Source: Sulfurovum sp. XGS-02
GTDB taxonomy: Bacteria; Campylobacterota; Campylobacteria; Campylobacterales; Sulfurovaceae
Length of the DNA stretch: 64,000 nt
NCBI RefSeq assembly: GCF_023213175.1
Contig: NZ_CP093312.1
Location: 310,001 to 374,000, forward strand
Direction: 5' to 3'
Position 1 is the stretch's first letter, and each line of letters opens with the position of its first letter. Under the pieces are notes generated by a model, which was not told the DNA's origin, searched no databases, and saw only the letters and a list, made by a program, of their open reading frames with translations. Positions 1-64,000 of the stretch are shown here, piece after piece. Made by a program: the position numbers and the translations under genes.

Positions 1-640
1 TCATTTTTTCACTGATGATCAATATATCATAGATAGAGAGGTCATTTCCATGTTTCTTTAACTCATCCATACCTGTATGAACATCATAATGAAAATACTG
101 AAACATCTTTTTAAGGCTTTGTGCAGTTTTATCATTTGAACAGATCACTAAGATCTTTTTACCGACTGCATTTTTATGTGGAAGTCTATAGTGACGTCTG
201 AAACCCAATTCAAAATTTTTAAAAGGTATGCTTATGTGTATGTCCGACATATTTTCATTATCATAAACAATATTACCGCCAAGCATTTCAATTTCTTTAT
301 TCAGATGGATTTTTAAAAAAGCTTGAAGTTTTTCTTTTTCAATATGGGTCTCTTGGATCCTAAAAGAGATAAACTCTTCATACAAAAAATCTTCTACGGA
401 AGAGAGAGATAATACAATTTCTTTTTTATCACTGTTTTGAAAAACAAAGGTGAGTATTTTGTTAAGGACTAGCAACAGGGCATCCGAATCACCCCGTAAT
501 TTTCTTGGTATGGTCGAATCCATTTCATAGAGAAGTTCGATCCGTTTTTCAGTTGCAATACTTTTAACAGAAGAAAAGAGCGTTTCCAACACTTTGTTAA
601 TGTTAAACGTATCTTCTATGGTCTCTTCATTTAAATCCAT
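1..640 (-). CDS. Signal-transduction protein, degenerate histidine-kinase ATPase-like plus receiver-like region (3' end cut by window)
   Basis: The frame runs from an ATG at 638-640, with GGGGAG just upstream on the minus strand, to the window edge, so about 213 residues are visible. Residues near 40-70 read like the N-box region of a HATPase (RGDSDALLLVLNKILTFVF). After residue 150 a segment KKILVICSNDKTAQSLKKMF resembles the start of a receiver domain, and a DILIIS stretch fits its third strand. I see no phosphorylatable His upstream of the ATPase-like part, so it may be a pseudo-kinase or part of a hybrid sensor. It is separated from lnt and has its own promoter. The family assignment is tentative. 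Confidence 0.6.
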   Translation of the reverse strand, partial: MDLNEETIEDTFNINKVLETLFSSVKSIATEKRIELLYEMDSTIPRKLRGDSDALLLVLNKILTFVFQNSDKKEIVLSLSSVEDFLYEEFISFRIQETHIEKEKLQAFLKIHLNKEIEMLGGNIVYDNENMSDIHISIPFKNFELGFRRHYRLPHKNAVGKKILVICSNDKTAQSLKKMFQYFHYDVHTGMDELKKHGNDLSIYDILIISEKM

Positions 641-668
641 TGACACACTCCCCAGAATGATATATACA

Positions 669-707
669 ATTGTAGCAACATAAGTTTTAATTAACCAATA
701 CTATTGG
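669..707 (-). promoter_or_regulatory. Promoter of the 1-640 gene with an upstream palindrome
   Basis: On the minus strand an extended -10, TGCTACAAT, has its hexamer at 669-674, about 30 bases before the start codon. A 13-base palindrome, CCAAT-ACT-ATTGG, lies at 695-707, near the -35 position, and could be an operator. This rests on sequence match only. Confidence 0.4.
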
Positions 708-826
708 AAATATAATGAATGTTATTTATTAAATAGTCCCTAAAGAAACATACCTATAGAAAAATGTAAGAAGAGACCAATATAGCATTTAAAAACTTTA
801 TAAAACATAGAACTCTACAAGGTTTT

Positions 827-2095
827 CTATGGAGTGATTTTCCCATTTTTCACCACATAGGACTCCGACATATTGACCGAGTGGTAGATGGTGGTTCCAT
901 ACTTCTTGCTGTAGTACTGCAAGAGGAGTTTTTGTAATGTCGGTTCTATGGAAGGGGTGAACCATCCATTATTGCTCAGTGCGATCATATGTTTTGGTTC
1001 ACCCTCGTAGAGCCTTTCCGTAGTCGCTTCAAAACAGATGGCATTTCTATAGATCTTCCCATCTATTTGATAGTCTACAACATTGGGGCTGGCCACGTAA
1101 TCTACGGCACCGTCATAAAATATTTTGTTGACCCAGTCACTTAAAAAATCCGGCAGAGGGTTGCTCTCTCCAAAGGGAACCAGTACTACTTTATTGGCTA
1201 CAGAGATTTTGTTGTTTGTAAAGATATAGGTTGAGTTACGCGGTGTTTTCCCGTCCCAGTAGAGCCCTCCGGTGACGATGGAGACCTTTTTAGCCTTCTC
1301 TTGCAATCTCTCCAGAAGTTTTGAACGATTGAGAAAGATGGGGAAGACGGATTCGGGAAGAATGACAAGCGTTTTATTCTCTTTGATGGCCTGGTCTATC
1401 TGTTTGAAAAGATTTTCAAACTGTGCAGCATGAAGTGTTTCATCCCATTTCTCCTCCACCGCAGTATAGGTCGTTACAAGTCTGATGTTGTCATCGGATT
1501 TCGTATCCGTGGGAAGGTGGGTCTGGTAAGCAAAAACAACAAGTGACACATAGAGGAGCTGTTGTTTCCAGAGGCTCAGGACTATAGCAGATAAAATGAT
1601 GGCATACTGCCATTTGTCAATGCCCAGATAACTCTCTACGAACATCAGTTCGGGTTTGAACCAGTCAAAAGAGAAAGGGTGGATATAACTTAAGATGAAA
1701 AGCGCTGAAGCCTTGAAGAGTAAAGGGAGCAGAGTGCCGGAGTTTTGCAGCAGTAAAGCGATCTTTTCACTGATCCATGCGAGAAGCCAAAAGAGTACCC
1801 CATAGCTTAGCATAATGATGACTATCTCTATAGGTACCGCCCAAACCATACCGTAATGCTGAAGGCTTAAGGCGATCCACCAGAACCAGAACAGTCCTAT
1901 GAATGCACCCGAAAAGAACCACACTTTTTTCTCTTCCTGCAGGAGTAGATAGAGTGTTGTGATACCTAAAATAGTGTTCACGATAGGATGGGAAAACCCC
2001 CAGTGATTCAGGTAGATAAAGCCCGAACTTAAAAGTGCTATGAAAAAGCCTTTTGTTAGTTCAAAGGTGCTAGAATATTGGCTAATTTTATACAA
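827..2095 (-). CDS. lnt: Apolipoprotein N-acyltransferase
   Basis: Transfers the third acyl chain to the N-terminal Cys of lipoproteins in the inner membrane. The N-terminal half is hydrophobic with several membrane segments (KGFFIALLSSGFIYL, WFFSGAFIGLFWFWWIAL and others). The C-terminal half is a nitrilase-type domain with the expected catalytic Glu (ILPESVFPIF) and Cys (NAICFEATTE). I prefer the TTG at 2093-2095, which has AGGA six bases upstream. ATG codons farther upstream would only add the antisense of yajC. About 422 residues, rather short for the family but usual for Campylobacterota. The start lies head to head with yajC, only 10 bases apart. Confidence 0.88.
   Translation of the reverse strand: MYKISQYSSTFELTKGFFIALLSSGFIYLNHWGFSHPIVNTILGITTLYLLLQEEKKVWFFSGAFIGLFWFWWIALSLQHYGMVWAVPIEIVIIMLSYGVLFWLLAWISEKIALLLQNSGTLLPLLFKASALFILSYIHPFSFDWFKPELMFVESYLGIDKWQYAIILSAIVLSLWKQQLLYVSLVVFAYQTHLPTDTKSDDNIRLVTTYTAVEEKWDETLHAAQFENLFKQIDQAIKENKTLVILPESVFPIFLNRSKLLERLQEKAKKVSIVTGGLYWDGKTPRNSTYIFTNNKISVANKVVLVPFGESNPLPDFLSDWVNKIFYDGAVDYVASPNVVDYQIDGKIYRNAICFEATTERLYEGEPKHMIALSNNGWFTPSIEPTLQKLLLQYYSKKYGTTIYHSVNMSESYVVKNGKITP
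2071..2076 (+). promoter_or_regulatory. Promoter of yajC-secD-secF (-10 element)
   Basis: TAGAAT at 2071-2076 is preceded by TGC, giving an extended -10 (TGCTAGAAT). A start of transcription near 2083 would leave a leader of about 23 bases before the yajC ATG. The promoter lies inside the 5' end of the divergent lnt gene. Confidence 0.5.
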
Positions 2096-2105
2096 AAGGA
2101 TTCCT

Positions 2106-2393
2106 ATGGGAGCAGAACAAGGCAGCATGATCGGTTCATTTTTACCCCTCATCATTTTATTTGCGATTTTTTACTTTTTAATTATCAGACCGCAGCAAAA
2201 ACATCAAAAAGCACATAAAGCAATGCTTGATGGTCTTACGAAAGGTGACAACATCATCACCACAGGCGGTCTTATAGCTGTGATCGTTAAAACTGAAGAA
2301 GATTTTATCAAAATCAAATTAAATGATGACACGATCGTCAAACTTGATAGAGCATTTGTAGCTAAAAAGGTTGAGTCTGGTGAAGACGCTTAA
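2106..2393 (+). CDS. yajC: Preprotein translocase accessory subunit YajC
   Basis: Small inner-membrane partner of SecDF. The 95-residue protein has one membrane segment ([21 protein letters not shown]) followed by the family hallmark RPQQKxxK and a cytosolic tail with [17 protein letters not shown]. The ATG at 2106 follows an AAAGGA ribosome site. A longer in-frame reading from 2040 has no family match in its extra residues. It is the first gene of a yajC-secD-secF operon, and its end overlaps the secD start. Confidence 0.95.
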
Positions 2394-3960
2394 TTTTAGG
2401 GTAATCCTTTTTATTTTTGCACTGATTTTCGGTGTCATTTTTTCGGTTCCTTCGTTGACACAGAGTGAAAGCGGGAAGAAGATCACTTTGGGTCTTGACC
2501 TTCAGGGTGGTCTGCATATGCTGCTTGGGGTTAAAAGTGAAATAGCCATTGAGTCACGTATCAAGTCGATGGCTGCATCGGTCAAGTATATTTTCGATGA
2601 TGAAGATATCATTTTTGATGATCTACGTATGATCGAGGGTGAAAAGATCACCTTTGAACTTCTTGATAAGGATGATGTCGCCAGATCCAAAGCACTTCTC
2701 AAAGAAGAGCTAGAGGGTACCGTGATCATTGAAGATGGAATGAAATTTTCAGTGACGATGACAGAGGAAGAAATAGAGCGTACCAAACAAAGTGCGATCA
2801 AACAGGCAGTTGAGACGATCAGAGGCAGGCTTAATGAGTTCGGGCTTGCCGAGCCTACTGTTGCAAAACAGGGGGAAGATAAGATCCTTGTAGAAGTACC
2901 TGGTATCAAAACACAGGAAGATGAACAGCGTATCCGTGAGCTTATTGCCCGTGCTGCACATTTACAGCTTATGGCTGTTGATGAAGACAGAAACATAAGA
3001 GTCAACACGATGAGTCTGGCTGAAGCAAAAAGTTACGGTGATGTGATACTCCCAGATGTCAATTCAGGCGAAAAATATTTGCTTCGTGCGATTCCTATAT
3101 TAGACGGTTCTATGCTTACAGATGCAAAAGTGGGATTTGATGAGAGCAATCAACCCGTTATCAACTTTACACTCAACGGACAGGGTGCCAAGATCTTTGG
3201 TGACTTTACGGGTATTAGCGTAGGGAAGCGCATGGCGGTTGTTTTGGACAATAAGGTCTACTCTGCACCGGTCATCAATGAGCGTATCGGCGGGGGGCGC
3301 GTACAGATATCAGGAAGATTTGAAATTTCTGAAGCCCATGACCTTGCTATTGCACTCCGGTCGGGAGCACTGCTCGCACCTGTCTATGTGATGGAAAAAC
3401 GTTCGGTGGGACCAAGTCTGGGTGCAGACAGCATCAAGGCCAGTTCTATTGCTTTGGCCCTAGGGTTTATCCTGGTTGTCATTTTTATGGTGGTTTACTA
3501 TGGTATGGCCGGGATCATCGCAAATGTTGCACTGATAGGGAACCTCTTTTTGATACTTGCGATCATGTCGCTCTTTGGTGCAACACTTACACTGCCGGGT
3601 ATGGCAGGTATCGTTCTTACTGTCGGTATGGCAGTCGATGCGAACGTCATTATCTCTGAACGTATCAGAGAGCTGCTCCATGAAGGTAAATCTGTGGCAA
3701 AATCGATAGAGAACGGGTACAGTAATGCCTTTACTGCGATCTGGGATGCCAATGTGACCACACTGATCGCAGCTACGGTACTGTATGCATACGGTACAGG
3801 TGCGATCAAAGGGTTCGCACTGACGATGAGTATCGGTATTATGGCATCTATGTTGACTGCAATTGTGGGAACACATGGTATTTACCAGTGGCTTTTACCG
3901 AAGATCGATAAGAACAAACTGGGACTATGGTTCGGTATCAGAACAGGGGGAGCAAAATAA
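2380..3960 (+). CDS. secD: Protein translocase subunit SecD
   Basis: Membrane component that uses the proton gradient to pull exported proteins through SecYEG. It has one N-terminal membrane segment, then the conserved [14 protein letters not shown], a large periplasmic region, and a C-terminal five-helix block starting near [19 protein letters not shown] with the motif [17 protein letters not shown]. The GTG at 2380 lies nine bases after AAGG and overlaps yajC by 14 bases. A TTG at 2371 directly abuts that AAGG and is unlikely. About 526 residues, the usual length. Confidence 0.96.
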
Positions 3961-4931
3961 TGGAAATTTTTAAATATAAAAAACCCCTCTCATTGATGAA
4001 CAAAAGTAAACGTTTCGGATTACTTTCGATCACGCTATTGATACTTTCGTTGGGCTTGATCATCGGTAAAGGATTTAACTACGGTATAGACTTTGCAGGA
4101 GGTACACTTATACAGGTACAATACAAAGGAACAGCACCGATAGAAAAAGTGCGTGAGGCGATAGATTCTGATGCATCCTATGAAGGTGCAACGGTGACTT
4201 TCTTTGGGAGCGAGGATGAAGTGGTGATCCGTACCAAGACAAGTTCAAAAGCCCTGGGTGTAGATGTTGGTGACCAAATGAGAGCACTGCTTCAAGGTAC
4301 AGGTGACTTTGAAGTGAGACGTGTGGATATGGTGGGTGCCAAAGTAGGGTCTGAGCTACGTGAGAAGGGACTTATGGCGATGGTACTTGCTATTATCGGT
4401 ATCCTTATCTATGTCTCCTTTAGATTTGAGTGGCGTTTTGCTGTTGCTTCTGTGATGGCGCTCATGCATGATGTCACCATCGCTATGGGGATGATCGTAT
4501 TGTTCAATGTTGAGGTAAACCTTGACATTCTGGCAGCACTCTTGACTATACTCGGGTATTCTCTGAACGATACGATCATTGTCTTTGACCGTATCCGTGA
4601 AGGGATCAGAACGATCAAAGACCCAGACCTTGGCGCGATCATTGATGAGTCTGTCACACGTACACTTTCTCGTACGACATTGACATCACTGACAACATTC
4701 TTTGTTGTGCTTACACTCTATCTATTCGGTGGGGAGATCATTAACGGGTTCAGCTTCACACTGCTTGTAGGTGTGATAGTGGGTACCTACTCATCTATCT
4801 TTGTTGCATCACCAATCTTGATGTGGCTTGGTTTCTCAGTAGCTGGTTTCAGAGAAAAGGAAGCAGAGAAACTCAAAAGAGAAAAAGAGAAAGAAAAAAT
4901 GCGTGCTATGTATGAAAATGGAACGCTGTAA
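3960..4931 (+). CDS. secF: Protein translocase subunit SecF
   Basis: Partner of SecD in the Sec translocon. 323 residues with an N-terminal membrane segment, the conserved GIDFAGGTLIQV loop and a C-terminal helix bundle containing GYSLNDTIIVFDRIREG. Start and stop of secD/secF overlap as TAATG, with GGGGGAGC as ribosome site, so translation is probably coupled. The C-terminal tail is highly charged (Lys/Glu). Confidence 0.96.
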   Translation: MEIFKYKKPLSLMNKSKRFGLLSITLLILSLGLIIGKGFNYGIDFAGGTLIQVQYKGTAPIEKVREAIDSDASYEGATVTFFGSEDEVVIRTKTSSKALGVDVGDQMRALLQGTGDFEVRRVDMVGAKVGSELREKGLMAMVLAIIGILIYVSFRFEWRFAVASVMALMHDVTIAMGMIVLFNVEVNLDILAALLTILGYSLNDTIIVFDRIREGIRTIKDPDLGAIIDESVTRTLSRTTLTSLTTFFVVLTLYLFGGEIINGFSFTLLVGVIVGTYSSIFVASPILMWLGFSVAGFREKEAEKLKREKEKEKMRAMYENGTL

Positions 4932-4944
4932 GAAAATGGTACAC

Positions 4945-4950
4945 TATAGT
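4945..4950 (+). promoter_or_regulatory. Possible -10 element for the 4970 gene
   Basis: TATAGT stands 19 bases before the ATG, with AAGGAG in between. No clear -35 is visible, so read-through from secF is also possible. Confidence 0.35.
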
Positions 4951-4969
4951 TAAAGTTTAAGGAGTTTGG

Positions 4970-5308
4970 ATGAATTGGGGTAAAGTTTTTTATATGTTTT
5001 TTACGTTGATGTCACTAACGACATCGGCAGCGTTTTTGTATGATCACTCTATCGTAGCACTGTTTATAGCAGGGTCTGTGAATGTGATCTCTACACTATT
5101 GAAGATAGGGGTGAGAAACCTGCTTTCGGCTGAGCTTTTGGCAGGTTCATTGGTTGCAGACCTGCACCTTCTGCCTGCATTCTTTGCTTTGCAGTTTTAC
5201 GGGAACGACCCGTTGGCAACAGGTTTGGTGATCGGTGCGGTGATCGCGAACCTTTATACCATTTTTATCTCTATGATCGAGAGTTCAAAAGAGAAGGCAG
5301 ATTTTTAA
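4970..5308 (+). CDS. Small multi-span membrane protein, DUF6394-like
   Basis: A 112-residue hydrophobic protein with about three or four membrane segments (VFYMFFTLMSLTTSAAFLY; IVALFIAGSVNVISTLL; GLVIGAVIANLYTIFI) and a short charged tail. It resembles a conserved family known mainly from Campylobacterota (annotated DUF6394, from memory). It lies directly behind secF, and AAGGAG precedes the ATG. Function unknown. Its position suggests a link to the membrane or to secretion, but nothing in the sequence proves it. Confidence 0.7.
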   Translation: MNWGKVFYMFFTLMSLTTSAAFLYDHSIVALFIAGSVNVISTLLKIGVRNLLSAELLAGSLVADLHLLPAFFALQFYGNDPLATGLVIGAVIANLYTIFISMIESSKEKADF

Positions 5309-5354
5309 GCGTAGTTCGCTATCTTACATGTATATGAATTCCAAGGAATGAGAC

Positions 5355-7466
5355 GTGCTAAAGATGCCTACACTTCATGGAACAGACCCCGAAGCGAAAC
5401 GAAAAGAGATCAAAGGTTATTTTCAGCATTGTTATAGCCGATATGAATCTCTCTTTCATCTCGTTGTAGACAAAAAAGCCTATTATCAAAAAGCGGATCC
5501 TCTTCGTCACCCTATCATCTTTTATTATGGCCATACGGCTACATTTTTTATTAATAAACTCACACTTGCCAAGATTATCGATGAGCGTGTCGATGCCGAG
5601 CTTGAGTCACTTTTTGCCGTGGGTGTCGATGAAATGAGCTGGGATGATCTGAATGAAGCACATTATGACTGGCCTACTTTAGAAGAGACCCAAGCCTATC
5701 GTGACAAAGTCTATATGAAAGTCTCTTCGCTTATTGACAGACTACCTTTAGAACTTCCTATTACGGAAGATTCACCCTGGTGGGTGATCTTGATGGGCAT
5801 TGAGCATGAAAACATCCATCTTGAAACCTCTTCGGTACTGATACGTCAACTTCCATTGGAGTCCATAGAGGAAAACAGTGCGTGGAAAGCGTGTGAAATG
5901 GTCGGTCCTGCACCCCGTAATGTACTTCTTGATGTACCTCAAGGCACGGTGATACTGGGAAAGAACAAAGATGCCAAACTTTTTGGATGGGATAATGAAT
6001 ATGGCGATCATCAGGCTTATATACCGGCATTTAAAGCGGCCAAATATCTCACCTCCAATGCTGAATATTTGGATTTTGTAGAAGATGCCGGATACAGCAA
6101 TGATCTGTTTTGGTGTGAAGAGGGTAAAGCATGGAAAGCCTATACCCAGGCATCACATCCTATGTTTTGGCGCAAGGGTGAAGGGGGATACAGACTTCGT
6201 ACTTTGAGCAGAGAGATAGACCTTCCTTTGAACTGGCCTGTAGAGGTCAATCACTTGGAAGCCTCTGCATTTTGTAAGTGGAAGAGTCACAAAGAGGGTG
6301 TCACCATCACCCTGCCGACCGAAGATGAATATGTCCGATTACGTGATGAAAGCAACGTACTTTCTTACCTGGAATGGACGGCACAAGGCGAAACGATCGC
6401 CAACATCAATCTTGAAGGTTTTGCCTCGTGCGTTCCTGTGGATACATACCAACATGGGGATTTTTATGATGTGATAGGAAATGTGTGGCAGTGGTCACGA
6501 ACACCGATCTATCCTTTTGAAGGTTTCAAGGTCCATCCTCTCTATGATGATTTTAGCGTACCGACCTTTGACAGTAAACATACTATCATCAAAGGCGGAT
6601 CATGGATAAGTTGCGGAAACCTTGCTACACAGAAGAGCCGTTATGGGTTTAGAAGACATTTCTATCAACATGCAGGATTTAGGTACATACAGAGTGAATA
6701 TGAAGAGAGGGTGATCACCAATATCTATAATAGCGACAGCCTTATTTCACAGTATTGTCATTTTGGTTGGGGCGAAAATGCATTGGGTGTGGAGAATTAT
6801 CCCGCAGCATGTGCGCGGATCGCATTGTCATATATGAAAGAGAAGCCTAAGCGAAGGGCATTGGATATCGGGTGTGCCACAGGACGAAGTACCTTTGAAC
6901 TGGCACGTGGTTTTGATGAAGTGATTGGTGTGGATTTTTCTGCACGTTTCATACAGGAAGCACAGAAGCTCAAAGATGATGGTATATTACGTTATACTAT
7001 GCCGACCGAGGGTGAACTGGAAAAATTTCATGAGGTAAAACTTTCAGACCTTGATCTGGAAGAAGAACGGTTGAAAATCTCATTTTGGCAGGCAGATGCC
7101 TGTAATTTAAAACCTCTTTACAAAGATTTTGACCTGATCTTTGGAGGGAACCTGTTAGACAGGCTCTATGACCCTAAAAAGTTTTTAGATGCTATGGCAT
7201 CACGTATCAATGCGGGAGGACTACTCATTTTGACATCTCCGTACACCTGGCAAGAAGCGTCTACTCCCAAAGAGAAATGGATAGGCGGGTACAAAAGAGA
7301 TGGTGAAAATATTAGCACACTCGATGGGCTTAAGGAGAGACTAGGCGATGCATTTACGCTTTTAGAGACGAAAGATGTGCCGTTTGTCATACAAGAGACA
7401 GCACGGAAGCACCAGTATACGATAGCACAGATGAGCATATGGGAAAGGAGAAGTACAAATGTTTGA
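5355..7466 (+). CDS. ovoA: 5-histidylcysteine sulfoxide synthase fused to 4-mercaptohistidine N1-methyltransferase (ovothiol synthesis)
   Basis: OvoA joins cysteine to C5 of histidine using O2 and non-heme iron; its C-terminal domain later methylates the imidazole to give ovothiol A. Residues about 15-165 are a DinB-like domain with the iron ligands H60, H151 and H155 (HENIHLE). Residues about 185-450 are an FGE/sulfatase-type domain (GNVWQW 375-380, GGSW 414-417). From about 495 comes a class I SAM methyltransferase (DIGCATG 504-510). At 703 residues it has the full fused architecture. The GTG start is seven bases behind AAGGA. The next gene, a C-S lyase, overlaps it. Confidence 0.9.
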   Translation: MLKMPTLHGTDPEAKRKEIKGYFQHCYSRYESLFHLVVDKKAYYQKADPLRHPIIFYYGHTATFFINKLTLAKIIDERVDAELESLFAVGVDEMSWDDLNEAHYDWPTLEETQAYRDKVYMKVSSLIDRLPLELPITEDSPWWVILMGIEHENIHLETSSVLIRQLPLESIEENSAWKACEMVGPAPRNVLLDVPQGTVILGKNKDAKLFGWDNEYGDHQAYIPAFKAAKYLTSNAEYLDFVEDAGYSNDLFWCEEGKAWKAYTQASHPMFWRKGEGGYRLRTLSREIDLPLNWPVEVNHLEASAFCKWKSHKEGVTITLPTEDEYVRLRDESNVLSYLEWTAQGETIANINLEGFASCVPVDTYQHGDFYDVIGNVWQWSRTPIYPFEGFKVHPLYDDFSVPTFDSKHTIIKGGSWISCGNLATQKSRYGFRRHFYQHAGFRYIQSEYEERVITNIYNSDSLISQYCHFGWGENALGVENYPAACARIALSYMKEKPKRRALDIGCATGRSTFELARGFDEVIGVDFSARFIQEAQKLKDDGILRYTMPTEGELEKFHEVKLSDLDLEEERLKISFWQADACNLKPLYKDFDLIFGGNLLDRLYDPKKFLDAMASRINAGGLLILTSPYTWQEASTPKEKWIGGYKRDGENISTLDGLKERLGDAFTLLETKDVPFVIQETARKHQYTIAQMSIWERRSTNV

Positions 7467-8613
7467 AGCGATCAGCCGTCAAGGCTCACACAGCATGAAG
7501 TGGGATGAAGCAAAGAAAAAATTCGGTACAGATGACCTGCTCCCTCTTTGGGTTGCAGATATGGACCTGGCTTCACCGGCATGTGTACAAAAAGCAATGA
7601 AGCAAAGAGCTTCCCACCCTCTGTATGGTTATACTGTCTATCCGGATGCCTATTATGAATCGATTCGGAACTGGATGCAGGATCGTTTTGGATGGAAGAT
7701 AGAAAAAGAGTGGATCATTCCCTGTTACGGTGTCGTACCTTCTTTGAACTTTATCATCTCTGCCTATACGCAAGAGGGGGATGGCATACTCATACAAACA
7801 CCCATATACCCGCCTTTTGTAAGTTCTGTGAAGCATCAAAAGAGAAGGGTGCTGGACAATAGGCTGGTGTATGAGAACGGCAGGTATCACATCGATTTTG
7901 ATGACTTTGAAAGCAAGGCCAAAGAAGCCAAACTCTTTTTGCTCTGCTCACCGCATAACCCGACCGGACGTGTATGGTCTGAAGAAGAATTGGAAAAGAT
8001 CATTGAGATCTGCATAGCCAATGATATACTCATCATTTCTGATGAGATCCATGCAGATATTGTCTATGAAAAAAGACACTACAGCATTGGCAGCTTTGAG
8101 AAGATCATGCATCACTGTGTTGTCCTCAATGCCCCTTCCAAAACATTTAACGTGGCAGGGCTGAATACCTCCTATGCGATCATACCTGATACCAGACTGC
8201 GTCAAGCCTATAGGGTTGAACAGGACAGATCAGGTATTACCAACGGGAACCCTTTTGGTATAGAAGCTTTGATGAGCGCCTACAAAGAGGGTGCCCCATG
8301 GTTAGAGCAGCTCAAAGCGCACTTGCTTGCAAACATCAGCTATGTGGACAGATTTCTAGAAGAGCATCAACTGCCTGTCAAGGCAGTCCCTACGGAATCG
8401 ACCTTTTTAATGTGGCTTGACTGTAGAGGACTGGGGCTCTCTCATACCCAACTGGTCGATTTCTTTTTACATCAAGCAAAACTCGGGCTGAATGACGGTA
8501 AAAGTTTTGGTCAGGCCGGAGAAGGATTTATGAGGTTGAATGTGGGTACATCCCAAGAGGTGCTCAGTGAAGCGATGCAGCGACTGCTTAATGCATATAA
8601 GGCAACGTGTTGA
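7459..8613 (+). CDS. PLP-dependent C-S lyase, MalY/PatB family; likely the OvoB sulfoxide lyase
   Basis: Fold-type I aminotransferase-like enzyme of the MalY/PatB (cystathionine beta-lyase) group, 384 residues. The visible PLP site includes HNPTG (166-170), SDEIHAD (194-200) and the Schiff-base Lys228 in SKTFNVAG. In ovothiol synthesis the OvoA product 5-histidylcysteine sulfoxide must be cleaved by a PLP sulfoxide lyase (OvoB). This gene starts inside the last codons of ovoA (8-base overlap, AAGGAG ribosome site), so that role is the best inference. General cystathionine beta-lyase activity is the alternative. Confidence 0.82.
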   Translation: MFEAISRQGSHSMKWDEAKKKFGTDDLLPLWVADMDLASPACVQKAMKQRASHPLYGYTVYPDAYYESIRNWMQDRFGWKIEKEWIIPCYGVVPSLNFIISAYTQEGDGILIQTPIYPPFVSSVKHQKRRVLDNRLVYENGRYHIDFDDFESKAKEAKLFLLCSPHNPTGRVWSEEELEKIIEICIANDILIISDEIHADIVYEKRHYSIGSFEKIMHHCVVLNAPSKTFNVAGLNTSYAIIPDTRLRQAYRVEQDRSGITNGNPFGIEALMSAYKEGAPWLEQLKAHLLANISYVDRFLEEHQLPVKAVPTESTFLMWLDCRGLGLSHTQLVDFFLHQAKLGLNDGKSFGQAGEGFMRLNVGTSQEVLSEAMQRLLNAYKATC

Positions 8614-10349
8614 GAAGCCTATTTGTTTATGTGATACTCTCCCTATGGCTCTATGCATTACCCCAGGTCATCAATGAGGAGATACGCAGATCAGGTATCC
8701 CCAAAAAAGATATCAGTATCTATATTAAAGAAGCCGGTAAATATGGAAAGGTTGTGGCTTCGCTCAACGCTTCCAAAAGCAGGACCCCCGCATCCGTGAT
8801 CAAAGTTCTGACCACCTATGCCTCGGTACTGAAGCTAGGGTTTGATTACCGTTGGCCTACAAAATTCTATACCACAGGAAGCGTGCAAAATGGTGTGCTT
8901 CAAGGGGATCTGCTCATTCAGGGATTTGGTGACCCTACGTTGAATGCCGAGGACCTTGAACAGATCCTCTCTGAGACACGTGCAAAAGGCATACGTCAGA
9001 TCAGGGGTGATATCGTCATAGACAGAAGCTATTTCAAAGTAGGGAGTCAAGACAGTTCAGGTTTTGATGAAAATCTCTACAGTGCCTATAATGCCATGCC
9101 GGATGCCATGATGTTCAATGAACGTCTGGTGACCGTCTGCGTGATCCCTAAAGAAAAGAGAGTCCATAAAAAAGATGTGGATGAGGGTTACAAGGTGGTG
9201 GATCAATTGGAACATGTCAATAAACCCTGTAGAGGAAAATACTCTTGGCCAAAGGTGAAAATCGACAAAAGGGAAGTGGTTCCTACGGTGTTTCTTCAAG
9301 GAAAGATATCCAAACGATGCGGCAAGCGGAATATTTGTAAGGTCATTACCAAACCCTATAGGTCATTCTACTATGCATTGAAAGATAGATTGATGCAAGA
9401 GGGGATAGCTGTGAGAGGGGGCTTGAAACTACGTAAGATACCTAGAGAAGCAAAAGAACTTTTTACACATTACTCAGAGCCTTTGGAAGAGATCATCTCT
9501 GAAACATCCAAAGAGAGCAATAACCTCTATGCAAGACATCTTCTGCTTCTTTTGGGCGAAAAACTTTATGGTGCTCCTGCCACAGTGCAGAAAGGAAGAG
9601 ATGCGGTCAAATATATTTTGGATGAAAAAGGTGCATTAGGCAAGGGCAGGTTAAGTATAGACAATGGAAGCGGGCTTTCACGTACAGCAAAAATGAACGC
9701 AAAACAATTGGCACAAATGTATGATGATGCCTATGAACGTTATGGTTCCAGATGGATGGAGACACTCTCGATCGCAGGTGTAGACGGTACCATCAAAAGC
9801 CGTTTTAGACATACCGTCGTAAAAAAACATGCATGGATGAAGACAGGGACTCTGAGACGTGTGAAAAATATAGGCGGGTATGTGCAAAACAGAGCAGGGA
9901 AATTCTATACGGTTGTCATTATCATCAACAGTTCCAAGGCAAAATACCGCGGAGCCAAACTGCAAGATGAGATCATGAAGTGGTTGGCCAAAAGCAGGGT
10001 GAAACCTAGCATGGTATCTTCCGCACCCACCGCTTCCAGAACGGCTCAAGCTAAAAAAACGGCATCAGAAAAATTATTCAGGAATGTCAAAACAAAAGCG
10101 CTATCCACAATGAAAGATGGCACAAAAGAGAATGCTGGTCACTATTATATTCAGGTGGGTTCATTTTCGTCCATGCCCAACAATGCATATTTAGCAAAGA
10201 TAAGCGCTTTAGGATTACGTTACAGGGTACACCGTACAGATAATTACAGAGTGCTCATAGGTGCCTATAGTGATGAAAAAAGTGCAAGAGAAGCGCTGAA
10301 AAAAGTACGCAGAGATATCAATGGCGGGGCATTTATCGTAAAGTTGTAG
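8607..10349 (+). CDS. dacB: D-Ala-D-Ala carboxypeptidase/endopeptidase (PBP4 type) with C-terminal SPOR domain
   Basis: Peptidase S13 family, cutting D-Ala-D-Ala and peptide cross-links of murein in the periplasm. After a signal peptide (VYVILSLWLYA) come the three penicillin-binding motifs SVIK (63-66), SNN (304-306) and KTG (412-414). Residues about 504-580 form a SPOR domain (HYYIQVGSFSSM...), which binds denuded glycan at division sites, joined by a basic linker. The fusion suggests targeting to the septum. The GTG start overlaps the end of the lyase gene by seven bases. 580 residues, longer than typical PBP4 because of the SPOR extension. Confidence 0.9.
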   Translation: MLRSLFVYVILSLWLYALPQVINEEIRRSGIPKKDISIYIKEAGKYGKVVASLNASKSRTPASVIKVLTTYASVLKLGFDYRWPTKFYTTGSVQNGVLQGDLLIQGFGDPTLNAEDLEQILSETRAKGIRQIRGDIVIDRSYFKVGSQDSSGFDENLYSAYNAMPDAMMFNERLVTVCVIPKEKRVHKKDVDEGYKVVDQLEHVNKPCRGKYSWPKVKIDKREVVPTVFLQGKISKRCGKRNICKVITKPYRSFYYALKDRLMQEGIAVRGGLKLRKIPREAKELFTHYSEPLEEIISETSKESNNLYARHLLLLLGEKLYGAPATVQKGRDAVKYILDEKGALGKGRLSIDNGSGLSRTAKMNAKQLAQMYDDAYERYGSRWMETLSIAGVDGTIKSRFRHTVVKKHAWMKTGTLRRVKNIGGYVQNRAGKFYTVVIIINSSKAKYRGAKLQDEIMKWLAKSRVKPSMVSSAPTASRTAQAKKTASEKLFRNVKTKALSTMKDGTKENAGHYYIQVGSFSSMPNNAYLAKISALGLRYRVHRTDNYRVLIGAYSDEKSAREALKKVRRDINGGAFIVKL

Positions 10350-10365
10350 TTTACCCCAAATACGT

Positions 10366-10371
10366 TATAAT
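10366..10371 (+). promoter_or_regulatory. Promoter (-10) for the aminotransferase-murC group
   Basis: A perfect TATAAT lies 22 bases before the ATG of the 10394 gene, in the short gap after dacB. No convincing -35 is seen, as is common in Campylobacterota. Confidence 0.5.
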
Positions 10372-10393
10372 CCCTTAAAAATTTAGGGCAAAA

Positions 10394-11521
10394 ATGAACT
10401 TCGAAACTTACCCTTTTGAGAAACTCAACCAATTACTTGACACTGTAACCCCCAACCCCGATTACCCTGCACTCAGCCTAACGATCGGCGAACCTCAGTT
10501 TGAGACACCGGCATTTATTCTAGATGCCTTCAAGGATGCAGCTGGACTGCTCAACAAATATCCCAAATCTGCTGGAGAACAAGAGCTCAGAGAGGGGATG
10601 TTGACCTATAACAAAAAGCGTTTTGGCCTTACATTGACCGATGAGCAGATTATTCCCACTTTTGGTACCAGGGAAGTGCTCTTTAACTTTCCTCAATTCC
10701 TGCTGCATGATGTGGAAAAACCAGTCATGGTCTTCCCCAACCCTTTTTACCAGATCTATGAAGGTGCGGCCAAAGCATGCAGAGCAGAGGTCATTTACCT
10801 GAATCTGAATGAAGCCAATCAGTTTCACCCTGTAGTGGATGAAGAGGCATTGGCAAAAGCGGACCTGGTGATACTCAACTCCCCTAACAACCCTACATCT
10901 TCTGTGATGTCTATGGAAGAGTTACAGCGTTGGGTAACGCTGGCATTGAAACATGATTTTGTGCTTCTCAATGATGAGTGCTATGTAGACCTTTATCTGG
11001 ATGAGCCACTGCCTTCACTGCTTAATGCGAGTATGGAAGTGGGGAATGAAAGTTTTAAAAATGTCTTGGTGATCAACTCGATCTCCAAACGTTCCTCTGC
11101 ACCGGGGCTGCGTTCGGGATTTATTGCGGGAGATGCGGAGATTCTCAAAGCCTATATGGTATATAGAACCTATGTGGGGTGTGCCTCTCCATTGCCGCTG
11201 CAGCATGCAGCTGCAATGGCATGGGCAGATCAGGAGCATGTCAACACATTCAGAGACAAATACAAAAAGAATTTTGAAGTGGCCCAAGAGGTGTTAGGGA
11301 CAGAGGCACCTGAAGCGACATTTTATATTTGGCTCAAAGTGGAAGATGAGATAGCCTTTACGACCAAACTCTATAAAGAGTATAATCTTAAAGTCCTTCC
11401 AGGTTCATTTTTAGGGCGTGAAGGGGAAGGCCAAGGGTATGTAAGACTGGCCCTTGTATATGAAGAAGAGCAAACAAGAGAAGCATTGGAAAGAATAAAA
11501 TCGGCATTGGAGCAAGCATGA
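10394..11521 (+). CDS. Class I PLP aminotransferase, probably succinyldiaminopimelate transaminase (DapC type)
   Basis: 375 residues with the class I aminotransferase signature. SPNNPT and NDECYVDLY are followed by the PLP-binding Lys in SISKRSSAPGLRSGF, where the Arg-containing GLRSGF belongs to the substrate-carboxylate region. This subfamily includes the DapC-type N-succinyl-LL-diaminopimelate transaminases of lysine and peptidoglycan synthesis. Proximity to dacB and murC fits a cell-wall role. Start: ATG with AGGG upstream. The last bases overlap the next gene (ATGA). Substrate not proven. Confidence 0.78.
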   Translation: MNFETYPFEKLNQLLDTVTPNPDYPALSLTIGEPQFETPAFILDAFKDAAGLLNKYPKSAGEQELREGMLTYNKKRFGLTLTDEQIIPTFGTREVLFNFPQFLLHDVEKPVMVFPNPFYQIYEGAAKACRAEVIYLNLNEANQFHPVVDEEALAKADLVILNSPNNPTSSVMSMEELQRWVTLALKHDFVLLNDECYVDLYLDEPLPSLLNASMEVGNESFKNVLVINSISKRSSAPGLRSGFIAGDAEILKAYMVYRTYVGCASPLPLQHAAAMAWADQEHVNTFRDKYKKNFEVAQEVLGTEAPEATFYIWLKVEDEIAFTTKLYKEYNLKVLPGSFLGREGEGQGYVRLALVYEEEQTREALERIKSALEQA

Positions 11522-12120
11522 TGGAAACACCGGAAATACATGTAGAAGAGTTAAAAAAAGATCCAGAGTTTCTGGCAAATATTCAAAGACTTGAAAAAGA
11601 GTGCAAGGAAGAAGAGAGCATTGCAAAAGGGTATCAGCTTTTAGATGCACAGCTCATCATTGAAGCTTCGGAAGATGAGATCAACGAGATATTTACCTTT
11701 ATTGTCAATACTGCCTTTGACAGACTGGCTGAAAAACTTACGACTTCCCAGTCATTTGATATGAATGACGCTGAGGACCTTGCCACGGCAAGAGCGATCT
11801 ATGAACACGGGATACAACGTTACAGCGAAAATGACAAAAAAGGTGCCAAGGAGATCTTTCTTGTCTTGCACTACACGATCGACCATGCAGCGCTGAAAGA
11901 TGCGATGATGGTACATGTAGCTGCAGTCATGGAAGGAATGAGTTTTGAAGATTTTATAGAAAATCTCGTCGATGTGGAAGGGGTAGATGCCCATGATCCT
12001 CTGGCATTTTTCATACAGACATTTACAGAGCCAACTGAGGCCTTGCTTGAAAAGTTTGATAGACATGTCAAGCAGGCACAAGAAGAACTCAGAGTGCTTG
12101 ATGAAAGCAAGGAACAGTAG
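11518..12120 (+). CDS. Conserved hypothetical acidic protein between the aminotransferase and murC
   Basis: 200 residues, strongly acidic, predicted mostly helical, with no signal peptide or membrane segment. The sequence repeats charged helices (DPEFLANIQRLEKECKEEE; ARAIYEHGIQRYSENDKKGAKEIFLVLHY); the latter resembles a TPR helix pair. I recognise no domain. It overlaps the aminotransferase stop by four bases and ends two bases before murC, so all three are probably translated from one message. No function is proposed. Confidence 0.75.
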   Translation: MMETPEIHVEELKKDPEFLANIQRLEKECKEEESIAKGYQLLDAQLIIEASEDEINEIFTFIVNTAFDRLAEKLTTSQSFDMNDAEDLATARAIYEHGIQRYSENDKKGAKEIFLVLHYTIDHAALKDAMMVHVAAVMEGMSFEDFIENLVDVEGVDAHDPLAFFIQTFTEPTEALLEKFDRHVKQAQEELRVLDESKEQ

Positions 12121-12122
12121 CG

Positions 12123-13439
12123 ATGAAAAAGATCCATTTTATCGGTATTGGGGGTATCGGACTCTCTGCATTGGCCAAGTTTCTCTTCAATGATGGACAC
12201 AAGATCTCCGGTTCGGATATCAAACAGACAGAGATCACTAATGACCTGGCAACGAACTTTGATGCGAAGATCACCATTCCCCATCATGCTGATGCGGTGG
12301 AGGGTGTCGACAGGGTGATCTACTCTGCGGCTGTTCGCCCCAACAACCCTGAGTACCAAAGAGCAAAGGAACTGGGTATTGAACTGCTTTCACGTAAAGA
12401 AGCTCTCAAGAGTATACTGGGTGAAAAAGAGGTCTATGCGGTGGGTGGTGCACATGGTAAGAGTACGACTTCAGCCATGCTCGCATCGATCATCCCTGAA
12501 TCCAATGCGCTTATCGGTGCGATCAGTAAAGAGTTTGGTTCAAATGTACGTAATTATCCTAACAACAAAGTGGTTTTTGAAGCGGATGAGAGTGATGAGA
12601 GTTTTTTAAATTCCAATCCCTATCTTGCGATCGTGACCAATGTTGAACCGGAGCATATGGAGTACTACGGGTATGATGAAGAGCGGTTTTATGCTGCCTA
12701 CAGAAACTTTTTGTCTCTGGCACAGATACGTGTGATCAATGCAGAAGATACATTCCTCGCTTCTTTAGAGATGGAGAGTATAAAACTCTACCCTTCCAAA
12801 GATATCACAAACATAGAGTTTGTCTTGGTAGAAGGTGAACCGCATACAAAATTCGAACTTTTGGACTTGGGTGCATTTGAGGTCTTTGGTTTTGGAAATC
12901 ACATTGCCTTGGATGCATCATTGGCGATACTGGGCGCCTTGGAGCTGGGCGAAAAGATCGAAGATATAAGGGAAAACCTTCTACACTACAAAGGGATCAA
13001 AAAACGTTTTGACATTGTACAAAACCAAGAAGAGTGTGTGGTGATCGATGACTATGGGCATCATCCAACAGAGATCAAAGTTACCATGGAGTCATTGCAA
13101 ACCTATAAAGGACTACGTCAATTCTCTAGACTCAATGTCATTTGGCAACCCCATAAGTATAGCCGTACGATGGATAACCTGCAAGGATTCGTAGAGTGTT
13201 TTGAGGGGGTGGATGAACTGGTGATCCTTCCTATCTGGGCTGCCGGGGAATTAGAGGTAGATATAGACCTAAAAGGGGCATTCAGCCGCTATAAACTTCT
13301 GATGGCAGACTCTGTGACGAAAGAAGACGGCATTGTCAAAGTCTTTAAAGACGGCCATATCATACAAGAATACAGTGACGGACTTGTCACAGCCTTCGGT
13401 GCAGGAGATATTACCTATCAGATACGGGGTGAAGCGTAA
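12123..13439 (+). CDS. murC: UDP-N-acetylmuramate--L-alanine ligase
   Basis: Cytoplasmic ATP-dependent ligase adding the first amino acid of the murein stem peptide. Mur-ligase features are in order: N-terminal Rossmann motif HFIGIGGIGLSALAKFL, ATP loop GGAHGKSTTSAMLA, the acidic EADESDESF and the C-terminal DDYGHHPTEI with HKYSRT. 438 residues, on the short side but within the range known for this phylum. AAGGAACAG precedes the ATG. Confidence 0.95.
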   Translation: MKKIHFIGIGGIGLSALAKFLFNDGHKISGSDIKQTEITNDLATNFDAKITIPHHADAVEGVDRVIYSAAVRPNNPEYQRAKELGIELLSRKEALKSILGEKEVYAVGGAHGKSTTSAMLASIIPESNALIGAISKEFGSNVRNYPNNKVVFEADESDESFLNSNPYLAIVTNVEPEHMEYYGYDEERFYAAYRNFLSLAQIRVINAEDTFLASLEMESIKLYPSKDITNIEFVLVEGEPHTKFELLDLGAFEVFGFGNHIALDASLAILGALELGEKIEDIRENLLHYKGIKKRFDIVQNQEECVVIDDYGHHPTEIKVTMESLQTYKGLRQFSRLNVIWQPHKYSRTMDNLQGFVECFEGVDELVILPIWAAGELEVDIDLKGAFSRYKLLMADSVTKEDGIVKVFKDGHIIQEYSDGLVTAFGAGDITYQIRGEA

Positions 13440-13447
13440 ACTTCACC
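13428..13447 (+). terminator. Hairpin across the murC stop codon
   Basis: GGTGAAG (13428-13434) pairs with CTTCACC (13441-13447) over a six-base loop containing the stop. There is no T-run, so this is a weak terminator or an mRNA-end structure. Confidence 0.35.
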
Positions 13448-13493
13448 TCGGTGCTTCAAAGTGAAAAACCACCATACTTTGATTTTTTTATGC

Positions 13494-13499
13494 TATAGT
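13494..13499 (+). promoter_or_regulatory. Possible -10 for the DUF481 gene
   Basis: TATAGT, 37 bases before the ATG, follows a T-rich stretch. Sequence match only. Confidence 0.35.
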
Positions 13500-13536
13500 C
13501 CCGACTTTAAAATATCATAGCGTAAGGAAACAACAT

Positions 13537-14328
13537 ATGAAGAGCAGAAGCATATTAACAGTATTGGCTTTGTTACTGCCAGTCGCTGTCATGGCTGAGG
13601 AAGTCAAGGTCTCCAATGTAGCATCAGAATTCTCAACCTATAAAAAGCTCAAGGCGAGCAAAGAGTTAAAGCAAAGTATCAATATCGGTTTTTCCAATGT
13701 GACAGGAAATACAGAGACATTCAGCCTGAATGGTAAATATGCCCTTTCCGTTACAACATCAGGATATAACGACAATCCACTGCAGATCATGTTCGATACA
13801 AGTGCATTTGTGACAGAGAACAATAATGTCAAAGACAATGAAGAGTACACTGCGAACCTTGCTTTAGAGCAGTTCGTGATCGAAAAATGGCTGGTCTATA
13901 CCTCTGTGCACTGGTTACGCAATACATTCAGAAACTATGACAATAAATCCTCTATCGCAGCGGGTGTGGGGAAAAAACTCTTTGATGACGGTCAGCATAT
14001 TTTCAAACTCAGAGCAGGTATTGCCTACAATATAGAACAATATACCAATGATCAGCCAGAAGAGTCCTTCTTCTCTTTTAACCAGTATCTAGAGTATACC
14101 AACCAGCTCAATAAAGTCAGTGCGCTGTATGTTAAAGTGGCTGCCCTTGAAAACTTCGAAAACTTTTCAGATGATTATGAAGTCCTGGCTGTAGCAGGCT
14201 TAACTTTTGCAGTGGCTGAAGATATCAATGTCAATTTGGAAGAAGAAGTACGCTATGACAATCTTCCTCCGATAGGATTTGAAACGACAGATACCAAAAC
14301 GATCATCAAAGTGGGATACAATTTTTAA
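13537..14328 (+). CDS. DUF481-type outer-membrane beta-barrel protein
   Basis: 263 residues starting with a clear signal peptide (SILTVLALLLPVAVMA, cut before EEVKV). The mature part alternates short polar/hydrophobic strands, begins with QSINIGFSNVTGNTETFSLNGKY as in DUF481 (YdiY-like) proteins, and ends in an aromatic residue (KVGYNF), the usual signature for outer-membrane insertion. Stand-alone gene with AAGGA before the ATG. Physiological role unknown. Confidence 0.8.
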   Translation: MKSRSILTVLALLLPVAVMAEEVKVSNVASEFSTYKKLKASKELKQSINIGFSNVTGNTETFSLNGKYALSVTTSGYNDNPLQIMFDTSAFVTENNNVKDNEEYTANLALEQFVIEKWLVYTSVHWLRNTFRNYDNKSSIAAGVGKKLFDDGQHIFKLRAGIAYNIEQYTNDQPEESFFSFNQYLEYTNQLNKVSALYVKVAALENFENFSDDYEVLAVAGLTFAVAEDINVNLEEEVRYDNLPPIGFETTDTKTIIKVGYNF

Positions 14329-14389
14329 TTTTTACAGTTAGCACCCCTGAAACTCCAGAAGCACTTTTTTGAACCTACATAAAATTCGC

Positions 14390-14395
14390 TATAAT
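14390..14395 (+). promoter_or_regulatory. Promoter (-10) of mutS2
   Basis: Perfect TATAAT 32 bases before the GTG start. GAGGAA near 14413 serves as ribosome site. Confidence 0.5.
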
Positions 14396-14427
14396 TCGGA
14401 TATTTAGCCAATTGAGGAACTTTAGAC

Positions 14428-16650
14428 GTGCCAATAGAAGAATCAAGCGAAAAAACGATCACACAAAAACTGGACCTGGATGGGTATATCCAGCAGTTCC
14501 AAAAGTTTTTAGCCAGAGAAAAACCTGTAGCAATGATGGGAGATATCAACCAGCATTATCGTTATATACAGGCACTTTCCCAAGTACAGTTTCCTACACC
14601 AAACCCCGTACCGAATCTTGATAGAGAACTCAATCTTATTAAAAAGCAAGGGGTGCTCTCACTGGATGAGATCTATGCTTTTGTTACCATAATCTCATAC
14701 TTCAATACCTTAAAGACAGTAGGTTTCACAGAACCTCTCATCTCCTGGATACAAGGGATAGAGATACCGGATGAGATCATCGAGGTCGTAGGGTATTTTA
14801 CTGCTGAAGGAGATATCAATGCTGAACGGGATCCGGAACTTTTTAAACTGGAACGTGCCATCAAGCAAAACAAGATAGAGATCAAAGAGACACTTTATAA
14901 ACTGGCACACTCCAGCAGACTCAGAGATTATCTTGTGGACACACAGGTACACTTCAACGGTGGGGAAGAGACCCTACTGGTACGCGGAGGATTTAACAAT
15001 GCGATCAAGGCTACCGTAGCTGCACGTAGCCCCGGTGGCTTTTTTTACATCATTCCTCAAAGTATCACCCATTTAAAAGAGAAAGAGTCTGCGCTGCTCA
15101 GTAAAAAAGAGGAGATGATCTACACCTACTGTAAAAACATCTCGGCGCTCTTTTTCAAATGGGAACGTTTTTTGGGATACGTGAACAAAGAGTATGACAG
15201 GTTCGACCACTATCAGGCACGTGTCAGCTTTGCAAGAGCCAAAGAGTATGAGTTTGTTTTGCCAAGCAAGCACAAACGCATTAAATTACAGGATTTTGCA
15301 CATCCTGCCATAGAGAACCCAGTCCCCATTACGATGGATTTTTCTAAACAGATCATGCTTGTCACAGGGGTCAATGCCGGGGGTAAAACGATGCTGCTCA
15401 AGTCCATGCTTTCAGCAGTCTACATGAGCAAGTATCTGCTTCCTTTCCAATGTAATGCAGCACAGACAGAGGTCGGGCACTACAAGAGCATAGAAGCGGT
15501 CATAGATGATCCTCAGTCGGTAAAAAATGATATCTCTACGTTTGCAGGGCGTATGCAGGAGTTTGCAAAACTCTTTCAGAAAGAAGATGCCATCGTAGGC
15601 GTCGATGAGATAGAATTGGGTACAGACAGTGATGAGGCAGCCAGTCTCTTTCGTGTGATGTTGGATGAATTGCGAAAAAAAGGTATCACGTTTATTGTGA
15701 CGACACACCATAAACGTTTGGCTTCACTGATGGCAGGTGATGATGAGGTGGAACTCATCGCAGCACTCTACGATGAAGAGAAAAGAGTGCCTACCTATAC
15801 ATTCCTTCAGGGAAGTATAGGAAAGAGCTATGCGTTTGAGACAGCACAGCGTTACGGGGTACCTGTAGCCATCGTGAACAGAGCAAAAAAGGTCTACGGA
15901 GAGGACAAAGAAAACCTCAATGAACTCATAGAGAAATCTACCTCACTTGAGCGTGAAATGCGTATGAAGATCGCCACAATAGATGATGAGTTAAAATCCG
16001 TAGAGAGACAAAAACAGAGACTTCAGGATGAAGAAGTGAAGCTTCAGGAGAGTCATAGAAAGGCCCTTGCAACCCTAGAGAACCGTTATAATGCAGCGAC
16101 AAAAAAAGCAAGAGAAGCCCTGAGGGCACAAGAGTCAGCAGAGGGACGACGACTGCTGAACGTGGCACATCAACGTAAAGATTTCAAGCAAAAAGAGGTG
16201 AAACTCAAAGATGAAGTGCCACTCAAAGAGGGTGATAAGGTGAAGTACCGCTCCCATAAAGGCGAGATAGTCGGGATCCGCGGTAAAGATGCGACGATCA
16301 TTGTTGACGGATTGAAGATGAGGGTGCCTTTGGGACAACTCAAAAAAAGAGGGGATACTCCTCAGATAAAGGTCAAACCCAAAGCAAAAGAGGTCAATGT
16401 CAATATTGAAAAGTCAGGGGCGGCTGTTTCTGTAAAACTACTAGGTATGTATGCAGATGAAGCGATAGATACAGTCGATAAATTTCTCTCGGATGCCCTG
16501 GTGAACGGTCTGCATGAAGTACAGATCATCCATGGTACAGGCGGGGGAGTGTTAGCCAAACTGGTGACAGAGTATCTTAAAAAGCATCCTAAGATACAGA
16601 AATTCTATAGACTGCCCGGAAACTTAGGCATTACAGTCGTCGAACTGTAG
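14428..16650 (+). CDS. mutS2: MutS2 family DNA-binding ATPase with Smr domain
   Basis: MutS2 acts in recombination control and ribosome rescue in different bacteria; in Helicobacter pylori it suppresses recombination. The 740-residue protein has a core region, a MutS-type ATPase (Walker A GVNAGGKTMLLKS, Walker B DEIELGTDSDEA, then TTHHKRLA), a long charged coiled coil (about 490-590) and a C-terminal Smr domain with HGTGGGVLAKLV. The usual LDLR/LDLRG start of Smr reads VKLLGMYADEA here. GTG start. No mutS1 or mutL is nearby. Confidence 0.92.
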   Translation: MPIEESSEKTITQKLDLDGYIQQFQKFLAREKPVAMMGDINQHYRYIQALSQVQFPTPNPVPNLDRELNLIKKQGVLSLDEIYAFVTIISYFNTLKTVGFTEPLISWIQGIEIPDEIIEVVGYFTAEGDINAERDPELFKLERAIKQNKIEIKETLYKLAHSSRLRDYLVDTQVHFNGGEETLLVRGGFNNAIKATVAARSPGGFFYIIPQSITHLKEKESALLSKKEEMIYTYCKNISALFFKWERFLGYVNKEYDRFDHYQARVSFARAKEYEFVLPSKHKRIKLQDFAHPAIENPVPITMDFSKQIMLVTGVNAGGKTMLLKSMLSAVYMSKYLLPFQCNAAQTEVGHYKSIEAVIDDPQSVKNDISTFAGRMQEFAKLFQKEDAIVGVDEIELGTDSDEAASLFRVMLDELRKKGITFIVTTHHKRLASLMAGDDEVELIAALYDEEKRVPTYTFLQGSIGKSYAFETAQRYGVPVAIVNRAKKVYGEDKENLNELIEKSTSLEREMRMKIATIDDELKSVERQKQRLQDEEVKLQESHRKALATLENRYNAATKKAREALRAQESAEGRRLLNVAHQRKDFKQKEVKLKDEVPLKEGDKVKYRSHKGEIVGIRGKDATIIVDGLKMRVPLGQLKKRGDTPQIKVKPKAKEVNVNIEKSGAAVSVKLLGMYADEAIDTVDKFLSDALVNGLHEVQIIHGTGGGVLAKLVTEYLKKHPKIQKFYRLPGNLGITVVEL

Positions 16651-16680
16651 AACTATAACCCCTCTTTTAACTCCAGAGGG

Positions 16681-16686
16681 TATAAT
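16681..16686 (+). promoter_or_regulatory. Promoter (-10) of the yfgM-bamB-xer-coaX-hisG run
   Basis: TATAAT directly after a small inverted repeat (CCCTC...GAGGG, ending at 16680) that could end mutS2 transcripts. The start codon GTG lies 30 bases downstream. Confidence 0.5.
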
Positions 16687-16716
16687 ATATGCATAAAAAT
16701 GTTGCAGGAGAGCTAC

Positions 16717-17295
16717 GTGAGCATTAAAGATGATGTGAATTATGTAAAGAGAGAGTTAAGTGGTGATGAAAAGGTACTTGAGAGTGCTTTTAAGCTGGAA
16801 TCACTGTATAAAAAATACAAGTTTCATTTGTGGGGTGCGATTGTCGTATTAATTCTGTTCTTTGGCGGACAAACTGTGATGAGTGCGCTGCATGAAGCGA
16901 AGCTTGAAAAAGCGAATGAAGCTTTCTTGACACTGCAGAATAACAGTGATGATGCCGATGCATTGAAGGTACTTCAAGAGAACAACCCGGCACTTTTAGA
17001 GCTTTACACTTATGCACAAGCAGTGAAAAAAGAAGATATCAAAACGTTAGAGTCTTTGAGTGCAAGTACGAACAGTGTGATCGCTGATGCAAGCGGCTAT
17101 ACGGTAGGTGTACTCAATAAACAACCTGTGGATTCAAAGCTCTATAAAGAGATGTCACTGTTTGAAGAAGCCTATCTGGCTATCCTTGCAGGTGATGTGA
17201 AAAAGGCTCAGAATAAATTGGAGCTTATAGATGACCGTTCCTCTCTTGCCGTGATCAGAGAGTTCCTTCAACACTCTACTATTAAGGCAAATTAA
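16717..17295 (+). CDS. YfgM-like membrane-anchored periplasmic helical-repeat protein
   Basis: 192 residues: a short cytosolic part, one membrane segment (FHLWGAIVVLILFFGGQTVM) and a helical periplasmic domain rich in Ala/Leu/Lys resembling the TPR-like domain of YfgM. In gamma-proteobacteria YfgM binds the Sec translocon and chaperones and its gene precedes bamB; here the next gene is also a propeller lipoprotein, so synteny supports the call. I chose GTG 16717, six bases after AGGAG, over an ATG at 16699 that lacks a ribosome site. Its stop overlaps the next start by one base. Confidence 0.7.
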   Translation: MSIKDDVNYVKRELSGDEKVLESAFKLESLYKKYKFHLWGAIVVLILFFGGQTVMSALHEAKLEKANEAFLTLQNNSDDADALKVLQENNPALLELYTYAQAVKKEDIKTLESLSASTNSVIADASGYTVGVLNKQPVDSKLYKEMSLFEEAYLAILAGDVKKAQNKLELIDDRSSLAVIREFLQHSTIKAN

Positions 17296-18308
17296 TGAAG
17301 GGGTTGTCACTACTTACATTTACGGTAGCAGCATTGCTCTTTTCAGGATGCAGCAGTAAAAAATATTTTGAACCCGAACAGACGTTTTCAGCATCGAATG
17401 CTTCCACTTCATATGGTGGAAGTATAAATGACCTTAGCCGCGAGGGAGGGACACTTAAAAGTGGCCAATATATCAGTAAAGCAGGGTTAAGCACTCTTAA
17501 TCTTGGTGAAGGTTATAGATTTTTAAATGAAAACGATAGCTATATTCTGGCTACTAATCCTGAGGGTATTTTAAAGATTATTGATAAAAAAACGAAAGAA
17601 ACGGTACGTGCCGTTTCATTAAAAGTACCCGTGGTCTCTGCAACGATCGAAAACGATGTGATCGCCTATATTCTTAACAGCAATACCTTCGGTATTTATA
17701 ACATTTCAGATAACAGAAAATTGGTGGAAAGCCGATCCGAGGCAACCTTTGCCATTGATACAAGAGCAGCAAGTCCGATCTTTATCGATAGTTTGGTCGT
17801 GATGCCTATGCTTGACGGGAAACTCATTATTGTCAATATCCAAGACAGTGAGAATGCCAAAGTGGTCTATCTCAGTACGGAAAAAGCATTTAACAACATT
17901 ATCTATCTCTCCCGTGAAGGAAATACGATGATCGCTGCAACGCCAAAAAAACTTCTGACCTTAGGCAGTGGCGGGCAAATGGAGTATAGTGCGAATATCT
18001 CTGAAGTAGCATATGCGAACGGTATCATTTATCTCTTCACCAAAGAAGGAGAGATACTTGCTTTAAATAGCGACCTTGAAAAAATGGGAGAGGCAAAGTA
18101 TAAATTCGCACACTACTCTGTAGCGACTGCTTTCGATGGCAAGGTGTATGGTTTAGATCAGGGAGGATCACTGATCGTGATGGACAGTGCTTTGATAAAG
18201 CATAAGATCTATGATGTTGGTGAAGTGGATGAACCGGCATACATCAGTGGGACAAAGCTCTATAAAGATGGTGATATCATTGAACTATCCAAACTAGGTT
18301 ATGAGTGA
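17295..18308 (+). CDS. Lipoprotein with beta-propeller, BamB-like
   Basis: 337 residues with a lipoprotein signal (LLTFTVAALLFSGC, lipid Cys near residue 19). The mature part is a series of blade-like repeats (SYILATNPEGILKIIDKKT; GKLIIVNIQDSENAKVVYL; GIIYLFTKEGEILALNSDLE; GKVYGLDQGGSLIVMD), typical of PQQ-type propellers as in BamB, the accessory lipoprotein of the outer-membrane assembly complex. Placement after a YfgM-like gene matches the enterobacterial arrangement. The sequence is divergent, so BamB function is an inference. Confidence 0.72.
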   Translation: MKGLSLLTFTVAALLFSGCSSKKYFEPEQTFSASNASTSYGGSINDLSREGGTLKSGQYISKAGLSTLNLGEGYRFLNENDSYILATNPEGILKIIDKKTKETVRAVSLKVPVVSATIENDVIAYILNSNTFGIYNISDNRKLVESRSEATFAIDTRAASPIFIDSLVVMPMLDGKLIIVNIQDSENAKVVYLSTEKAFNNIIYLSREGNTMIAATPKKLLTLGSGGQMEYSANISEVAYANGIIYLFTKEGEILALNSDLEKMGEAKYKFAHYSVATAFDGKVYGLDQGGSLIVMDSALIKHKIYDVGEVDEPAYISGTKLYKDGDIIELSKLGYE

Positions 18309-19125
18309 TATACTGACAGCCTTTGAAGAGTATCTCAGTGTTACAAAGGCACTCGATACCCTTACCATCTCTTCTTATCTGGGTGACTTGACCCAACTTG
18401 AAGAGGTCACTCAAAAAACACTGACGAAACTCGATACTACAGATATATTGAAATTTTTATCTGCCTTTGAGAACAAAAGAACGCTCAACAGGAAACTCTC
18501 CTCTATCAATGCTTTTTTCGATTTTTGTCACAAACAGGATTTCAGACACGAAAAGATCAAGATCCCTATGGCAAAAGTACCCAAGAACCTGCCCAAATAT
18601 ATGAGCAGTGAAGAGATACTGCAAGGCTTAAAAAACATTGACAGAAGCAAGATCATGGGATTGCGTGATTATGCACTGATACTCTTCTTATATGCCAGCG
18701 GTTGTCGCATCTCTGAAGCATTGAGTGTACAGCGAAGTGATATCGTGGACGGATGGTTGAAGATACGTTTTGCCAAAGGGGAAAAAGAACGCATCGTACC
18801 TCTGGCACCCATAGCGGTTGAGGCATTGGAGAGGTATATGCAGGAACAGGATATGGGAAGCAGTTATATTTGGCTGAATTACACAGGTGCTGTCCTCAGC
18901 CGTATCTCTGCGTATAAGATCGTGAAGAAGTATCTGGGCGTATCCCCTCACGTATTGCGACACTCTTTTGCTTCATCACTTATCATCGGCGGTGCAGATC
19001 TGCGTGTGGTGCAGGAGCTGTTGGGACACAGTTCTCTTGAGACCACACAGATCTATACACATATACAAAAACAGAACCTCTCCGAGACAATGAATAGTTA
19101 TCATCCTTTAAAAGGAGTATCATGA
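18301..19125 (+). CDS. Tyrosine recombinase, XerC/XerD type
   Basis: 274 residues with an N-terminal SAM-like core-binding domain (about 1-85) and a catalytic domain carrying the active-site set: Arg in ASGCRISEAL, Lys in FAKGEKERIVPL, HVLRHSFA, GHSSLETTQ and the nucleophile in QIYTHI. Such enzymes resolve chromosome dimers at dif sites. It is shorter than the Helicobacter/Campylobacter XerH. It overlaps the preceding lipoprotein by eight bases and the following gene by four, so it is part of the operon rather than a mobile-element integrase. No dif-like site was identified here. Confidence 0.88.
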   Translation: MSDILTAFEEYLSVTKALDTLTISSYLGDLTQLEEVTQKTLTKLDTTDILKFLSAFENKRTLNRKLSSINAFFDFCHKQDFRHEKIKIPMAKVPKNLPKYMSSEEILQGLKNIDRSKIMGLRDYALILFLYASGCRISEALSVQRSDIVDGWLKIRFAKGEKERIVPLAPIAVEALERYMQEQDMGSSYIWLNYTGAVLSRISAYKIVKKYLGVSPHVLRHSFASSLIIGGADLRVVQELLGHSSLETTQIYTHIQKQNLSETMNSYHPLKGVS

Positions 19126-19451
19126 AAGCATTGGTTGAATATCTGAACCATAAAAACATTATTTTTAAATCACTTAAAGAGATCCTGCCAAAAGAGTTGG
19201 GTTCCCGTAAAAAGGTTGCACTCTATGTGGGTGTTGACCTAAAAGGATATTATGCATTGGTGATGGAACTTGAAAAGAAGAGCAGGGTACTTCGGAAAGA
19301 AGCAGCTGATCTCATCGAACTGCATGCAAAAGCGGAAAAATATGTCGATAGTAAGATCACTAAAAAATATATAGTGATCAAAGCACCCCTATGCTCACAT
19401 GCCAAAGCGATGCTCGAAGAGAATGGCTGGAAGGTGTGGCATGAAGGATAA
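19122..19451 (+). CDS. Conserved hypothetical protein upstream of coaX
   Basis: 109 residues, basic, no signal or membrane segment. It has a central strand-like piece (KKVALYVGVDLKGYYALVMELEKKSR) followed by a Lys-rich helix and a C-terminal strand-helix (KYIVIKAPLCSHAKAMLEENGWKVW). I know no domain for it. It overlaps the recombinase (ATGA) and coaX (11 bases), which argues that it is a real translated gene. Function unknown. Confidence 0.72.
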   Translation: MKALVEYLNHKNIIFKSLKEILPKELGSRKKVALYVGVDLKGYYALVMELEKKSRVLRKEAADLIELHAKAEKYVDSKITKKYIVIKAPLCSHAKAMLEENGWKVWHEG

Positions 19452-20076
19452 GGTATTACTTGCAGATATAGGGAATACCCATTTCCATATCTATAATGGG
19501 TCTGGAATAGAGCATCTTCCCTATGAGGAGGCGATTGCCAAATATAGCAAAGAGAGACTCTGCTATATTACTGTCAAACAGCACTTGAACAGTACCATAG
19601 AGAACATAGCCTCATGGAAAAATATCTCATCGAAGATCTACTTGGATGGTGCCTATGAAACGATGGGAGTAGACAGAAGAGCACTCTGTTTGAGTCATGA
19701 AAATGGTATTTTTGTGGATGCAGGTTCTGCGATAACCGTCGATATCATGGAAGCGGGAAAGTATTTGGGTGGCTTTATATTCCCGGGGTTAAAAGCGATG
19801 TTAAAGGCATATGCTTCTATCTCTCCGGTCTTAGAGACGACATTGAATGAAACGATATCTTTAGACCAATTGCCGGCTACAACTAAAGATGGGATAAGCT
19901 ATGGTATAATCGCGTCTATAAAAGCACTCATAGATAAGCACAGTGATGGTAAAAAGCTTTATTTTACCGGCGGGGACGGAAAATTTTTATCAAGTTTTTT
20001 TGAAGAAGCTACTTACGATGAAATGTTGGTCTTTAACGGGATGCGCAAAGTGATGAAGGAATCAGAGATATGTTAA
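19441..20076 (+). CDS. coaX: Type III pantothenate kinase
   Basis: First step of coenzyme A synthesis. 211 residues with the ASKHA-fold phosphate motif LLADIGNTHFHIYNG near the N-terminus, the substrate motif GVDRR, and FVDAGSAITVDIM followed by GGFIFPGLKAMLKA. The ATG at 19441 places the motif where the family has it; a longer frame from 19399 would only translate the previous gene's end in another frame. Shorter than the usual 240-260 residues, as in Helicobacter relatives. Confidence 0.9.
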   Translation: MKDKVLLADIGNTHFHIYNGSGIEHLPYEEAIAKYSKERLCYITVKQHLNSTIENIASWKNISSKIYLDGAYETMGVDRRALCLSHENGIFVDAGSAITVDIMEAGKYLGGFIFPGLKAMLKAYASISPVLETTLNETISLDQLPATTKDGISYGIIASIKALIDKHSDGKKLYFTGGDGKFLSSFFEEATYDEMLVFNGMRKVMKESEIC

Positions 20077-20690
20077 CAGTAGCACTTCCAAAGGGAAGAA
20101 TCGCAGAACAGACACTTGAGATTTTTGCTGAAATTTTCGGTGGAGAATTCAAGTTTGAAGGGAGAGAACTCATCTTGGATAGGGGAGAGTTCCGTTTTTT
20201 AAATGTACGTAATCAGGATGTACCGACATACGTTGAACACGGTGCCGCGGATATCGGTGTTGTCGGACTTGATGTCATTACAGAGAAAGAGCTGGATATC
20301 ATCCAGCTTCTGGATATGCAGTTAGGGAAATGTAAAGTGGCGATCGGTATCAAAAACGAAGATGAACTGGACTGGTCACGTCCTAACATCAAAGTCGCTA
20401 CAAAGATGGTCAACATCACTAAAAACTACTTTGCCAAAAAAGCCGTAGGGGTAGAAGTGGTGAAACTTTACGGTTCTATAGAGCTGGCACCGCTTGTCGG
20501 CCTGGCTGATGCTATTGTGGATATTGTCGAAACAGGTTCAACGATGAGGGAGAACGGATTGAAAGTGGCTGAAGATATTATGGATTCTTCTGCACATCTG
20601 ATCTCAAATAAAAATAGTTTTTATGGAAAGAAAGAGGAGATTCTCTCTTTATATGAAAAGATTAAAGCTGTTGTAGAGAGCCGTGGCTAA
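20070..20690 (+). CDS. hisG: ATP phosphoribosyltransferase, short form
   Basis: Commits PRPP and ATP to histidine synthesis. 206 residues starting MLTVALPKGRIAEQTLEIF, with the PRPP-binding ETGSTMRENGL loop (residues 150-160) and DIGVVGLDVITE. This is the short form without the C-terminal regulatory domain, which in other bacteria needs HisZ; no hisZ is in this window. Overlaps coaX by seven bases and the next gene by eight. Confidence 0.93.
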   Translation: MLTVALPKGRIAEQTLEIFAEIFGGEFKFEGRELILDRGEFRFLNVRNQDVPTYVEHGAADIGVVGLDVITEKELDIIQLLDMQLGKCKVAIGIKNEDELDWSRPNIKVATKMVNITKNYFAKKAVGVEVVKLYGSIELAPLVGLADAIVDIVETGSTMRENGLKVAEDIMDSSAHLISNKNSFYGKKEEILSLYEKIKAVVESRG

Positions 20691-21390
20691 TTCTACTTCA
20701 GACTCTCTTGACCTCTATGCAAAAGTAGAGGATCTTCTTGGTGTAAAAGAGGCTGCTCCCAGTCTTTATGCCCATTACCTTCTTTTTTTAAACACGATAG
20801 ATTTTGATACACTTTTGGATGTGGGATGCGGCTCTGGAGACTTTTTGCGCCAAATACAGGGTGCATTGGAGATACCAGAGGTCAAGGGGATAGACCTCAG
20901 TCCCCTTATGGTCTCAAAGACACTTGAACAGGGCTATGATGCCCAGTGTGTGGACCTCTGTGATCTAGATGGCCGGTATGATGTACTGACAGCAGTCTTT
21001 GATATGGTGAACTATCTGGATAAAGCAGCGTTGGAACGCTTTCTGGGGTGTGTCAAAGCGCATTTGAATGACGGCGGATATTTTCTTTGTGACATTAATA
21101 CGCTGCACGGTTTTGAAAATGTCGCAGTGGGCTCTTATATCGTGGATGATGAAGAGAGATTTTTAACGGTCGACAGTGACTTTGAAGAGGGTGAGTACAG
21201 TGCCGAGTTCACACTTTTTGAAAAAGAGGGGAGCTGTTTTAAAAAATCTCAAGAGAGTATCAGGCAATACCATCACACGGTAGATGAGATAGTGCGTCTA
21301 AGTGGTTTAGAACTGGTCCAAAGTGATGATGTGACTCTGTATGATCTTGATGAAGCGGATAAAGTGTTTCTTGTACTAAAAAAAGTGTAA
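20683..21390 (+). CDS. Class I SAM-dependent methyltransferase, substrate unknown
   Basis: 235 residues. The SAM motif LLDVGCGSGDFLRQI (about 46-60) and GIDLSPLMVSKTLE are clear, and post-motif III reads HLNDGGYFLCDINT. It begins with GTG eight bases inside hisG and is the last gene of the run before a hairpin. The fold is certain, the substrate is not. The acidic C-terminal half resembles small-molecule rather than RNA methyltransferases, but that is weak. Confidence 0.82.
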   Translation: MANSTSDSLDLYAKVEDLLGVKEAAPSLYAHYLLFLNTIDFDTLLDVGCGSGDFLRQIQGALEIPEVKGIDLSPLMVSKTLEQGYDAQCVDLCDLDGRYDVLTAVFDMVNYLDKAALERFLGCVKAHLNDGGYFLCDINTLHGFENVAVGSYIVDDEERFLTVDSDFEEGEYSAEFTLFEKEGSCFKKSQESIRQYHHTVDEIVRLSGLELVQSDDVTLYDLDEADKVFLVLKKV

Positions 21391-21406
21391 GGGAGAGTGT
21401 TTTTGT

Positions 21407-21438
21407 CACCGAGTCCGTCTTATAGAACGGACTCAGTG
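21407..21438. terminator. Hairpin between convergent genes, likely two-way terminator
   Basis: GAGTCCGT (21411-21418) pairs exactly with ACGGACTC (21427-21434); after one mismatch three more pairs extend the stem to 21407 and 21438. It lies between the methyltransferase stop and the porin stop on the opposite strand. No long T-run on either side. Confidence 0.6.
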
Positions 21439-21447
21439 TAAAAGGGC

Positions 21448-22698
21448 TTAAAATTTATAGTCAAGCTGTACCCAATACTTTGTCACATCATTTTGTGCCG
21501 CACCGATGACAGAGTCAGTTTCTCCGGAGAAGAAAGCCGCTTTTGCCAGAAAGTTCAGGCCGTTTGAGAAGTTATAGGTATAGAGCAGATCCAGTTCACT
21601 TCCTGCATCATCACTGAGGATACCGTCTGTCTCCTGTGTACTGAAGCTATGATAGATCGCAAGTACTTTACCAAACTCCGGACTCACATATCCTACCTTT
21701 CCGTAAATATCATCCAATCCGTATATATTACTTACAGCACTGTATCCAAGAAACACATCAGCAAACCCTTGCCATTTGTGCAGTGTTGCAAGCGGTGTTG
21801 TGAATCCATGTGTATTTCCGTCTGCATCTCCGAGTGATTCATAGGCTGCTCCAAGAATAAATCCGTTGTACTTCGTACTGATATCCCCTCTGAAATACAT
21901 CGCATCTACATCCGGTTTCCCCATACTTTCATATTCCATGCTTGCATCTTGCTGTGTAGCAGCTTCTGCAATATAGTTGAACATACCTACTTTCCCTGAA
22001 GCCATTAACCCATAGGTATCACTTCCAAATGCTTGGTGACCTAAGAGGTATCCATACGCAGAAAGTTTCAGCTCCGGCATTGCCTTGTAGTCGGCATGAA
22101 GAAATATAGATTCTGTCCCTGTAGTGAGTGCATCCGTAACCCCATAACGGTCTGTCACATACATTGCCATGAGATCCAGGTTCTCTATCGAGCTATTCTT
22201 TAATGTATATCCCATAAAGGTTTGAGGCATTTGTCTCCAACCTACGGCACCTATGAATCTCTGGTCATCCAGGTTCACCATCTGGCGTCCTGCACGCAGT
22301 GAGGTATCACCCATTTTGTAATCAAGATAGGCTTGTGTGACACGTGAGTTTTGCGGATCAGCGATCAATGCATACCCCGGCTGCTCCGGAGCATATTCAT
22401 CATATCCGAAATTCGTCACTGCCATGATCTGTCCAAAAGCACTCAGCCCCTCAATACCTACAAGTCCGGTCTTTACACTGAGTGCAAAACGTGTTGTAAA
22501 CGCATTGGCTTCATCATTCACACTGTCATCAGCAAATTCATAACGCGGACGAAGTTCACCGTTGAATTTTACGTCGTTAAAGATCCCTATATCTGTTCCT
22601 GACTCTGCTGTTTCAACAGCCGGTTCAACCGGTGCAATGGACCCGCCTGCCATGATCAGTGTAGATGTTACGAGTGAGAGTAGTACGGTTTTTTTCAT
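21448..22698 (-). CDS. Outer-membrane porin, Opr/alginate-export-like
   Basis: 416 residues with a signal peptide (TVLLSLVTSTLIMAGG), an N-terminal spacer, then a beta-barrel that starts FNGELRPRYEFADD and ends WVQLDYKF with the terminal Phe typical of barrels. The motif TSLRAGRQMVNLDDQRFIGAVGWRQMPQTF is shared with OprD/alginate-export-like porins of Campylobacterota. It follows the nitrate ABC-transporter genes in the same direction, 96 bases on, so it may let nitrate or another small anion through the outer membrane; that role is an inference. Confidence 0.8.
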   Translation of the reverse strand: MKKTVLLSLVTSTLIMAGGSIAPVEPAVETAESGTDIGIFNDVKFNGELRPRYEFADDSVNDEANAFTTRFALSVKTGLVGIEGLSAFGQIMAVTNFGYDEYAPEQPGYALIADPQNSRVTQAYLDYKMGDTSLRAGRQMVNLDDQRFIGAVGWRQMPQTFMGYTLKNSSIENLDLMAMYVTDRYGVTDALTTGTESIFLHADYKAMPELKLSAYGYLLGHQAFGSDTYGLMASGKVGMFNYIAEAATQQDASMEYESMGKPDVDAMYFRGDISTKYNGFILGAAYESLGDADGNTHGFTTPLATLHKWQGFADVFLGYSAVSNIYGLDDIYGKVGYVSPEFGKVLAIYHSFSTQETDGILSDDAGSELDLLYTYNFSNGLNFLAKAAFFSGETDSVIGAAQNDVTKYWVQLDYKF

Positions 22699-22794
22699 TT
22701 TTTCCCCTTTATAGTATGTTTGATTGAATAAACATGATGTTTAAAACTGCTTGATGGTCATAAGATGCATTAGGCAAATAAATTTTCTATGTTA

Positions 22795-23592
22795 CTACTC
22801 ATCCTCCTTGGCAAATTTTTCATAAAGAAAGCTGAGGATGGCTTCTCTACATCTGATATATTCAGGATCATGTTGAAGTTCTACCCTGTTTCTGGGACGG
22901 GGAAGATTGACGTCGAGTATCTCCCCGATCGTGGCTTCAGGACCGTTTGTCATCATGATCACCCTGTCACTGAGCAGTACTGCTTCATCTACATCATGTG
23001 TAATGATAATGACCGTATTTTGTACATTTTGCTGTATCCTCATGAGATGCTCCTGCAAGTTGGCACGGGTTAATGAATCCAGTGCACCAAAAGGTTCATC
23101 CATTAAAAGTACTTTAGGTTTGATCGCAAGTGCTCTTGCTATACCTACACGCTGTTTCATACCCCCACTGATCTCATCGGGAAGTTTATCTTTAGCCTGA
23201 TCAAGGTTGACCATGGTAATAAACTTTTCAACCCTCTCTTGAAGCTCTTGCTTATTGAGCTCAGGCATGACCTGTTTGACGGCCATTTCGATGTTTTTAT
23301 AGACACTGAGCCATGGAAGCAGTGAATGGTTTTGAAATACCACTGCACGATCAGGTCCAGGACCTTTGACCTCTTTACCCTGTAAAAATATATGTCCTTC
23401 TGTCTGGCCATCCAAACCGGAGATCATATTGAGCAAAGTAGATTTACCGCACCCGCTATGTCCAATGATAGAGATGATCTCATTTTTTTTGATGACCAGG
23501 TCTACATCTGTCACAGCGATATAATCCTCTTTCCCCGGAATCGGAAATCTTTTTTCAATATTTTCTAAGTGTAAAAACTTTTGTTCACCCAT
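22795..23592 (-). CDS. nrtD: Nitrate/nitrite-type ABC transporter ATP-binding protein
   Basis: 265 residues with all ABC ATPase motifs: Walker [11 protein letters not shown]-loop [12 protein letters not shown], signature [15 protein letters not shown], Walker [13 protein letters not shown] and the switch His in ITHDVDEA. The sequence is of the NrtD/SsuB/TauB group. Together with the permease and binding protein upstream on the minus strand it forms an nrtA-nrtB-nrtD importer. Its start overlaps the permease stop by one base, so translation is probably coupled. Confidence 0.88.
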
Positions 23593-24407
23593 TATGTTCT
23601 TCCTTTTTTTCTATAGTCAAAAAAATCTGCGATGATCCCCATTACAAGATCCAGTATAAAACCGACAATACCTACGATGATGATACCGATGATGATATTA
23701 TGATAATTCAGATTGTTATATTCATCCCAGATCCAAAAACCGATACCGATACCACCCGTCAGCATCTCTGCTGCAACGATCACAAGCCATGCGATCCCCA
23801 GAGAGAGTCTCATTCCCGTAAAGATGAACGGTACGGCTACGGGTAAAATGATCTTTGTGATCTTTTTCACCGGACTGAACTGTAATACTTTTGCAACATT
23901 CATATAGTCCTCGCTTACACTACGTACACCCAAAGCAGTGTTGATAATGATCGGCCAGATAGAGGTGACAAAGATCGTCGAGATCGCTGTCAAATTGATA
24001 TCCTGGAAGATAAAAAGCAACAGTGGCAGCCATGCCAGCGGTGATACAGGCTTAAAGATCTGTATGAACGGATCAAATGCATACTGCGCATTTTTGCTCA
24101 TACCGATAAACAATCCCAAAGGCACACCGATGATAATAGCAAGTGAAAACCCGGCAAATACCCTCTGCAATGAAGCTAGTATCTGCCAGAGGATTCCTTT
24201 GTCATCCTCATTTGCAATATAGAGCGGATCGGAAAGTACTCCGACGATCTCATCCCCGTCAGCATTCACCCCGCCAAAAGCAGAGACATAGGTATCACTC
24301 GGGGTAGGGAAGTCCTCAACATTGTTTGCAATCAATGACCAGACCATAAGGATGGCAAAAAACACCATCATTGGCAAGATGATCTTTTTAGCAATTTCGT
24401 TTTTCAT
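23592..24407 (-). CDS. nrtB: Nitrate/nitrite-type ABC transporter permease
   Basis: 271 residues with about six membrane helices and the EAA-type loop ([19 protein letters not shown]). The family start is [26 protein letters not shown], as in NrtB/CmpB/SsuC permeases. A 40-residue insert after the first helix ([26 protein letters not shown]) resembles that of NrtB-type proteins. The next gene downstream is the ATPase. The leader contains a GTGTCC/GGACAC hairpin just before the ribosome site. Confidence 0.88.
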
Positions 24408-24420
24408 TTTTTTCCTTTTT

Positions 24421-24442
24421 GTGTCCCGTTTGTTCTGGACAC
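24421..24442 (-). promoter_or_regulatory. Inverted repeat in the nrtB leader
   Basis: GTGTCC (24421-24426) and GGACAC (24437-24442) form a six-base stem with a ten-base loop, 14 bases before the nrtB start codon. It could be an operator or a translation-controlling hairpin. Confidence 0.4.
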
Positions 24443-24468
24443 TGAGTTCTATTTTATATTTATAGGTA

Positions 24469-24565
24469 CCTGAAGTATCAATCTAATGTTTAGTCTGAGT
24501 CAAGGAAATAACTGGACATAGGTTACTTCAGGCACGTATAAATACAAAGCATTCAGCTTTGTATT
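24469..24565 (-). terminator. Structured spacer between nrtA and nrtB (attenuator-like)
   Basis: Downstream of nrtA a perfect 10-base stem, AATACAAAGC/GCTTTGTATT with a five-base loop, spans 24541-24565. Closer to nrtB, CCTGAAGTA (24469-24477) and TACTTCAGG (24524-24532) are exact inverse copies. The first hairpin could reduce read-through so that the binding protein is made in excess over permease and ATPase, as is common in ABC operons. Confidence 0.5.
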
Positions 24566-24584
24566 CTTTGTAATTATTGATGTG

Positions 24585-25961
24585 TTATTTCACATATTTA
24601 GGATCAGCACATCCTGCAGGACCGTAAGGGCAAACATACTCGGGTTGTTTGGTTGTCACCGTCCATGAATTGGCCTTCATAAGCTCATCTTTGCTTACTT
24701 TTGGATTTGTCACATCGAAACTGTAGATATACTCCACTGCCTTATTGGGGTCATACACCTTTCCATCCATGAACTTGTTGTATTCATCCACACCGTCTAC
24801 TTTCCATGGGCTAGGTGGTAGGGAGTAGTTTACTTCTTTGGCAGCCTCTGCAAAAAGATCAGGTCTGTAGACTTTTTCGATCACTTCTTTCATATCGACC
24901 GCTTTATCCAACTGTCCCCAGCGATACATCTGCGTGATGAACCACATCCCATGGCTGTAAAAAGGATAAGCTGCATAGTAGTTGGCAAACACGTTAAACA
25001 TAGGGTTTGGCTCGGAATCCTGTCCTTTAAGATACTGGAAGGTACCGGTCATAGATTTCTCAAGCACTTTGACCGGTGCTTTTACATAGTTCGGTTTACT
25101 GAGTATCTTCGCTGCTTCTTTTCTGTGTTCCCAGCTTTCATCCAACCACATTTGTGCTTCAATGACCGCTTTCATCACTGCTTTGGTCGTTTCAGGGTAT
25201 TTCTCAACAAAATCCGCTCTTGCTTGAAGTACTTTTTCAGGGTTATTGTTCCAGATATCATAGTTGGTTACCAGGGTAGAACCTTTTTTCTTCAGTACGA
25301 TACGTTCGTTCCAAGGTTCCCCAACACAGTACCCTTCGATATTACCTGCGATCAGGTTTGAAGGCATGGTAGGGGGAGGGAAAGGTTTGATCGTTGTATC
25401 CTCATCAGGTTTGATCCCCGAACTCGCCATCCAGTATCTCAGTTCATAGTTGTGTGTGGAAACCGGGTGTACCATTCCGAAGTTCAGCGGTTGGTAGTTT
25501 GCACCTTCTGCTTTATGTTTCGCATCGATATATTTTTTCAGCGACTCTGACCCTAATGGTCTTTTGGTCTGGTCCATACCGTATTTTTGCATCTCTTTTA
25601 TAATATTATTTCCGTACGTGATACCGTTACCGTTAAAATCCAAAGAGAGCAGGGCTTGCAAGTTGGCATTCCCGTTGATCCCAAGTGTTGCAGCAATCGG
25701 CATACCTGCAAGGGCATGAGAGAAGTCATACTCACCGCTGATTACTTTTTGTTGGATACCCGGCCATCCGCCACCCTCTTTGGCGACATGAACATCCAGA
25801 CCATATTTTTCAAAGAATCCTTTCTCTTTAGCGATAACGATAGGGGCACAATCAGTCAGTGCGATAAACCCTATTTTCAACTTTTTCTTTTCTACATCTG
25901 CAAGTAGAGCCGTAGTGACCAACGAAAGACCTAATCCGAGCTTCAAAGCTTTTTTTAACAT
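24585..25961 (-). CDS. nrtA: Nitrate-type ABC transporter substrate-binding protein (NrtA/CmpA family)
   Basis: 458 residues. A Sec signal peptide ([16 protein letters not shown], cut before DVEKKK) without a lipobox points to a soluble periplasmic protein. The mature start [31 protein letters not shown] and the [12 protein letters not shown]...[10 protein letters not shown] and [11 protein letters not shown] motifs are those of NrtA/CmpA nitrate/bicarbonate binding proteins. The C-terminus carries [11 protein letters not shown]. Context with narB favours nitrate. It is read divergently from narB. Confidence 0.9.
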
Positions 25962-25979
25962 TTTTACTCCTTAAATTTT

Positions 25980-26094
25980 CATTAAAATGTTTTTGTATGA
26001 AAATAGTATCATAGAAATATATAGTTTTTAATCATTAAAATGTCTAATTTTTAATCAATTTAAACTTAACTTTACATTAAAGTATGGTTAGAAT
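25980..26094. promoter_or_regulatory. Divergent control region of nrtA and narB
   Basis: An 11-base direct repeat, CATTAAAATGT, occurs at 25980-25990 and 26033-26043, spaced 53 bases or about five helical turns. For narB a -10 TAGAAT lies at 26089-26094. The region is very AT-rich. The repeated, near-palindromic element is a candidate binding site for a nitrogen or nitrate regulator; none is encoded nearby. Confidence 0.4.
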
Positions 26095-26127
26095 AGGGGG
26101 AAGAAAATCTAATTTGAGGTAATAGAA

Positions 26128-28110
26128 ATGATCAAATCAGTATGCGGATATTGCGGTGTAGGATGTGGATTGGAGTATGATGAGAAACAGCTCATAGGGA
26201 ATATAGGGTATCCCACCAATCAAGGAAATCTCTGTTCAAAGGGAATCTCGGAACTGGTAAGCATGCAGACACCTACAAGGTTGTTGAGGCCACATATGAG
26301 AGGTGCACTGGATGAGCCATTTGTACTTTCTGATTGGAAGGGTACGATCGCATTGATCGCGGAGCGTATCAAAAAAACCTCTAAAGATAAGATCGGTTTT
26401 TATCTGTCTGGACAACTCTTAACAGAGGACTATTACATTGCCAATAAACTTGCAAAAGGTTTTCTTGGTACCAATAATGTGGATACCAATAGCCGTACCT
26501 GTATGGCAAGTGCAGTGGTTGCCTATAAAAAGGCGATAGGCGCGGATTTCGTACCGGTAAGAATGAATGATATCTTTAAGTCCGATCTGCTGATACTAAC
26601 CGGTGCGAACACGGCAGAAGCCCATGTAGTTTTTCATAACAGCATCAAAAAAGCGAAAAAAAATGGTTTGAAAGTAGTGGTCATAGACCCGAGAAAAACA
26701 GATACAGCCAAAATAGCAGACCTCTATCTCCCGATAAAACCGGAAAGTGATATCGACTTTTTCAATCTGCTCTCTAAACGTTTAATTGATGAAGAAAAAT
26801 ATGATAAGGCATTTGTGGCACAGCATATTAACAACTTTGAACTGCTTAAGAACAAATTCAAACGTGTACCGGTGACCAAGATGCTTAAGCGTACTGGATT
26901 GACACAAGAATCATTCGATGCATTCTGGGAACTCTATAAGGAAAGTGACAACATCATTACCGCATGGACCATGGGACTCAATCAGTCTGTACAGGGCGTA
27001 GACAAAAATCTGGCACTGCTCAATACCCATCTTCTTACAGGGAAGATCTTTAGAGAAGGAAATGGACCTCTTAGCCTTACCGGGCAACCTAACGCTATGG
27101 GAGGAAGGGAAGTGGGAGGACTCTCTACCATGTTAGCGGTACATCTTGGTTTTGATGATGAGAGTATCCAAAAGGTATCAAAGTTTTGGAAAACCGATAA
27201 GATTGACAACAAACCGGGGTTGACCGCAACGCAGATGATCGATGCGAACCTGGATGTCCTTATTATCTGTCATACGGATCCTGTCTATCATCTGCCTCAT
27301 AGAAAAAGGGTGGAAAAACAATTATCAAAGATCCCCCTGGTCGTTGAGATCAATGCCTATGAGAATTCTGAAACAGCCAAGTATGCACATATCAGACTTC
27401 CTGCAGCCCCTTGGGGTGAAAAAGAAGGCACTCAGACCAATCTTGATCGTACGATCACCAAACAAGAGCGTCTCACACGTACATCCATTGACTGTAAAGC
27501 AGACTGGGAAATATTTCAGCTACTGGCAAAAGAGTTGGGTTTTGGCAAAGCGTTTGATTTTAACAGTCCTAAAGAGATCTTTGAAGAGTATCAAAAAATG
27601 ACCAAACTCAATGAGTACATGGATATCTCAGAGGCAGACTACGATGCACTGACCTACAAACCGTTTGTATGGGGTGAAAAGATCAAACATTTTTTAACCC
27701 CGGACAAAAAAGGAAACCTCTTCTTCGTAGAAAACAAGTTAAAGAGTGAAAAGACAAATTTGGAGTTTCCATTTCTACTTTTGACAGGAAGAACAAGAGA
27801 TCAGTGGCATAGCGGTACGAAAACAAATCTTCCTCAGACATTGCTGTTGCACAAGCCATTGAACTTTTGTGAGATCCATCCCAATGATGCACAAAAATTA
27901 GGTATTCAGAATGACGACAGGATCAAAGTGATCTCACAAAGAGGAGAGCTGGTCACCAAAGCGCTGATCACAAAAGATGTGCATGAAAAATGTATCTTCA
28001 TACCGATAAGCAACCGTGAGGTCAACTATCTAACCAATGATCTGTTTGACAGAGAATCCCTGCAGCCTGATTATAATCACAATGCAGTAAAGATAGAAAG
28101 GATCGGTTAG
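26128..28110 (+). CDS. narB: Molybdopterin oxidoreductase, assimilatory nitrate reductase (NarB/NasA type)
   Basis: 660-residue bis-MGD enzyme. The N-terminal [4Fe-4S] site is VCGYCGVGCGLEY plus GNLCSKG. Further on are SRTCMASAV around the Mo-ligand Cys, VVIDPRKTDTA, and the C-terminal cofactor domain LLTGRTRDQWHSGTKT. No Tat signal, so cytoplasmic. Length and lack of a flavoprotein domain match cyanobacterial NarB. Divergent nrtABD supports nitrate. The nitrite reductase expected next in the pathway is not adjacent; the only siroheme reductase in the window lies at 46250. Confidence 0.87.
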   Translation: MIKSVCGYCGVGCGLEYDEKQLIGNIGYPTNQGNLCSKGISELVSMQTPTRLLRPHMRGALDEPFVLSDWKGTIALIAERIKKTSKDKIGFYLSGQLLTEDYYIANKLAKGFLGTNNVDTNSRTCMASAVVAYKKAIGADFVPVRMNDIFKSDLLILTGANTAEAHVVFHNSIKKAKKNGLKVVVIDPRKTDTAKIADLYLPIKPESDIDFFNLLSKRLIDEEKYDKAFVAQHINNFELLKNKFKRVPVTKMLKRTGLTQESFDAFWELYKESDNIITAWTMGLNQSVQGVDKNLALLNTHLLTGKIFREGNGPLSLTGQPNAMGGREVGGLSTMLAVHLGFDDESIQKVSKFWKTDKIDNKPGLTATQMIDANLDVLIICHTDPVYHLPHRKRVEKQLSKIPLVVEINAYENSETAKYAHIRLPAAPWGEKEGTQTNLDRTITKQERLTRTSIDCKADWEIFQLLAKELGFGKAFDFNSPKEIFEEYQKMTKLNEYMDISEADYDALTYKPFVWGEKIKHFLTPDKKGNLFFVENKLKSEKTNLEFPFLLLTGRTRDQWHSGTKTNLPQTLLLHKPLNFCEIHPNDAQKLGIQNDDRIKVISQRGELVTKALITKDVHEKCIFIPISNREVNYLTNDLFDRESLQPDYNHNAVKIERIG

Positions 28111-28296
28111 CACAGGTACACTTCTGATAGTGTATCTAATACACCATCATCAGCCAACATTGTAAAATGATGACAATACAATAGATTTACATTGAAAAAA
28201 TCTTATGATTACGGTTGTATGTTAATATTGAGAAAGGGGATAAACGGTTTTGTATATTGGAAAAAGTGTAATGTGGGGGGGATGTATAATATGAAT

Positions 28297-28319
28297 AAGT
28301 CCACCTTGAAGATGGACTT
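28297..28319 (-). terminator. Terminator hairpin of rpsR
   Basis: AAGTCCA (28297-28303) pairs with TGGACTT (28313-28319), 15 bases past the rpsR stop on the minus strand; flanking A/T bases extend it. It could also end narB transcripts coming from the other side. Confidence 0.6.
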
Positions 28320-28334
28320 TATGTAAGCTAAAAT

Positions 28335-28598
28335 CTATTTAAGGTTTTCAAATGGATTTTCAACAACATTTTTTCTATCTACGATATAAGGAATAAGTGC
28401 TGTTTGTCTAGCTCTTTTGATAGCTCCTGTAACAAGCTCTTGGTGTCTTTTACAGTTACCAGTGAGTCTTCTTGGCATGATTTTAAATCTCTCGCTAAGT
28501 GAGAATTTAAGTAATCCCAAGTCTTTGTAGTCTATATAGTCTACTTTTGATTCACAATATTTACAAAATCTTTTTTTGAATTTTCTTCTTTCTGCCAT
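28335..28598 (-). CDS. rpsR: 30S ribosomal protein S18
   Basis: 87 residues, [17 protein letters not shown]..., with the conserved core [30 protein letters not shown] and [13 protein letters not shown]. The N-terminal CKYC plus a later Cys suggest the zinc-binding (C+) form. In Helicobacter and Campylobacter rpsR follows ssb in the rpsF-ssb-rpsR operon. Here ssb lies 29 kb away on the same strand, and rpsR instead has its own copy of the rpsF promoter and leader. Confidence 0.97.
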
Positions 28599-28603
28599 GG
28601 TGG

Positions 28604-28689
28604 TCCTTTTGGTTTAATAGCCCATATACATTCGAGTTCTCTTTAACTCGTTCAAAAATGAGCAAGAATTTTGAAGCGATATAATACTG
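28604..28689 (-). promoter_or_regulatory. rpsR promoter and leader, copy of the rpsF leader
   Basis: Bases 28604-28625 are identical to 58705-58726, and 28653-28672 to 58770-58789, followed in both by GAAGCGATAT. On the minus strand the order is a -10-like TATTAT, the conserved CTTGCTCATTTTTG, a hairpin (28633-28638 with 28645-28650), the conserved ATGGGCTATTAAACC and AAAGGA as ribosome site. GCUCAU (28658-28663) can pair with AUGGGC (28620-28625) around the inner hairpin. A structured leader for S18 control is likely. Confidence 0.75.
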
Positions 28690-29097
28690 TAATTTGACTT
28701 TGATTTTTCTTATATAATATAATTTATGTTCAGATTGCACCAACATGTATAGAGACATAAGCAGTAGAATAAGGTACCAAGAATGGCAATGCTCAAATAG
28801 AATTATATAGTTTAATATAGGTGGAATAGTGAAAATCAAAAAATAAAAATAAGATACAATCACTATTAAGTATTAAATATATTGTAAATAGGTATAATTA
28901 TTGTTATCTGAAGATGAGTATGTTTTCATCTGCTTAAGTACTTACTTTTGAAATTATTTCTGTAGCAGTTTTCCCTTTTAAATCGAAGAAATGAGTTCAC
29001 CTAAGTATTTTCATGAAGTGACACTTTTTTCTCTATATTTTTTACTTATTTCTATCTCAATTTTTTATCAACATTTAAATATACAAAATAATTATGT
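28690..29097. other. AT-rich gap at the left edge of the island
   Basis: About 400 bases without a credible gene; a 100-codon frame on the minus strand overlaps the rpsR leader and is not convincing. A TATAAT at 28893-28898 is the only promoter-like hexamer I can point to. This is the left junction of the segment separating rpsR from ssb. Confidence 0.5.
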
Positions 29098-29103
29098 TAG
29101 AAT
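29098..29103 (+). promoter_or_regulatory. Promoter (-10) of the tetR-hydrogenase operon
   Basis: TGTTAGAAT forms an extended -10 with its hexamer at 29098-29103. It overlaps the first possible ATG at 29094, which makes the downstream TTG at 29130 the better start. No TGAAT-N4-ATTCA palindrome is seen here, so the regulator does not appear to control itself through that motif. Confidence 0.5.
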
Positions 29104-29129
29104 GCTTTAAATACAAAAAAAGGATATTT

Positions 29130-29723
29130 TTGAAGATAGAAGATAAAAAAGCATTAAAAAGAGAGTCTATTATACAAACTGCCTTGCAACTTTTCTCTAT
29201 AAACGGTTTTCATAAAACAACTATACCTGATATTGCAGGAAAACTTCATATGAGTGTTGGAAATGTATATAATTATTTTTCATCTAAAGATATTTTGGCA
29301 CAAGCAATCATCAAATATACTTCAGAGGCATTAGGCGAGAAAATAAGAGAAGTTAATATGATGGATATAAGTGCTAAAGAGAAAATCCACAAAATAGTTG
29401 AAGTTTATTTTACTATGGCAAAAGAAAAACCTGAAATGATAGACTATTTCCTGCGCGTTTACTTGTCTAACAGAGAAGTATTTTCTGATGGTTGTGAAGG
29501 TATGGTATGTGTTTCTGGATTTATTACTGAGATTATGATTTTCTTTGATAGTGCTGTTTCTTCAAAAGAGTTACGCGATCAGGACTTTTTTTCTGCTTTT
29601 GGACTTTTTATGGGTTATTTGGGTGGGATGGTATTTCTCAACGGTGAAAATGTTTTGCCTAATGATATAGATTATTATATAGATGACATTTCGAATAACA
29701 TTTATAACGCTTTAAAGGCGTAA
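29130..29723 (+). CDS. TetR/AcrR-family transcription regulator
   Basis: 197 residues from TTG, which has AGGA five bases upstream. The N-terminal DNA-binding domain is canonical: ALKRESIIQTALQLFSINGFHKTTIPDIAGKL followed by MSVGNVYNYFSSKDILAQAII. The C-terminal ligand domain is helical with two Cys (GCEGMVCVSG). It lies three bases before a [NiFe]-hydrogenase small-subunit gene, so the three genes are almost surely one transcript. The island carries a repeated palindrome of the size TetR dimers bind; this protein is the prime candidate. Its effector is unknown; H2 or redox state relayed by the hydrogenase is my inference. Confidence 0.9.
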   Translation: MKIEDKKALKRESIIQTALQLFSINGFHKTTIPDIAGKLHMSVGNVYNYFSSKDILAQAIIKYTSEALGEKIREVNMMDISAKEKIHKIVEVYFTMAKEKPEMIDYFLRVYLSNREVFSDGCEGMVCVSGFITEIMIFFDSAVSSKELRDQDFFSAFGLFMGYLGGMVFLNGENVLPNDIDYYIDDISNNIYNALKA

Positions 29724-29726
29724 AAG

Positions 29727-30623
29727 ATGACAGGCCAAAACAAACCTAAATTGCTTTGGCTACAGTCCATTACTTGCAATGGGAACACGCACTCTTTTTT
29801 AAATCATCCAGACCTTTTTTCTATACTTTCACATTTTGAACTCGTACATCATCCTGCACTTGATACCGACTATAGTATGGAAGATATTATAGCAGGTGTA
29901 GTCCCTTGTGATGTACTCATCCTTGAAGGGTCTTTTCGCGAAGTTGGCTTTGTAAAAGGTGGGGTGGAAGTGTCATCTCTTATAGAACTATATGCAGAAA
30001 AAGCTAAGCATATTATCTCAGCAGGAACATGTGCAACGTTTGGTGGGATATTTAAACAAAAGGATCCTAAGAGTATTTCTGGTTTTTGTTTTGATGGAGA
30101 GGAAAAAACAAAGCGTTATCAAATCTATGCTTCTAAGCTCATTTCACTCCCGGGTTGTCCCATACATCCTAAGTGGCTCTCTTATGTACTTTTAATGATA
30201 GCGGGTAAGAAGGACATTCCTAGAGACAATTTGCACCGTCCTGTTGAGCTTTATGGGTACACTGTGCATACGGGCTGTACACGTAACGAGTACTTTGAAT
30301 GGAAGATAGACACAAAAAACTTTGGACTCAAAGAAGGGTGTCTTTTTTATGAACAAGGCTGTCAAGGACCTTATACGCGAGGAAGTTGTAATAAGATATT
30401 ATGGAACGACACAAGTTCTAAAACACGTGTAGGTACACCATGCTTTGGTTGTACCGAACCTAACTACCCAGGGGAGTCATTGTTTAGTACAAAAACCAAT
30501 ATGGGAATCCCCGATAAGATGCCTTTAGGTATTCCAAAACGTGCATACTTGACGCTCACGGGTGTGACTAAGAGTTTCCACATTAAACGTTTTTCAGAGC
30601 GAATTATGGAATATGATAAATGA
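29727..30623 (+). CDS. [NiFe]-hydrogenase small subunit, cytoplasmic group 2-like (sensor-like)
   Basis: 298 residues without Tat signal or membrane anchor, so cytoplasmic. It starts KPKLLWLQSITCNGNTHSFLN, matching group 2 small subunits. The first cluster motif is C17-x-G-N20 instead of CxGC. Other cluster motifs follow: AGTCATFGG, LPGCPIHP, HTGCTRNEYF, EQGCQGPYTRGSCN and CFGCTEPNYPG. Partner of the large subunit that starts four bases before its stop. The tetR partner and the unprocessed large subunit point to sensing rather than bulk H2 oxidation. Confidence 0.86.
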   Translation: MTGQNKPKLLWLQSITCNGNTHSFLNHPDLFSILSHFELVHHPALDTDYSMEDIIAGVVPCDVLILEGSFREVGFVKGGVEVSSLIELYAEKAKHIISAGTCATFGGIFKQKDPKSISGFCFDGEEKTKRYQIYASKLISLPGCPIHPKWLSYVLLMIAGKKDIPRDNLHRPVELYGYTVHTGCTRNEYFEWKIDTKNFGLKEGCLFYEQGCQGPYTRGSCNKILWNDTSSKTRVGTPCFGCTEPNYPGESLFSTKTNMGIPDKMPLGIPKRAYLTLTGVTKSFHIKRFSERIMEYDK

Positions 30624-31921
30624 ATAAAGTCACTATTAAACAACTTATAGAGAAGATAGAAGGCGAAGCAGAACTTGACTTTACGTTTAATAAAGGTAAG
30701 ATTGAAGATGTAAATATAAACTTTGGATTCTACCGTGGCATAGAAGAGATACTTAGAGGTAAAGATGCACGTGATGCATTAGTAATTACTCCACGCGTGT
30801 GCGGCATCTGCAATCATGCACATTTATTGACAGCAGTACGCGCCATTGAAAATGGTTATGAAAATGCAGGACTAAGGGTGAACCTAAGTTCCAAGGCGAA
30901 TGACATACGAGAATTTACTTTAGCTTGCGAACTCATACAAAACCATGTAAAGTGGTTTTACTTGACCATTATCCCACAGTTTGAAAAATATGTGGGTAAA
31001 CAAAGTAATGAGAATTATGCTATTAAGGCAACGTATCTTTCAAGTATTATTACTAAAGCTTTGGCTATATTCGCAGGACAATGGCCTCATTCTTCTTATG
31101 CAGTACCAGGTGGTGTAACTTGTGATCCTACACATCTTGATGTAATGCAAGCAGAAAGTCTAGTATATGAGTGTATTAAGTTCTTTGAAGACGTAATGAT
31201 AGGAGGATCTATGGATACGTATTTAACTATAGATTCAGTTACTTCATTGAATCAAATAGAAGGTGATTTTGGAAATTTATTGCATCTTATATCTGTGAAT
31301 GATATGGTAAAAGCTGGAAAGACTCATGGTAGATTTATCGTCTTTGGAGATTGTTCAATTTTTAAGCCAGGTAAATCGATCATTACTACAGTATCAAATG
31401 TTGATACAAGCTACGTAGAAGAAGAAATACAACCAGGTACTATGGCTAAGGCAGTGACTTACAAACAAAAGTTGTATGAAGTTGGACCACTTGCTAGAGG
31501 GATGGTGGCTAAAACACCTATAGTTAAAAGTTTGCATAAAAGTTACAAGGATTCTATGTTCACACGTATCTTTGCACGTGTGCATGAAGTTGCACTATTA
31601 CTGGAATATTCTAAAAATTTACTGCAAAATCTAAAGCTTGATGAACCTTCATGTGTATTAGATAAAAATGTTAGACCTGATGAATTTGAGGGAACAGGTG
31701 TCGTGGAAGCTGCAAGAGGTTCGCTGATACATAAGACGAGAGTAAAGGATAGAATCATCACAAACTATGATATCATTACCCCAACGCAGTGGAACCTCAG
31801 TCATGGAACAAAAGAAGAACAAGGCATCGCCGTACAAGCTATGATAGGTACCAGCAGCATTGAAGAAGCAACATTTATCTTTCGTACTTTTGATGTTTGC
31901 TCTGTCTGTACTACACAATAA
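30620..31921 (+). CDS. [NiFe]-hydrogenase large subunit without C-terminal extension (sensor-like)
   Basis: 433 residues. The N-terminal nickel motif is RVCGICNHAH (C61, C64, H68). The C-terminal one is DVCSVCTTQ (C427, C430) and ends the protein; Pro after Asp is replaced by Val and the usual His/Arg by Gln. Normal large subunits carry about 15-20 extra residues that a protease removes after nickel insertion. Lack of that tail is the known hallmark of H2-sensing hydrogenases (HupV, HoxC). I considered a frameshift, but the small subunit also fits group 2 and the frame is otherwise full length. Confidence 0.86.
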   Translation: MNKVTIKQLIEKIEGEAELDFTFNKGKIEDVNINFGFYRGIEEILRGKDARDALVITPRVCGICNHAHLLTAVRAIENGYENAGLRVNLSSKANDIREFTLACELIQNHVKWFYLTIIPQFEKYVGKQSNENYAIKATYLSSIITKALAIFAGQWPHSSYAVPGGVTCDPTHLDVMQAESLVYECIKFFEDVMIGGSMDTYLTIDSVTSLNQIEGDFGNLLHLISVNDMVKAGKTHGRFIVFGDCSIFKPGKSIITTVSNVDTSYVEEEIQPGTMAKAVTYKQKLYEVGPLARGMVAKTPIVKSLHKSYKDSMFTRIFARVHEVALLLEYSKNLLQNLKLDEPSCVLDKNVRPDEFEGTGVVEAARGSLIHKTRVKDRIITNYDIITPTQWNLSHGTKEEQGIAVQAMIGTSSIEEATFIFRTFDVCSVCTTQ

Positions 31922-31950
31922 ATCAATAAATTAAACTATTTTCAATAAAT

Positions 31951-32009
31951 TGAATACCTATTCATTTTATTTTAAGCTTCCTTTATCTACTATACTGAAT
32001 CATTATTCA
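31951..32009 (+). promoter_or_regulatory. Promoter with two TGAAT-N4-ATTCA operators, upstream of the cytochrome gene
   Basis: Palindromes TGAATACCTATTCA (31951-31964) and TGAATCATTATTCA (31996-32009) stand 45 bases apart. The -10 TATACT (31991-31996) shares its last base with the second one. The sequence between them (TTTAAGCTT and TACTATACT) is almost the same as in the hydA promoter at 32885-32943. Confidence 0.72.
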
Positions 32010-32063
32010 TTTTTAATATAAATATATTTAATGATATAAAATAAATAAAATAGGAAATACTTA

Positions 32064-32831
32064 ATGCATAATAAAGTGATGAGTCAACTAAATCTTCCTT
32101 CTCTTAGTATTTCAGTGAGAACACTGTTTACAGGTTACTTATTGGTTATGGGGATAGGATTCTTAATGGCAGGGATGCAAATTTTGCTTACACATGGTAT
32201 GGCAGATGGTAAAATAGGTGTATCAGTCGAAGACGTAGTATATAGTTATCATGGAAATAGAAACAGTAGTAAACTTGAAGTGAAATTACACGGTTCTATG
32301 AAAGACAAAGCCAATGATAAGGATAGGGCAACACTTGTAAAGTGGGCAAGAGAAGGTGCACCATTAGAACATTGGAAAAAAGAAGTACAGCCTATATTTG
32401 AAGCGAACTGCGTACAGTGTCATAGTACCATACCGGGATTAACTTCCTTTAAAGAGTATGAAGATACGGCAGAAGTAGCCAAAGTGGATATGGGTGCATC
32501 GGTTGATTCTCTTACAAGGGTATCTCACATACATCTTTTTGGTATTGCATTTATCTTCATCTTTGTGGGGTTTATTTTTTCTTTGGCAGTTGGAATTAAT
32601 GCAAAACTTAAAGCTTTTATTATTGCTATACCGTTTGCATTCCTGATCATTGATATCTCATCTTGGTGGATTACATCCATATTCCCAAGCTTCGCATGGT
32701 TTACAATAATTGGTGGTTTTGGATACATCATGGCATTTTCTTTTATGTGGATAGTATCAATCTATCAAATGTGGGTATTAGCTGGCAATAGTACTACATA
32801 TAGCAGTAATGAATGGTCTGATCAACCATAG
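32064..32831 (+). CDS. Membrane-bound mono-heme c-type cytochrome-like protein
   Basis: 255 residues. One N-terminal membrane segment (LFTGYLLVMGIGFLMAGMQIL), then a periplasmic domain ending in IFEANCVQCHST, a single CxxCH heme-c site near residue 118. Three more membrane helices follow (HLFGIAFIFIFVGFIFSLAVGI; AFIIAIPFAFLIIDISSWWI; FTIIGGFGYIMAFSFMWIVSIYQMWVLA). I do not recognise a named family. Its promoter is a near duplicate of the hydA promoter just downstream, so it probably serves electron transfer with the uptake hydrogenase. Start ATG with AGGAAA upstream. Confidence 0.78.
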   Translation: MHNKVMSQLNLPSLSISVRTLFTGYLLVMGIGFLMAGMQILLTHGMADGKIGVSVEDVVYSYHGNRNSSKLEVKLHGSMKDKANDKDRATLVKWAREGAPLEHWKKEVQPIFEANCVQCHSTIPGLTSFKEYEDTAEVAKVDMGASVDSLTRVSHIHLFGIAFIFIFVGFIFSLAVGINAKLKAFIIAIPFAFLIIDISSWWITSIFPSFAWFTIIGGFGYIMAFSFMWIVSIYQMWVLAGNSTTYSSNEWSDQP

Positions 32832-32884
32832 GATTAATATTTATTATGTAGTTTAATAAATTTTTAATAAATATTTAACTAAAA

Positions 32885-32943
32885 TGAATAATGATTCATT
32901 TTAGTTTAAGCTTATATTTTATACTATACTGAATGTTCATTCA
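32885..32943 (+). promoter_or_regulatory. hydABC promoter with two TGAAT-N4-ATTCA operators
   Basis: TGAATAATGATTCA (32885-32898; the palindrome extends into flanking AAAA/TTTT) and TGAATGTTCATTCA (32930-32943), again 45 bases apart. The -10 TATACT (32925-32930) overlaps the second site by one base. A protein bound there would block RNA polymerase. Confidence 0.75.
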
Positions 32944-32961
32944 CTTAAAAAAGGAGAAACG

Positions 32962-34200
32962 ATGAGTATGGATAGACAAGAATCCGTAAAAAAACTTTTT
33001 ACGGCACAAAGTGCGAAAGTAGAAACAAATAAAGGTGATGCCTATTATGATGAATTATATGATAAATGTCAAAATAGACTTAAAGAATTAGAAAAATTAC
33101 AACCTCTAAATAATAGAATGGATTTCAGAGAAAGTATTGAAGAGGAAGGTATAGAGAGAAGAGATTTCCTTAAGTGGGCATCTGCAACGACTGCAATGTT
33201 GATGCTACCTGCATCATTTACCCCACTTGTTGCTCAAGCTGCTGTTTTGATGAATCGCGTACCAGTAATATGGATAGAACTTCAAGATTGTGCTGGCAAC
33301 TCGGAAGCACTTTTAAGATCAGATGGACCACAAATAGATGAGATTATCTTAGATATCATCTCTCTTGAATTTCATGAAACACTTCAGGCAGCTTCTGGTC
33401 ACCAAGCTGAGAAACAAATGGATGAAGCTGCAGAGCATTTTCATGGAAAATATCTTCTATGTGTAGAAGGTGCGATTCCTATGGGCATGAACGGTCAGTA
33501 TGGAACAATTGGTGCAAAAGCTGAAACATTCCATGACCATTTACTGCGTATGTCTGAAGGTGCTGCGGCTGTAGTTGCCATAGGATCTTGTGCAACGTAT
33601 GGTGGTATCCCTGCAGCTGCACCAAATCCTACAGATGCTGTAGGTGTTATGGATGTTGTGAAAGGTAAGCCAGTTATAAATATACCAGCATGTCCTGCCA
33701 ACCCTTCAAATATGGTAGGGGTTATTTTACACTATGTATTGACTGGTTCTATACCTGAACTTGATTCTCTGCTTAGACCAAAGTTTGCTTTTGGTTATAG
33801 AATACATGACAACTGTGAAAGAAGAGCGCACTTTGATGCTGGAGAATATGTTGAGGAATGGGGTGATGAAGGTGCGAAAAATAACTTCTGTCTCTATAAA
33901 GTAGGATGTAAAGGTCCTATGACATTTAATAACTGTTCAATTATTAGATATAACGAAGGCGTGAATTGGCCTATTGGTGTTGGTAGAGGTTGTATAGGTT
34001 GTTCTGAGCCAGATTTCTGGGACAAATATGCGTATGAAAGACCGATGTCAGATGCAAATATTAAAGCCCCTACAGGTGGCGTTGAAAAGACGGTTGATGA
34101 GTTTGGTTTAGGTTTACTCACAGCAGCAGGTATAGGTATAGGTATTCATGCGGCAGCAAGTGCAATTGCAGGTAAAAGAGTAGATAAAGGAGAGTCATAA
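32962..34200 (+). CDS. hydA: Membrane-bound uptake [NiFe]-hydrogenase small subunit
   Basis: 412 residues. An unusually long leader precedes the Tat motif RRDFLKWASA (RR at 66-67) and its hydrophobic stretch, so the folded heterodimer is exported with the large subunit. Then follows IWIELQDCAGNSEALLRS, where the first cluster motif is C110-AG-N113. Further cluster ligands are GSCATYGG, PACPANP, HDNCERR, CLYKVGCKGPMTFNNC and GCIGCSEPDFWD. A C-terminal hydrophobic helix (GLGLLTAAGIGIGIHAAASA) anchors it. Closest in kind to group 1b HydA of Wolinella and Helicobacter. AAGGAG before ATG. Confidence 0.93.
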   Translation: MSMDRQESVKKLFTAQSAKVETNKGDAYYDELYDKCQNRLKELEKLQPLNNRMDFRESIEEEGIERRDFLKWASATTAMLMLPASFTPLVAQAAVLMNRVPVIWIELQDCAGNSEALLRSDGPQIDEIILDIISLEFHETLQAASGHQAEKQMDEAAEHFHGKYLLCVEGAIPMGMNGQYGTIGAKAETFHDHLLRMSEGAAAVVAIGSCATYGGIPAAAPNPTDAVGVMDVVKGKPVINIPACPANPSNMVGVILHYVLTGSIPELDSLLRPKFAFGYRIHDNCERRAHFDAGEYVEEWGDEGAKNNFCLYKVGCKGPMTFNNCSIIRYNEGVNWPIGVGRGCIGCSEPDFWDKYAYERPMSDANIKAPTGGVEKTVDEFGLGLLTAAGIGIGIHAAASAIAGKRVDKGES

Positions 34201-36041
34201 TGCAAATTAATAATCAAGGAACAGTTACTGAATCAATGGAATCAGTAGACTCAAAGGGCTATCATAAAACTGACAGATCAGGTAAAAAGCATATTATTGT
34301 TGATCCAATTACAAGAATTGAAGGTCATCTTAGGATTGAAGCAGTAATAGATAAAGATAATACGATTGTAGATGCATTTAGTTCATCAACAATGTTTAGA
34401 GGAATAGAAACAATACTTAAAGGAAGAGACCCAAGAGATTGTGGTTTGATGGCTATGCGTATTTGTGGTGTATGTACTGGTACACACTACCAAAGAAGTA
34501 TTGAAGCGGTAGAAGATGCATTTGATATTACTATCCCTAAAAATGCAAGACTTGTTAGAAATTTAATTCAAGGAGCTCTGTATATACATGATCATCTTGT
34601 ACACTTCTATCATTTACATGCACTTGATTTTGTCGATGTTGTAGCGGCAACCAAAGCAGACCCTTATTTAACAGCAGTTGAAGCAGCTAAATGGGGTAAG
34701 GTGGCAGGGGTTGCTCCATATATCTCAGATCCCAATGAATTTAAAGTTATTCAGGAGCGTATAATCAAGTTTGTAAAAGAGGGAAGGCTGGGTATCTTTG
34801 GTAATGGATATTGGGGTAACGATCATTATGAACTTACACCAGAACAAAATCTGATTGGTGTGGCTCACTATCTTAAAGCACTTGATATACAACGAGATAT
34901 GGCAAAGATGCAAGCTATTTTTGGTGGAAAGAACCCTCACCCTCAATCTATCGTTGTTGGTGGTGTTACTTGTGTTCAAGATATTAAAAATCCTGCTAGG
35001 ATATCGCTTTATCAGCAATTGCTGAAAGATTCTACAGATTTTGTTAAGAGGGCATATCTTCCAGATATTTATATGGCAGGTACTATGTATGCTAAAGAGG
35101 CAACAGATACCGATGCAACATATAAAGGTGTAGGTGGGACAGGTGGAGGAATACTCTCCTATATGACTTATGGAGATTTTAGACTTGACGATACAGGTTT
35201 TTATAATTCAGCAACTCTTTTCCCTTCAGGTCTTGTACTTGATGGTGATATCAGCAAAGTATTTGAAGTTGAGCAAGAAAAGATTACGGAAGATGTAACA
35301 CATTCTTGGTATGAAGGTACAGGTGCTCCTGAACATCCATATGAGGGGACAACTATCCCTAAATTTACAGGGCTTGAGAAAAAAGAAGATGGATATTCTT
35401 ACTTAAAAACAGATGAAAAGTACTCTTGGATTAAATCTCCTCTTTATGATGGTAAAAAAGTAGAAGTTGGGCCACTTGCTCGTATGGTGGTTGGATATGC
35501 AAAAGGCGATAAGAGAATTAAAAAATATGTAGGTAATTTTTTAAAAAGATCAGGATTGCCATTAACTGTTCTCTTCTCAACTGTAGGTAGAACAGCTGCA
35601 CGGGCTATTGAAACTGAGCTTATGTGTGATGCGATGAAGGAGTGGGTTGGCGAGTTGGCAAAAAATGCTGCAATGGGTGACCTTAGTACATGGACAGAGT
35701 TTGATTTTGATAGTGTAAGTGTTGATACAAAAGGTGTCGGACTTGCTGAAGCACCAAGAGGATCTTTAGGACACTGGGTAAAAATCAAAGATGGAAAGGT
35801 TGAAAACTATCAAGCCGTTGTTCCATCAACGTGGAATGCAGGCCCTAGAGGTCCAAATGGTGAAATGGGTGCTTATGAAGCAAGTCTTATAGGTACAAAA
35901 GTAGCTAACCCTGAGGAACCGTTAGAAATTATTAGAACTATTCATAGCTTTGATCCTTGTATTGCTTGTGCGGTACATGTAGTGGACACAAAAGGTAAGG
36001 AGTTAGCTGTATATAAAGTTGACCCTACCTGTGCCTTCTAA
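34200..36041 (+). CDS. hydB: Membrane-bound uptake [NiFe]-hydrogenase large subunit
   Basis: 613 residues carrying the NiFe active site: N-terminal RICGVCTGTH (C89, C92, H96) and C-terminal DPCIACAVH (C587, C590, H593). After H593 comes a 20-residue tail that a maturation protease must remove. No signal of its own; it rides with HydA. Start overlaps the hydA stop by one base (TAATG). Oxidises H2 in the periplasm and passes electrons to HydC and quinone. Confidence 0.95.
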   Translation: MQINNQGTVTESMESVDSKGYHKTDRSGKKHIIVDPITRIEGHLRIEAVIDKDNTIVDAFSSSTMFRGIETILKGRDPRDCGLMAMRICGVCTGTHYQRSIEAVEDAFDITIPKNARLVRNLIQGALYIHDHLVHFYHLHALDFVDVVAATKADPYLTAVEAAKWGKVAGVAPYISDPNEFKVIQERIIKFVKEGRLGIFGNGYWGNDHYELTPEQNLIGVAHYLKALDIQRDMAKMQAIFGGKNPHPQSIVVGGVTCVQDIKNPARISLYQQLLKDSTDFVKRAYLPDIYMAGTMYAKEATDTDATYKGVGGTGGGILSYMTYGDFRLDDTGFYNSATLFPSGLVLDGDISKVFEVEQEKITEDVTHSWYEGTGAPEHPYEGTTIPKFTGLEKKEDGYSYLKTDEKYSWIKSPLYDGKKVEVGPLARMVVGYAKGDKRIKKYVGNFLKRSGLPLTVLFSTVGRTAARAIETELMCDAMKEWVGELAKNAAMGDLSTWTEFDFDSVSVDTKGVGLAEAPRGSLGHWVKIKDGKVENYQAVVPSTWNAGPRGPNGEMGAYEASLIGTKVANPEEPLEIIRTIHSFDPCIACAVHVVDTKGKELAVYKVDPTCAF

Positions 36042-36051
36042 GGAGTATATT

Positions 36052-36801
36052 ATGAAACCCGGATATAAAAAAATTGAACGGATGAACGCCACCACGCGTA
36101 TCATCCACTGGACCAATGTTTTTTCGATGATTGTTGCTGTAGCAACGGGGCTTTATATTGCTCATCCTTATTATCAGACCTTTATTGCTGATCCTGCTGT
36201 AGATAAATATGTCATGGCATGGAACCGTTGGGGACATTTTATTGTTGCAATTATTTTTGATGTTACATCGATTGTCATTTTTTATCTTGCTTTTTCAACA
36301 CGTTTCCTCAAGGTGAAACCATATAAAAAAGACATACCTACGCAGAGTAATATAAAACAGTTTTTTGAGGTATTTTTAAATCTTGTGACACTTAATAAAC
36401 GTAAAAAGTTTGATTCAAGCTATCTTGATAGTTTTAATTCAGTTTATTTCACGATCTTCCACTTGTTGCTAGTGTGGATGCTTTTGACTGGACTTCAGTT
36501 GTATGTACATGGTTTAGCTTCTGGCCTTAGTTCAATTGGTGAGTGGTGGCCATGGATGTTACACCTTATAACAGATTGGACAATTCCCGTAAGTGGCTGG
36601 TTAATCGGTTCTGGGCCTACAGCTTCTATCATGGATGTGCGTATTTCACACCATTATACAATGTGGTGGATCATTGCTTGGGTAGTCTTTCATATTTATT
36701 ATCAAGTATGGCGTAGCATTTTCTGGAAAGAAGGTGATATTAATATTGTGATAGGTGGCGGTAAGTATGTAAAAATAAAGGAGGATGACAAAGAAGCATA
36801 G
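36052..36801 (+). CDS. hydC: Hydrogenase cytochrome b subunit
   Basis: 249 residues, di-heme membrane cytochrome b that links HydAB to menaquinone. Four membrane helices are visible (WTNVFSMIVAVATGLYIA; HFIVAIIFDVTSIVIFYLAF; FTIFHLLLVWMLLTGLQLY; HYTMWWIIAWVVFHIYYQVW), with heme-ligand candidates in RIIHWTNV, HFIVA, HLLL and HHYTMWW...FHIYYQ. The ATG at 36052 has AAGGAG seven bases upstream; longer readings run into hydB. AT-rich like the rest of the cluster. Confidence 0.93.
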   Translation: MKPGYKKIERMNATTRIIHWTNVFSMIVAVATGLYIAHPYYQTFIADPAVDKYVMAWNRWGHFIVAIIFDVTSIVIFYLAFSTRFLKVKPYKKDIPTQSNIKQFFEVFLNLVTLNKRKKFDSSYLDSFNSVYFTIFHLLLVWMLLTGLQLYVHGLASGLSSIGEWWPWMLHLITDWTIPVSGWLIGSGPTASIMDVRISHHYTMWWIIAWVVFHIYYQVWRSIFWKEGDINIVIGGGKYVKIKEDDKEA

Positions 36802-36826
36802 TGCTTTTTTGTCTTAATATATAAAA

Positions 36827-37399
36827 ATGGTCTATCAAAAAATAGCACTCATCGGTATAGGAAATATTATGTTTCATGATGAGGGACTTGGTGTTTATCT
36901 TGTAAAGTATATAGAAGAAAATTACCATATTCCAGATAATTTAACTATTGTAGAAGGTGGGACATTGGGGTTTAGCCTCATGACCTACTATCAAGAGTAT
37001 GATAAAGTTATTATTGTAGGTACGAGTTCTAAAGATGGTGATATAGGTACTATATACTCTGAATCAAGTGAAGAAGTTATGGCTCAAGGTGGCACACGCC
37101 AAACTGCAAACGAAGTTGAGATCACCATGATGCTTGAGATATGTTCTTTTCATGAAGATATGGGAGAAGTACAACTTATTACTATGGTTCCCGAGGACAT
37201 CATAGATGTATGCAATGGACTGACTAATTCAGTACTTAGTCATATGCCAAAACTTGTAGATGCCACTTTAGAAGAGTTGGAAAACTCTGGTGTTAGATTG
37301 AAAAGAACTCTTTGTAGTCGAGTTTCCTTTGAGACTATAATAGATGCCTATGCTAATCCCAAAATGGCAGATTACAATGACATGTCAATGTTAGTATAA
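36827..37399 (+). CDS. hydD: Hydrogenase maturation protease (HydD/HyaD type)
   Basis: 190-residue nickel-dependent endopeptidase that trims the HydB tail. Family motifs: ALIGIGNIMFHDEGLGVYLV at the N-terminus, with Asp/Glu in the nickel site, and VEGGTLGFSLMTYY. The second conserved Asp (usually DA/DS after VIIV) reads VGTSSKDG here, a small departure. Fifth-position gene hydE follows only after two inverted-repeat elements. Confidence 0.88.
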   Translation: MVYQKIALIGIGNIMFHDEGLGVYLVKYIEENYHIPDNLTIVEGGTLGFSLMTYYQEYDKVIIVGTSSKDGDIGTIYSESSEEVMAQGGTRQTANEVEITMMLEICSFHEDMGEVQLITMVPEDIIDVCNGLTNSVLSHMPKLVDATLEELENSGVRLKRTLCSRVSFETIIDAYANPKMADYNDMSMLV

Positions 37400-37415
37400 A
37401 TTAGGATTATATAGT

Positions 37416-37527
37416 ACTCAGCTGGGTAGGTAAAACATATGTTTGTCCATCTTCACATAGATAAATATGTTTATTGTTCCACCTTGATTTTAAGTAACCA
37501 ACTTACTTCAGCTGAACCCAATTGAGT
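37416..37527. repeat. Imperfect inverted-repeat element upstream of hydE
   Basis: Ends ACTCAGCTGGGT (37416-37427) and ACCCAATTGAGT (37516-37527) match as inverse copies at 10 of 12 bases, with about 90 bases between. No coding potential. It may be a relic of a small non-autonomous element or a hydD transcript end. Confidence 0.4.
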
Positions 37528-37574
37528 AATATATAATTATAGTTAATCACTATTTAATGTATAGTTAAAATATC

Positions 37575-37707
37575 ATTGTTTAGTACACAGCCAGACAATC
37601 AATTCATTGTGTTCAATAGCATACACAGCAATTTGATTTAAAAGGTAACATGCTTCCTCCCATTCGTATGTTCTTCATTCTTTGTGTCTGGTTGTGTAGT
37701 AAATAAT
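37575..37707. repeat. Long hairpin element, 23-base inverted arms (copy 1)
   Basis: The left arm at 37575-37597 and right arm at 37685-37707 are inverse copies at 20 of 23 bases. The core of each arm, GTTTAGTRYACAGCCAGA, is shared with the element at 39673-39808. The two inner regions show no clear similarity to each other. The right end lies 14 bases before the hydE start, inside the stretch where a leader would be. Confidence 0.65.
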
Positions 37708-37721
37708 TATTAGGAGCCTAA

Positions 37722-39647
37722 ATGTACTTTATTTTTGAAATCGAGTTTTCATCAAACAAAAATTATATAGCAGAGCTCATCAGGGCATATGCTAGACAAG
37801 AACAAGTAGAAGTAGATGTACTGCAGAGTGCAGAGAAAATAACTATGATATTTAACAAAGATGATGAAAATCTTGAACATTTTTTACTTGGCATTGAAGA
37901 AATCATACCTGCATCACTGTTCCTGGGTAAAGGTAAACACTATTTTGCAGAGGAAAAACCAGTGCTAATGCCTGTTTCTAAGTCGAAATTACCTCTAAAT
38001 ATTGCTCCGTGTCCAACATGTCAGAAAGAAATGTTTGATGTAAGCAGTCGGCGTTACTATTACCCTTTTACTTCCTGTAATCACTGTGGTTCTCAACATC
38101 CATTTGTAGATAAATACCCTTACGAACGTCCCAATACTTTTATGAAGTTTCTTGCACCTTGCGAAGACTGTCTAAGTGAAACTAAAAAGAATGCTTTACG
38201 TTTAGACTATCCACTCATTTCATGTATAGAGTGTGGTATAGCGATACGTATGTTGGACAAAGAGAGTGAACACTTAGCACTGAACAAAGGTGATTATAGA
38301 AGACTTTTTGAGGTTAGCGGCAGAGCCATAGCAAAAGGTAAGCACGTGTTGATGAAAACGACACATGGCTTTAGAAAGTTTTTTAAACCTACCGCTGAGT
38401 ATAGCCCAGTTACAAGTACACTACTAATGGCTGACGTCAATGGATTTAATGTACATCTCATGATGGTAGAGCAAGAATTTAATGCACTTCTGAGTATCGA
38501 GAGACCGTTACTTAGAGTTGCTACCAAAAGTGATGAGCTAAAAGCACTCTATGGCTCAAGTGTACAAGTGAAGTATCCAGATGATGGTATGACTATGCTT
38601 CTTGCACGTGAACTTATGACTGCTGGACTTCAGTACATATCATACATCGAGTGTGACAGTGATGAAGAGGCAGATTTCTTAGTGGATTTTGATATGCCTA
38701 TTAACCCTCAACAGGATATGAAGATATTTATAAACCAAGACAAAAAATTATTTGTTTCTGGTAAGCGTATATTATTCCCAGCAGCGGTGCAGAGTAATAA
38801 AAATAGAGTAATAGTAGCCCATGATTTAGCATGTGTACAAACAGGAAAACAGAGTGTGATAGACTCTGTAGCCGTATTTGACACAGTAGATACTGAAGAA
38901 CTCTATGTACTAGAAACAGAAGATTTTGATGGTGGTCATAGCAATGAACATCGTTTTGAACAGTATGAAGCCTCAATGATGTCTGTACTTGCAGAGCACT
39001 ATAAAGTAGGCCAAAAAGCTATAGGTGTACATTTCGATGGTTCACTGAACTTTCTCTACTACAATGGAAAAAAAGTTATTAATGCTGTACCTGCGATAGC
39101 GTTTGAATCAGATAACCTTTGGGAAAAGGTAAGTACACTTAGAGAAGGATCAGATAGGCTTGTAGGAAATTACAAGAAAGCATATCCTGAAGTATTTGAT
39201 CGTTTAGATAATCTCGAAGGTGATATGGATATCTTTGAAGTGACAGCCATTGCTTTAGGTCTTGAAGATGAGAGTATTGAAGGTATATCAGCTGAAGCAT
39301 TGAGCTTTTTAGGTAAAGGTGGACTACAAATAGACACTAGGGTTAAAGACAACCGTTTTGATAACTACGCATTTTTGACAAGTATCATGAGTTATCAGCT
39401 AGGGGGTGTTGAGAGTAACTTCATGTGTTATAGTATTTATGAGTCTTTGGGTGACTATATAGGAGAGATAGTCCCTCAACTCATGGATAAAACAGAAGCC
39501 ACAGTCATCACACTTACAGGTGAGACATTTGCTAACCAATCACTCTATGGCAGAATACAAAAAACATTGGGTGCAAAAAACCCATTGATGAATAAAAGTT
39601 TCCCTATAGGGAAAGAGAATGCTGTATATGGGGCATTGTATTTATGA
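37722..39647 (+). CDS. hydE: HypF-like hydrogenase accessory protein (HydE)
   Basis: 641 residues related to carbamoyltransferase HypF but altered. The N-terminal acylphosphatase domain is replaced by an unrelated 90-residue stretch. The two HypF zinc fingers are intact (C97/C100, C119/C122, C147/C150, C168/C171; PFTSCNHCG, YPYERPNTFM). A YrdC-like part follows (ERPLLRVATKSDEL). The Kae1-like C-terminal domain lacks the HHHAH-type metal site (here HRFEQYEAS). Position after hydABCD matches HydE of Wolinella/Helicobacter. It probably helps maturation, but not with normal HypF chemistry. AGGAG before ATG. Confidence 0.75.
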   Translation: MYFIFEIEFSSNKNYIAELIRAYARQEQVEVDVLQSAEKITMIFNKDDENLEHFLLGIEEIIPASLFLGKGKHYFAEEKPVLMPVSKSKLPLNIAPCPTCQKEMFDVSSRRYYYPFTSCNHCGSQHPFVDKYPYERPNTFMKFLAPCEDCLSETKKNALRLDYPLISCIECGIAIRMLDKESEHLALNKGDYRRLFEVSGRAIAKGKHVLMKTTHGFRKFFKPTAEYSPVTSTLLMADVNGFNVHLMMVEQEFNALLSIERPLLRVATKSDELKALYGSSVQVKYPDDGMTMLLARELMTAGLQYISYIECDSDEEADFLVDFDMPINPQQDMKIFINQDKKLFVSGKRILFPAAVQSNKNRVIVAHDLACVQTGKQSVIDSVAVFDTVDTEELYVLETEDFDGGHSNEHRFEQYEASMMSVLAEHYKVGQKAIGVHFDGSLNFLYYNGKKVINAVPAIAFESDNLWEKVSTLREGSDRLVGNYKKAYPEVFDRLDNLEGDMDIFEVTAIALGLEDESIEGISAEALSFLGKGGLQIDTRVKDNRFDNYAFLTSIMSYQLGGVESNFMCYSIYESLGDYIGEIVPQLMDKTEATVITLTGETFANQSLYGRIQKTLGAKNPLMNKSFPIGKENAVYGALYL

Positions 39648-39672
39648 TATGGATTGAGAATACATTTTAATT

Positions 39673-39808
39673 ATTGTTTAGTGTACAGCCAGATATATTT
39701 TGTAAATAGTGGGACATATATCCTTGTCCAAATAATTTATTGATGATATTTAAGTTTCATATATGTCTTTTACAGATCCTTTGTATATCTGGCTGTACAG
39801 TAAACAAT
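39673..39808. repeat. Long hairpin element, 25-base inverted arms (copy 2)
   Basis: Arms at 39673-39697 and 39784-39808 are inverse copies with a single mismatch. Inside, GACATATAT/ATATATGTC and TGTAAA/TTTACA continue the fold, so nearly all of the 136 bases can form one hairpin. It begins 26 bases after the hydE stop; with copy 1 it brackets that gene. Confidence 0.7.
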
Positions 39809-39871
39809 GATTAATGGTGTTTCATTTATTTTGATAAAAAAAGTTATAGATATGAAATTAAAGGAGTAGTA

Positions 39872-40417
39872 ATGTTGACAAAAGAGTTACATGTCGATCG
39901 GCATGCCAGTTATTCTTCAAGTACAGATGAGAATGGAATAATAATTTCAGTCAGTACAGATTTTGAGAATCTCTCTGGATATAGTAAAAATGAGTTAAAG
40001 GGTAAAAACCATAATATAGTTAGACATCCAGATATGCCCAGGATAATATTTAAAATGATCTGGGATGCTTTAGAGAGGGGTGAAGAATCTATTAGTTATG
40101 TTTTTAATCATGCAAAAGATGGTGGTTATTATTGGTTAGCGAATAGAACATATTTATTTTCAAGAGATGATCAAGGTAGAGCTAGATACTTCTCATATAA
40201 AAGTGCAATGTCTTCTCGTGCAAAACATCATATGTTAAAACTTTATACTAAGTTATTGGAAGAAGAAAAGAAAGGTGGCATTGAGGCATCTGAAAAATAT
40301 TTAACTGAATATCTAGAATTTAGAGGTGTAACTTTTAATGAATATATGAAGACATTTTTGGATAATAGTGGACTTGTAAAAACTGGTTTTTTTATGGCAA
40401 GAAAACTTTTTTCATAA
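39872..40417 (+). CDS. Stand-alone PAS protein with Aer-type redox-sensor domain
   Basis: 181 residues. Residues about 12-115 are a PAS domain whose ENLSGYSKNELKGKNHNIVRHPDMP closely follows the FAD-binding PAS of the aerotaxis receptor Aer, then WDALERGEESISYVFNHAKDGGYYWLANRTYLF. The remaining 65 residues are charged helix with no chemoreceptor, kinase or GGDEF domain. It may signal through a partner. The location among hydrogenase genes suggests redox or oxygen sensing for H2 metabolism. AAAGGAGTAGT precedes the ATG. Confidence 0.82.
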   Translation: MLTKELHVDRHASYSSSTDENGIIISVSTDFENLSGYSKNELKGKNHNIVRHPDMPRIIFKMIWDALERGEESISYVFNHAKDGGYYWLANRTYLFSRDDQGRARYFSYKSAMSSRAKHHMLKLYTKLLEEEKKGGIEASEKYLTEYLEFRGVTFNEYMKTFLDNSGLVKTGFFMARKLFS

Positions 40418-40520
40418 TATAAAGTATAGAGTGTGTTTTATTTTTGAATGGCCGAGATGAGAAGAAAAAGTGAGAGATGACTTTTTTGATTATGATATAA
40501 TTTTTTATGGAATATCTTAA

Positions 40521-40871
40521 GACAATAAAGAAGATGAATGCAACACAATACCTCCAGATGTGAGTACCTGTGAAGAGTGTCAAGCTGAACTATTTGATCC
40601 TTCTAACCATCGTTACGGATATCCGTTCATTACTTGTGCAAATTATGGAGTACGTTATTCTATTATGAATGACTTGCCTTATGAGCGTAAAAATACTTCT
40701 ATGAGATTTTTTGAGATGTGTAGTACCTGTGAGAAAGAATATACTGATCTCCTAGACAGACGCTATCATGCACAGCCAATAGGGTGTTGGAAGTGTGGAC
40801 CACAATTAACATTATATGACAATGTAGGTCAAGATCTATCAAGGTCGAAAATCATTGCAAAATATAACTAA
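40521..40871 (+). pseudogene. hypF: hypF remnant: zinc-finger region only
   Basis: From just after an in-frame stop (40518-40520) the frame reads ECNTIPPDVSTCEECQAELFDPSNHRYGYPFITCANYG..., the start of the HypF zinc-finger domain, and runs through YHAQPIGCWKCGPQLTLYDN, where HypF would continue into its YrdC domain. Here it stops. One zinc Cys is Tyr (CANY for CxxC). Acylphosphatase, YrdC and Kae1 domains are missing. A GTG at 40560 could start a 103-residue protein, but decay is the simpler reading. No intact hypF is in the window. Confidence 0.7.
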
Positions 40872-40887
40872 AAAACAAAGGTAAATA

Positions 40888-41136
40888 ATGAAATATCCAG
40901 TAAGAGTAAAACTTGAGGTAGGAGAAAAATATCTTTTTTGTACTTGTGGCAAGAGTGCAGATGGGGTACTATGTGACGGAAGCCATAAAGGGAGTACGTT
41001 TTCTCCTAAAGAGTTTATTGCTACTAGAACAGCTGAAAGTTATCTTTGTAGATGTAAAAAGAGCTATAATGGAGTATATTGTGATGGAAATCATGCCAAA
41101 AGAGAAACTCTGAATCTTGATTTTTTAGACAGTTAG
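40888..41136 (+). CDS. CDGSH iron-sulfur protein with two motifs
   Basis: 82 residues with two [2Fe-2S] CDGSH motifs: CTCGKSADGVLCDGSH (about 18-33) and CRCKKSYNGVYCDGNH (about 54-69), so a double-motif bacterial member of the mitoNEET family. Such proteins carry or transfer 2Fe-2S clusters and are redox-active. No signal peptide. AAAGG lies ahead of the ATG. A hairpin follows directly. Confidence 0.9.
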   Translation: MKYPVRVKLEVGEKYLFCTCGKSADGVLCDGSHKGSTFSPKEFIATRTAESYLCRCKKSYNGVYCDGNHAKRETLNLDFLDS

Positions 41137-41138
41137 AT

Positions 41139-41166
41139 CTATTATAGCTCTTGAGCTAGATAATAG
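41139..41166 (+). terminator. Terminator hairpin after the CDGSH gene
   Basis: CTATTAT-AGCTC (41139-41150) folds back on GAGCT...ATAATAG (41153-41166) with a two-base loop and a two-base bulge, followed by GATTTTCT. It separates the hydrogenase part from the sulfate-assimilation part. Confidence 0.65.
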
Positions 41167-41428
41167 GATTTTCTATACAAGTTTCAAAACCTATTAATCG
41201 TTTATCTCAGAAGTATCATTGTTCACTAAAAGGGTTGTTAATCTTTCATTTTCTCTTCCTTTACTTTGTACTCAAACGTTAATAAAATTAACATTCTAAA
41301 CTTTTTTATTATTTATTTGACTTTAAATATAAGCCTCAGTATTTCCAGTAATAGCATACCTATGAGCTGGGCAGACCTTTTATTCTCCCCCGATTAATCG
41401 AAGTAATACATATAATCTATAGATTTAC
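41167..41428. other. AT-rich gap before the cys operon
   Basis: About 260 bases without coding signal. I see no repeat or RNA fold that I can support; the promoter of the next operon starts at 41429. Confidence 0.4.
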
Positions 41429-41486
41429 TTGACATTTATAATAAAAAAGGCTATACTCCAAAAATAATCTAATGAATGATTATTCA
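41429..41486 (+). promoter_or_regulatory. Sigma-70 promoter and TGAAT-N4-ATTCA operator of the DUF4395-cys operon
   Basis: TTGACA (41429-41434), 17 bases, TATACT (41452-41457): a textbook promoter, the best in the window. TGAATGATTATTCA (41473-41486), within a longer TAATGAATG.../...CATTCATTA symmetry, lies just after the expected transcription start. This is the same operator as in front of the hydrogenase genes. Confidence 0.75.
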
Positions 41487-41522
41487 TTCATTAAGATATT
41501 AAAACTTTATTTAGGAGTCGAA

Positions 41523-41969
41523 ATGTCTAATATCACAGATAGAAAAGTTGTAATAATTGATGAAAGTCAAATACGTATCGTAGCGGCATTAGTAGCAATA
41601 TCTATAGTAGCTTATTTATTTTTAGGCTATATAGGTTTGTTGATATTATTGATCTATCATTTTTTTATTCAATTATATTTAACGCCTTTACTCAGTCCAC
41701 TAGAATTAATAGCAACATTTATATCTTCTTTACTTACCCATAATAAATATAGTAAGAATACATCAGAAAAAGAGTTTGCCGCACATCTTGCACTTACGAT
41801 TGTGAGTGTGTCCATGATACTAGAAGTACTGGAATACACCAGGTTGGCTTCTGCTTTAATTTTACTATTACTAGTTTGGAAACTAATAGAAGTAAGTAAA
41901 AATATATGTTTTGGTTGCAGACTGTATGAATTTGTGAAGCAAAAAGGAATTGAAATAGTTTCATTGTAA
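41523..41969 (+). CDS. DUF4395 membrane protein (first of two)
   Basis: 148 residues: short N-terminal part with QIRIVAALVAISIVAYLFLGYIGLLILLIYHFF, loop, then two more helices and a C-terminal CFGC motif (KNICFGCRLYEFVKQKG), the pattern of DUF4395. AAGGAGTCGAA precedes ATG 41523; an upstream ATG at 41472 lies inside the operator. It leads the operon with cysK. A second member, with CVGC, closes the operon at 49136. Transport or handling of a sulfur compound is possible, but unproven. Confidence 0.8.
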   Translation: MSNITDRKVVIIDESQIRIVAALVAISIVAYLFLGYIGLLILLIYHFFIQLYLTPLLSPLELIATFISSLLTHNKYSKNTSEKEFAAHLALTIVSVSMILEVLEYTRLASALILLLLVWKLIEVSKNICFGCRLYEFVKQKGIEIVSL

Positions 41970-42008
41970 ATGTTTAGAAAGAAGATTAAATAAGTAAAAG
42001 GATTAATT

Positions 42009-42935
42009 GTGAAATATGCTCAAAATATTACAGAATTAGTAGGAAATACACCCTTGGTGAAATTGATAAATGCGAGTAGTCATGCATTGGTATTAGGAAA
42101 GTGTGAATTCATGAACCCCACTCATTCTGTAAAAGACAGAATTGGAAATAGCATGATTAATGATGCTTTAAAAAAAGGTTTAATTAATAAAAACACTACA
42201 GTGATTGAAGCAACTAGTGGTAATACAGGAATTGCTTTAGCGTCAATTTGTGCTGTACATGGAATTAAATTAGTGCTTACAATGCCATCTTCTATGAGTA
42301 TTGAACGAAAAAGATTATTGAAAGCATTAGGTGCTGATTTGATCTTAACAAACCCTGAACAAGGCATGGAAGGTGCAGTTTACAAAGCAGTTGAACTTGC
42401 AAATGAAACTGAAAACTCATTTATATTGGAACAATTTGAAAATAGTGCAAATCCGGAAGTTCATAGATTGACCACTGCTAAAGAAATTTTGGCAGATACA
42501 AACGGAAACATTGATATTTTAGTCGCTGCAATTGGTACAGGTGGTTCTATTACAGGAATTTCTGAAGTACTCAAAGCACATAATCCTAATATAAAAATTA
42601 TTGCTGTTGAACCTAAGTCTTCTCCTGTTTTATCTGGTGGAAGACCTGGACCACATAATATTCAAGGTATTGGAGCAGGTTTTATCCCCAAAGTTTTAAA
42701 TACTGAAATTTATGATGAAGTCATTCAAGTTTCAAATGAAGATGCAATAGAAACATCAAGGGCTTTAGCCAAAAGAGAAGGGCTTTTAGTCGGTATCTCA
42801 TCTGGTGCTAATACTTTTGTAGCTTCTCAACTAGCACATAAAGAAGAGAATCAAGGAAAAGTTATCGTAACAATTCTTTGTGATACGGGTGAAAGATATT
42901 TATGTGCTGGTTTATATGATGTTGATGATGAGTAA
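42009..42935 (+). CDS. cysK: Cysteine synthase
   Basis: O-acetylserine sulfhydrylase, making cysteine from sulfide; 308 residues. PLP Lys in PTHSVKDRIGN, the Asn loop EATSGNTGIALA, phosphate-binding GTGGSITG and C-terminal ILCDTGERYL are all present. GTG start behind AAAAGG. It heads the assimilatory genes after the DUF4395 gene. Codon use is AT-rich like its neighbours. Confidence 0.93.
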   Translation: MKYAQNITELVGNTPLVKLINASSHALVLGKCEFMNPTHSVKDRIGNSMINDALKKGLINKNTTVIEATSGNTGIALASICAVHGIKLVLTMPSSMSIERKRLLKALGADLILTNPEQGMEGAVYKAVELANETENSFILEQFENSANPEVHRLTTAKEILADTNGNIDILVAAIGTGGSITGISEVLKAHNPNIKIIAVEPKSSPVLSGGRPGPHNIQGIGAGFIPKVLNTEIYDEVIQVSNEDAIETSRALAKREGLLVGISSGANTFVASQLAHKEENQGKVIVTILCDTGERYLCAGLYDVDDE

Positions 42936-42962
42936 TCGTTATCTCAAACCAAAAGGTAATAA

Positions 42963-43193
42963 ATGAAAGAAAAAGCATATAGATCGATCATAAAAACGAT
43001 CTCATGGAGAACAGTAGGAACACTTGACACTGTAGTTATCTCATATTTTATAACTGGCAGTTTTAAAATGGCTGCATCAATTGGTTCGATTGAGCTTTTT
43101 ACAAAAATGATCTTATATTATTTTCATGAGAGAGTTTGGAATAAAATTAGTTTAGGAAGGCATAAGCCGACTAAAGATGACTATGTTATATAG
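42963..43193 (+). CDS. DUF2061 small membrane protein
   Basis: 76 residues, MKEKAYRSIIKTISWRTVGTLDTVVISYFITGS, the standard DUF2061 opening, with a hydrophobic middle and a second conserved block IELFTKMILYYFHERVWNKI. DUF2061 genes are often found beside cysD/cysN/cysH in other bacteria, as here. Role unknown, perhaps in sulfate or sulfite handling at the membrane. Confidence 0.85.
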   Translation: MKEKAYRSIIKTISWRTVGTLDTVVISYFITGSFKMAASIGSIELFTKMILYYFHERVWNKISLGRHKPTKDDYVI

Positions 43194-43201
43194 GAGACAT
43201 A

Positions 43202-43906
43202 ATGGAAACAACAATAATAGATAGTTTAAATAGAAAGTTTAAGGGCACGTCACCCTCTGAAAAATTAGCATATTTTTTGGATGTATACAGAGATAGAATC
43301 GGGCTTTCATCAAGTTTTGGTGTGGAAGATCAGGTGTTAACAGATATGGTCTCGAAAATAGATAATAATGCACGTATTTTCACACTGGATACGGGACGAT
43401 TACACCCTGAAACCTATGATGTTATGGATGCAACGAATTTAAAGTATAACAGAAAGATAGAGGTCTTTTTCCCAGATACATCAAGTATTCAAGAACTTTA
43501 TAAAACGCAAGGCATAAATGGCCATTATGAAAGTCTGGAGAAAAGAAAGAATTGCTGTTACGTAAGAAAAATAGAACCTTTACAAAGAGCACTTAAAGGA
43601 TTGGATGTATGGATTACAGGATTAAGGGCAGATCAAAGTATAACTAGAACAGAAGTGCCCTTAGTTGAGTATGACGATAATTTTAAAGTCATTAAAGTGA
43701 ATCCATTGATAGATTGGAGTGAAGATGATGTTTGGAACTATATAAAAGAAAATAATGTTCCATATAATAAATTGCATGATCAAGGCTTTCCTAGTATAGG
43801 ATGTGCACCATGCACCAGAGCGGTGAAGGATGGCGAAGATATTAGGAGTGGTAGATGGTGGTGGGAAGACCCAGAACATAAAGAGTGTGGCTTACACAAA
43901 AAATAA
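43202..43906 (+). CDS. cysH: Adenylyl-sulfate (APS) reductase, assimilatory
   Basis: 234 residues. SSSFGVEDQVLTDM is the nucleotide-binding loop. The pairs CC (RKNCCYVRKIEPL) and CxxC (IGCAPCTR) bind a [4Fe-4S] cluster, which marks the type that reduces APS directly. The C-terminal ECGLH carries the catalytic Cys. Lack of a cysC kinase gene in the cluster agrees with APS as substrate. Product is sulfite for the siroheme reductase downstream. Confidence 0.92.
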   Translation: METTIIDSLNRKFKGTSPSEKLAYFLDVYRDRIGLSSSFGVEDQVLTDMVSKIDNNARIFTLDTGRLHPETYDVMDATNLKYNRKIEVFFPDTSSIQELYKTQGINGHYESLEKRKNCCYVRKIEPLQRALKGLDVWITGLRADQSITRTEVPLVEYDDNFKVIKVNPLIDWSEDDVWNYIKENNVPYNKLHDQGFPSIGCAPCTRAVKDGEDIRSGRWWWEDPEHKECGLHKK

Positions 43907-43918
43907 AAAAGGAAAAAG

Positions 43919-44830
43919 ATGATAAGTACAGAGAGATTAACACATTTAAAACAACTTGAAGCTGAATCTATACACATCATGAGAGAAGTTATAGCAGAAT
44001 TTGATAATCCTGTAATGATGTATTCAGTAGGTAAAGATTCTGCTGTAATGTTACATCTTGCACTAAAAGCTTTTGCTCCTGCAAAACTGCCTTTTCCACT
44101 TTTACATGTGGATACTAAATGGAAGTTCAAAGAGATGATTGAATTTAGAGACAAGAGAGCTAAAGAAGAAGGGTTTGAATTATTGGTTCATACAAACCCT
44201 GAAGGAATTGAGAAGAATATCGGACCATTTACTCATGGCTCTGCTGTGCATACAGATGTTATGAAAACACAAGGTTTAAAGCAGGCACTTAACAAATATA
44301 AGTTTGATGCTGTATTTGGCGGAGCACGTAGAGATGAAGAAAAATCTCGGGCAAAAGAAAGGATCTATTCTTTCAGAGACAAGAATCATCGATGGGATCC
44401 AAAAAATCAAAGACCAGAACTATGGAATCTTTATAACGCCAGGGTTCATAAAGATGAATCTATTAGAGTTTTTCCTCTGTCGAATTGGACAGAATTGGAT
44501 ATCTGGCAATATATTCACCTTGAGGGTATTCCAATTGTCCCATTATATTTTGCAGCGAAAAGACCGGTTGTTGAAAAAGATGGTGTAAAAATAATGGTTG
44601 ATGATGACAGAATGCCAATTGAAGAAACAGATGAAGTAAAAGAAGAGATGGTTAGGTTTAGAACGCTTGGATGTTATCCATTAACAGGTGCAGTTGAGTC
44701 AACTGCCACTACGTTACCTGAGATTATTCAAGAGATGTTATTAACAAAAACAAGTGAGAGACAAGGCAGAGTTATCGATAATGATTCTGCTGGTTCAATG
44801 GAAAAGAAAAAAATAGAGGGGTATTTTTAA
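43919..44830 (+). CDS. cysD: Sulfate adenylyltransferase subunit 2
   Basis: 303 residues. The PP-loop is [58 protein letters not shown] and [20 protein letters not shown] are family signatures. Works with CysN to activate sulfate to APS. AAGGAAAAAG precedes the ATG; one base separates its stop from cysN. Confidence 0.95.
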
Positions 44831-44831
44831 G

Positions 44832-46241
44832 ATGTCAATTCAAGAAACAAAAATAGCTAACGATATAGAATCGTATTTAAATGAACACGAGAATAAACAA
44901 TTATTAAGATTCATTACTTGTGGCTCTGTTGATGATGGTAAATCTACTTTAATTGGAAGATTGTTACATGATTCTAAAATGATTTTTGAAGACCAGCTGG
45001 CTGCTATTAAAAATGATAGTAAAAAAACTGGTACAACTGATGGTGAATTTGATTTAGCCCTATTAGTTGATGGTTTACAATCAGAACGTGAGCAAGGTAT
45101 CACTATTGATGTTGCTTACAGATATTTCACAACAGACAAAAGAAAATTTATTATTGCAGATACTCCAGGCCATGAGCAATATACAAGAAACATGGCAACA
45201 GGAGCTTCAACAGCAGATTTAGCCATTATTTTAATTGACGCTAGGTATGGTGTACAAACGCAAACTAGACGACACTCATTTATTGCAAAACTATTAGGTA
45301 TTAAACATATTGTAGTAGCAGTAAATAAAATGGATTTAGTTGATTTTAGTGAAGATAAATATAATGAAATTTGTGAAAATTATTTAGAATTTGCGAAAGA
45401 AATAGGATTAACAGAAGATATTACTTTAGTTCCACTATCTGCGTTAAATGGAGATAATGTTGTAAATGTAAGTTCTAAATCACCTTGGTATAAAGGTGAA
45501 ACTTTAATGCATATCTTAGAAACAATTGAAATTGATCAAGATAGAGATTTAGCTCACTTTAGGCTGCCAGTTCAATATGTCAATAGACCAAACTTAGACT
45601 TTAGAGGTTTTTGTGGAACTATTGCATCTGGAATTATTAAAGTCGGTGATGCAATTACCGTTTTACCGTCAGGTAAAAGTTCGACAGTCAAAGAGATTGT
45701 AACCTATGATGGAAACTTAGAATATGCATATGCAAAACAAGCAATCACGCTTACGTTAAATGACGAGATTGATATATCAAGAGGTGATGTCTTAGTAAAA
45801 AGTGATGAACAGCCAGACCATGCAGCAAATTTAGATGTTGATATTGTATGGATGAGTGAAGAGCCATTAATTAAAGGCAAACAATACTTTATTAAAAGAG
45901 CATCAACTCAGACAATTGGTTCATTTGATAGCTTTTATTATAAAACAGATGTGAATACCTTGGAACAATCAAGTGCCAGTGTATTAAATCTAAATGAAAT
46001 AGCAAGAGCAAAATTAGATTTGGAACAAAGTATTGCCTTTGATCCATATGACCATAATAAAGTAATGGGTTCATTTATTATTATTGACAGAATTACAAAT
46101 AATACTGTAGGTGCTGGGCTGATAAGAAATAAATCTGAAAACCAGGATAAAAAAGAATTAAAGCATTCTGATTTTTTAATTGAATTGAATGCATTAGTTG
46201 AAAAATACTTTCCACATGGGAAAAGTAACATGATAGTATAG
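44832..46241 (+). CDS. cysN: Sulfate adenylyltransferase subunit 1 (GTPase)
   Basis: 469 residues, an EF-Tu-like GTPase that drives APS synthesis. G1 [16 protein letters not shown]3 [19 protein letters not shown] and G4 [10 protein letters not shown] are intact. It ends without a CysC kinase domain, consistent with an APS reductase rather than PAPS pathway. Start ATG at 44832, directly behind cysD. Confidence 0.95.
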
Positions 46242-46249
46242 GAAAAAAA

Positions 46250-47833
46250 ATGGTAAGAGAAACAGCAGCACAAAGAGTAGAAAGAATAAAAAAAGAAAAA
46301 GATGGACTGTCTGTGTTGGCAGATATTAAAGATTATGCTATTTCTAATAAAGAAATAGATCCTGAAGATATTGATAGATTTAAATGGTATGGTCTTTATA
46401 CGCAAAATAAAACTTTACAAGATGATCATGATGATACATTATATTTTATGTTAAGAGTTAAGTTAGAGCAGGGAGCAGTAAATGTAGAGCAATTAAGATG
46501 TTTATCTAATATATCAAAAGAGTTTGCAAGATCTACGGCTGATTTTACAACAAGACAGGATATACAATTTCATTTTATACAAATAATTGATCTACCTGAA
46601 ATATTTTTTCGACTTCAAAATGTTGGATTGAGTTCAGTATTTGCTGCTGGAGATGTACCAAGAAATGTAGCCACATGTCCTGTTACGGGTATAGATCAAG
46701 ATGATATCTATGATACAACTTATTTAGCTCATGATATAAATAATTATCTAAGAGGTAACCCAGAACTTGTTAATTTACCAAGAAAATATAAAATAGGTAT
46801 ATCTGGGTGTAGTAAACATTGTATTGGGCATGAGATACAAGATCTATCATTTACCGCAGTGAAGATTGATGGTGAAGTATTGTTCGCAGTGACTGTGGGT
46901 GGTGGACTAGGTTCCAATAAAAAAATAGCACTTCATTTAGGATATGTAGAGACTACACAAGTGCTTAATACGGTTAAAGTAATAACCATTATTTATAGAG
47001 ATCATGGTCTAAGAAAAAGTAGAAAGAAGGCTCGGTTGGGTCATCTGATTGATGAATGGGGATTAGATAAGTTTAAAGCATTTACGGAAGAGAAACTAGG
47101 ATTTGAATTCATAAAAAAACCAATTTTTAAATCTACACCTTATGCACGAAGAGAGCATTTTGGTATTCATAAATCATCTATAGTAGGTGAATCATATATA
47201 GGATGTGCCATTAATGGTGGGCATATTGGTTCAAAAGGCTTAGCCGACTTGGCTGATATTTTAGAGGAAAATGATGCGACTACAATAAAAGTAACAAATA
47301 CACAAAACTTTATTGTCATTGATGTTCCCGATCACAATACAGAGAAATTAGCCAAAGAACTATTGGATATTAATATTGATGCACATCCCAGCCCTTTTAA
47401 GGCTAGAACTATTTCCTGTACAGGGATAAAATTTTGTAAATTTGCAGTTGTGGAAACAAAAGATCAGGCGATACTTCTGGCAGAATATTTGGAAAAAAGA
47501 TTTCCTGATTTTAATGAAAATGTATCTATATCTCTTAATGGTTGTCCAAATTCTTGTGCTCATCCTCATGTTGTAGATATAGGATTATTAGGGACCAAGG
47601 TTAAGGACGAAGAAGGAAATACAGTAGCTGGATTTGAAATTATATTAGGTGGTAATTTAGAAGGAGAGGCCTCAAATTTTGGCCTTAAAACAGGCATAAA
47701 AATATTACCAAAATATATTAATAGTACTCTTGAGAAGATTATTGAAAAATATATTAATAGTGAACAAAATGGATTAAATAGATTTTTAAAAGACAATATA
47801 CAAAATGAAAATTTTATAGAGTCATTACGATAG
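46250..47833 (+). CDS. Siroheme-dependent sulfite (or nitrite) reductase
   Basis: 527 residues of the ferredoxin-dependent nitrite/sulfite reductase family. The siroheme-[4Fe-4S] ligands are CTGIKFC (Cys-X5-Cys) and NGCPNSC (Cys-X3-Cys) near the C-terminus; substrate-side Arg/Lys stretches include FTTRQDIQFHFI and GCSKHCIGHE. Operon context after cysHDN makes sulfite the likely substrate. Because narB has no nitrite reductase beside it, a role with nitrite is possible; sequence alone does not settle it. Confidence 0.87.
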   Translation: MVRETAAQRVERIKKEKDGLSVLADIKDYAISNKEIDPEDIDRFKWYGLYTQNKTLQDDHDDTLYFMLRVKLEQGAVNVEQLRCLSNISKEFARSTADFTTRQDIQFHFIQIIDLPEIFFRLQNVGLSSVFAAGDVPRNVATCPVTGIDQDDIYDTTYLAHDINNYLRGNPELVNLPRKYKIGISGCSKHCIGHEIQDLSFTAVKIDGEVLFAVTVGGGLGSNKKIALHLGYVETTQVLNTVKVITIIYRDHGLRKSRKKARLGHLIDEWGLDKFKAFTEEKLGFEFIKKPIFKSTPYARREHFGIHKSSIVGESYIGCAINGGHIGSKGLADLADILEENDATTIKVTNTQNFIVIDVPDHNTEKLAKELLDINIDAHPSPFKARTISCTGIKFCKFAVVETKDQAILLAEYLEKRFPDFNENVSISLNGCPNSCAHPHVVDIGLLGTKVKDEEGNTVAGFEIILGGNLEGEASNFGLKTGIKILPKYINSTLEKIIEKYINSEQNGLNRFLKDNIQNENFIESLR

Positions 47834-47847
47834 GATTGGATATAGAG

Positions 47848-49125
47848 ATGAAAGAGAGACGAACTTTACCCATATTATTGAAAGAACAGCATATTCTTTT
47901 GATCGGCGGTGGGAATGTTGCATTACAAAAAGCAGAAGTATTGGCAGAGAACCATATCTCTTTTTCTGTGATATCCAAAGAGGTACATCCCAAGATAAAA
48001 ATATTGTGTGCTGAGATACAGATCAAAAAGTTCAAAACAAAAGACATTCAAAACGAACTCATCGTGATAGATGCAACTGGAAATGAAAAAGTCACAAAAA
48101 AACTTTTGAAATACAAACAGAAACACCCTCTTTTGCTCAACGTGGTGGATCAGCCTAAGGTCTGTGATTTCTACTTTATGGCATTGACAAAAAATGCACC
48201 TCTGCAGATCGCAGTGTCAAGTTCCGGTGCAAGTCCAACAGTGGCTAAATATTTCAGAGACAAATGTCAGGCATTTATGCCTGAGGATATGGAAACATTT
48301 TTAGAATCGCTGCAGGCACAGAGGAACAAAGGTATTATTGAGATAGATAAAACGCTTGAAAAGATCGAACAAATGACAGCAAAAGCGTATCTGGTAGGAT
48401 GTGGCCTAGGAGACCCTGAACTGCTTACGATCAAAGCCTATAACATTATCAAAGAGGTGGATGTCGTTCTCTATGACCACCTCATCAGTGATGAGATCAT
48501 GAATATCGTACCAGAGCATACAAAAAAGGTCTTTGTGGGTAAAGAAAAAGGATTTCATACCAAACCTCAAGAAGAGATCAATAAACTCATACGCAAATAT
48601 ATCAAAAAAGGCTACTCCGTTGCACGACTGAAAAGCGGTGATCCCTTTATCTTTGGCCGTGGTGCCGAAGAGTTGCTCTACCTTTCACAAAAAGGGATCA
48701 ACACGGAAGTGATACCGGGTATCTCTTCGGCAGTATCAGGACCCCTGATGGGAAATATCCCTGTCACGGCAAGGGATTACAGTAATGCCTTTACCGTAGT
48801 CACCGCCCATTTAAAAGGAAATTCCATCAATCTTGACTGGATACCGATGCTGAAAAACAGAGATCATACGGTCATTGTACTGATGGGACTTACACGGATC
48901 AAAGAGATCGTACAGCAGGCTAAATCATTAAACATAGAGATAGACACGCCTTGTGCCATCGTCTCCAATGCAAGCCGAAAAGATCAATTTGTCCAGGTGG
49001 GCACACTTGCTAATTTGAACATACTTTCTTTGACATCAAAAAGACCAGCGATCATTGTTTTTGGTAATGTTGTGAATTTTTTGAATGAGTTAGAAAAATA
49101 TGATACAAAAAAATTTAAATCTTAA
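47848..49125 (+). CDS. cysG: Siroheme synthase (uroporphyrinogen methyltransferase / precorrin-2 dehydrogenase)
   Basis: About 425 residues. The N-terminal half has the NAD site LLIGGGNVALQKAEVLA and SSSGASPTVAKYFRDK of precorrin-2 dehydrogenase/ferrochelatase. The C-terminal half is SUMT: VGCGLGDPELLTIKA, VVLYDHLIS, RLKSGDPFIFGRGAEEL and PGISSAVSGP. It supplies siroheme for the reductase upstream. I chose ATG 47848 because a TTG at 47836 sits directly on the AGGA. Its base composition is much more GC-rich than the genes before it and looks like the core genome. Confidence 0.93.
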   Translation: MKERRTLPILLKEQHILLIGGGNVALQKAEVLAENHISFSVISKEVHPKIKILCAEIQIKKFKTKDIQNELIVIDATGNEKVTKKLLKYKQKHPLLLNVVDQPKVCDFYFMALTKNAPLQIAVSSSGASPTVAKYFRDKCQAFMPEDMETFLESLQAQRNKGIIEIDKTLEKIEQMTAKAYLVGCGLGDPELLTIKAYNIIKEVDVVLYDHLISDEIMNIVPEHTKKVFVGKEKGFHTKPQEEINKLIRKYIKKGYSVARLKSGDPFIFGRGAEELLYLSQKGINTEVIPGISSAVSGPLMGNIPVTARDYSNAFTVVTAHLKGNSINLDWIPMLKNRDHTVIVLMGLTRIKEIVQQAKSLNIEIDTPCAIVSNASRKDQFVQVGTLANLNILSLTSKRPAIIVFGNVVNFLNELEKYDTKKFKS

Positions 49126-49135
49126 AGGACCAATC

Positions 49136-49573
49136 ATGTCAAAATCATGTCCTATTTCAGTGCATCGTATTGATGCACATGTTGTCAGACTTACTGCGTT
49201 ACAAGTTCTTATTGTTGGATTATTACTTTTAATAACAGAAGATATCTTTTTTTCTTTTCTATTACTATTTGATTTTTCAATTCGTAGTTTAAACATTAAA
49301 CAATTCAGTCCTTTTGCAAATATAGCAAAGATTATCATTACCCGTTTACATATAAAACCTAACTATTGTGATGAAGCACCAAAACGTTTTTCTGTATATT
49401 TCGGCTTAGTAATTATTGGTTTTTTGACTCTGTTTTTTTACTCAGGTTATACTGAAATAGCGACTATTTTAGTTGTTACCCTGTTGTGTTGTGCTTTTTT
49501 GGAAGCAGCCTTTGATTACTGTGTAGGTTGTAAGGTTTACTGCTATCTTAAACGTATGTTTCCTAATCTATAA
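49136..49573 (+). CDS. DUF4395 membrane protein (second of two)
   Basis: 145 residues: KSCPISVHRIDAHVVRLTALQVLIVGLLLL, a second helix, a basic loop (KIIITRLHIKPNYCDEAPKRF), two more helices and the terminal FDYCVGCKVYCYLKR. Same family and CxGC ending as the protein at 41523, yet clearly diverged from it, so not a recent copy. AAAGGACC before the ATG. It ends the cys operon; a hairpin follows. Confidence 0.8.
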   Translation: MSKSCPISVHRIDAHVVRLTALQVLIVGLLLLITEDIFFSFLLLFDFSIRSLNIKQFSPFANIAKIIITRLHIKPNYCDEAPKRFSVYFGLVIIGFLTLFFYSGYTEIATILVVTLLCCAFLEAAFDYCVGCKVYCYLKRMFPNL

Positions 49574-49581
49574 TAACAAAG

Positions 49582-49596
49582 CGACTCTTTTAGTCG
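49582..49596. terminator. Hairpin between convergent DUF4395 and transposase-like genes
   Basis: CGACT-CTTTT-AGTCG at 49582-49596 overlaps the stop codon of the minus-strand gene. Read leftward it is followed by CTTTGTTATT. It probably ends both transcripts. Confidence 0.45.
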
Positions 49597-50225
49597 GAAG
49601 TTAGAGAATTGTTTAAATTTATATTATTGAACCTCCACTCAGCTTCCTTCAAATAGAACACAAACTGTTCATCACTTACACCCTTGTACTGTAAGATAAA
49701 CGTTTCAAAGTAATCCCAAAATTCCGTAATCGCATTTTGTGATTTACTAAGTTTGGCAACTTTGTTGAAGCGTAAGTATTTTAAAAGAAGTTTTTTCTCC
49801 TGTTCGTCTTCTGTATCAAAGTCGTAATGTTGAACAGTTGGCATCATGATGTTGTAGACTTTATTTTCATAAGAAAGAGTAAGAAAGTGTTGTAGTTTAC
49901 TTATGTCCTTATTGGGGTTGAGGCTTTTAGGTAGGTAGAGGTATTCATCATAGTCTGTAACGAGATGGCTGTAGCGTTGGTACTGTTCATCCGCATTTAA
50001 TGCGATGGTTCTTCTGAAGTTTTCAAAGTATTTTTGTACAGTTGCAAAGTGCATACCTGTTCGTTTACTTGTCTCTCTCACGTTGTGACCTTCCGTAAAA
50101 AGTTTAAGTAAGTTTTGCTCTCTGGCTATTTTGCGTGGGCTGAATTTACGTTTGCATTTACCACATTTACGTTGTTTGTTTTTAAGTAAGTAGGTATAGG
50201 GGTGTTCACAATAAATACATTTCAT
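49590..50225 (-). CDS. IS1595-like transposase relic or derived DNA-binding protein
   Basis: 211 residues. The N-terminal zinc ribbon (CIYC...CGKCKRKFSPRK) and helix-turn-helix (GHNVRETSKRTGMHFATVQKYF) are those of IS1595-type transposases. The end (NAITEFWDYFETFILQYKGVSDEQFVFYLKEAEWRFNN) matches the last part of their DDE domain. The DDE core in between is missing: only about 80 residues, with no catalytic Asp pair, separate the two. I see no terminal inverted repeats around it. Either a decayed element or a domesticated regulator; it is divergent from the nickel-permease operon. Confidence 0.65.
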   Translation of the reverse strand: MKCIYCEHPYTYLLKNKQRKCGKCKRKFSPRKIAREQNLLKLFTEGHNVRETSKRTGMHFATVQKYFENFRRTIALNADEQYQRYSHLVTDYDEYLYLPKSLNPNKDISKLQHFLTLSYENKVYNIMMPTVQHYDFDTEDEQEKKLLLKYLRFNKVAKLSKSQNAITEFWDYFETFILQYKGVSDEQFVFYLKEAEWRFNNINLNNSLTSD

Positions 50226-50295
50226 ATAATAGTATATATTTTAGTCCCTTAAATAGAGTAGAAATCTATTTTTTAATTAATATTTAATAATTAAA

Positions 50296-50320
50296 TACTA
50301 TTATGGTGAATAGTAATTCA
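50296..50320 (+). promoter_or_regulatory. Promoter and TGAAT-N4-ATTCA operator of the nickel permease-hyp operon
   Basis: TGAATAGTAATTCA at 50307-50320 begins three bases after a TATTAT hexamer (50299-50304; TACTAT at 50296-50301 is the alternative), the same geometry as at the hydA and cytochrome promoters. AGGAG and the ATG follow within 20 bases. Confidence 0.7.
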
Positions 50321-50338
50321 TTTTTTGTAGGAGCAGAT

Positions 50339-50977
50339 ATGGAATTATCATTATTGGTTATTTTCTGGTACGGTATACTTCATGCTTTTGGACCTGATCA
50401 TCTTACCGCTATTGCAGACTTTTCCATAGGAAAAAATAAACGTAAAACGCTTTTTATTACATCGCTTTTTGCAGTAGGACATGGGCTTAGTCTATTTGTT
50501 TTTGCAAAGATACTCCAACATACACATATCTCTGAAGAGATCTTGGGCTACGGAGATGCCATTTCTGCCTTAGTGATTATTGGTATGGGACTCTATCTTC
50601 TTTTTATGGTAGCTTCCAATTGTATCCAATTACGTAAGCATATGCATGATGGTAAAGAACATATACACATTTGGTTTGGTAAATCACATGAACATAATGC
50701 TATAGAAAACAGTTCTTCATTTTCTTTAGGTCTCTTGATGGGAGCTGGAGGTGTGAGAGGTATGCTCATTACACTTGGTGTGGTGCAGGGTGGTGTTGTA
50801 GATTTGAGCATGGTTGCTCTGTTTACACTTGGTGTCATGCTTGTATTTATAGCATTTGGGATGCTGATGTTGTATATTAACAATAGTTTTTTGGGTAATC
50901 TCAAAAATGTAAGAAGAGCATTTGCCACAGCAGGAGTTATTTCGCTGCTTGTTGGAACAAATATATTATTAGGATAA
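50339..50977 (+). CDS. Nickel/cobalt permease, NicO family
   Basis: 212 residues, about six membrane helices. The metal motif HAFGPDH (HX4DH) lies in helix 1, and a second His site (AVGHGLSLFVFAKILQH) in helix 2. A cytosolic loop is rich in His (HMHDGKEHIHIWFGKSHEHN). Leading the hyp operon, it is very probably the nickel importer feeding HypA/HypB. ATG 50339 has GTAGGAG upstream; an earlier in-frame ATG at 50303 lies on the operator. Confidence 0.85.
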   Translation: MELSLLVIFWYGILHAFGPDHLTAIADFSIGKNKRKTLFITSLFAVGHGLSLFVFAKILQHTHISEEILGYGDAISALVIIGMGLYLLFMVASNCIQLRKHMHDGKEHIHIWFGKSHEHNAIENSSSFSLGLLMGAGGVRGMLITLGVVQGGVVDLSMVALFTLGVMLVFIAFGMLMLYINNSFLGNLKNVRRAFATAGVISLLVGTNILLG

Positions 50978-50987
50978 AGGAAAACAT

Positions 50988-51773
50988 ATGTGTAAAGATT
51001 GTGGATGTAGTATAACAGATAGTGCGATGGCGCATAGTCATGGAGATGAAGAGGGACACGACCATTCCCATCAGCATCAAAAAGCGCATGAGCATTTGCA
51101 TCATAACCCTCAACTCAATGATGCCAAAACCATCTCGGTCATTCAAAAGATACTGGATAAAAACGACCACGAAGCAGAGCATAATAGGCAACATTTTGAC
51201 AAAAAAGGTATCTTGGGCATCAATCTGATGAGCAGTCCTGGTAGCGGAAAGACCACACTGTTGGAGCATATGGCAGATGTTGCTGATTTCAAATTTGGTG
51301 TGGTTGAGGGTGATCTGGAAACCAATAGAGATGCGGACAGGCTTAAGGAAAAAGGCATTCCTGCCATGCAGATACAGACAGGTTCAGCCTGCCACCTGGA
51401 TGCTTTTATGGTACACAAAGGCTTGCATGATATGCCACTGAATGAGTTAGATGTCTGTTTTGTTGAAAATGTAGGAAACCTGGTCTGTCCTGCCTCTTAT
51501 GATGTGGGTACACATTTAAATATTGTCCTTGTCTCTGTACCTGAAGGTGAAGATAAAATAGCCAAATATCCTGTGATGTTCCGTCAGGCTGATCTTGTCC
51601 TTATCACAAAAACGGACCTACTGCCATACTTCAACTATGACATAGAAAATGAAAAAGCAGAAGCCAGACGCATCAAACCCAATGTGGATATACTGGAAGT
51701 CAATATCAACGATAAAGAGTCTATACAATCTGTTGTAGAGTGGATTAATTTCAAACGAAAGATGAGAGGTTAA
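50988..51773 (+). CDS. hypB: Hydrogenase nickel-insertion GTPase HypB
   Basis: 261 residues. The N-terminal high-affinity nickel motif MCKDCGC is followed by a His-rich stretch (HSHGDEEGHDHSHQHQKAHEHLHHN) that can store nickel. The GTPase domain has MSSPGSGKTTLLEHM, a metal site in SACHLDA, and ITKTDLLPY. Works with HypA to load Ni into hydrogenase. AAAGGAAAAC before ATG; one base separates it from hypC. Confidence 0.96.
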   Translation: MCKDCGCSITDSAMAHSHGDEEGHDHSHQHQKAHEHLHHNPQLNDAKTISVIQKILDKNDHEAEHNRQHFDKKGILGINLMSSPGSGKTTLLEHMADVADFKFGVVEGDLETNRDADRLKEKGIPAMQIQTGSACHLDAFMVHKGLHDMPLNELDVCFVENVGNLVCPASYDVGTHLNIVLVSVPEGEDKIAKYPVMFRQADLVLITKTDLLPYFNYDIENEKAEARRIKPNVDILEVNINDKESIQSVVEWINFKRKMRG

Positions 51774-51774
51774 T

Positions 51775-52065
51775 ATGTGTTTATCGATACCAAGTAAAGT
51801 AGTGAGGGTCGCTGAAGACCAAACGATGTGTACTGTAGACACGATGGGTGTACAGCGCGATGCGAACCTAATGATGATGGCAGATGATGAGGTGAAAGTG
51901 GGAGATTATGTCTTACTTCATATTGGTTTTGTGATGAATAAGATAGATGAAGATGAAGCATTGGCTTCGATAGAAACCTACAGGGAGATACTCGAACTTA
52001 TGGATGAAGATGAGAGGAAGCAGGCTATTTTGGAAGATGATGAATGTCCCAGAAGGGGTCTATAA
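51775..52065 (+). CDS. hypC: Hydrogenase assembly chaperone HypC
   Basis: 96 residues starting MCLSIPSKVV, with the essential Cys2 and the core VDTMGVQRDANL and VGDYVLLHIGFVMNKIDEDEA. Carries the Fe(CN)2CO unit with HypD. A longer acidic C-terminal tail (MDEDERKQAILEDDECPRRGL) goes beyond the usual length of about 75-90. Stop overlaps the hypD start (TAATG). Confidence 0.95.
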   Translation: MCLSIPSKVVRVAEDQTMCTVDTMGVQRDANLMMMADDEVKVGDYVLLHIGFVMNKIDEDEALASIETYREILELMDEDERKQAILEDDECPRRGL

Positions 52066-53207
52066 TGCCATTAGAACTTAAAAACCTTTATGACAATTTT
52101 CGTGATGGGGAAACGATAAAAGCCTACGCTAAAATGATCGCAGAAGATGCAGCAAAGCTGGACAGAACTATTAATATTATGGAAGTGTGTGGCGGACATA
52201 CACATACCATCATGAAGTTTGGTCTGCCACAATTGATGCCTAAAAATATCAACTTCATACATGGACCAGGCTGTCCTGTTTGTATCATGCCTAAAGAGCG
52301 TGTAGACCATGCCTATGTTCTGGCTATGCAGGAAGATGTGATTCTGGTTACTCTGGGAGACATGATCAAAGTACCAGGAAGCAATGGTTCACTTCAAGAT
52401 GCCAGAAGTAAAGGTGCTGATGTACGTTTTGTCTATTCCCCTATGGAATGTTTGAAAATTGCTGAAGAGAATCCAGATAAAAAAGTTATCTTTTTTGCGA
52501 TAGGATTTGAAACCACGACACCTATGACAGCTGTTCTTATAGACCAGACCATTAAACAAAATGTACCTAACCTCTTTTTTCATATTAACCATGTGACTGT
52601 ACCTGAAGTGATGCAAGAACTCATTGACAGCCGGGATGAACATGTTGACAGCTATAACAACAAGATAGATGCATTCCTTGGCCCAAGCCATGTGAGCGTG
52701 ATTTCTGGGAGTAGAATCTATGAGCCTTTCCCTGTAGATTACAAACGTCCAGTTGTGGTCTCTGGTTTTGAACCTGTGGATGTGATGCAGGGTATCAGTA
52801 TGATCGTCAAACAGTTTGTAGAAAACCGTTGCGAGCTGGAGATACAATACACCAGAGTGGTTACAGAAGAAGGTAACCTAAATGCCCAGGCATTGATAGA
52901 AAAGTACTTTGAGAAAGTTGATCTGTTTAAATGGCGAGGTCTTGGTAATGTACCACGAAGTGGACTTAAACTCAGAGATGAATATGCACATTTGGATGCG
53001 GAAGTCATCTATAAAGATGTCTTGCCTATCGCAGAGATCGAAGACCATAAACTGTGTATTTGTGGCGATATACTAAGAGGGATGGCTAAACCGCCTGAAT
53101 GTACTATCTTTGGTACAGCATGTAAACCTACATCACCACTTGGAAGCTGTATGGTTAGCTCTGAAGGTGCATGTGCAGCATACTATAAATACGGGAATCT
53201 ATTATAA
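52065..53207 (+). CDS. hypD: Hydrogenase iron-cofactor assembly protein HypD
   Basis: 380 residues. Conserved blocks: EVCGGHTHTIMKFGL, HGPGCPVCIMP, GFETTTP, and a C-terminal cluster region with CICGDILRG...CTIFGTACKP that binds [4Fe-4S]. The ATG at 52065 fits family length; the frame runs upstream into hypC. Acts with HypC and HypE to build Fe(CN)2CO. Overlaps hypE by one base. Confidence 0.96.
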   Translation: MPLELKNLYDNFRDGETIKAYAKMIAEDAAKLDRTINIMEVCGGHTHTIMKFGLPQLMPKNINFIHGPGCPVCIMPKERVDHAYVLAMQEDVILVTLGDMIKVPGSNGSLQDARSKGADVRFVYSPMECLKIAEENPDKKVIFFAIGFETTTPMTAVLIDQTIKQNVPNLFFHINHVTVPEVMQELIDSRDEHVDSYNNKIDAFLGPSHVSVISGSRIYEPFPVDYKRPVVVSGFEPVDVMQGISMIVKQFVENRCELEIQYTRVVTEEGNLNAQALIEKYFEKVDLFKWRGLGNVPRSGLKLRDEYAHLDAEVIYKDVLPIAEIEDHKLCICGDILRGMAKPPECTIFGTACKPTSPLGSCMVSSEGACAAYYKYGNLL

Positions 53208-54199
53208 TGAATAAAACAATCACAATAGCCCATGGAAATGGGGGAGAAGAGAACAATGAACTTATTTCTAAAATTTTTTATAAACATTTTGCAAATGACA
53301 CTTTGTCGAAGAGTGAAGATGCAGCAGTTATAGAAGAAGGCAAACTTGCATTTACTACTGACAGTTATACCGTCAGCCCTCTTTTTTTCCCTGGAGGAGA
53401 CATCGGTAAATTAGCAGTTTGTGGTACCTGTAATGATTTGGCAATGATGGGCGCAAAACCTAAATATCTAACCTGTTCTGTGATCATTGAAGAAGGGTTC
53501 TCTACACGTGAGTTAGAGAAAATCGTACGAAGTATGAAACAAGAGTTGGATATCAATGGAGCTATGGTTGTGAGTGGTGATACCAAAGTGGTACCAAGAG
53601 GAAGTATAGATAAACTCTTTATCAACACTACAGGCATTGGGGTCATAGAGCAAAAAGGTATCACTGCCAGCGGTTTAACAGAAGGTATGAGTATCTTGGT
53701 GAGTCGTGATGTAGGAACACATGGTGCAACGATTTTTGCTGCTCGAGAGGGTATTGCCCTAGATAGTAGTATTCAAACAGATTGTGCATCATTGTATCCT
53801 CAGATCAAAGCACTGATAGATGCTGAAATATGTATCATAGCTTTACGTGATGCAACACGTGGAGGTGTAGCTGCAGTGCTCAATGAATGGGCAAAAAGTT
53901 CCAAGGTCTGTATAGAAGTCGAGGAAGATAAGATCCCTGTACAAGAGGAGGTCAAAGGTATTTGTGAACTCTTGGGGTTTGAAGCAGTGAATCTTGCCAA
54001 TGAAGGCACTTTTGTTTTGGCAGTCGCTAAAGAGGATGAAAGCAGAGCCTTAGAGGTCTTACAGAAGACACATGAAACATCGGCATGCATAGGTACCGTA
54101 ACGCTACTACATAAAGAGAAGGTCATCATTAACACTTCATGGGGTACCAAACGATTTTTAGATCTGCCTACGGGTGAACTTTTACCTCGGATTTGTTAA
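53207..54199 (+). CDS. hypE: Hydrogenase cyanide-ligand protein HypE
   Basis: 330 residues of the PurM-like family. It dehydrates a thiocarboxamide on its C-terminal Cys to thiocyanate. The protein ends in the required PRIC. DSYTVSPLFFPGGDIGKLAVCGTCNDLAMMGA and RDATRGGVAAVLNE are typical. The carbamoyl group normally comes from HypF, for which no intact gene is seen in this window. Confidence 0.96.
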   Translation: MNKTITIAHGNGGEENNELISKIFYKHFANDTLSKSEDAAVIEEGKLAFTTDSYTVSPLFFPGGDIGKLAVCGTCNDLAMMGAKPKYLTCSVIIEEGFSTRELEKIVRSMKQELDINGAMVVSGDTKVVPRGSIDKLFINTTGIGVIEQKGITASGLTEGMSILVSRDVGTHGATIFAAREGIALDSSIQTDCASLYPQIKALIDAEICIIALRDATRGGVAAVLNEWAKSSKVCIEVEEDKIPVQEEVKGICELLGFEAVNLANEGTFVLAVAKEDESRALEVLQKTHETSACIGTVTLLHKEKVIINTSWGTKRFLDLPTGELLPRIC

Positions 54200-54207
54200 G
54201 AGTTTTC

Positions 54208-55857
54208 ATGAAAATACTTCTACTCTGTACAGCCTTTAACTCTCAAACCCAAGCAGTTTATACATGGCTTCAAGACAGAGGGTATCAGGTCATAGTCTCT
54301 TATGCCATCTCTGATGTACAAATGCTCGAAGAGATAGAAAGTGTTTCTCCTGACCTTATATTATGTCCTTTTCTAAAACGTTATCTTCCTGAAAGTATTT
54401 ATGCTCATACTCCTACGTATATTTTTCATCCTGGACCCTTAGGTGACAGAGGGCCCAATGCTTTGGAATATGCCCTTCAAAGTCATACTAAGACGTGGGG
54501 GCTGGTCATTCTTCGAGCGAATGCTCTTTATGATGGTGGTGATATTTATGCCCAAGAAGACTTTAAGGTACGAGATACTTATAAGGCTTCTCTCTACCGT
54601 CAAGAGATAGTACAAGCCTCTTTGCAAGCAATGGGGCAGTTTTTTAAAAAGCTTAAGAACAATGAAGGAATCCCACAACTTCTTAACCCTATACATGCAC
54701 AATTTACACAGGCTAAAAGGGCTATAGACTGGTCCATAGACAGTACTGATACGATTATAGAAAAAATATATCTTTCAGACAGTCTGCCTGGTGTTTTGGA
54801 TGAACTTTTTGGTATTCCTTGTTACCTTTACGGAGCACACAAAGAAGATAACTTTAGAGGGAAACCAAAAGAAATATTAGCCAAACGTAATGGTGCTATC
54901 TGTTTAGGTACAAGAGATGGTGCAGTGTGGATAAGTCATCTTAAAAAAGTAGGCAGTTTTAAACTTCCTGCCACCTATGTACTGAAAGACAAACTGGAAG
55001 GTATAAAAGAAGAGCGCTTACCTCTCATCTTCGATAAAAGCTATAACACTTTTTATGAGATATCTGTAGATAAGAGGGATTCAGTGGCTTACCTCTATTT
55101 CAACTTTCATAATGGTGCTATGAGTGCGGAACAATGTATCAGACTCAAATATGCAGTGGAATATTTGAAAACTGAGTGTGAAGTGCTGGTACTTATGGGT
55201 GGAATGGATTTCTTTTCTAATGGCATACACCTAAACATTTTAGAAGACAGTCAAAAGCCGGGTGAAGATGGTTGGAGTAACATTAATGCGATGAATGATC
55301 TGGTACACTCCATACTCTACGCAGATGAGATCGTTACTGTGGCTTCATTTGGCCGTAATGCTGGTGCAGGTGGTGTGTTTATGGGCTTGGCATGTGACTA
55401 TGTGGTGGCCAAAGAAGGGGTTGTTCTAAACCCACACTATAAAACACTTGGGCTCAGTGGAAGCGAATACCATACCTATAGTTTGCCCAAACGTGTAGGA
55501 GAAGAGATAGCAGAAGAGTTATTGGAAATTTGTTTACCTATATCTTCTGTAAAAGCCAAAGCATTAGGTATGGTTGATGAAGTCTATGCAGATAAAAACT
55601 ACTATGAAGATTTACATCAATTTGCAAAAACACTTTATGATGATGATTTTATTTGGTCCAAGCAAGAGTATTTGGAAAAAAATGGGTCTAAGATAGAAGC
55701 TCTTAAAGAGAAAGAACTTGAAGTGATGCATCCTGAGTTTTGGGAGCATGAAAGTGCTTTCCATACATTGCGTCAAGAATTTGTTTACAAAATTTGTCCA
55801 AGGGAGACACCAGCAAGATTGAAAGTAAAATCAACAAAGGAAAAAGTATATGCATGA
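54208..55857 (+). CDS. hypX: Hydrogenase maturation protein HypX (CO-ligand synthesis)
   Basis: 549 residues. The N-terminal half is a formyl-transferase-like domain (ILLLCTAFNSQTQAVY; FHPGPLGDRGPNALEYAL). The C-terminal half is an enoyl-CoA-hydratase-like domain (LVLMGGMDFFSNGIHLN; AGAGGVFMGLACDYVV; NPHYKTLGLSGSEYHTYSLPKR). Known HypX enzymes make the active-site CO from formyl-tetrahydrofolate, mostly in organisms whose hydrogenase works with O2 around. ATG 54208 is eight bases past the hypE stop. Ends eight bases inside hypA. Confidence 0.92.
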   Translation: MKILLLCTAFNSQTQAVYTWLQDRGYQVIVSYAISDVQMLEEIESVSPDLILCPFLKRYLPESIYAHTPTYIFHPGPLGDRGPNALEYALQSHTKTWGLVILRANALYDGGDIYAQEDFKVRDTYKASLYRQEIVQASLQAMGQFFKKLKNNEGIPQLLNPIHAQFTQAKRAIDWSIDSTDTIIEKIYLSDSLPGVLDELFGIPCYLYGAHKEDNFRGKPKEILAKRNGAICLGTRDGAVWISHLKKVGSFKLPATYVLKDKLEGIKEERLPLIFDKSYNTFYEISVDKRDSVAYLYFNFHNGAMSAEQCIRLKYAVEYLKTECEVLVLMGGMDFFSNGIHLNILEDSQKPGEDGWSNINAMNDLVHSILYADEIVTVASFGRNAGAGGVFMGLACDYVVAKEGVVLNPHYKTLGLSGSEYHTYSLPKRVGEEIAEELLEICLPISSVKAKALGMVDEVYADKNYYEDLHQFAKTLYDDDFIWSKQEYLEKNGSKIEALKEKELEVMHPEFWEHESAFHTLRQEFVYKICPRETPARLKVKSTKEKVYA

Positions 55858-56191
55858 ATATAGTGTAGTACAAGCACTTTTAAACCAGTGTGAAGAGGTA
55901 GCAGAACAAAATAATGCTACGAAAGTTACAAAAGTCATTACTAAGATAGGTATTATGAGTGGGATAGAGACACATCTTTTGCAAACTGCATTTGATACTT
56001 TTAAAGAGGGAACCATATGTAATGAAGCAGAGTTTGTCATCAAACTTCAGAAGTTAAAACTTCAATGTAAAGATTGTAACGTTGAGTTTGAGGTAGATGA
56101 AATAAGGTACTACTGTGTGGAGTGTGAAAGTTTGAACGTAAAAGTACTTGATGGGGAAGATATGTACCTCATGAGTTTAGAGATGAATTAA
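55850..56191 (+). CDS. hypA: Hydrogenase nickel chaperone HypA
   Basis: 113 residues starting MHEYSVVQ: Met1, His2 and Glu3 form the nickel site. The zinc site is CKDC...CVEC (LQCKDCNVEFEVDEIRYYCVECES). Hands nickel to HypB and the large subunit. Position last in hypBCDEXA is unusual but the overlap with hypX shows it belongs to the operon. Confidence 0.95.
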   Translation: MHEYSVVQALLNQCEEVAEQNNATKVTKVITKIGIMSGIETHLLQTAFDTFKEGTICNEAEFVIKLQKLKLQCKDCNVEFEVDEIRYYCVECESLNVKVLDGEDMYLMSLEMN

Positions 56192-56207
56192 AAGAAAGGA
56201 AATTTAA

Positions 56208-56957
56208 ATGCAAGAATATTGGGAATTATATATGAAAAACTTAGAAGGGAAACCTGCCTCCATACAATTCAATGCGGGCATTTCTATGGACATTGAGGAG
56301 ATTCAGTACACCTATCCTACAGTGGCATTTGTAAAAGCTAAACTCAAAGAGCCAAATGAACGTGGTTTACTTAGTGAGATTGAAGAACCTGAAATATTAT
56401 TTATGGAAGATAAATTAGAGGCAGCACTTATCAAGTTTCGTATTGGGAAATATGTAGGTCGTATCATCTCAGATGGTTATGTTACATTTTTGTATTATGT
56501 ACAGTTTACTTATAATTGGCCTGACTTCATAGAATTTGCACTTGATGAGCATACAAGCTATGAAATAACCACTGGACATGAAGAAGACAGTAACTGGAAT
56601 TACTACCATAAATTACTATACCCTACAGCCAAAGAATGGCAACTTATACAAAACCATAAAGCATGTGATAGCCTTAAAAATTCTGATGATAATCTACATT
56701 TAGCACGGGCTATAGAGCATAAACTATATTTTCAAAGTGAAGACAAAAGAGATGCCCTTATTAAAAAGCTCACAGAACAAGAATTTAAGATAAAAGATGA
56801 ATTAACAAATGAAGAAGGAGTAAAGGGTTTAAGCTTTTATCGTATTGATAAACCTTTTTACCATGATATAGATGCACTCACATTATCTCTCATAGATATG
56901 CTAGAAGAGTATGGTGCACAATATGATGGATGGGAAACTAGTGTAGTTAAAAGCTGA
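56208..56957 (+). CDS. DUF695/RraB-type protein
   Basis: 249 residues in two parts. Residues 1-135 resemble DUF695 (EYWELYMKNLEGKPASIQFN...YTYPTVAFVKAKLKEPNERGL). From about 155 on it resembles RraB-like proteins (EHKLYFQSEDKRDALIKKLTEQEFKIK...DIDALTLSLIDMLEEYGAQYDGWET). Such proteins are of unsettled function; RraB itself inhibits RNase E. AAAGGAAATTTA precedes the ATG and it follows hypA by 16 bases, so it may be in the operon. Its link to hydrogenase is unclear. Confidence 0.75.
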   Translation: MQEYWELYMKNLEGKPASIQFNAGISMDIEEIQYTYPTVAFVKAKLKEPNERGLLSEIEEPEILFMEDKLEAALIKFRIGKYVGRIISDGYVTFLYYVQFTYNWPDFIEFALDEHTSYEITTGHEEDSNWNYYHKLLYPTAKEWQLIQNHKACDSLKNSDDNLHLARAIEHKLYFQSEDKRDALIKKLTEQEFKIKDELTNEEGVKGLSFYRIDKPFYHDIDALTLSLIDMLEEYGAQYDGWETSVVKS

Positions 56958-56959
56958 AT

Positions 56960-57493
56960 CTAAATCATAATACCAGATGGGTCTTTTGCTTTGTTAATTA
57001 TCTCTTCTAGTGTTACGACAGTCTCTTTTTTAATATGGTTGATTCCATGTTTTTCAAGGTACTGTAAAGCCACGTCAATATAACTCTCAAAAGCTTCTGT
57101 AATCGTCTTACTCAAAGCAATATCAAATGTAACCTCAAAGGGGATGATTCCTAGTACCATAGTTTGAGGCACTGGCTTACCCTGAAGCTCTAACATATCC
57201 AAACATTGCAATACCCCTATCTCATGAGCACCACCACTGTTGAGCCCATGTCCACTAAGTTCTTCTGAAGGTATAGCATAAATAGAAGAAGGATCATCAT
57301 TGAGATCAATACTATCCAAGATAAGTATATGATCGTTTTCCATAAAAACATTCAATAAATGAATACCTTCTACACCACCATTAATAATTTGTATCTCTTT
57401 TGAAAATATATAATTTTCATTCAAATAAGAAGCTGCATAAACACCTAAGCCATCATCTTTTTGTAGTACGTTTCCTATACCAAGTATTACCAT
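56960..57493 (-). CDS. Second hydrogenase maturation protease
   Basis: 177 residues. VILGIGNVLQKDDGLGVYAASYL, then VEGIHLLNVF and LILDSIDLNDDP, all expected nickel-site acids present, with SGGAHEIGVLQCL near the substrate site. Only HydB in this window has a tail to cut, and hydD already serves it. This protease may act on another hydrogenase elsewhere. Converges with the gene before it, two bases apart. One candidate operator overlaps its start. Confidence 0.9.
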   Translation of the reverse strand: MVILGIGNVLQKDDGLGVYAASYLNENYIFSKEIQIINGGVEGIHLLNVFMENDHILILDSIDLNDDPSSIYAIPSEELSGHGLNSGGAHEIGVLQCLDMLELQGKPVPQTMVLGIIPFEVTFDIALSKTITEAFESYIDVALQYLEKHGINHIKKETVVTLEEIINKAKDPSGIMI

Positions 57494-57525
57494 GATTATC
57501 CATTCATTTTTATTGTTAGATTATA
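57493..57525 (-). promoter_or_regulatory. Promoter and one-mismatch operator of the second protease gene
   Basis: On the minus strand TATAAT (57520-57525) is followed by TGAATGGATAATCA at 57506-57493, which matches TGAAT-N4-ATTCA except for one base and touches the start codon. The spacing resembles that at the cys promoter. Confidence 0.5.
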
Positions 57526-57713
57526 GCTTATTCGTAAGAAAAGTTCGACATTTTATTCATATTTTTTACATGTGAGTGGAGTATATACTTGTCTATAAAT
57601 AGTATCATGTCAAATACTACGATGACCTAAAAATTAGATAAAAACTAATTTAAGCAATACTCCATCATTATTAGAATCTCATACGGAAGATTGCAATGGA
57701 AATGGAAAGGAGT
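57526..57713. other. AT-rich gap at the right edge of the island
   Basis: No gene. A weak stem AAATTAG/CTAATTT lies at 57631-57651. This is the right junction of the segment that separates ssb from rpsR. Confidence 0.4.
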
Positions 57714-57776
57714 AAAAAAAAGTGTAAATAGCATATATTCCCCCTTAATAGAAGAGATTTAATATAGTTATTTACA
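57714..57776 (-). terminator. Rho-independent terminator of rpsF-ssb
   Basis: On the minus strand, past the ssb stop, TGTAAATA (57776-57769) and TATATT pair with AATATA and TATTTACA (57730-57723), followed after one base by eight T (57721-57714). A clear terminator, so rpsR can no longer be read from the rpsF promoter. Confidence 0.8.
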
Positions 57777-57794
57777 TTATGTAGTTGTTATTGA

Positions 57795-58292
57795 TTAAAA
57801 CGGTATTTCATCTTCATTGATGTCAATTTCTGGAATGTTTGACGTAGGTTGCGGTGCAGATTTCGGAGCAGACGGTGCAGGTTGGTTATAGCTGTTATTT
57901 GATGGCGCATCATACTCTGATGACCCGCCTTGACCATATCCGTTATCACCCATAGGTGCTGCTTCGTCTTTTCCTCCTAGCATTTGAAGGTTCTCTACTG
58001 TGACTGAGTGCCTACTTCTCTTGCTTCCATCTTGCGCTGTCCACTGATCTAGTTTCAATCTTCCATCTACTAAAACTTTGCTACCTTTACGTAAGTACTG
58101 ATTTGCAATTTCAGCCGTTCTACCAAAAAAAGTAAGGTCGATGAAGAGAACTTCCTCTTTTTGTTCACCAGTTGCAGATTTGAATTTACGCGAAGTTGCA
58201 ATGGCTGTATTACCGATGGCACTTCCACTTTGCGTATATTTAATCTCAATATCTCTAGTGAGGTTTCCGGCTAAAATTACTTTGTTGTACAT
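57795..58292 (-). CDS. ssb: Single-stranded DNA-binding protein
   Basis: 165 residues. OB-fold start MYNKVILAGNLTRDIEIKYTQSGSAIGNTAIAT, then FIDLTFFGRTAEIANQYLRKGSKVLVDGRLKLDQW. A flexible Gly/Pro/Gln-rich linker leads to the acidic tip EIDINEDEIPF, the docking tail for DNA repair and replication partners. Middle gene of the usual rpsF-ssb-rpsR operon. AGGAGCCACCTT upstream. Confidence 0.97.
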   Translation of the reverse strand: MYNKVILAGNLTRDIEIKYTQSGSAIGNTAIATSRKFKSATGEQKEEVLFIDLTFFGRTAEIANQYLRKGSKVLVDGRLKLDQWTAQDGSKRSRHSVTVENLQMLGGKDEAAPMGDNGYGQGGSSEYDAPSNNSYNQPAPSAPKSAPQPTSNIPEIDINEDEIPF

Positions 58293-58317
58293 AAGGTGGC
58301 TCCTAATCTATGGTTGA

Positions 58318-58698
58318 TTATGCTTCTGTTGCTTCTGCTTCAGGTGCTTTTGTCTCTGTCGTACCTTTGTTTGCTTCTGCTACAAGTTTGTCAAACTGTG
58401 CGATCTCTTTGTTTTTAGTGTATTTCACAGTTAAAAACTTAATGATATCTTCATTGATCTTAAGGTTTCTCTCAAGCTCTTGAATCGTTGCACCTTCTGC
58501 TTTATAGAAAAGAACAGTGTAGTACCCTCTGTTATGTTTTTCTACCTGGTATGCAAGTTTTCTCATACCCATGTCATTTGTAGCAACTAGCTCGGCACCT
58601 TCTTTAGCAAGAACATCTTTTACTTTTGCAATTTGTGCTGCAATCTCTTCTTCTGTAAGTGTAGGTTTAATTACAAACAGTGTTTCATAACAAGTCAT
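58318..58698 (-). CDS. rpsF: 30S ribosomal protein S6
   Basis: 126 residues, MTCYETLFVIKPTLTEEEIAAQI, with NDMGMRKLAYQVEKHNRGYYTVLFYKAEG and an extended Ala/Glu/Thr-rich tail (KAPEAEATEA). Binds 16S RNA with S18. 25 bases separate it from ssb. Its leader is copied in front of rpsR. Confidence 0.97.
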   Translation of the reverse strand: MTCYETLFVIKPTLTEEEIAAQIAKVKDVLAKEGAELVATNDMGMRKLAYQVEKHNRGYYTVLFYKAEGATIQELERNLKINEDIIKFLTVKYTKNKEIAQFDKLVAEANKGTTETKAPEAEATEA

Positions 58699-58704
58699 AT
58701 TGTT

Positions 58705-58803
58705 TCCTTTTGGTTTAATAGCCCATGTATACAGCTGTAAACAAACATGTCAATGTACGTATAGCTGTCCAAAAATGAGCAAGAATTTTGGAAGCGATAT
58801 TCT
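58705..58803 (-). promoter_or_regulatory. rpsF promoter and structured leader (original copy)
   Basis: Minus strand: -10 TAGAAT (58803-58798), then CGCTTCC, CTTGCTCATTTTTGG, an inner stem ACAGCT/AGCTGT (58768-58763 with 58736-58731) holding a further ACAU/AUGU stem, and ATGGGCTATTAAACC before AAAGGA. The flanks match the rpsR leader nearly base for base; the inner stem is different in sequence. GCUCAU/AUGGGC can close both. Confidence 0.75.
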
Positions 58804-58927
58804 ACTATATTATTTCTTAGCTGTACATTAGAGATAGATCTACCTCTTTTTGCAGTGCTAAACTTAAAATTAATAAGTTTTTTTGTATGATATGATAAAG
58901 TTAATTTATTATAGGGGTATGCATTAT

Positions 58928-59653
58928 ATGGAAAGAAGAAATTTTTTACGGTTATCGGCTACGTCAGCTATGGCAGTGGCCATTGCTCCATCATTGATCA
59001 CTCAAAGACTTTATGCCGAAGATGGAAGTCTGTTTCAATCTTTTGAAAAAGTACAGCTCAAAGACGCTGAAGGAAATCCTGTCAAAGCTTCTGCGTTAGC
59101 GGTTGAGGAGAATTATGTATTCAATTATCCATATGTGGGTACACCGGCTATCATGGTCAATCTTACTTCACCCGCAGAAAAAGATATTGAACTCACAGCA
59201 GAAGACGGTACGAAATATATCTATAGAGGAGGCGCAGGTGCCAAGGGTACGATCGTTGCCTATTCTGCTATCTGTCCCCATCAGTTGACACATCCACAGC
59301 CTGAGATGAGTATGTTCCATTATATAGATGAAAAAGGTACGACAAAAGCTTACAAGGGCGGCTCATTTGTATGTATGTCTCATCTGTCTAGATTTGAACC
59401 TAAACAGGGTGGAAAAGTCGTAGGCGGACCGGCTATGCAAGGTTTGGCCTCTATTATTTTGGAAGTGGATACAGAAGATAATATCTGGGCGGTTGCCGTA
59501 TTGGGTCCGGTAAAGTTCCAGGATTACTTTGATGCCTTTAAAGATGAGTTTAAAAAGTTCTATGGGAACAGAAGAAAAGCGAAAAAACTGATTAAAGAAG
59601 AGGCAAAAGTACAGACACTTAAAAACTTCTCTGCCGATATCATTCGCCTATAA
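58928..59653 (+). CDS. Tat-exported Rieske [2Fe-2S] protein
   Basis: 241 residues. Twin-arginine leader MERRNFLRLSATSAMAVAIAPSLI. The Rieske cluster ligands are C-x-H in ICPHQLTHP and C-x2-H in FVCMSHLSRFEP, about 40 residues apart, then GGPAMQGLASIILEV. ATG 58928 puts the RR at residues 3-4, and GGGG lies ten bases upstream. The charged C-terminus (KKFYGNRRKAKKLIKEEAK) is odd. It lies upstream of FccB and may be its electron partner, though arsenite-oxidase-type small subunits look similar. It interrupts the holA-rpsF neighbourhood. Confidence 0.83.
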   Translation: MERRNFLRLSATSAMAVAIAPSLITQRLYAEDGSLFQSFEKVQLKDAEGNPVKASALAVEENYVFNYPYVGTPAIMVNLTSPAEKDIELTAEDGTKYIYRGGAGAKGTIVAYSAICPHQLTHPQPEMSMFHYIDEKGTTKAYKGGSFVCMSHLSRFEPKQGGKVVGGPAMQGLASIILEVDTEDNIWAVAVLGPVKFQDYFDAFKDEFKKFYGNRRKAKKLIKEEAKVQTLKNFSADIIRL

Positions 59654-59661
59654 AAGCAACT

Positions 59662-59697
59662 TATAAGATATGATGATACACCACATCAAATCTTATA
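59662..59697 (+). terminator. Hairpin after the Rieske gene
   Basis: TATAAGAT (59662-59669) and TGATG (59671-59675) pair with CATCA (59684-59688) and ATCTTATA (59690-59697). A 13-pair stem with one base bulged on each side; no T-run. Confidence 0.6.
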
Positions 59698-59787
59698 GGT
59701 ATGCGACCCAAATCTGAATGTATCTTCTTGTTCTACCTTCAAAAATATTCATTACTATCTTCAAAATAGTTGATTCAAAGAAAACTT

Positions 59788-59825
59788 TTGTCATAATAGA
59801 ATCACTTTATATTATGTAAAGTGAT
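59788..59825 (+). promoter_or_regulatory. fccB promoter with palindromic operator
   Basis: TTGTCA (59788-59793), 16 bases, TATTAT (59810-59815). The -10 sits in the 7-base spacer of a perfect inverted repeat ATCACTTTA/TAAAGTGAT (59801-59809, 59817-59825). A repressor bound there would exclude RNA polymerase. Confidence 0.65.
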
Positions 59826-59855
59826 TAACAATTTACCATTTTAGGAGGAGACATT

Positions 59856-61220
59856 ATGGCAATGAATAGGAGAGATACATTTAAACTTGTCGGTGTTGCT
59901 GCAGCGGCTGCTGCAATGCCGAGTATTGCGACAGCAAGTGAGAAAAAATCAGCCCCAAAAAAGACAAGTGGCAAATCAGTTGTAGTTGTAGGTGGTGGTT
60001 TTGGTGGTTTGACCATAGCTAAAGCACTAAGAAAAAAAGATAAAAGCATTGAAGTAACAGTGATCGAGAAAAACAATATCTTCATGGCTTGTCCGTTTTC
60101 CAACACACTGCTTGGCGGCCTTGATGGTGTCAGTTTGGACACTTTTGTAGGTGACTATTTTCAGCCGGCCGGAAAGTATGATTATGATTTTGTACATGCG
60201 ACAGTCACGGCTATCGACAGAAAAGCTAAGACGGTGACCACCACGGCCGGAGATATCGCTTATGATATTCTTGTCCTTTCTCCTGGTATCGCTTATGATT
60301 ATGAAAAACAATTCCCCACATGGTCAGCAGAAAAAATCGCAGAAGTATCACAAGCTTGTCCTGCTGCCTTGATGCCAGGGAATGAACACATCGCACTCAA
60401 ACGGCAACTTGAAAATATGGATGACGGTAACGTGATCATCATACCGCCGGCAGCAGGAAAATACAGATGTCCTCCGGCACCTTATGAGAGAACAGCTATG
60501 GTAGCGAACTATGTAAAGAATGAAGGTATCGAAGGAAAAGTGATCGTCTTGGATACAAGAAACGGTAAATTTGCTAAAGGAGCAGCATTTCAAGAATCAT
60601 GGAAAGATCTCTTCCCTGATATCATTGAGTATAACGGCTTGACCGAGATCGTGGATATCGATACTGAGAAAAAAACTATTGCATATAAAGTGTTTCAAGA
60701 TGAAGCGGACACTGAAGGTGCATTAAAGACAGAGAAGTATGAAGTGTGTAACTTGATACCTATCAACAAGTGTTCACCTGTTGTTGCTATGGCCGGTATT
60801 GAAGTGGATGGCGCAGGGTATGCCATGATGGATGGGTACAGCTTCAGATCTAAGACAGATTCAAATATTTACGTCATCGGGGATGCGGTGACGCATGCAA
60901 TCCCGCCAAGTGGACAAACAGCGATCTGGGCAGCACATAGGGCTGCAGGACAGATCACTGATCAATTGAATGCCAAAGAAAATGATCCTAAAGCAGGTCT
61001 TCCGGCTAAAGCGGCAAATGTATGTTACTCCATGGTGGGAAGTAAACCGGAAGAGGCGATCATGGTGACACATACGTTCTCTGCAGATCCAAGCGGTAAA
61101 CTTAAAGGGAAAGGACATGTACCTAAGCCAAAAGACGGTGGCGGTAAATTCAGATCCAAAGGTACGGCAAAAGCCACGAGAGAGTGGTTTGGCGGAGTCA
61201 TGAGAGAACTCTTCTCATAG
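59856..61220 (+). CDS. fccB: Sulfide dehydrogenase flavoprotein subunit (FccB/SoxF type)
   Basis: 454 residues. Tat leader MNRRDTFKLVGVAAAAAAMPSIATA, then the FAD-binding VVVVGGGFGGLTIAKAL. Cysteines lie in FMACPFSNTLLGG and GKYRCPPAPYERTAMV; the FAD end motif is NIYVIGDAVTHAIPPSGQTAIWAA; a C-terminal FCSD domain closes it. Oxidises sulfide in the periplasm. No cytochrome subunit fccA is next to it. Very strong ribosome site AGGAGGAG and a palindrome over the promoter suggest inducible high expression. Confidence 0.9.
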   Translation: MAMNRRDTFKLVGVAAAAAAMPSIATASEKKSAPKKTSGKSVVVVGGGFGGLTIAKALRKKDKSIEVTVIEKNNIFMACPFSNTLLGGLDGVSLDTFVGDYFQPAGKYDYDFVHATVTAIDRKAKTVTTTAGDIAYDILVLSPGIAYDYEKQFPTWSAEKIAEVSQACPAALMPGNEHIALKRQLENMDDGNVIIIPPAAGKYRCPPAPYERTAMVANYVKNEGIEGKVIVLDTRNGKFAKGAAFQESWKDLFPDIIEYNGLTEIVDIDTEKKTIAYKVFQDEADTEGALKTEKYEVCNLIPINKCSPVVAMAGIEVDGAGYAMMDGYSFRSKTDSNIYVIGDAVTHAIPPSGQTAIWAAHRAAGQITDQLNAKENDPKAGLPAKAANVCYSMVGSKPEEAIMVTHTFSADPSGKLKGKGHVPKPKDGGGKFRSKGTAKATREWFGGVMRELFS

Positions 61221-61343
61221 TTGTCGATCTTTTCGATATTTTGCACTCATCTTTGGAAGATGGGTGCGGTCACTTACCTACGTAAGCTCTCTTACCCAAA
61301 CTTCCAAAGCTAAGTACAAATTATCAAAAATCTTCGACAACTA
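61218..61343. repeat. Long inverted-repeat element between fccB and holA
   Basis: Outer arms TAGTTGTCGA (61218-61227) and TCGACAACTA (61334-61343) are perfect inverse copies. Inside, CACTCATCTT/AAGATGGGTG (61244-61253, 61257-61266) forms a ten-pair hairpin, and CTTTGGAAG has a second inverse copy downstream. It may act as a two-way terminator for the convergent genes or be a small repeat element. Confidence 0.6.
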
Positions 61344-61388
61344 TTATCTATTGAACCTATGACACTTTTTTAAAATAAAAATTATGTT

Positions 61389-62366
61389 TTACAGATATCC
61401 CTGCAGCTTGATCAGCATACTGTAGACCAATACATCTCTTTGCGTAGCAGGTGCTTTTTTGATGAGTATCTCACTCTCCAGTAAATGTTCAAATATCTTA
61501 AGCAGGGCAGCTGATTTTACACGTAAGGCCAACTGTGCTTTTTGCTCTTCTATCTGTTTGGGGAGTTTGTATCCCAGTATCGCGGCTGAATCTACATGGC
61601 CATGGAGTTTGATATAGGCATGAAAGAGGAAGATCTGGTTGACAAAATATTGTGTGGAGCGAAGTAGTGATGCTTCATCTTCTCCCAGATCCAGAAGTTT
61701 GGTAATGGTTGCAGTGATAGGCTTTTTGTTAAAAAGGTCTATGAGCAGCTGTTCTGTTGCCAGAGGCGCGGTTGAGTAGACAAGTCTGTCGATGTCTTTA
61801 CTTGTCACTTTCATACCTAGAATGGCAAGTTTCTCCAGCTCATTGGCGCAGAGTGCCAGGTTGTTATTGAGCAGGAGCATAAGATGCTGCAGAGCATAGT
61901 GGTCTATGTCAAGATGTATCTGCTGTGCTTTTTGCTGCAGCATCGCGATACCTTCACGTATGTTCGGTTCGAAAAACCGTACCCATACCCCGCCTTTTTT
62001 CTCACTGAAGGCTGCCTGCATACTCTTTGCATCTTTGGGGGCACCGGCATAGGCGTAAAGGAAGTAGTTATCATCACTTTTATTGGCAAGTTCTATGAGG
62101 ATATCGAGTTCTTTTTTGGGTATCTTTTTCTCGTGTTTGACCACGACTAGATTCGTACCGCCAAACAGGGAGGTTTGGGAGAGAAAATTCTTAGCCTGTT
62201 CAAAGTCCCATTCGTCGTGGTAGAGCGTAAGCATACTCTCTTTTGCATTGGTCTTTTGGATATAGGTATCGATATAATGCTCTACGAGGTAGTCGTTTTC
62301 ACCATAGAACAAGACGGCTTTGGGAAAAGCCTGCTTGAGTTTCTGGTCAAATTCTCTTTGGTACAT
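61389..62366 (-). CDS. holA: DNA polymerase III delta subunit
   Basis: 325 residues. Clamp-loader subunit: MYQREFDQKLKQAFPKAVLFYGENDYLVEHYI opening, LFGGTNLVVVKHEKK, and a C-terminal helical domain (LLDLGEDEASLLRSTQYFVNQIFLFH). Lies directly behind rnr, overlapping it by one base; the rnr-holA-rpsF-ssb-rpsR order is that of Helicobacter pylori (HP1248-HP1244). Confidence 0.9.
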   Translation of the reverse strand: MYQREFDQKLKQAFPKAVLFYGENDYLVEHYIDTYIQKTNAKESMLTLYHDEWDFEQAKNFLSQTSLFGGTNLVVVKHEKKIPKKELDILIELANKSDDNYFLYAYAGAPKDAKSMQAAFSEKKGGVWVRFFEPNIREGIAMLQQKAQQIHLDIDHYALQHLMLLLNNNLALCANELEKLAILGMKVTSKDIDRLVYSTAPLATEQLLIDLFNKKPITATITKLLDLGEDEASLLRSTQYFVNQIFLFHAYIKLHGHVDSAAILGYKLPKQIEEQKAQLALRVKSAALLKIFEHLLESEILIKKAPATQRDVLVYSMLIKLQGYL

Positions 62367-64000
62367 CAGGCTAACTCCATAGCGTCTTTACTCAATTTTT
62401 CAACAAATTCGACCATGATGATGGCTTGCGGGATATTGACTTCATTGATCTTGACTTTTATTTTATCAAAAAGCATCACATTGTCACCCCTGAGATGCAC
62501 TGTGACCCCTTTTATCTCGCCTAAGAGCACTGCTTTGGCACTCTCTTCTACTTCAACGACTTCCGCTTCGAAGACCTCACCTAAGCGTGTGGCTGCCCAG
62601 CGTGCAAATTTACGGTCCCTGAAGTCCCATTCTGCTTTGGTCGCATCCCTTTCAAGTTCACTGACTCTTGCACAGAGGGGTTCAATGTTCCTTAATAGAT
62701 ACCCTGCCTCTTCGGGTTCATCACGAAGCTGTGTTTTGATAAGACGGTGGAGGATGAGGTCGGCATATCTACGTATGGGTGAGGTAAAGTGGCTGTAGTG
62801 GCTAAAGCCCAGTCCAAAGTGTCCTACATTTTGCGCTGCGTAGCTTGCACGCCGTAACGATTTGATAACCATCGCATCCACTTCCGAGGCGAGGTTCATT
62901 TTTGCGGCTTCTTTCTGTATGGCACGTATAAGAGAAGGGGCATCTTCATACTCTTCTACATAGAGACCGATGGCGGCAAGTTCCGTCAGTAACGCTTCCA
63001 TCTTGACAAGTTGCGGCGGTTCATGGATACGGAAGATACTGTCACCCTCTCCGGTAAAGCGTTTTGCAGCAGCCTGGTTGGCTAAAAGCATACACTCTTC
63101 TATGAGAGAGTGTGACGGCGTGCCTGTTTCTATCTCTGTACTGACCAATAAATGCGCTGCATCGATGGTGAGTTTTGTCTCTTCGGATCTAAAATCAAAG
63201 CCGTGTTTGAGCCGTTCGTTACGCAACCTGACAGTGATCTTCTGTAAAGGAAGCAGCCAGGTTAATATTTGGGCTACCGTATCTGTAACACCCTCTGTTC
63301 CATTTTCCAATATATCATCGATATTGTCATAATTAAAACGGTGTTTTGAGTGGATGATCGCTTCAAAGAACTCTTCTTCTAACGGTTTGAGTGTGGTCCT
63401 GTCCAGTGTGATCTTCGATACAAAGGCAAGTCTGTCGACCTTTGGTTTGAGTGAACAGATATTCTCACTGAGTTCACGAGGGAGCATAGGAAAAGATTTG
63501 TGCGGCAGATAGGTAGTGAAACCTCTTTTTTTTGCCTCTTTGTCGATGTAGGTAAAGAAAGGCACATAGTGGCTGACATCAGCAATGGCAACATAGAGGG
63601 TATAGGTTTCCATATCAAAATAGATGGCATCATCAAAATCTTTTGCCGTTACTGGGTCGATCGTACAGAAATCAAGATGGGTAAGATCCACACGGTCAGG
63701 ATGTTCCTCTTTGGTGACTTCTACTTCAACCTTGAGTGCATCTGTGACACACTCCGGCGGGAATTCATCTTCACGTTCATAAAGAGCCAGTGAGATCTTC
63801 TCATCGACCATAGGGTCATCCAGGGTTCCCACCACATCAAGCACCTTATCTGTATCGACATCTATTTTCAGTACTGTTCCCAGTTTGAACGCTTTGAGGT
63901 CCATCCCTTCCATGACAGCATGGGTAGGTAATCCTGTACGGATGTCAAGTATAAGGAAATTGTCTGATTCATCTCTGTGTGTATAGGCGATCGTAAAGAG
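62366..64000 (-). CDS. rnr: Ribonuclease R (5' end beyond the window)
   Basis: The frame is open to the window edge, so the first part is missing; 544 residues are visible. RNB-domain hallmarks: DFCTIDPVTAKDFDDAIYFD with the metal-binding Asp residues, VADVSHYV, MLPRELSENICSLKPKVDRLAF, and GFSHYSHFTSPIRRYADLILHR near the C-terminus, followed by an S1-like segment. Processive 3'-5' exoribonuclease degrading structured RNA. Confidence 0.94.
   Translation of the reverse strand, partial: LFTIAYTHRDESDNFLILDIRTGLPTHAVMEGMDLKAFKLGTVLKIDVDTDKVLDVVGTLDDPMVDEKISLALYEREDEFPPECVTDALKVEVEVTKEEHPDRVDLTHLDFCTIDPVTAKDFDDAIYFDMETYTLYVAIADVSHYVPFFTYIDKEAKKRGFTTYLPHKSFPMLPRELSENICSLKPKVDRLAFVSKITLDRTTLKPLEEEFFEAIIHSKHRFNYDNIDDILENGTEGVTDTVAQILTWLLPLQKITVRLRNERLKHGFDFRSEETKLTIDAAHLLVSTEIETGTPSHSLIEECMLLANQAAAKRFTGEGDSIFRIHEPPQLVKMEALLTELAAIGLYVEEYEDAPSLIRAIQKEAAKMNLASEVDAMVIKSLRRASYAAQNVGHFGLGFSHYSHFTSPIRRYADLILHRLIKTQLRDEPEEAGYLLRNIEPLCARVSELERDATKAEWDFRDRKFARWAATRLGEVFEAEVVEVEESAKAVLLGEIKGVTVHLRGDNVMLFDKIKVKINEVNIPQAIIMVEFVEKLSKDAMELA

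Follow-up and report, generated by a model that had tools for sequence, protein, structure and literature searches.

Four perfect TGAAT-N4-ATTCA palindromes, two in the promoter of a cytochrome gene and two in that of the uptake hydrogenase gene hydA, are probably operators of a TetR-family regulator encoded upstream (TetR1), or of its paralogue TetR2, which would repress at the -10/start region and tie these units into one hydrogenase regulon. They were found in a stretch of 64,000 nucleotides (the window), corresponding to C1:310001-374000 of a 2.19 Mb genome, and the nearest named relatives of TetR1 bear the label Sulfurovum. Direct computation covers the sites and their fixed place, the genes around them, the TetR fold and the joint occurrence of TetR with both operator and HupSL.

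On the forward strand, the genes run from position 29094 in the order TetR, HupS-like, HupL-like, cytochrome, HydA, HydB, HydC and HydD. TetR1 (29094..29723, 209 residues as listed) perhaps starts at the TTG codon at 29130, where several orthologue matches begin (residue 13). Its N-terminal helix-turn-helix matched TetR_N (PF00440, E 2.3e-12, 46.9 bits for a cut-off of 24), its AlphaFold model (pLDDT 87) displayed an all-helical TetR fold with a C-terminal ligand/dimer domain, and a fold search gave 326 PDB matches at E<=0.001; the 50 listed among them were regulators, mostly named as TetR family. The gene of a HupS-like [NiFe] hydrogenase small subunit (29727..30623; PF14720, PF01058) starts 4 bases past the TetR1 stop and is followed by that of a HupL-like large subunit (30620..31921; PF00374), which ends directly after its CxxC motif, without C-terminal extension. 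The cytochrome (32064..32831, 255 residues) shows one CxxCH heme motif in its translation and a sub-threshold PccH match (19.7 bits, cut-off 24.4). HydA (32962..34203; Pfam, TIGR00391) is the small subunit of a group 1-type uptake hydrogenase and carries a twin-arginine motif, with a TAT_signal score of 21.8 bits, slightly below the cut-off of 22.7. It is followed on the same strand by HydB (34200-36041), the cytochrome b HydC (36052-36801) and the protease HydD (36827-37399). Of the two operator-bearing gaps, one lies 3' of hupL and the other 3' of the cytochrome gene. Further along, the window encodes a divergent 641-residue HypF-like protein (37722-39647; zf-HYPF, with a sub-threshold HypF_C_2 match) and a short downstream ORF (40560-40871) that is 34% like it.

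Each of the two promoters holds two operators on the forward strand with starts exactly 45 bases apart, as the first-pass annotation had stated: 31951..31964 and 31996..32009 for the cytochrome, 32885..32898 and 32930..32943 for hydA. The block that it had placed between them, TTTAAGCTT, is an exact match in both (31971..31979 and 32905..32913). The shared -10 sequence was also recovered, TACTATACTGAAT being present at 31988-32000 and 32922-32934, but its definition was refined to TACTAT (31988..31993 and 32922..32927), which makes the stronger -10 candidate: across 74 promoters aligned on one operator, TANNAT has its maximum exactly 8 bases upstream of the first operator base (30 promoters, and 10 more at -9). 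TATACT (31991-31996) is an alternative for the cytochrome promoter. The near-identity reported for the two promoters amounts to 78% over 73-base stretches lying 934 apart. A TTTAAG-like element was found at -25 from the operator start among the 74 aligned promoters, single-operator hydA promoters included. In the accessible text of a report on C. jejuni (PMC3824568), the -35 element is TTTAAGTnTT, with a 19-bp spacer for cj0183; TTTAAGYTT in our promoters resembles this motif but stands about 10 bases closer to the -10 box. As a general promoter element of the genome, TTTAAG was discarded, TTTAAG-N6..24-TATAAT being in weak excess (30 matches for 20 in the control).

If TANNAT is the -10 box, the distal site is centred at -42.5 (45 spacing) or -41.5 (44 spacing). 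In the cytochrome promoter, the proximal operator would then reach from about -4 to +10 and its distal counterpart from about -49 to -36. The two would thereby bracket the core promoter, a geometry read from the letters. A scan of 28800-33100 for sigma-70 promoters and terminators remained at chance level (25 vs 21.3 and 2 vs 1.9, respectively), and palindromes with two mismatches allowed showed no excess in the window (57 vs 76 in shuffles); it is the perfect sites that count. A TetR dimer on the proximal site would cover the -10/start region and block RNA polymerase, while the distal site, whose last base lies about 36 bases ahead of the start, would let TetR dock a second time, at the upstream limit of the core promoter, and could tighten or tune control. 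We infer that TetR1 is the binding protein and the repressor, as well as what releases it. The regulon would comprise the cytochrome and hydABCD and, through single proximal operators, the hyp operon and another hydrogenase operon. For the matched expression expected of the cytochrome and hydA units, shared control is supported at the sequence level, both carrying the operator of the TetR-adjoining hydrogenase regulon.

The 2.19 Mb genome contains 13 perfect palindromes, for 2 matches to a reversed-pattern control. According to their context, nine of the 13 front hydrogenase-cluster genes: two each for the cytochrome, hydA and a truncated hydA2, and single sites at 50307, 955913 and 968445. 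The operator at 50307..50320 (forward strand), with TATTAT at 50299-50304, precedes a HupE/NicO-like membrane gene, then hypB and hypD. HypB and HypD are Pfam matches; the first gene has no Pfam match, and its label is based only on likeness to a paralogue whose own NicO match is sub-threshold. Site 955913 fronts an operon with a sulfide-quinone-reductase-like gene first and a further hydrogenase later, site 968445 fronts the second HupE/NicO-like gene, and sites 964350 and 964395 form a third perfect pair 45 apart, before hydA2. A TATNNT box exactly 8 bases before a perfect operator gave four mismatch-free matches in the genome, all in hydrogenase promoters, although this test is partly circular since the pattern was derived from these same promoters; those of the cytochrome and hydA were among its nine one-mismatch matches. 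The four perfect sites outside hydrogenase clusters are window 41473 and genome 237641, 1292534 (inside an ORF) and 1573399. Behind the site at window 41473 lies an operon that includes genes for a DUF4395 membrane protein and a cysteine-synthase-like protein, and TGAATGATTATTCATTCA is common to window 41473-41490 and genome 1573399; this site may belong to another TetR or may extend the regulon. The promoter of TetR1 itself had no good operator, and autoregulation of tetR1 was not retained, the best site found upstream (28915) carrying 2 mismatches; one-mismatch sites do precede TetR in certain other loci. The genome also has a second hydrogenase locus in decay (L015, G000:C1:953000-972000, 10549-16558), in which TetR2 (77% identical) is intact, HupL is reduced to a 29-residue tail and hydA breaks off after about 64 residues. 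This locus further contains an operator pair 45 apart, a protease gene and, following the second HupE/NicO-like gene, HypD fragments.

Orthologues of TetR1 (E below 1e-70) were found in 20 of 60 relatives, own genome counted. A scan with an alignment of 18 TetR sequences yielded 79 loci, 72 of which were kept after removal of weak matches (L162-L168); they range over Sulfurovum, Sulfurimonas, Sulfurospirillum (L115, L116), Sulfuricurvum, Nitratiruptor, Hydrogenimonas, Nautiliaceae, Arcobacteraceae and Aquificota. TetR adjoins HupS in 66 of the 72 named loci (60 with HupS at most 700 bp after, six with HupS overlapping the TetR end), and HydA lies at most 3 kb after HupL in 50 of them, contig ends cutting many others. 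In two Aquificota loci (L151, L152), TetR immediately precedes hydA, and both one-mismatch sites and a perfect one are present; elsewhere in these genomes, beyond the stretches fetched, HupL relatives were found. When 5-N4-5 palindromes were counted without bias, TGAAT-N4-ATTCA ranked first, with 43 of 67 regions (shuffles 0.095, maximum 2), 11 regions shorter than 62 bases (HupS cross-matches or contig ends) being kept in the count. The 53 distinct named TetR-linked hydA promoters came from a named scan made without use of the operator; a perfect site is present in 41 of them and a site with at most one mismatch in 51. The wider promoter set gave 56 and 69 of 73, respectively (shuffles 0.15 and 3.4). 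Further hydA copies in TetR-bearing genomes have a perfect site in two of 12 cases (L190, L197), which argues for a selective regulon. In one genome of another family (G034; L081/L082), TetR is 79% identical to that of the window, hydA has a 44-base pair, and TetR-HupSL lies about 21 kb from hydA on the contig, which may reflect horizontal transfer.

Genomes without TetR served as a control. In 15 genomes lacking an intact TetR, none of the 21 hydA upstream stretches has a perfect site and two have a site with one mismatch. These 21 include the two stretches of G412, which has only an 82-residue TetR fragment and was left out of the site-count test; they exclude G223 and G419 (perfect pairs), G405 (hydA at the contig start) and a second, partial copy in G401. 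No TetR was detected in G419, yet a 45-base pair precedes its hydA; the contig ends inside hupS, and TetR may therefore simply be absent from the assembly. G223 (99% complete) has an operator pair, 45 apart, before hydA, with neither a TetR orthologue nor HupL, and represents either a recent loss or an exception to the model. Among same-genus genomes, perfect sites averaged 6.5 with TetR (n=11) and 1.6 without (n=25; p 1.8e-5, or 4e-5 with the own genome omitted); outside the genus, raw site counts fail to separate genomes with and without TetR. A transposase ORF (PF01609) was noted just upstream of the operator pair and hydA of G223 (L080, G223:C62).

TetR and HupSL are inherited together. 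HupL (E below 1e-40) was present in 21 of the same 60 genomes: 20 have both, one has HupL only (G419), one has a TetR fragment only (G412, 58% complete) and 38 have neither (Fisher p 1e-13). Because HydA occurs in 38 of the 60, TetR tracks HupSL and not hydA alone. In an alignment from which six rows with stops were dropped, 69 of 71 TetR sequences have both Cys134 and Cys139; the remaining two are paralogues with 44-45% identity. One Hydrogenimonas MAG locus (L158, about 290-1500) harbors two tandem TetR paralogues (41-44%) by a hydrogenase cluster, one of them without the Cys pair. Nine of the 11 cysteines of HupS are invariant in a 65-row alignment; HupL retains RxCGxCxxxH in 56 of 58 full-length relatives and ends just after CxxC in 57 of 58. 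HupSL is labelled here as a putative group 2 hydrogenase, following the accessible portions of PMC7952632 (section 14), PMC2628731 and PMC11406935.

Because TetR is inherited together with HupSL, lies only 4 bases from it here and has conserved cysteines, an H2 or redox signal passing from HupSL to TetR is our leading, though tentative, guess. HupSL would sense H2 and pass electrons or a redox signal to Cys134/Cys139, upon which TetR would leave the hydA, cytochrome and hyp operators; this complete chain of events is plausible rather than probable. If true, it would represent a previously unrecognised H2-sensing switch in Campylobacterota and Aquificota, which the second operator added by the Sulfurovum clade at about -42 may make tighter or two-way.

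Perfect pairs with starts 30-60 apart were found in 11 of 398 genomes of the order and in none with the reversed control; the 13 pairs have spacings of 45 (seven), 44 (three), 41, 34 and 58. Among 78 promoter regions, pairs 14-100 apart have spacings of 45 (13), 44 (3), 41 (1), 16 (1) and 86 (2), counts that are biased by the inclusion of some loci fetched for having pairs, and the unbiased named hydA set gave 45 (8), 16 (1) and 86 (2). The hydA2 and G419 promoters add two 45-base pairs. In the TetR tree, the rows with 44-45 pairs fall inside one supported group of 21 (100/99), together with 4 unpaired and 4 of no known state, and the pair label needs 4 changes; in this tree the 41-base pair of G260 is labelled not paired, the paired L091 and L160 are omitted for stops, and G156 is absent. 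Pairs of 41 (G260) and 58 (G156) occur outside the supported group. We regard the 44-45 bp pair as an elaboration, largely confined to the Sulfurovum clade, of a promoter with one operator.

Equal spacing had been read as a sign of cooperative binding or looping. Short-range contact between two TetR dimers on paired sites, which the spacing would serve, is unlikely, even if it accommodates the maintenance of 44-45 bases in diverged promoters. A distance of 45 bp represents about 4.3 helical turns, far below the DNA persistence length, and would place the dimers on different faces; moreover, the 31 bp in between are hard to loop and are the expected place of RNA polymerase, and many orthologous promoters are single-site. 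Helical phase and the location of the core promoter between the two sites thus both disfavor looping, and the 44-45 bp are explained at least as well if the distal site is anchored at the upstream core-promoter edge. Distinctly improbable is a dual behavior, in which TetR would activate from the distal site and repress from the proximal one depending on its state. The distal centre is near -42, where class II activators sit, and in most paired promoters its position varies by no more than 1 base; however, most TetR proteins are repressors, and it is the proximal, blocking site that single-site promoters retain.

Repression by TetR1 or TetR2 at the proximal operator, our preferred reading, also has to be weighed against shared ancestry, since the likeness of the two promoters had been ascribed to duplication. 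A recent duplication, with likeness reflecting descent and no common regulator, would fit their 78% identity and the 21 equal bases among 40 non-motif positions (shuffle mean 13.7, p 0.008), a likeness that fades beyond about -80 to +20. However, either promoter agrees to a similar degree (0.38-0.57 at non-motif positions) with the paired promoters of other genomes, motif positions are conserved while the remainder drifts, and the cytochrome and hydA promoters of L133 carry one operator each. Recent duplication was rejected on the grounds that non-motif likeness is no greater than between promoters of different genomes, and ancestry of this kind has little chance of being the explanation; duplication as such is not specifically supported by the comparison of these sequences, although an old one may have occurred. 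Equally poor is the case for a different regulator, either a further TetR or a FadR-like protein with the same half-site, for which two more distant TetR matches in the genome, TGAATGATTATTCATTCA in both the cysteine-operon site and genome 1573399, and the pair retained by G223 could be invoked, but against which same-genus operator counts track TetR1 orthologues and the operator lies by the TetR gene in many Campylobacterota loci and in the two from Aquificota.

The B. subtilis FadR operator, TGAATGAMTANTCATTCA, is built on the same half-sites, TGAAT and ATTCA. FadR (YsiA), itself of the TetR family, is among the nearest solved folds of TetR1 (3whb, TM 0.76), at about 18% identity, and TetR1 scored 41.4 bits against the FadR equivalog NF053878, far from its cut-off of 200. 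Unlike FadR, TetR1 has hydrogenase genes as putative targets, and its orthologues keep Cys134/Cys139.

The presence of a TetR gene beside hupSL is already in print. In S. multivorans, a TetR-like gene upstream of hupSL was suggested to encode a hupSL repressor (Kruse 2017, PMC5357620), and the accessible text of that report describes the same order of TetR then hupSL, with hydB nearby by locus tag. That paper points TetR at hupSL, whereas the operators found here point to hydA. In S. multivorans, hydB transcripts were reported from almost every condition tested, an argument against tight repression in that organism, and the role of HupSL was termed unclear (PMC5357620, same text). The Nautilia genome paper (PMC2628731), in its accessible part, assigned H2 sensing to the group 2 enzyme by phylogeny and proposed that the group 1 enzyme is constitutive, and the portion available of a 2019 review (PMC6682613) names no specific hydABC regulator for free-living species. 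Beyond the remark of Kruse 2017 (PMC5357620), none of the literature matches listed, as far as their available text goes, describes the operator, the proposed regulon or a TetR-HupSL link. H2 oxidation powers many vent and sediment Campylobacterota, and the control of their hydrogenase genes is little known. Now that an operator is defined, a regulon proposed and a TetR protein seen to be co-inherited with HupSL, this question becomes directly testable, and the fixed operator pair offers a ready promoter for mutational work. What makes the system interesting is its testable link to H2 sensing and its fixed double operator, rather than looping or promoter duplication.

HoxBC/HupUV is an H2-sensing regulatory hydrogenase that works with the kinase HoxJ/HupT and the NtrC-type regulator HoxA/HupR. 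A large subunit without cleavable C-terminal peptide, in which the NiFe cysteines are kept, is a feature of regulatory hydrogenases, though not unique to sensors. Like HoxBC/HupUV, HupSL has neither a C-terminal extension nor an evident export signal and its genes adjoin those of a regulator and of an uptake hydrogenase. A scan of nine cluster proteins revealed no HoxJ/HupT kinase and, unlike HoxBC/HupUV, HupSL has a one-component TetR protein as its putative partner. The regulatory architecture is real and conserved: it is an ordinary TetR-operator switch in an unusual partnership.
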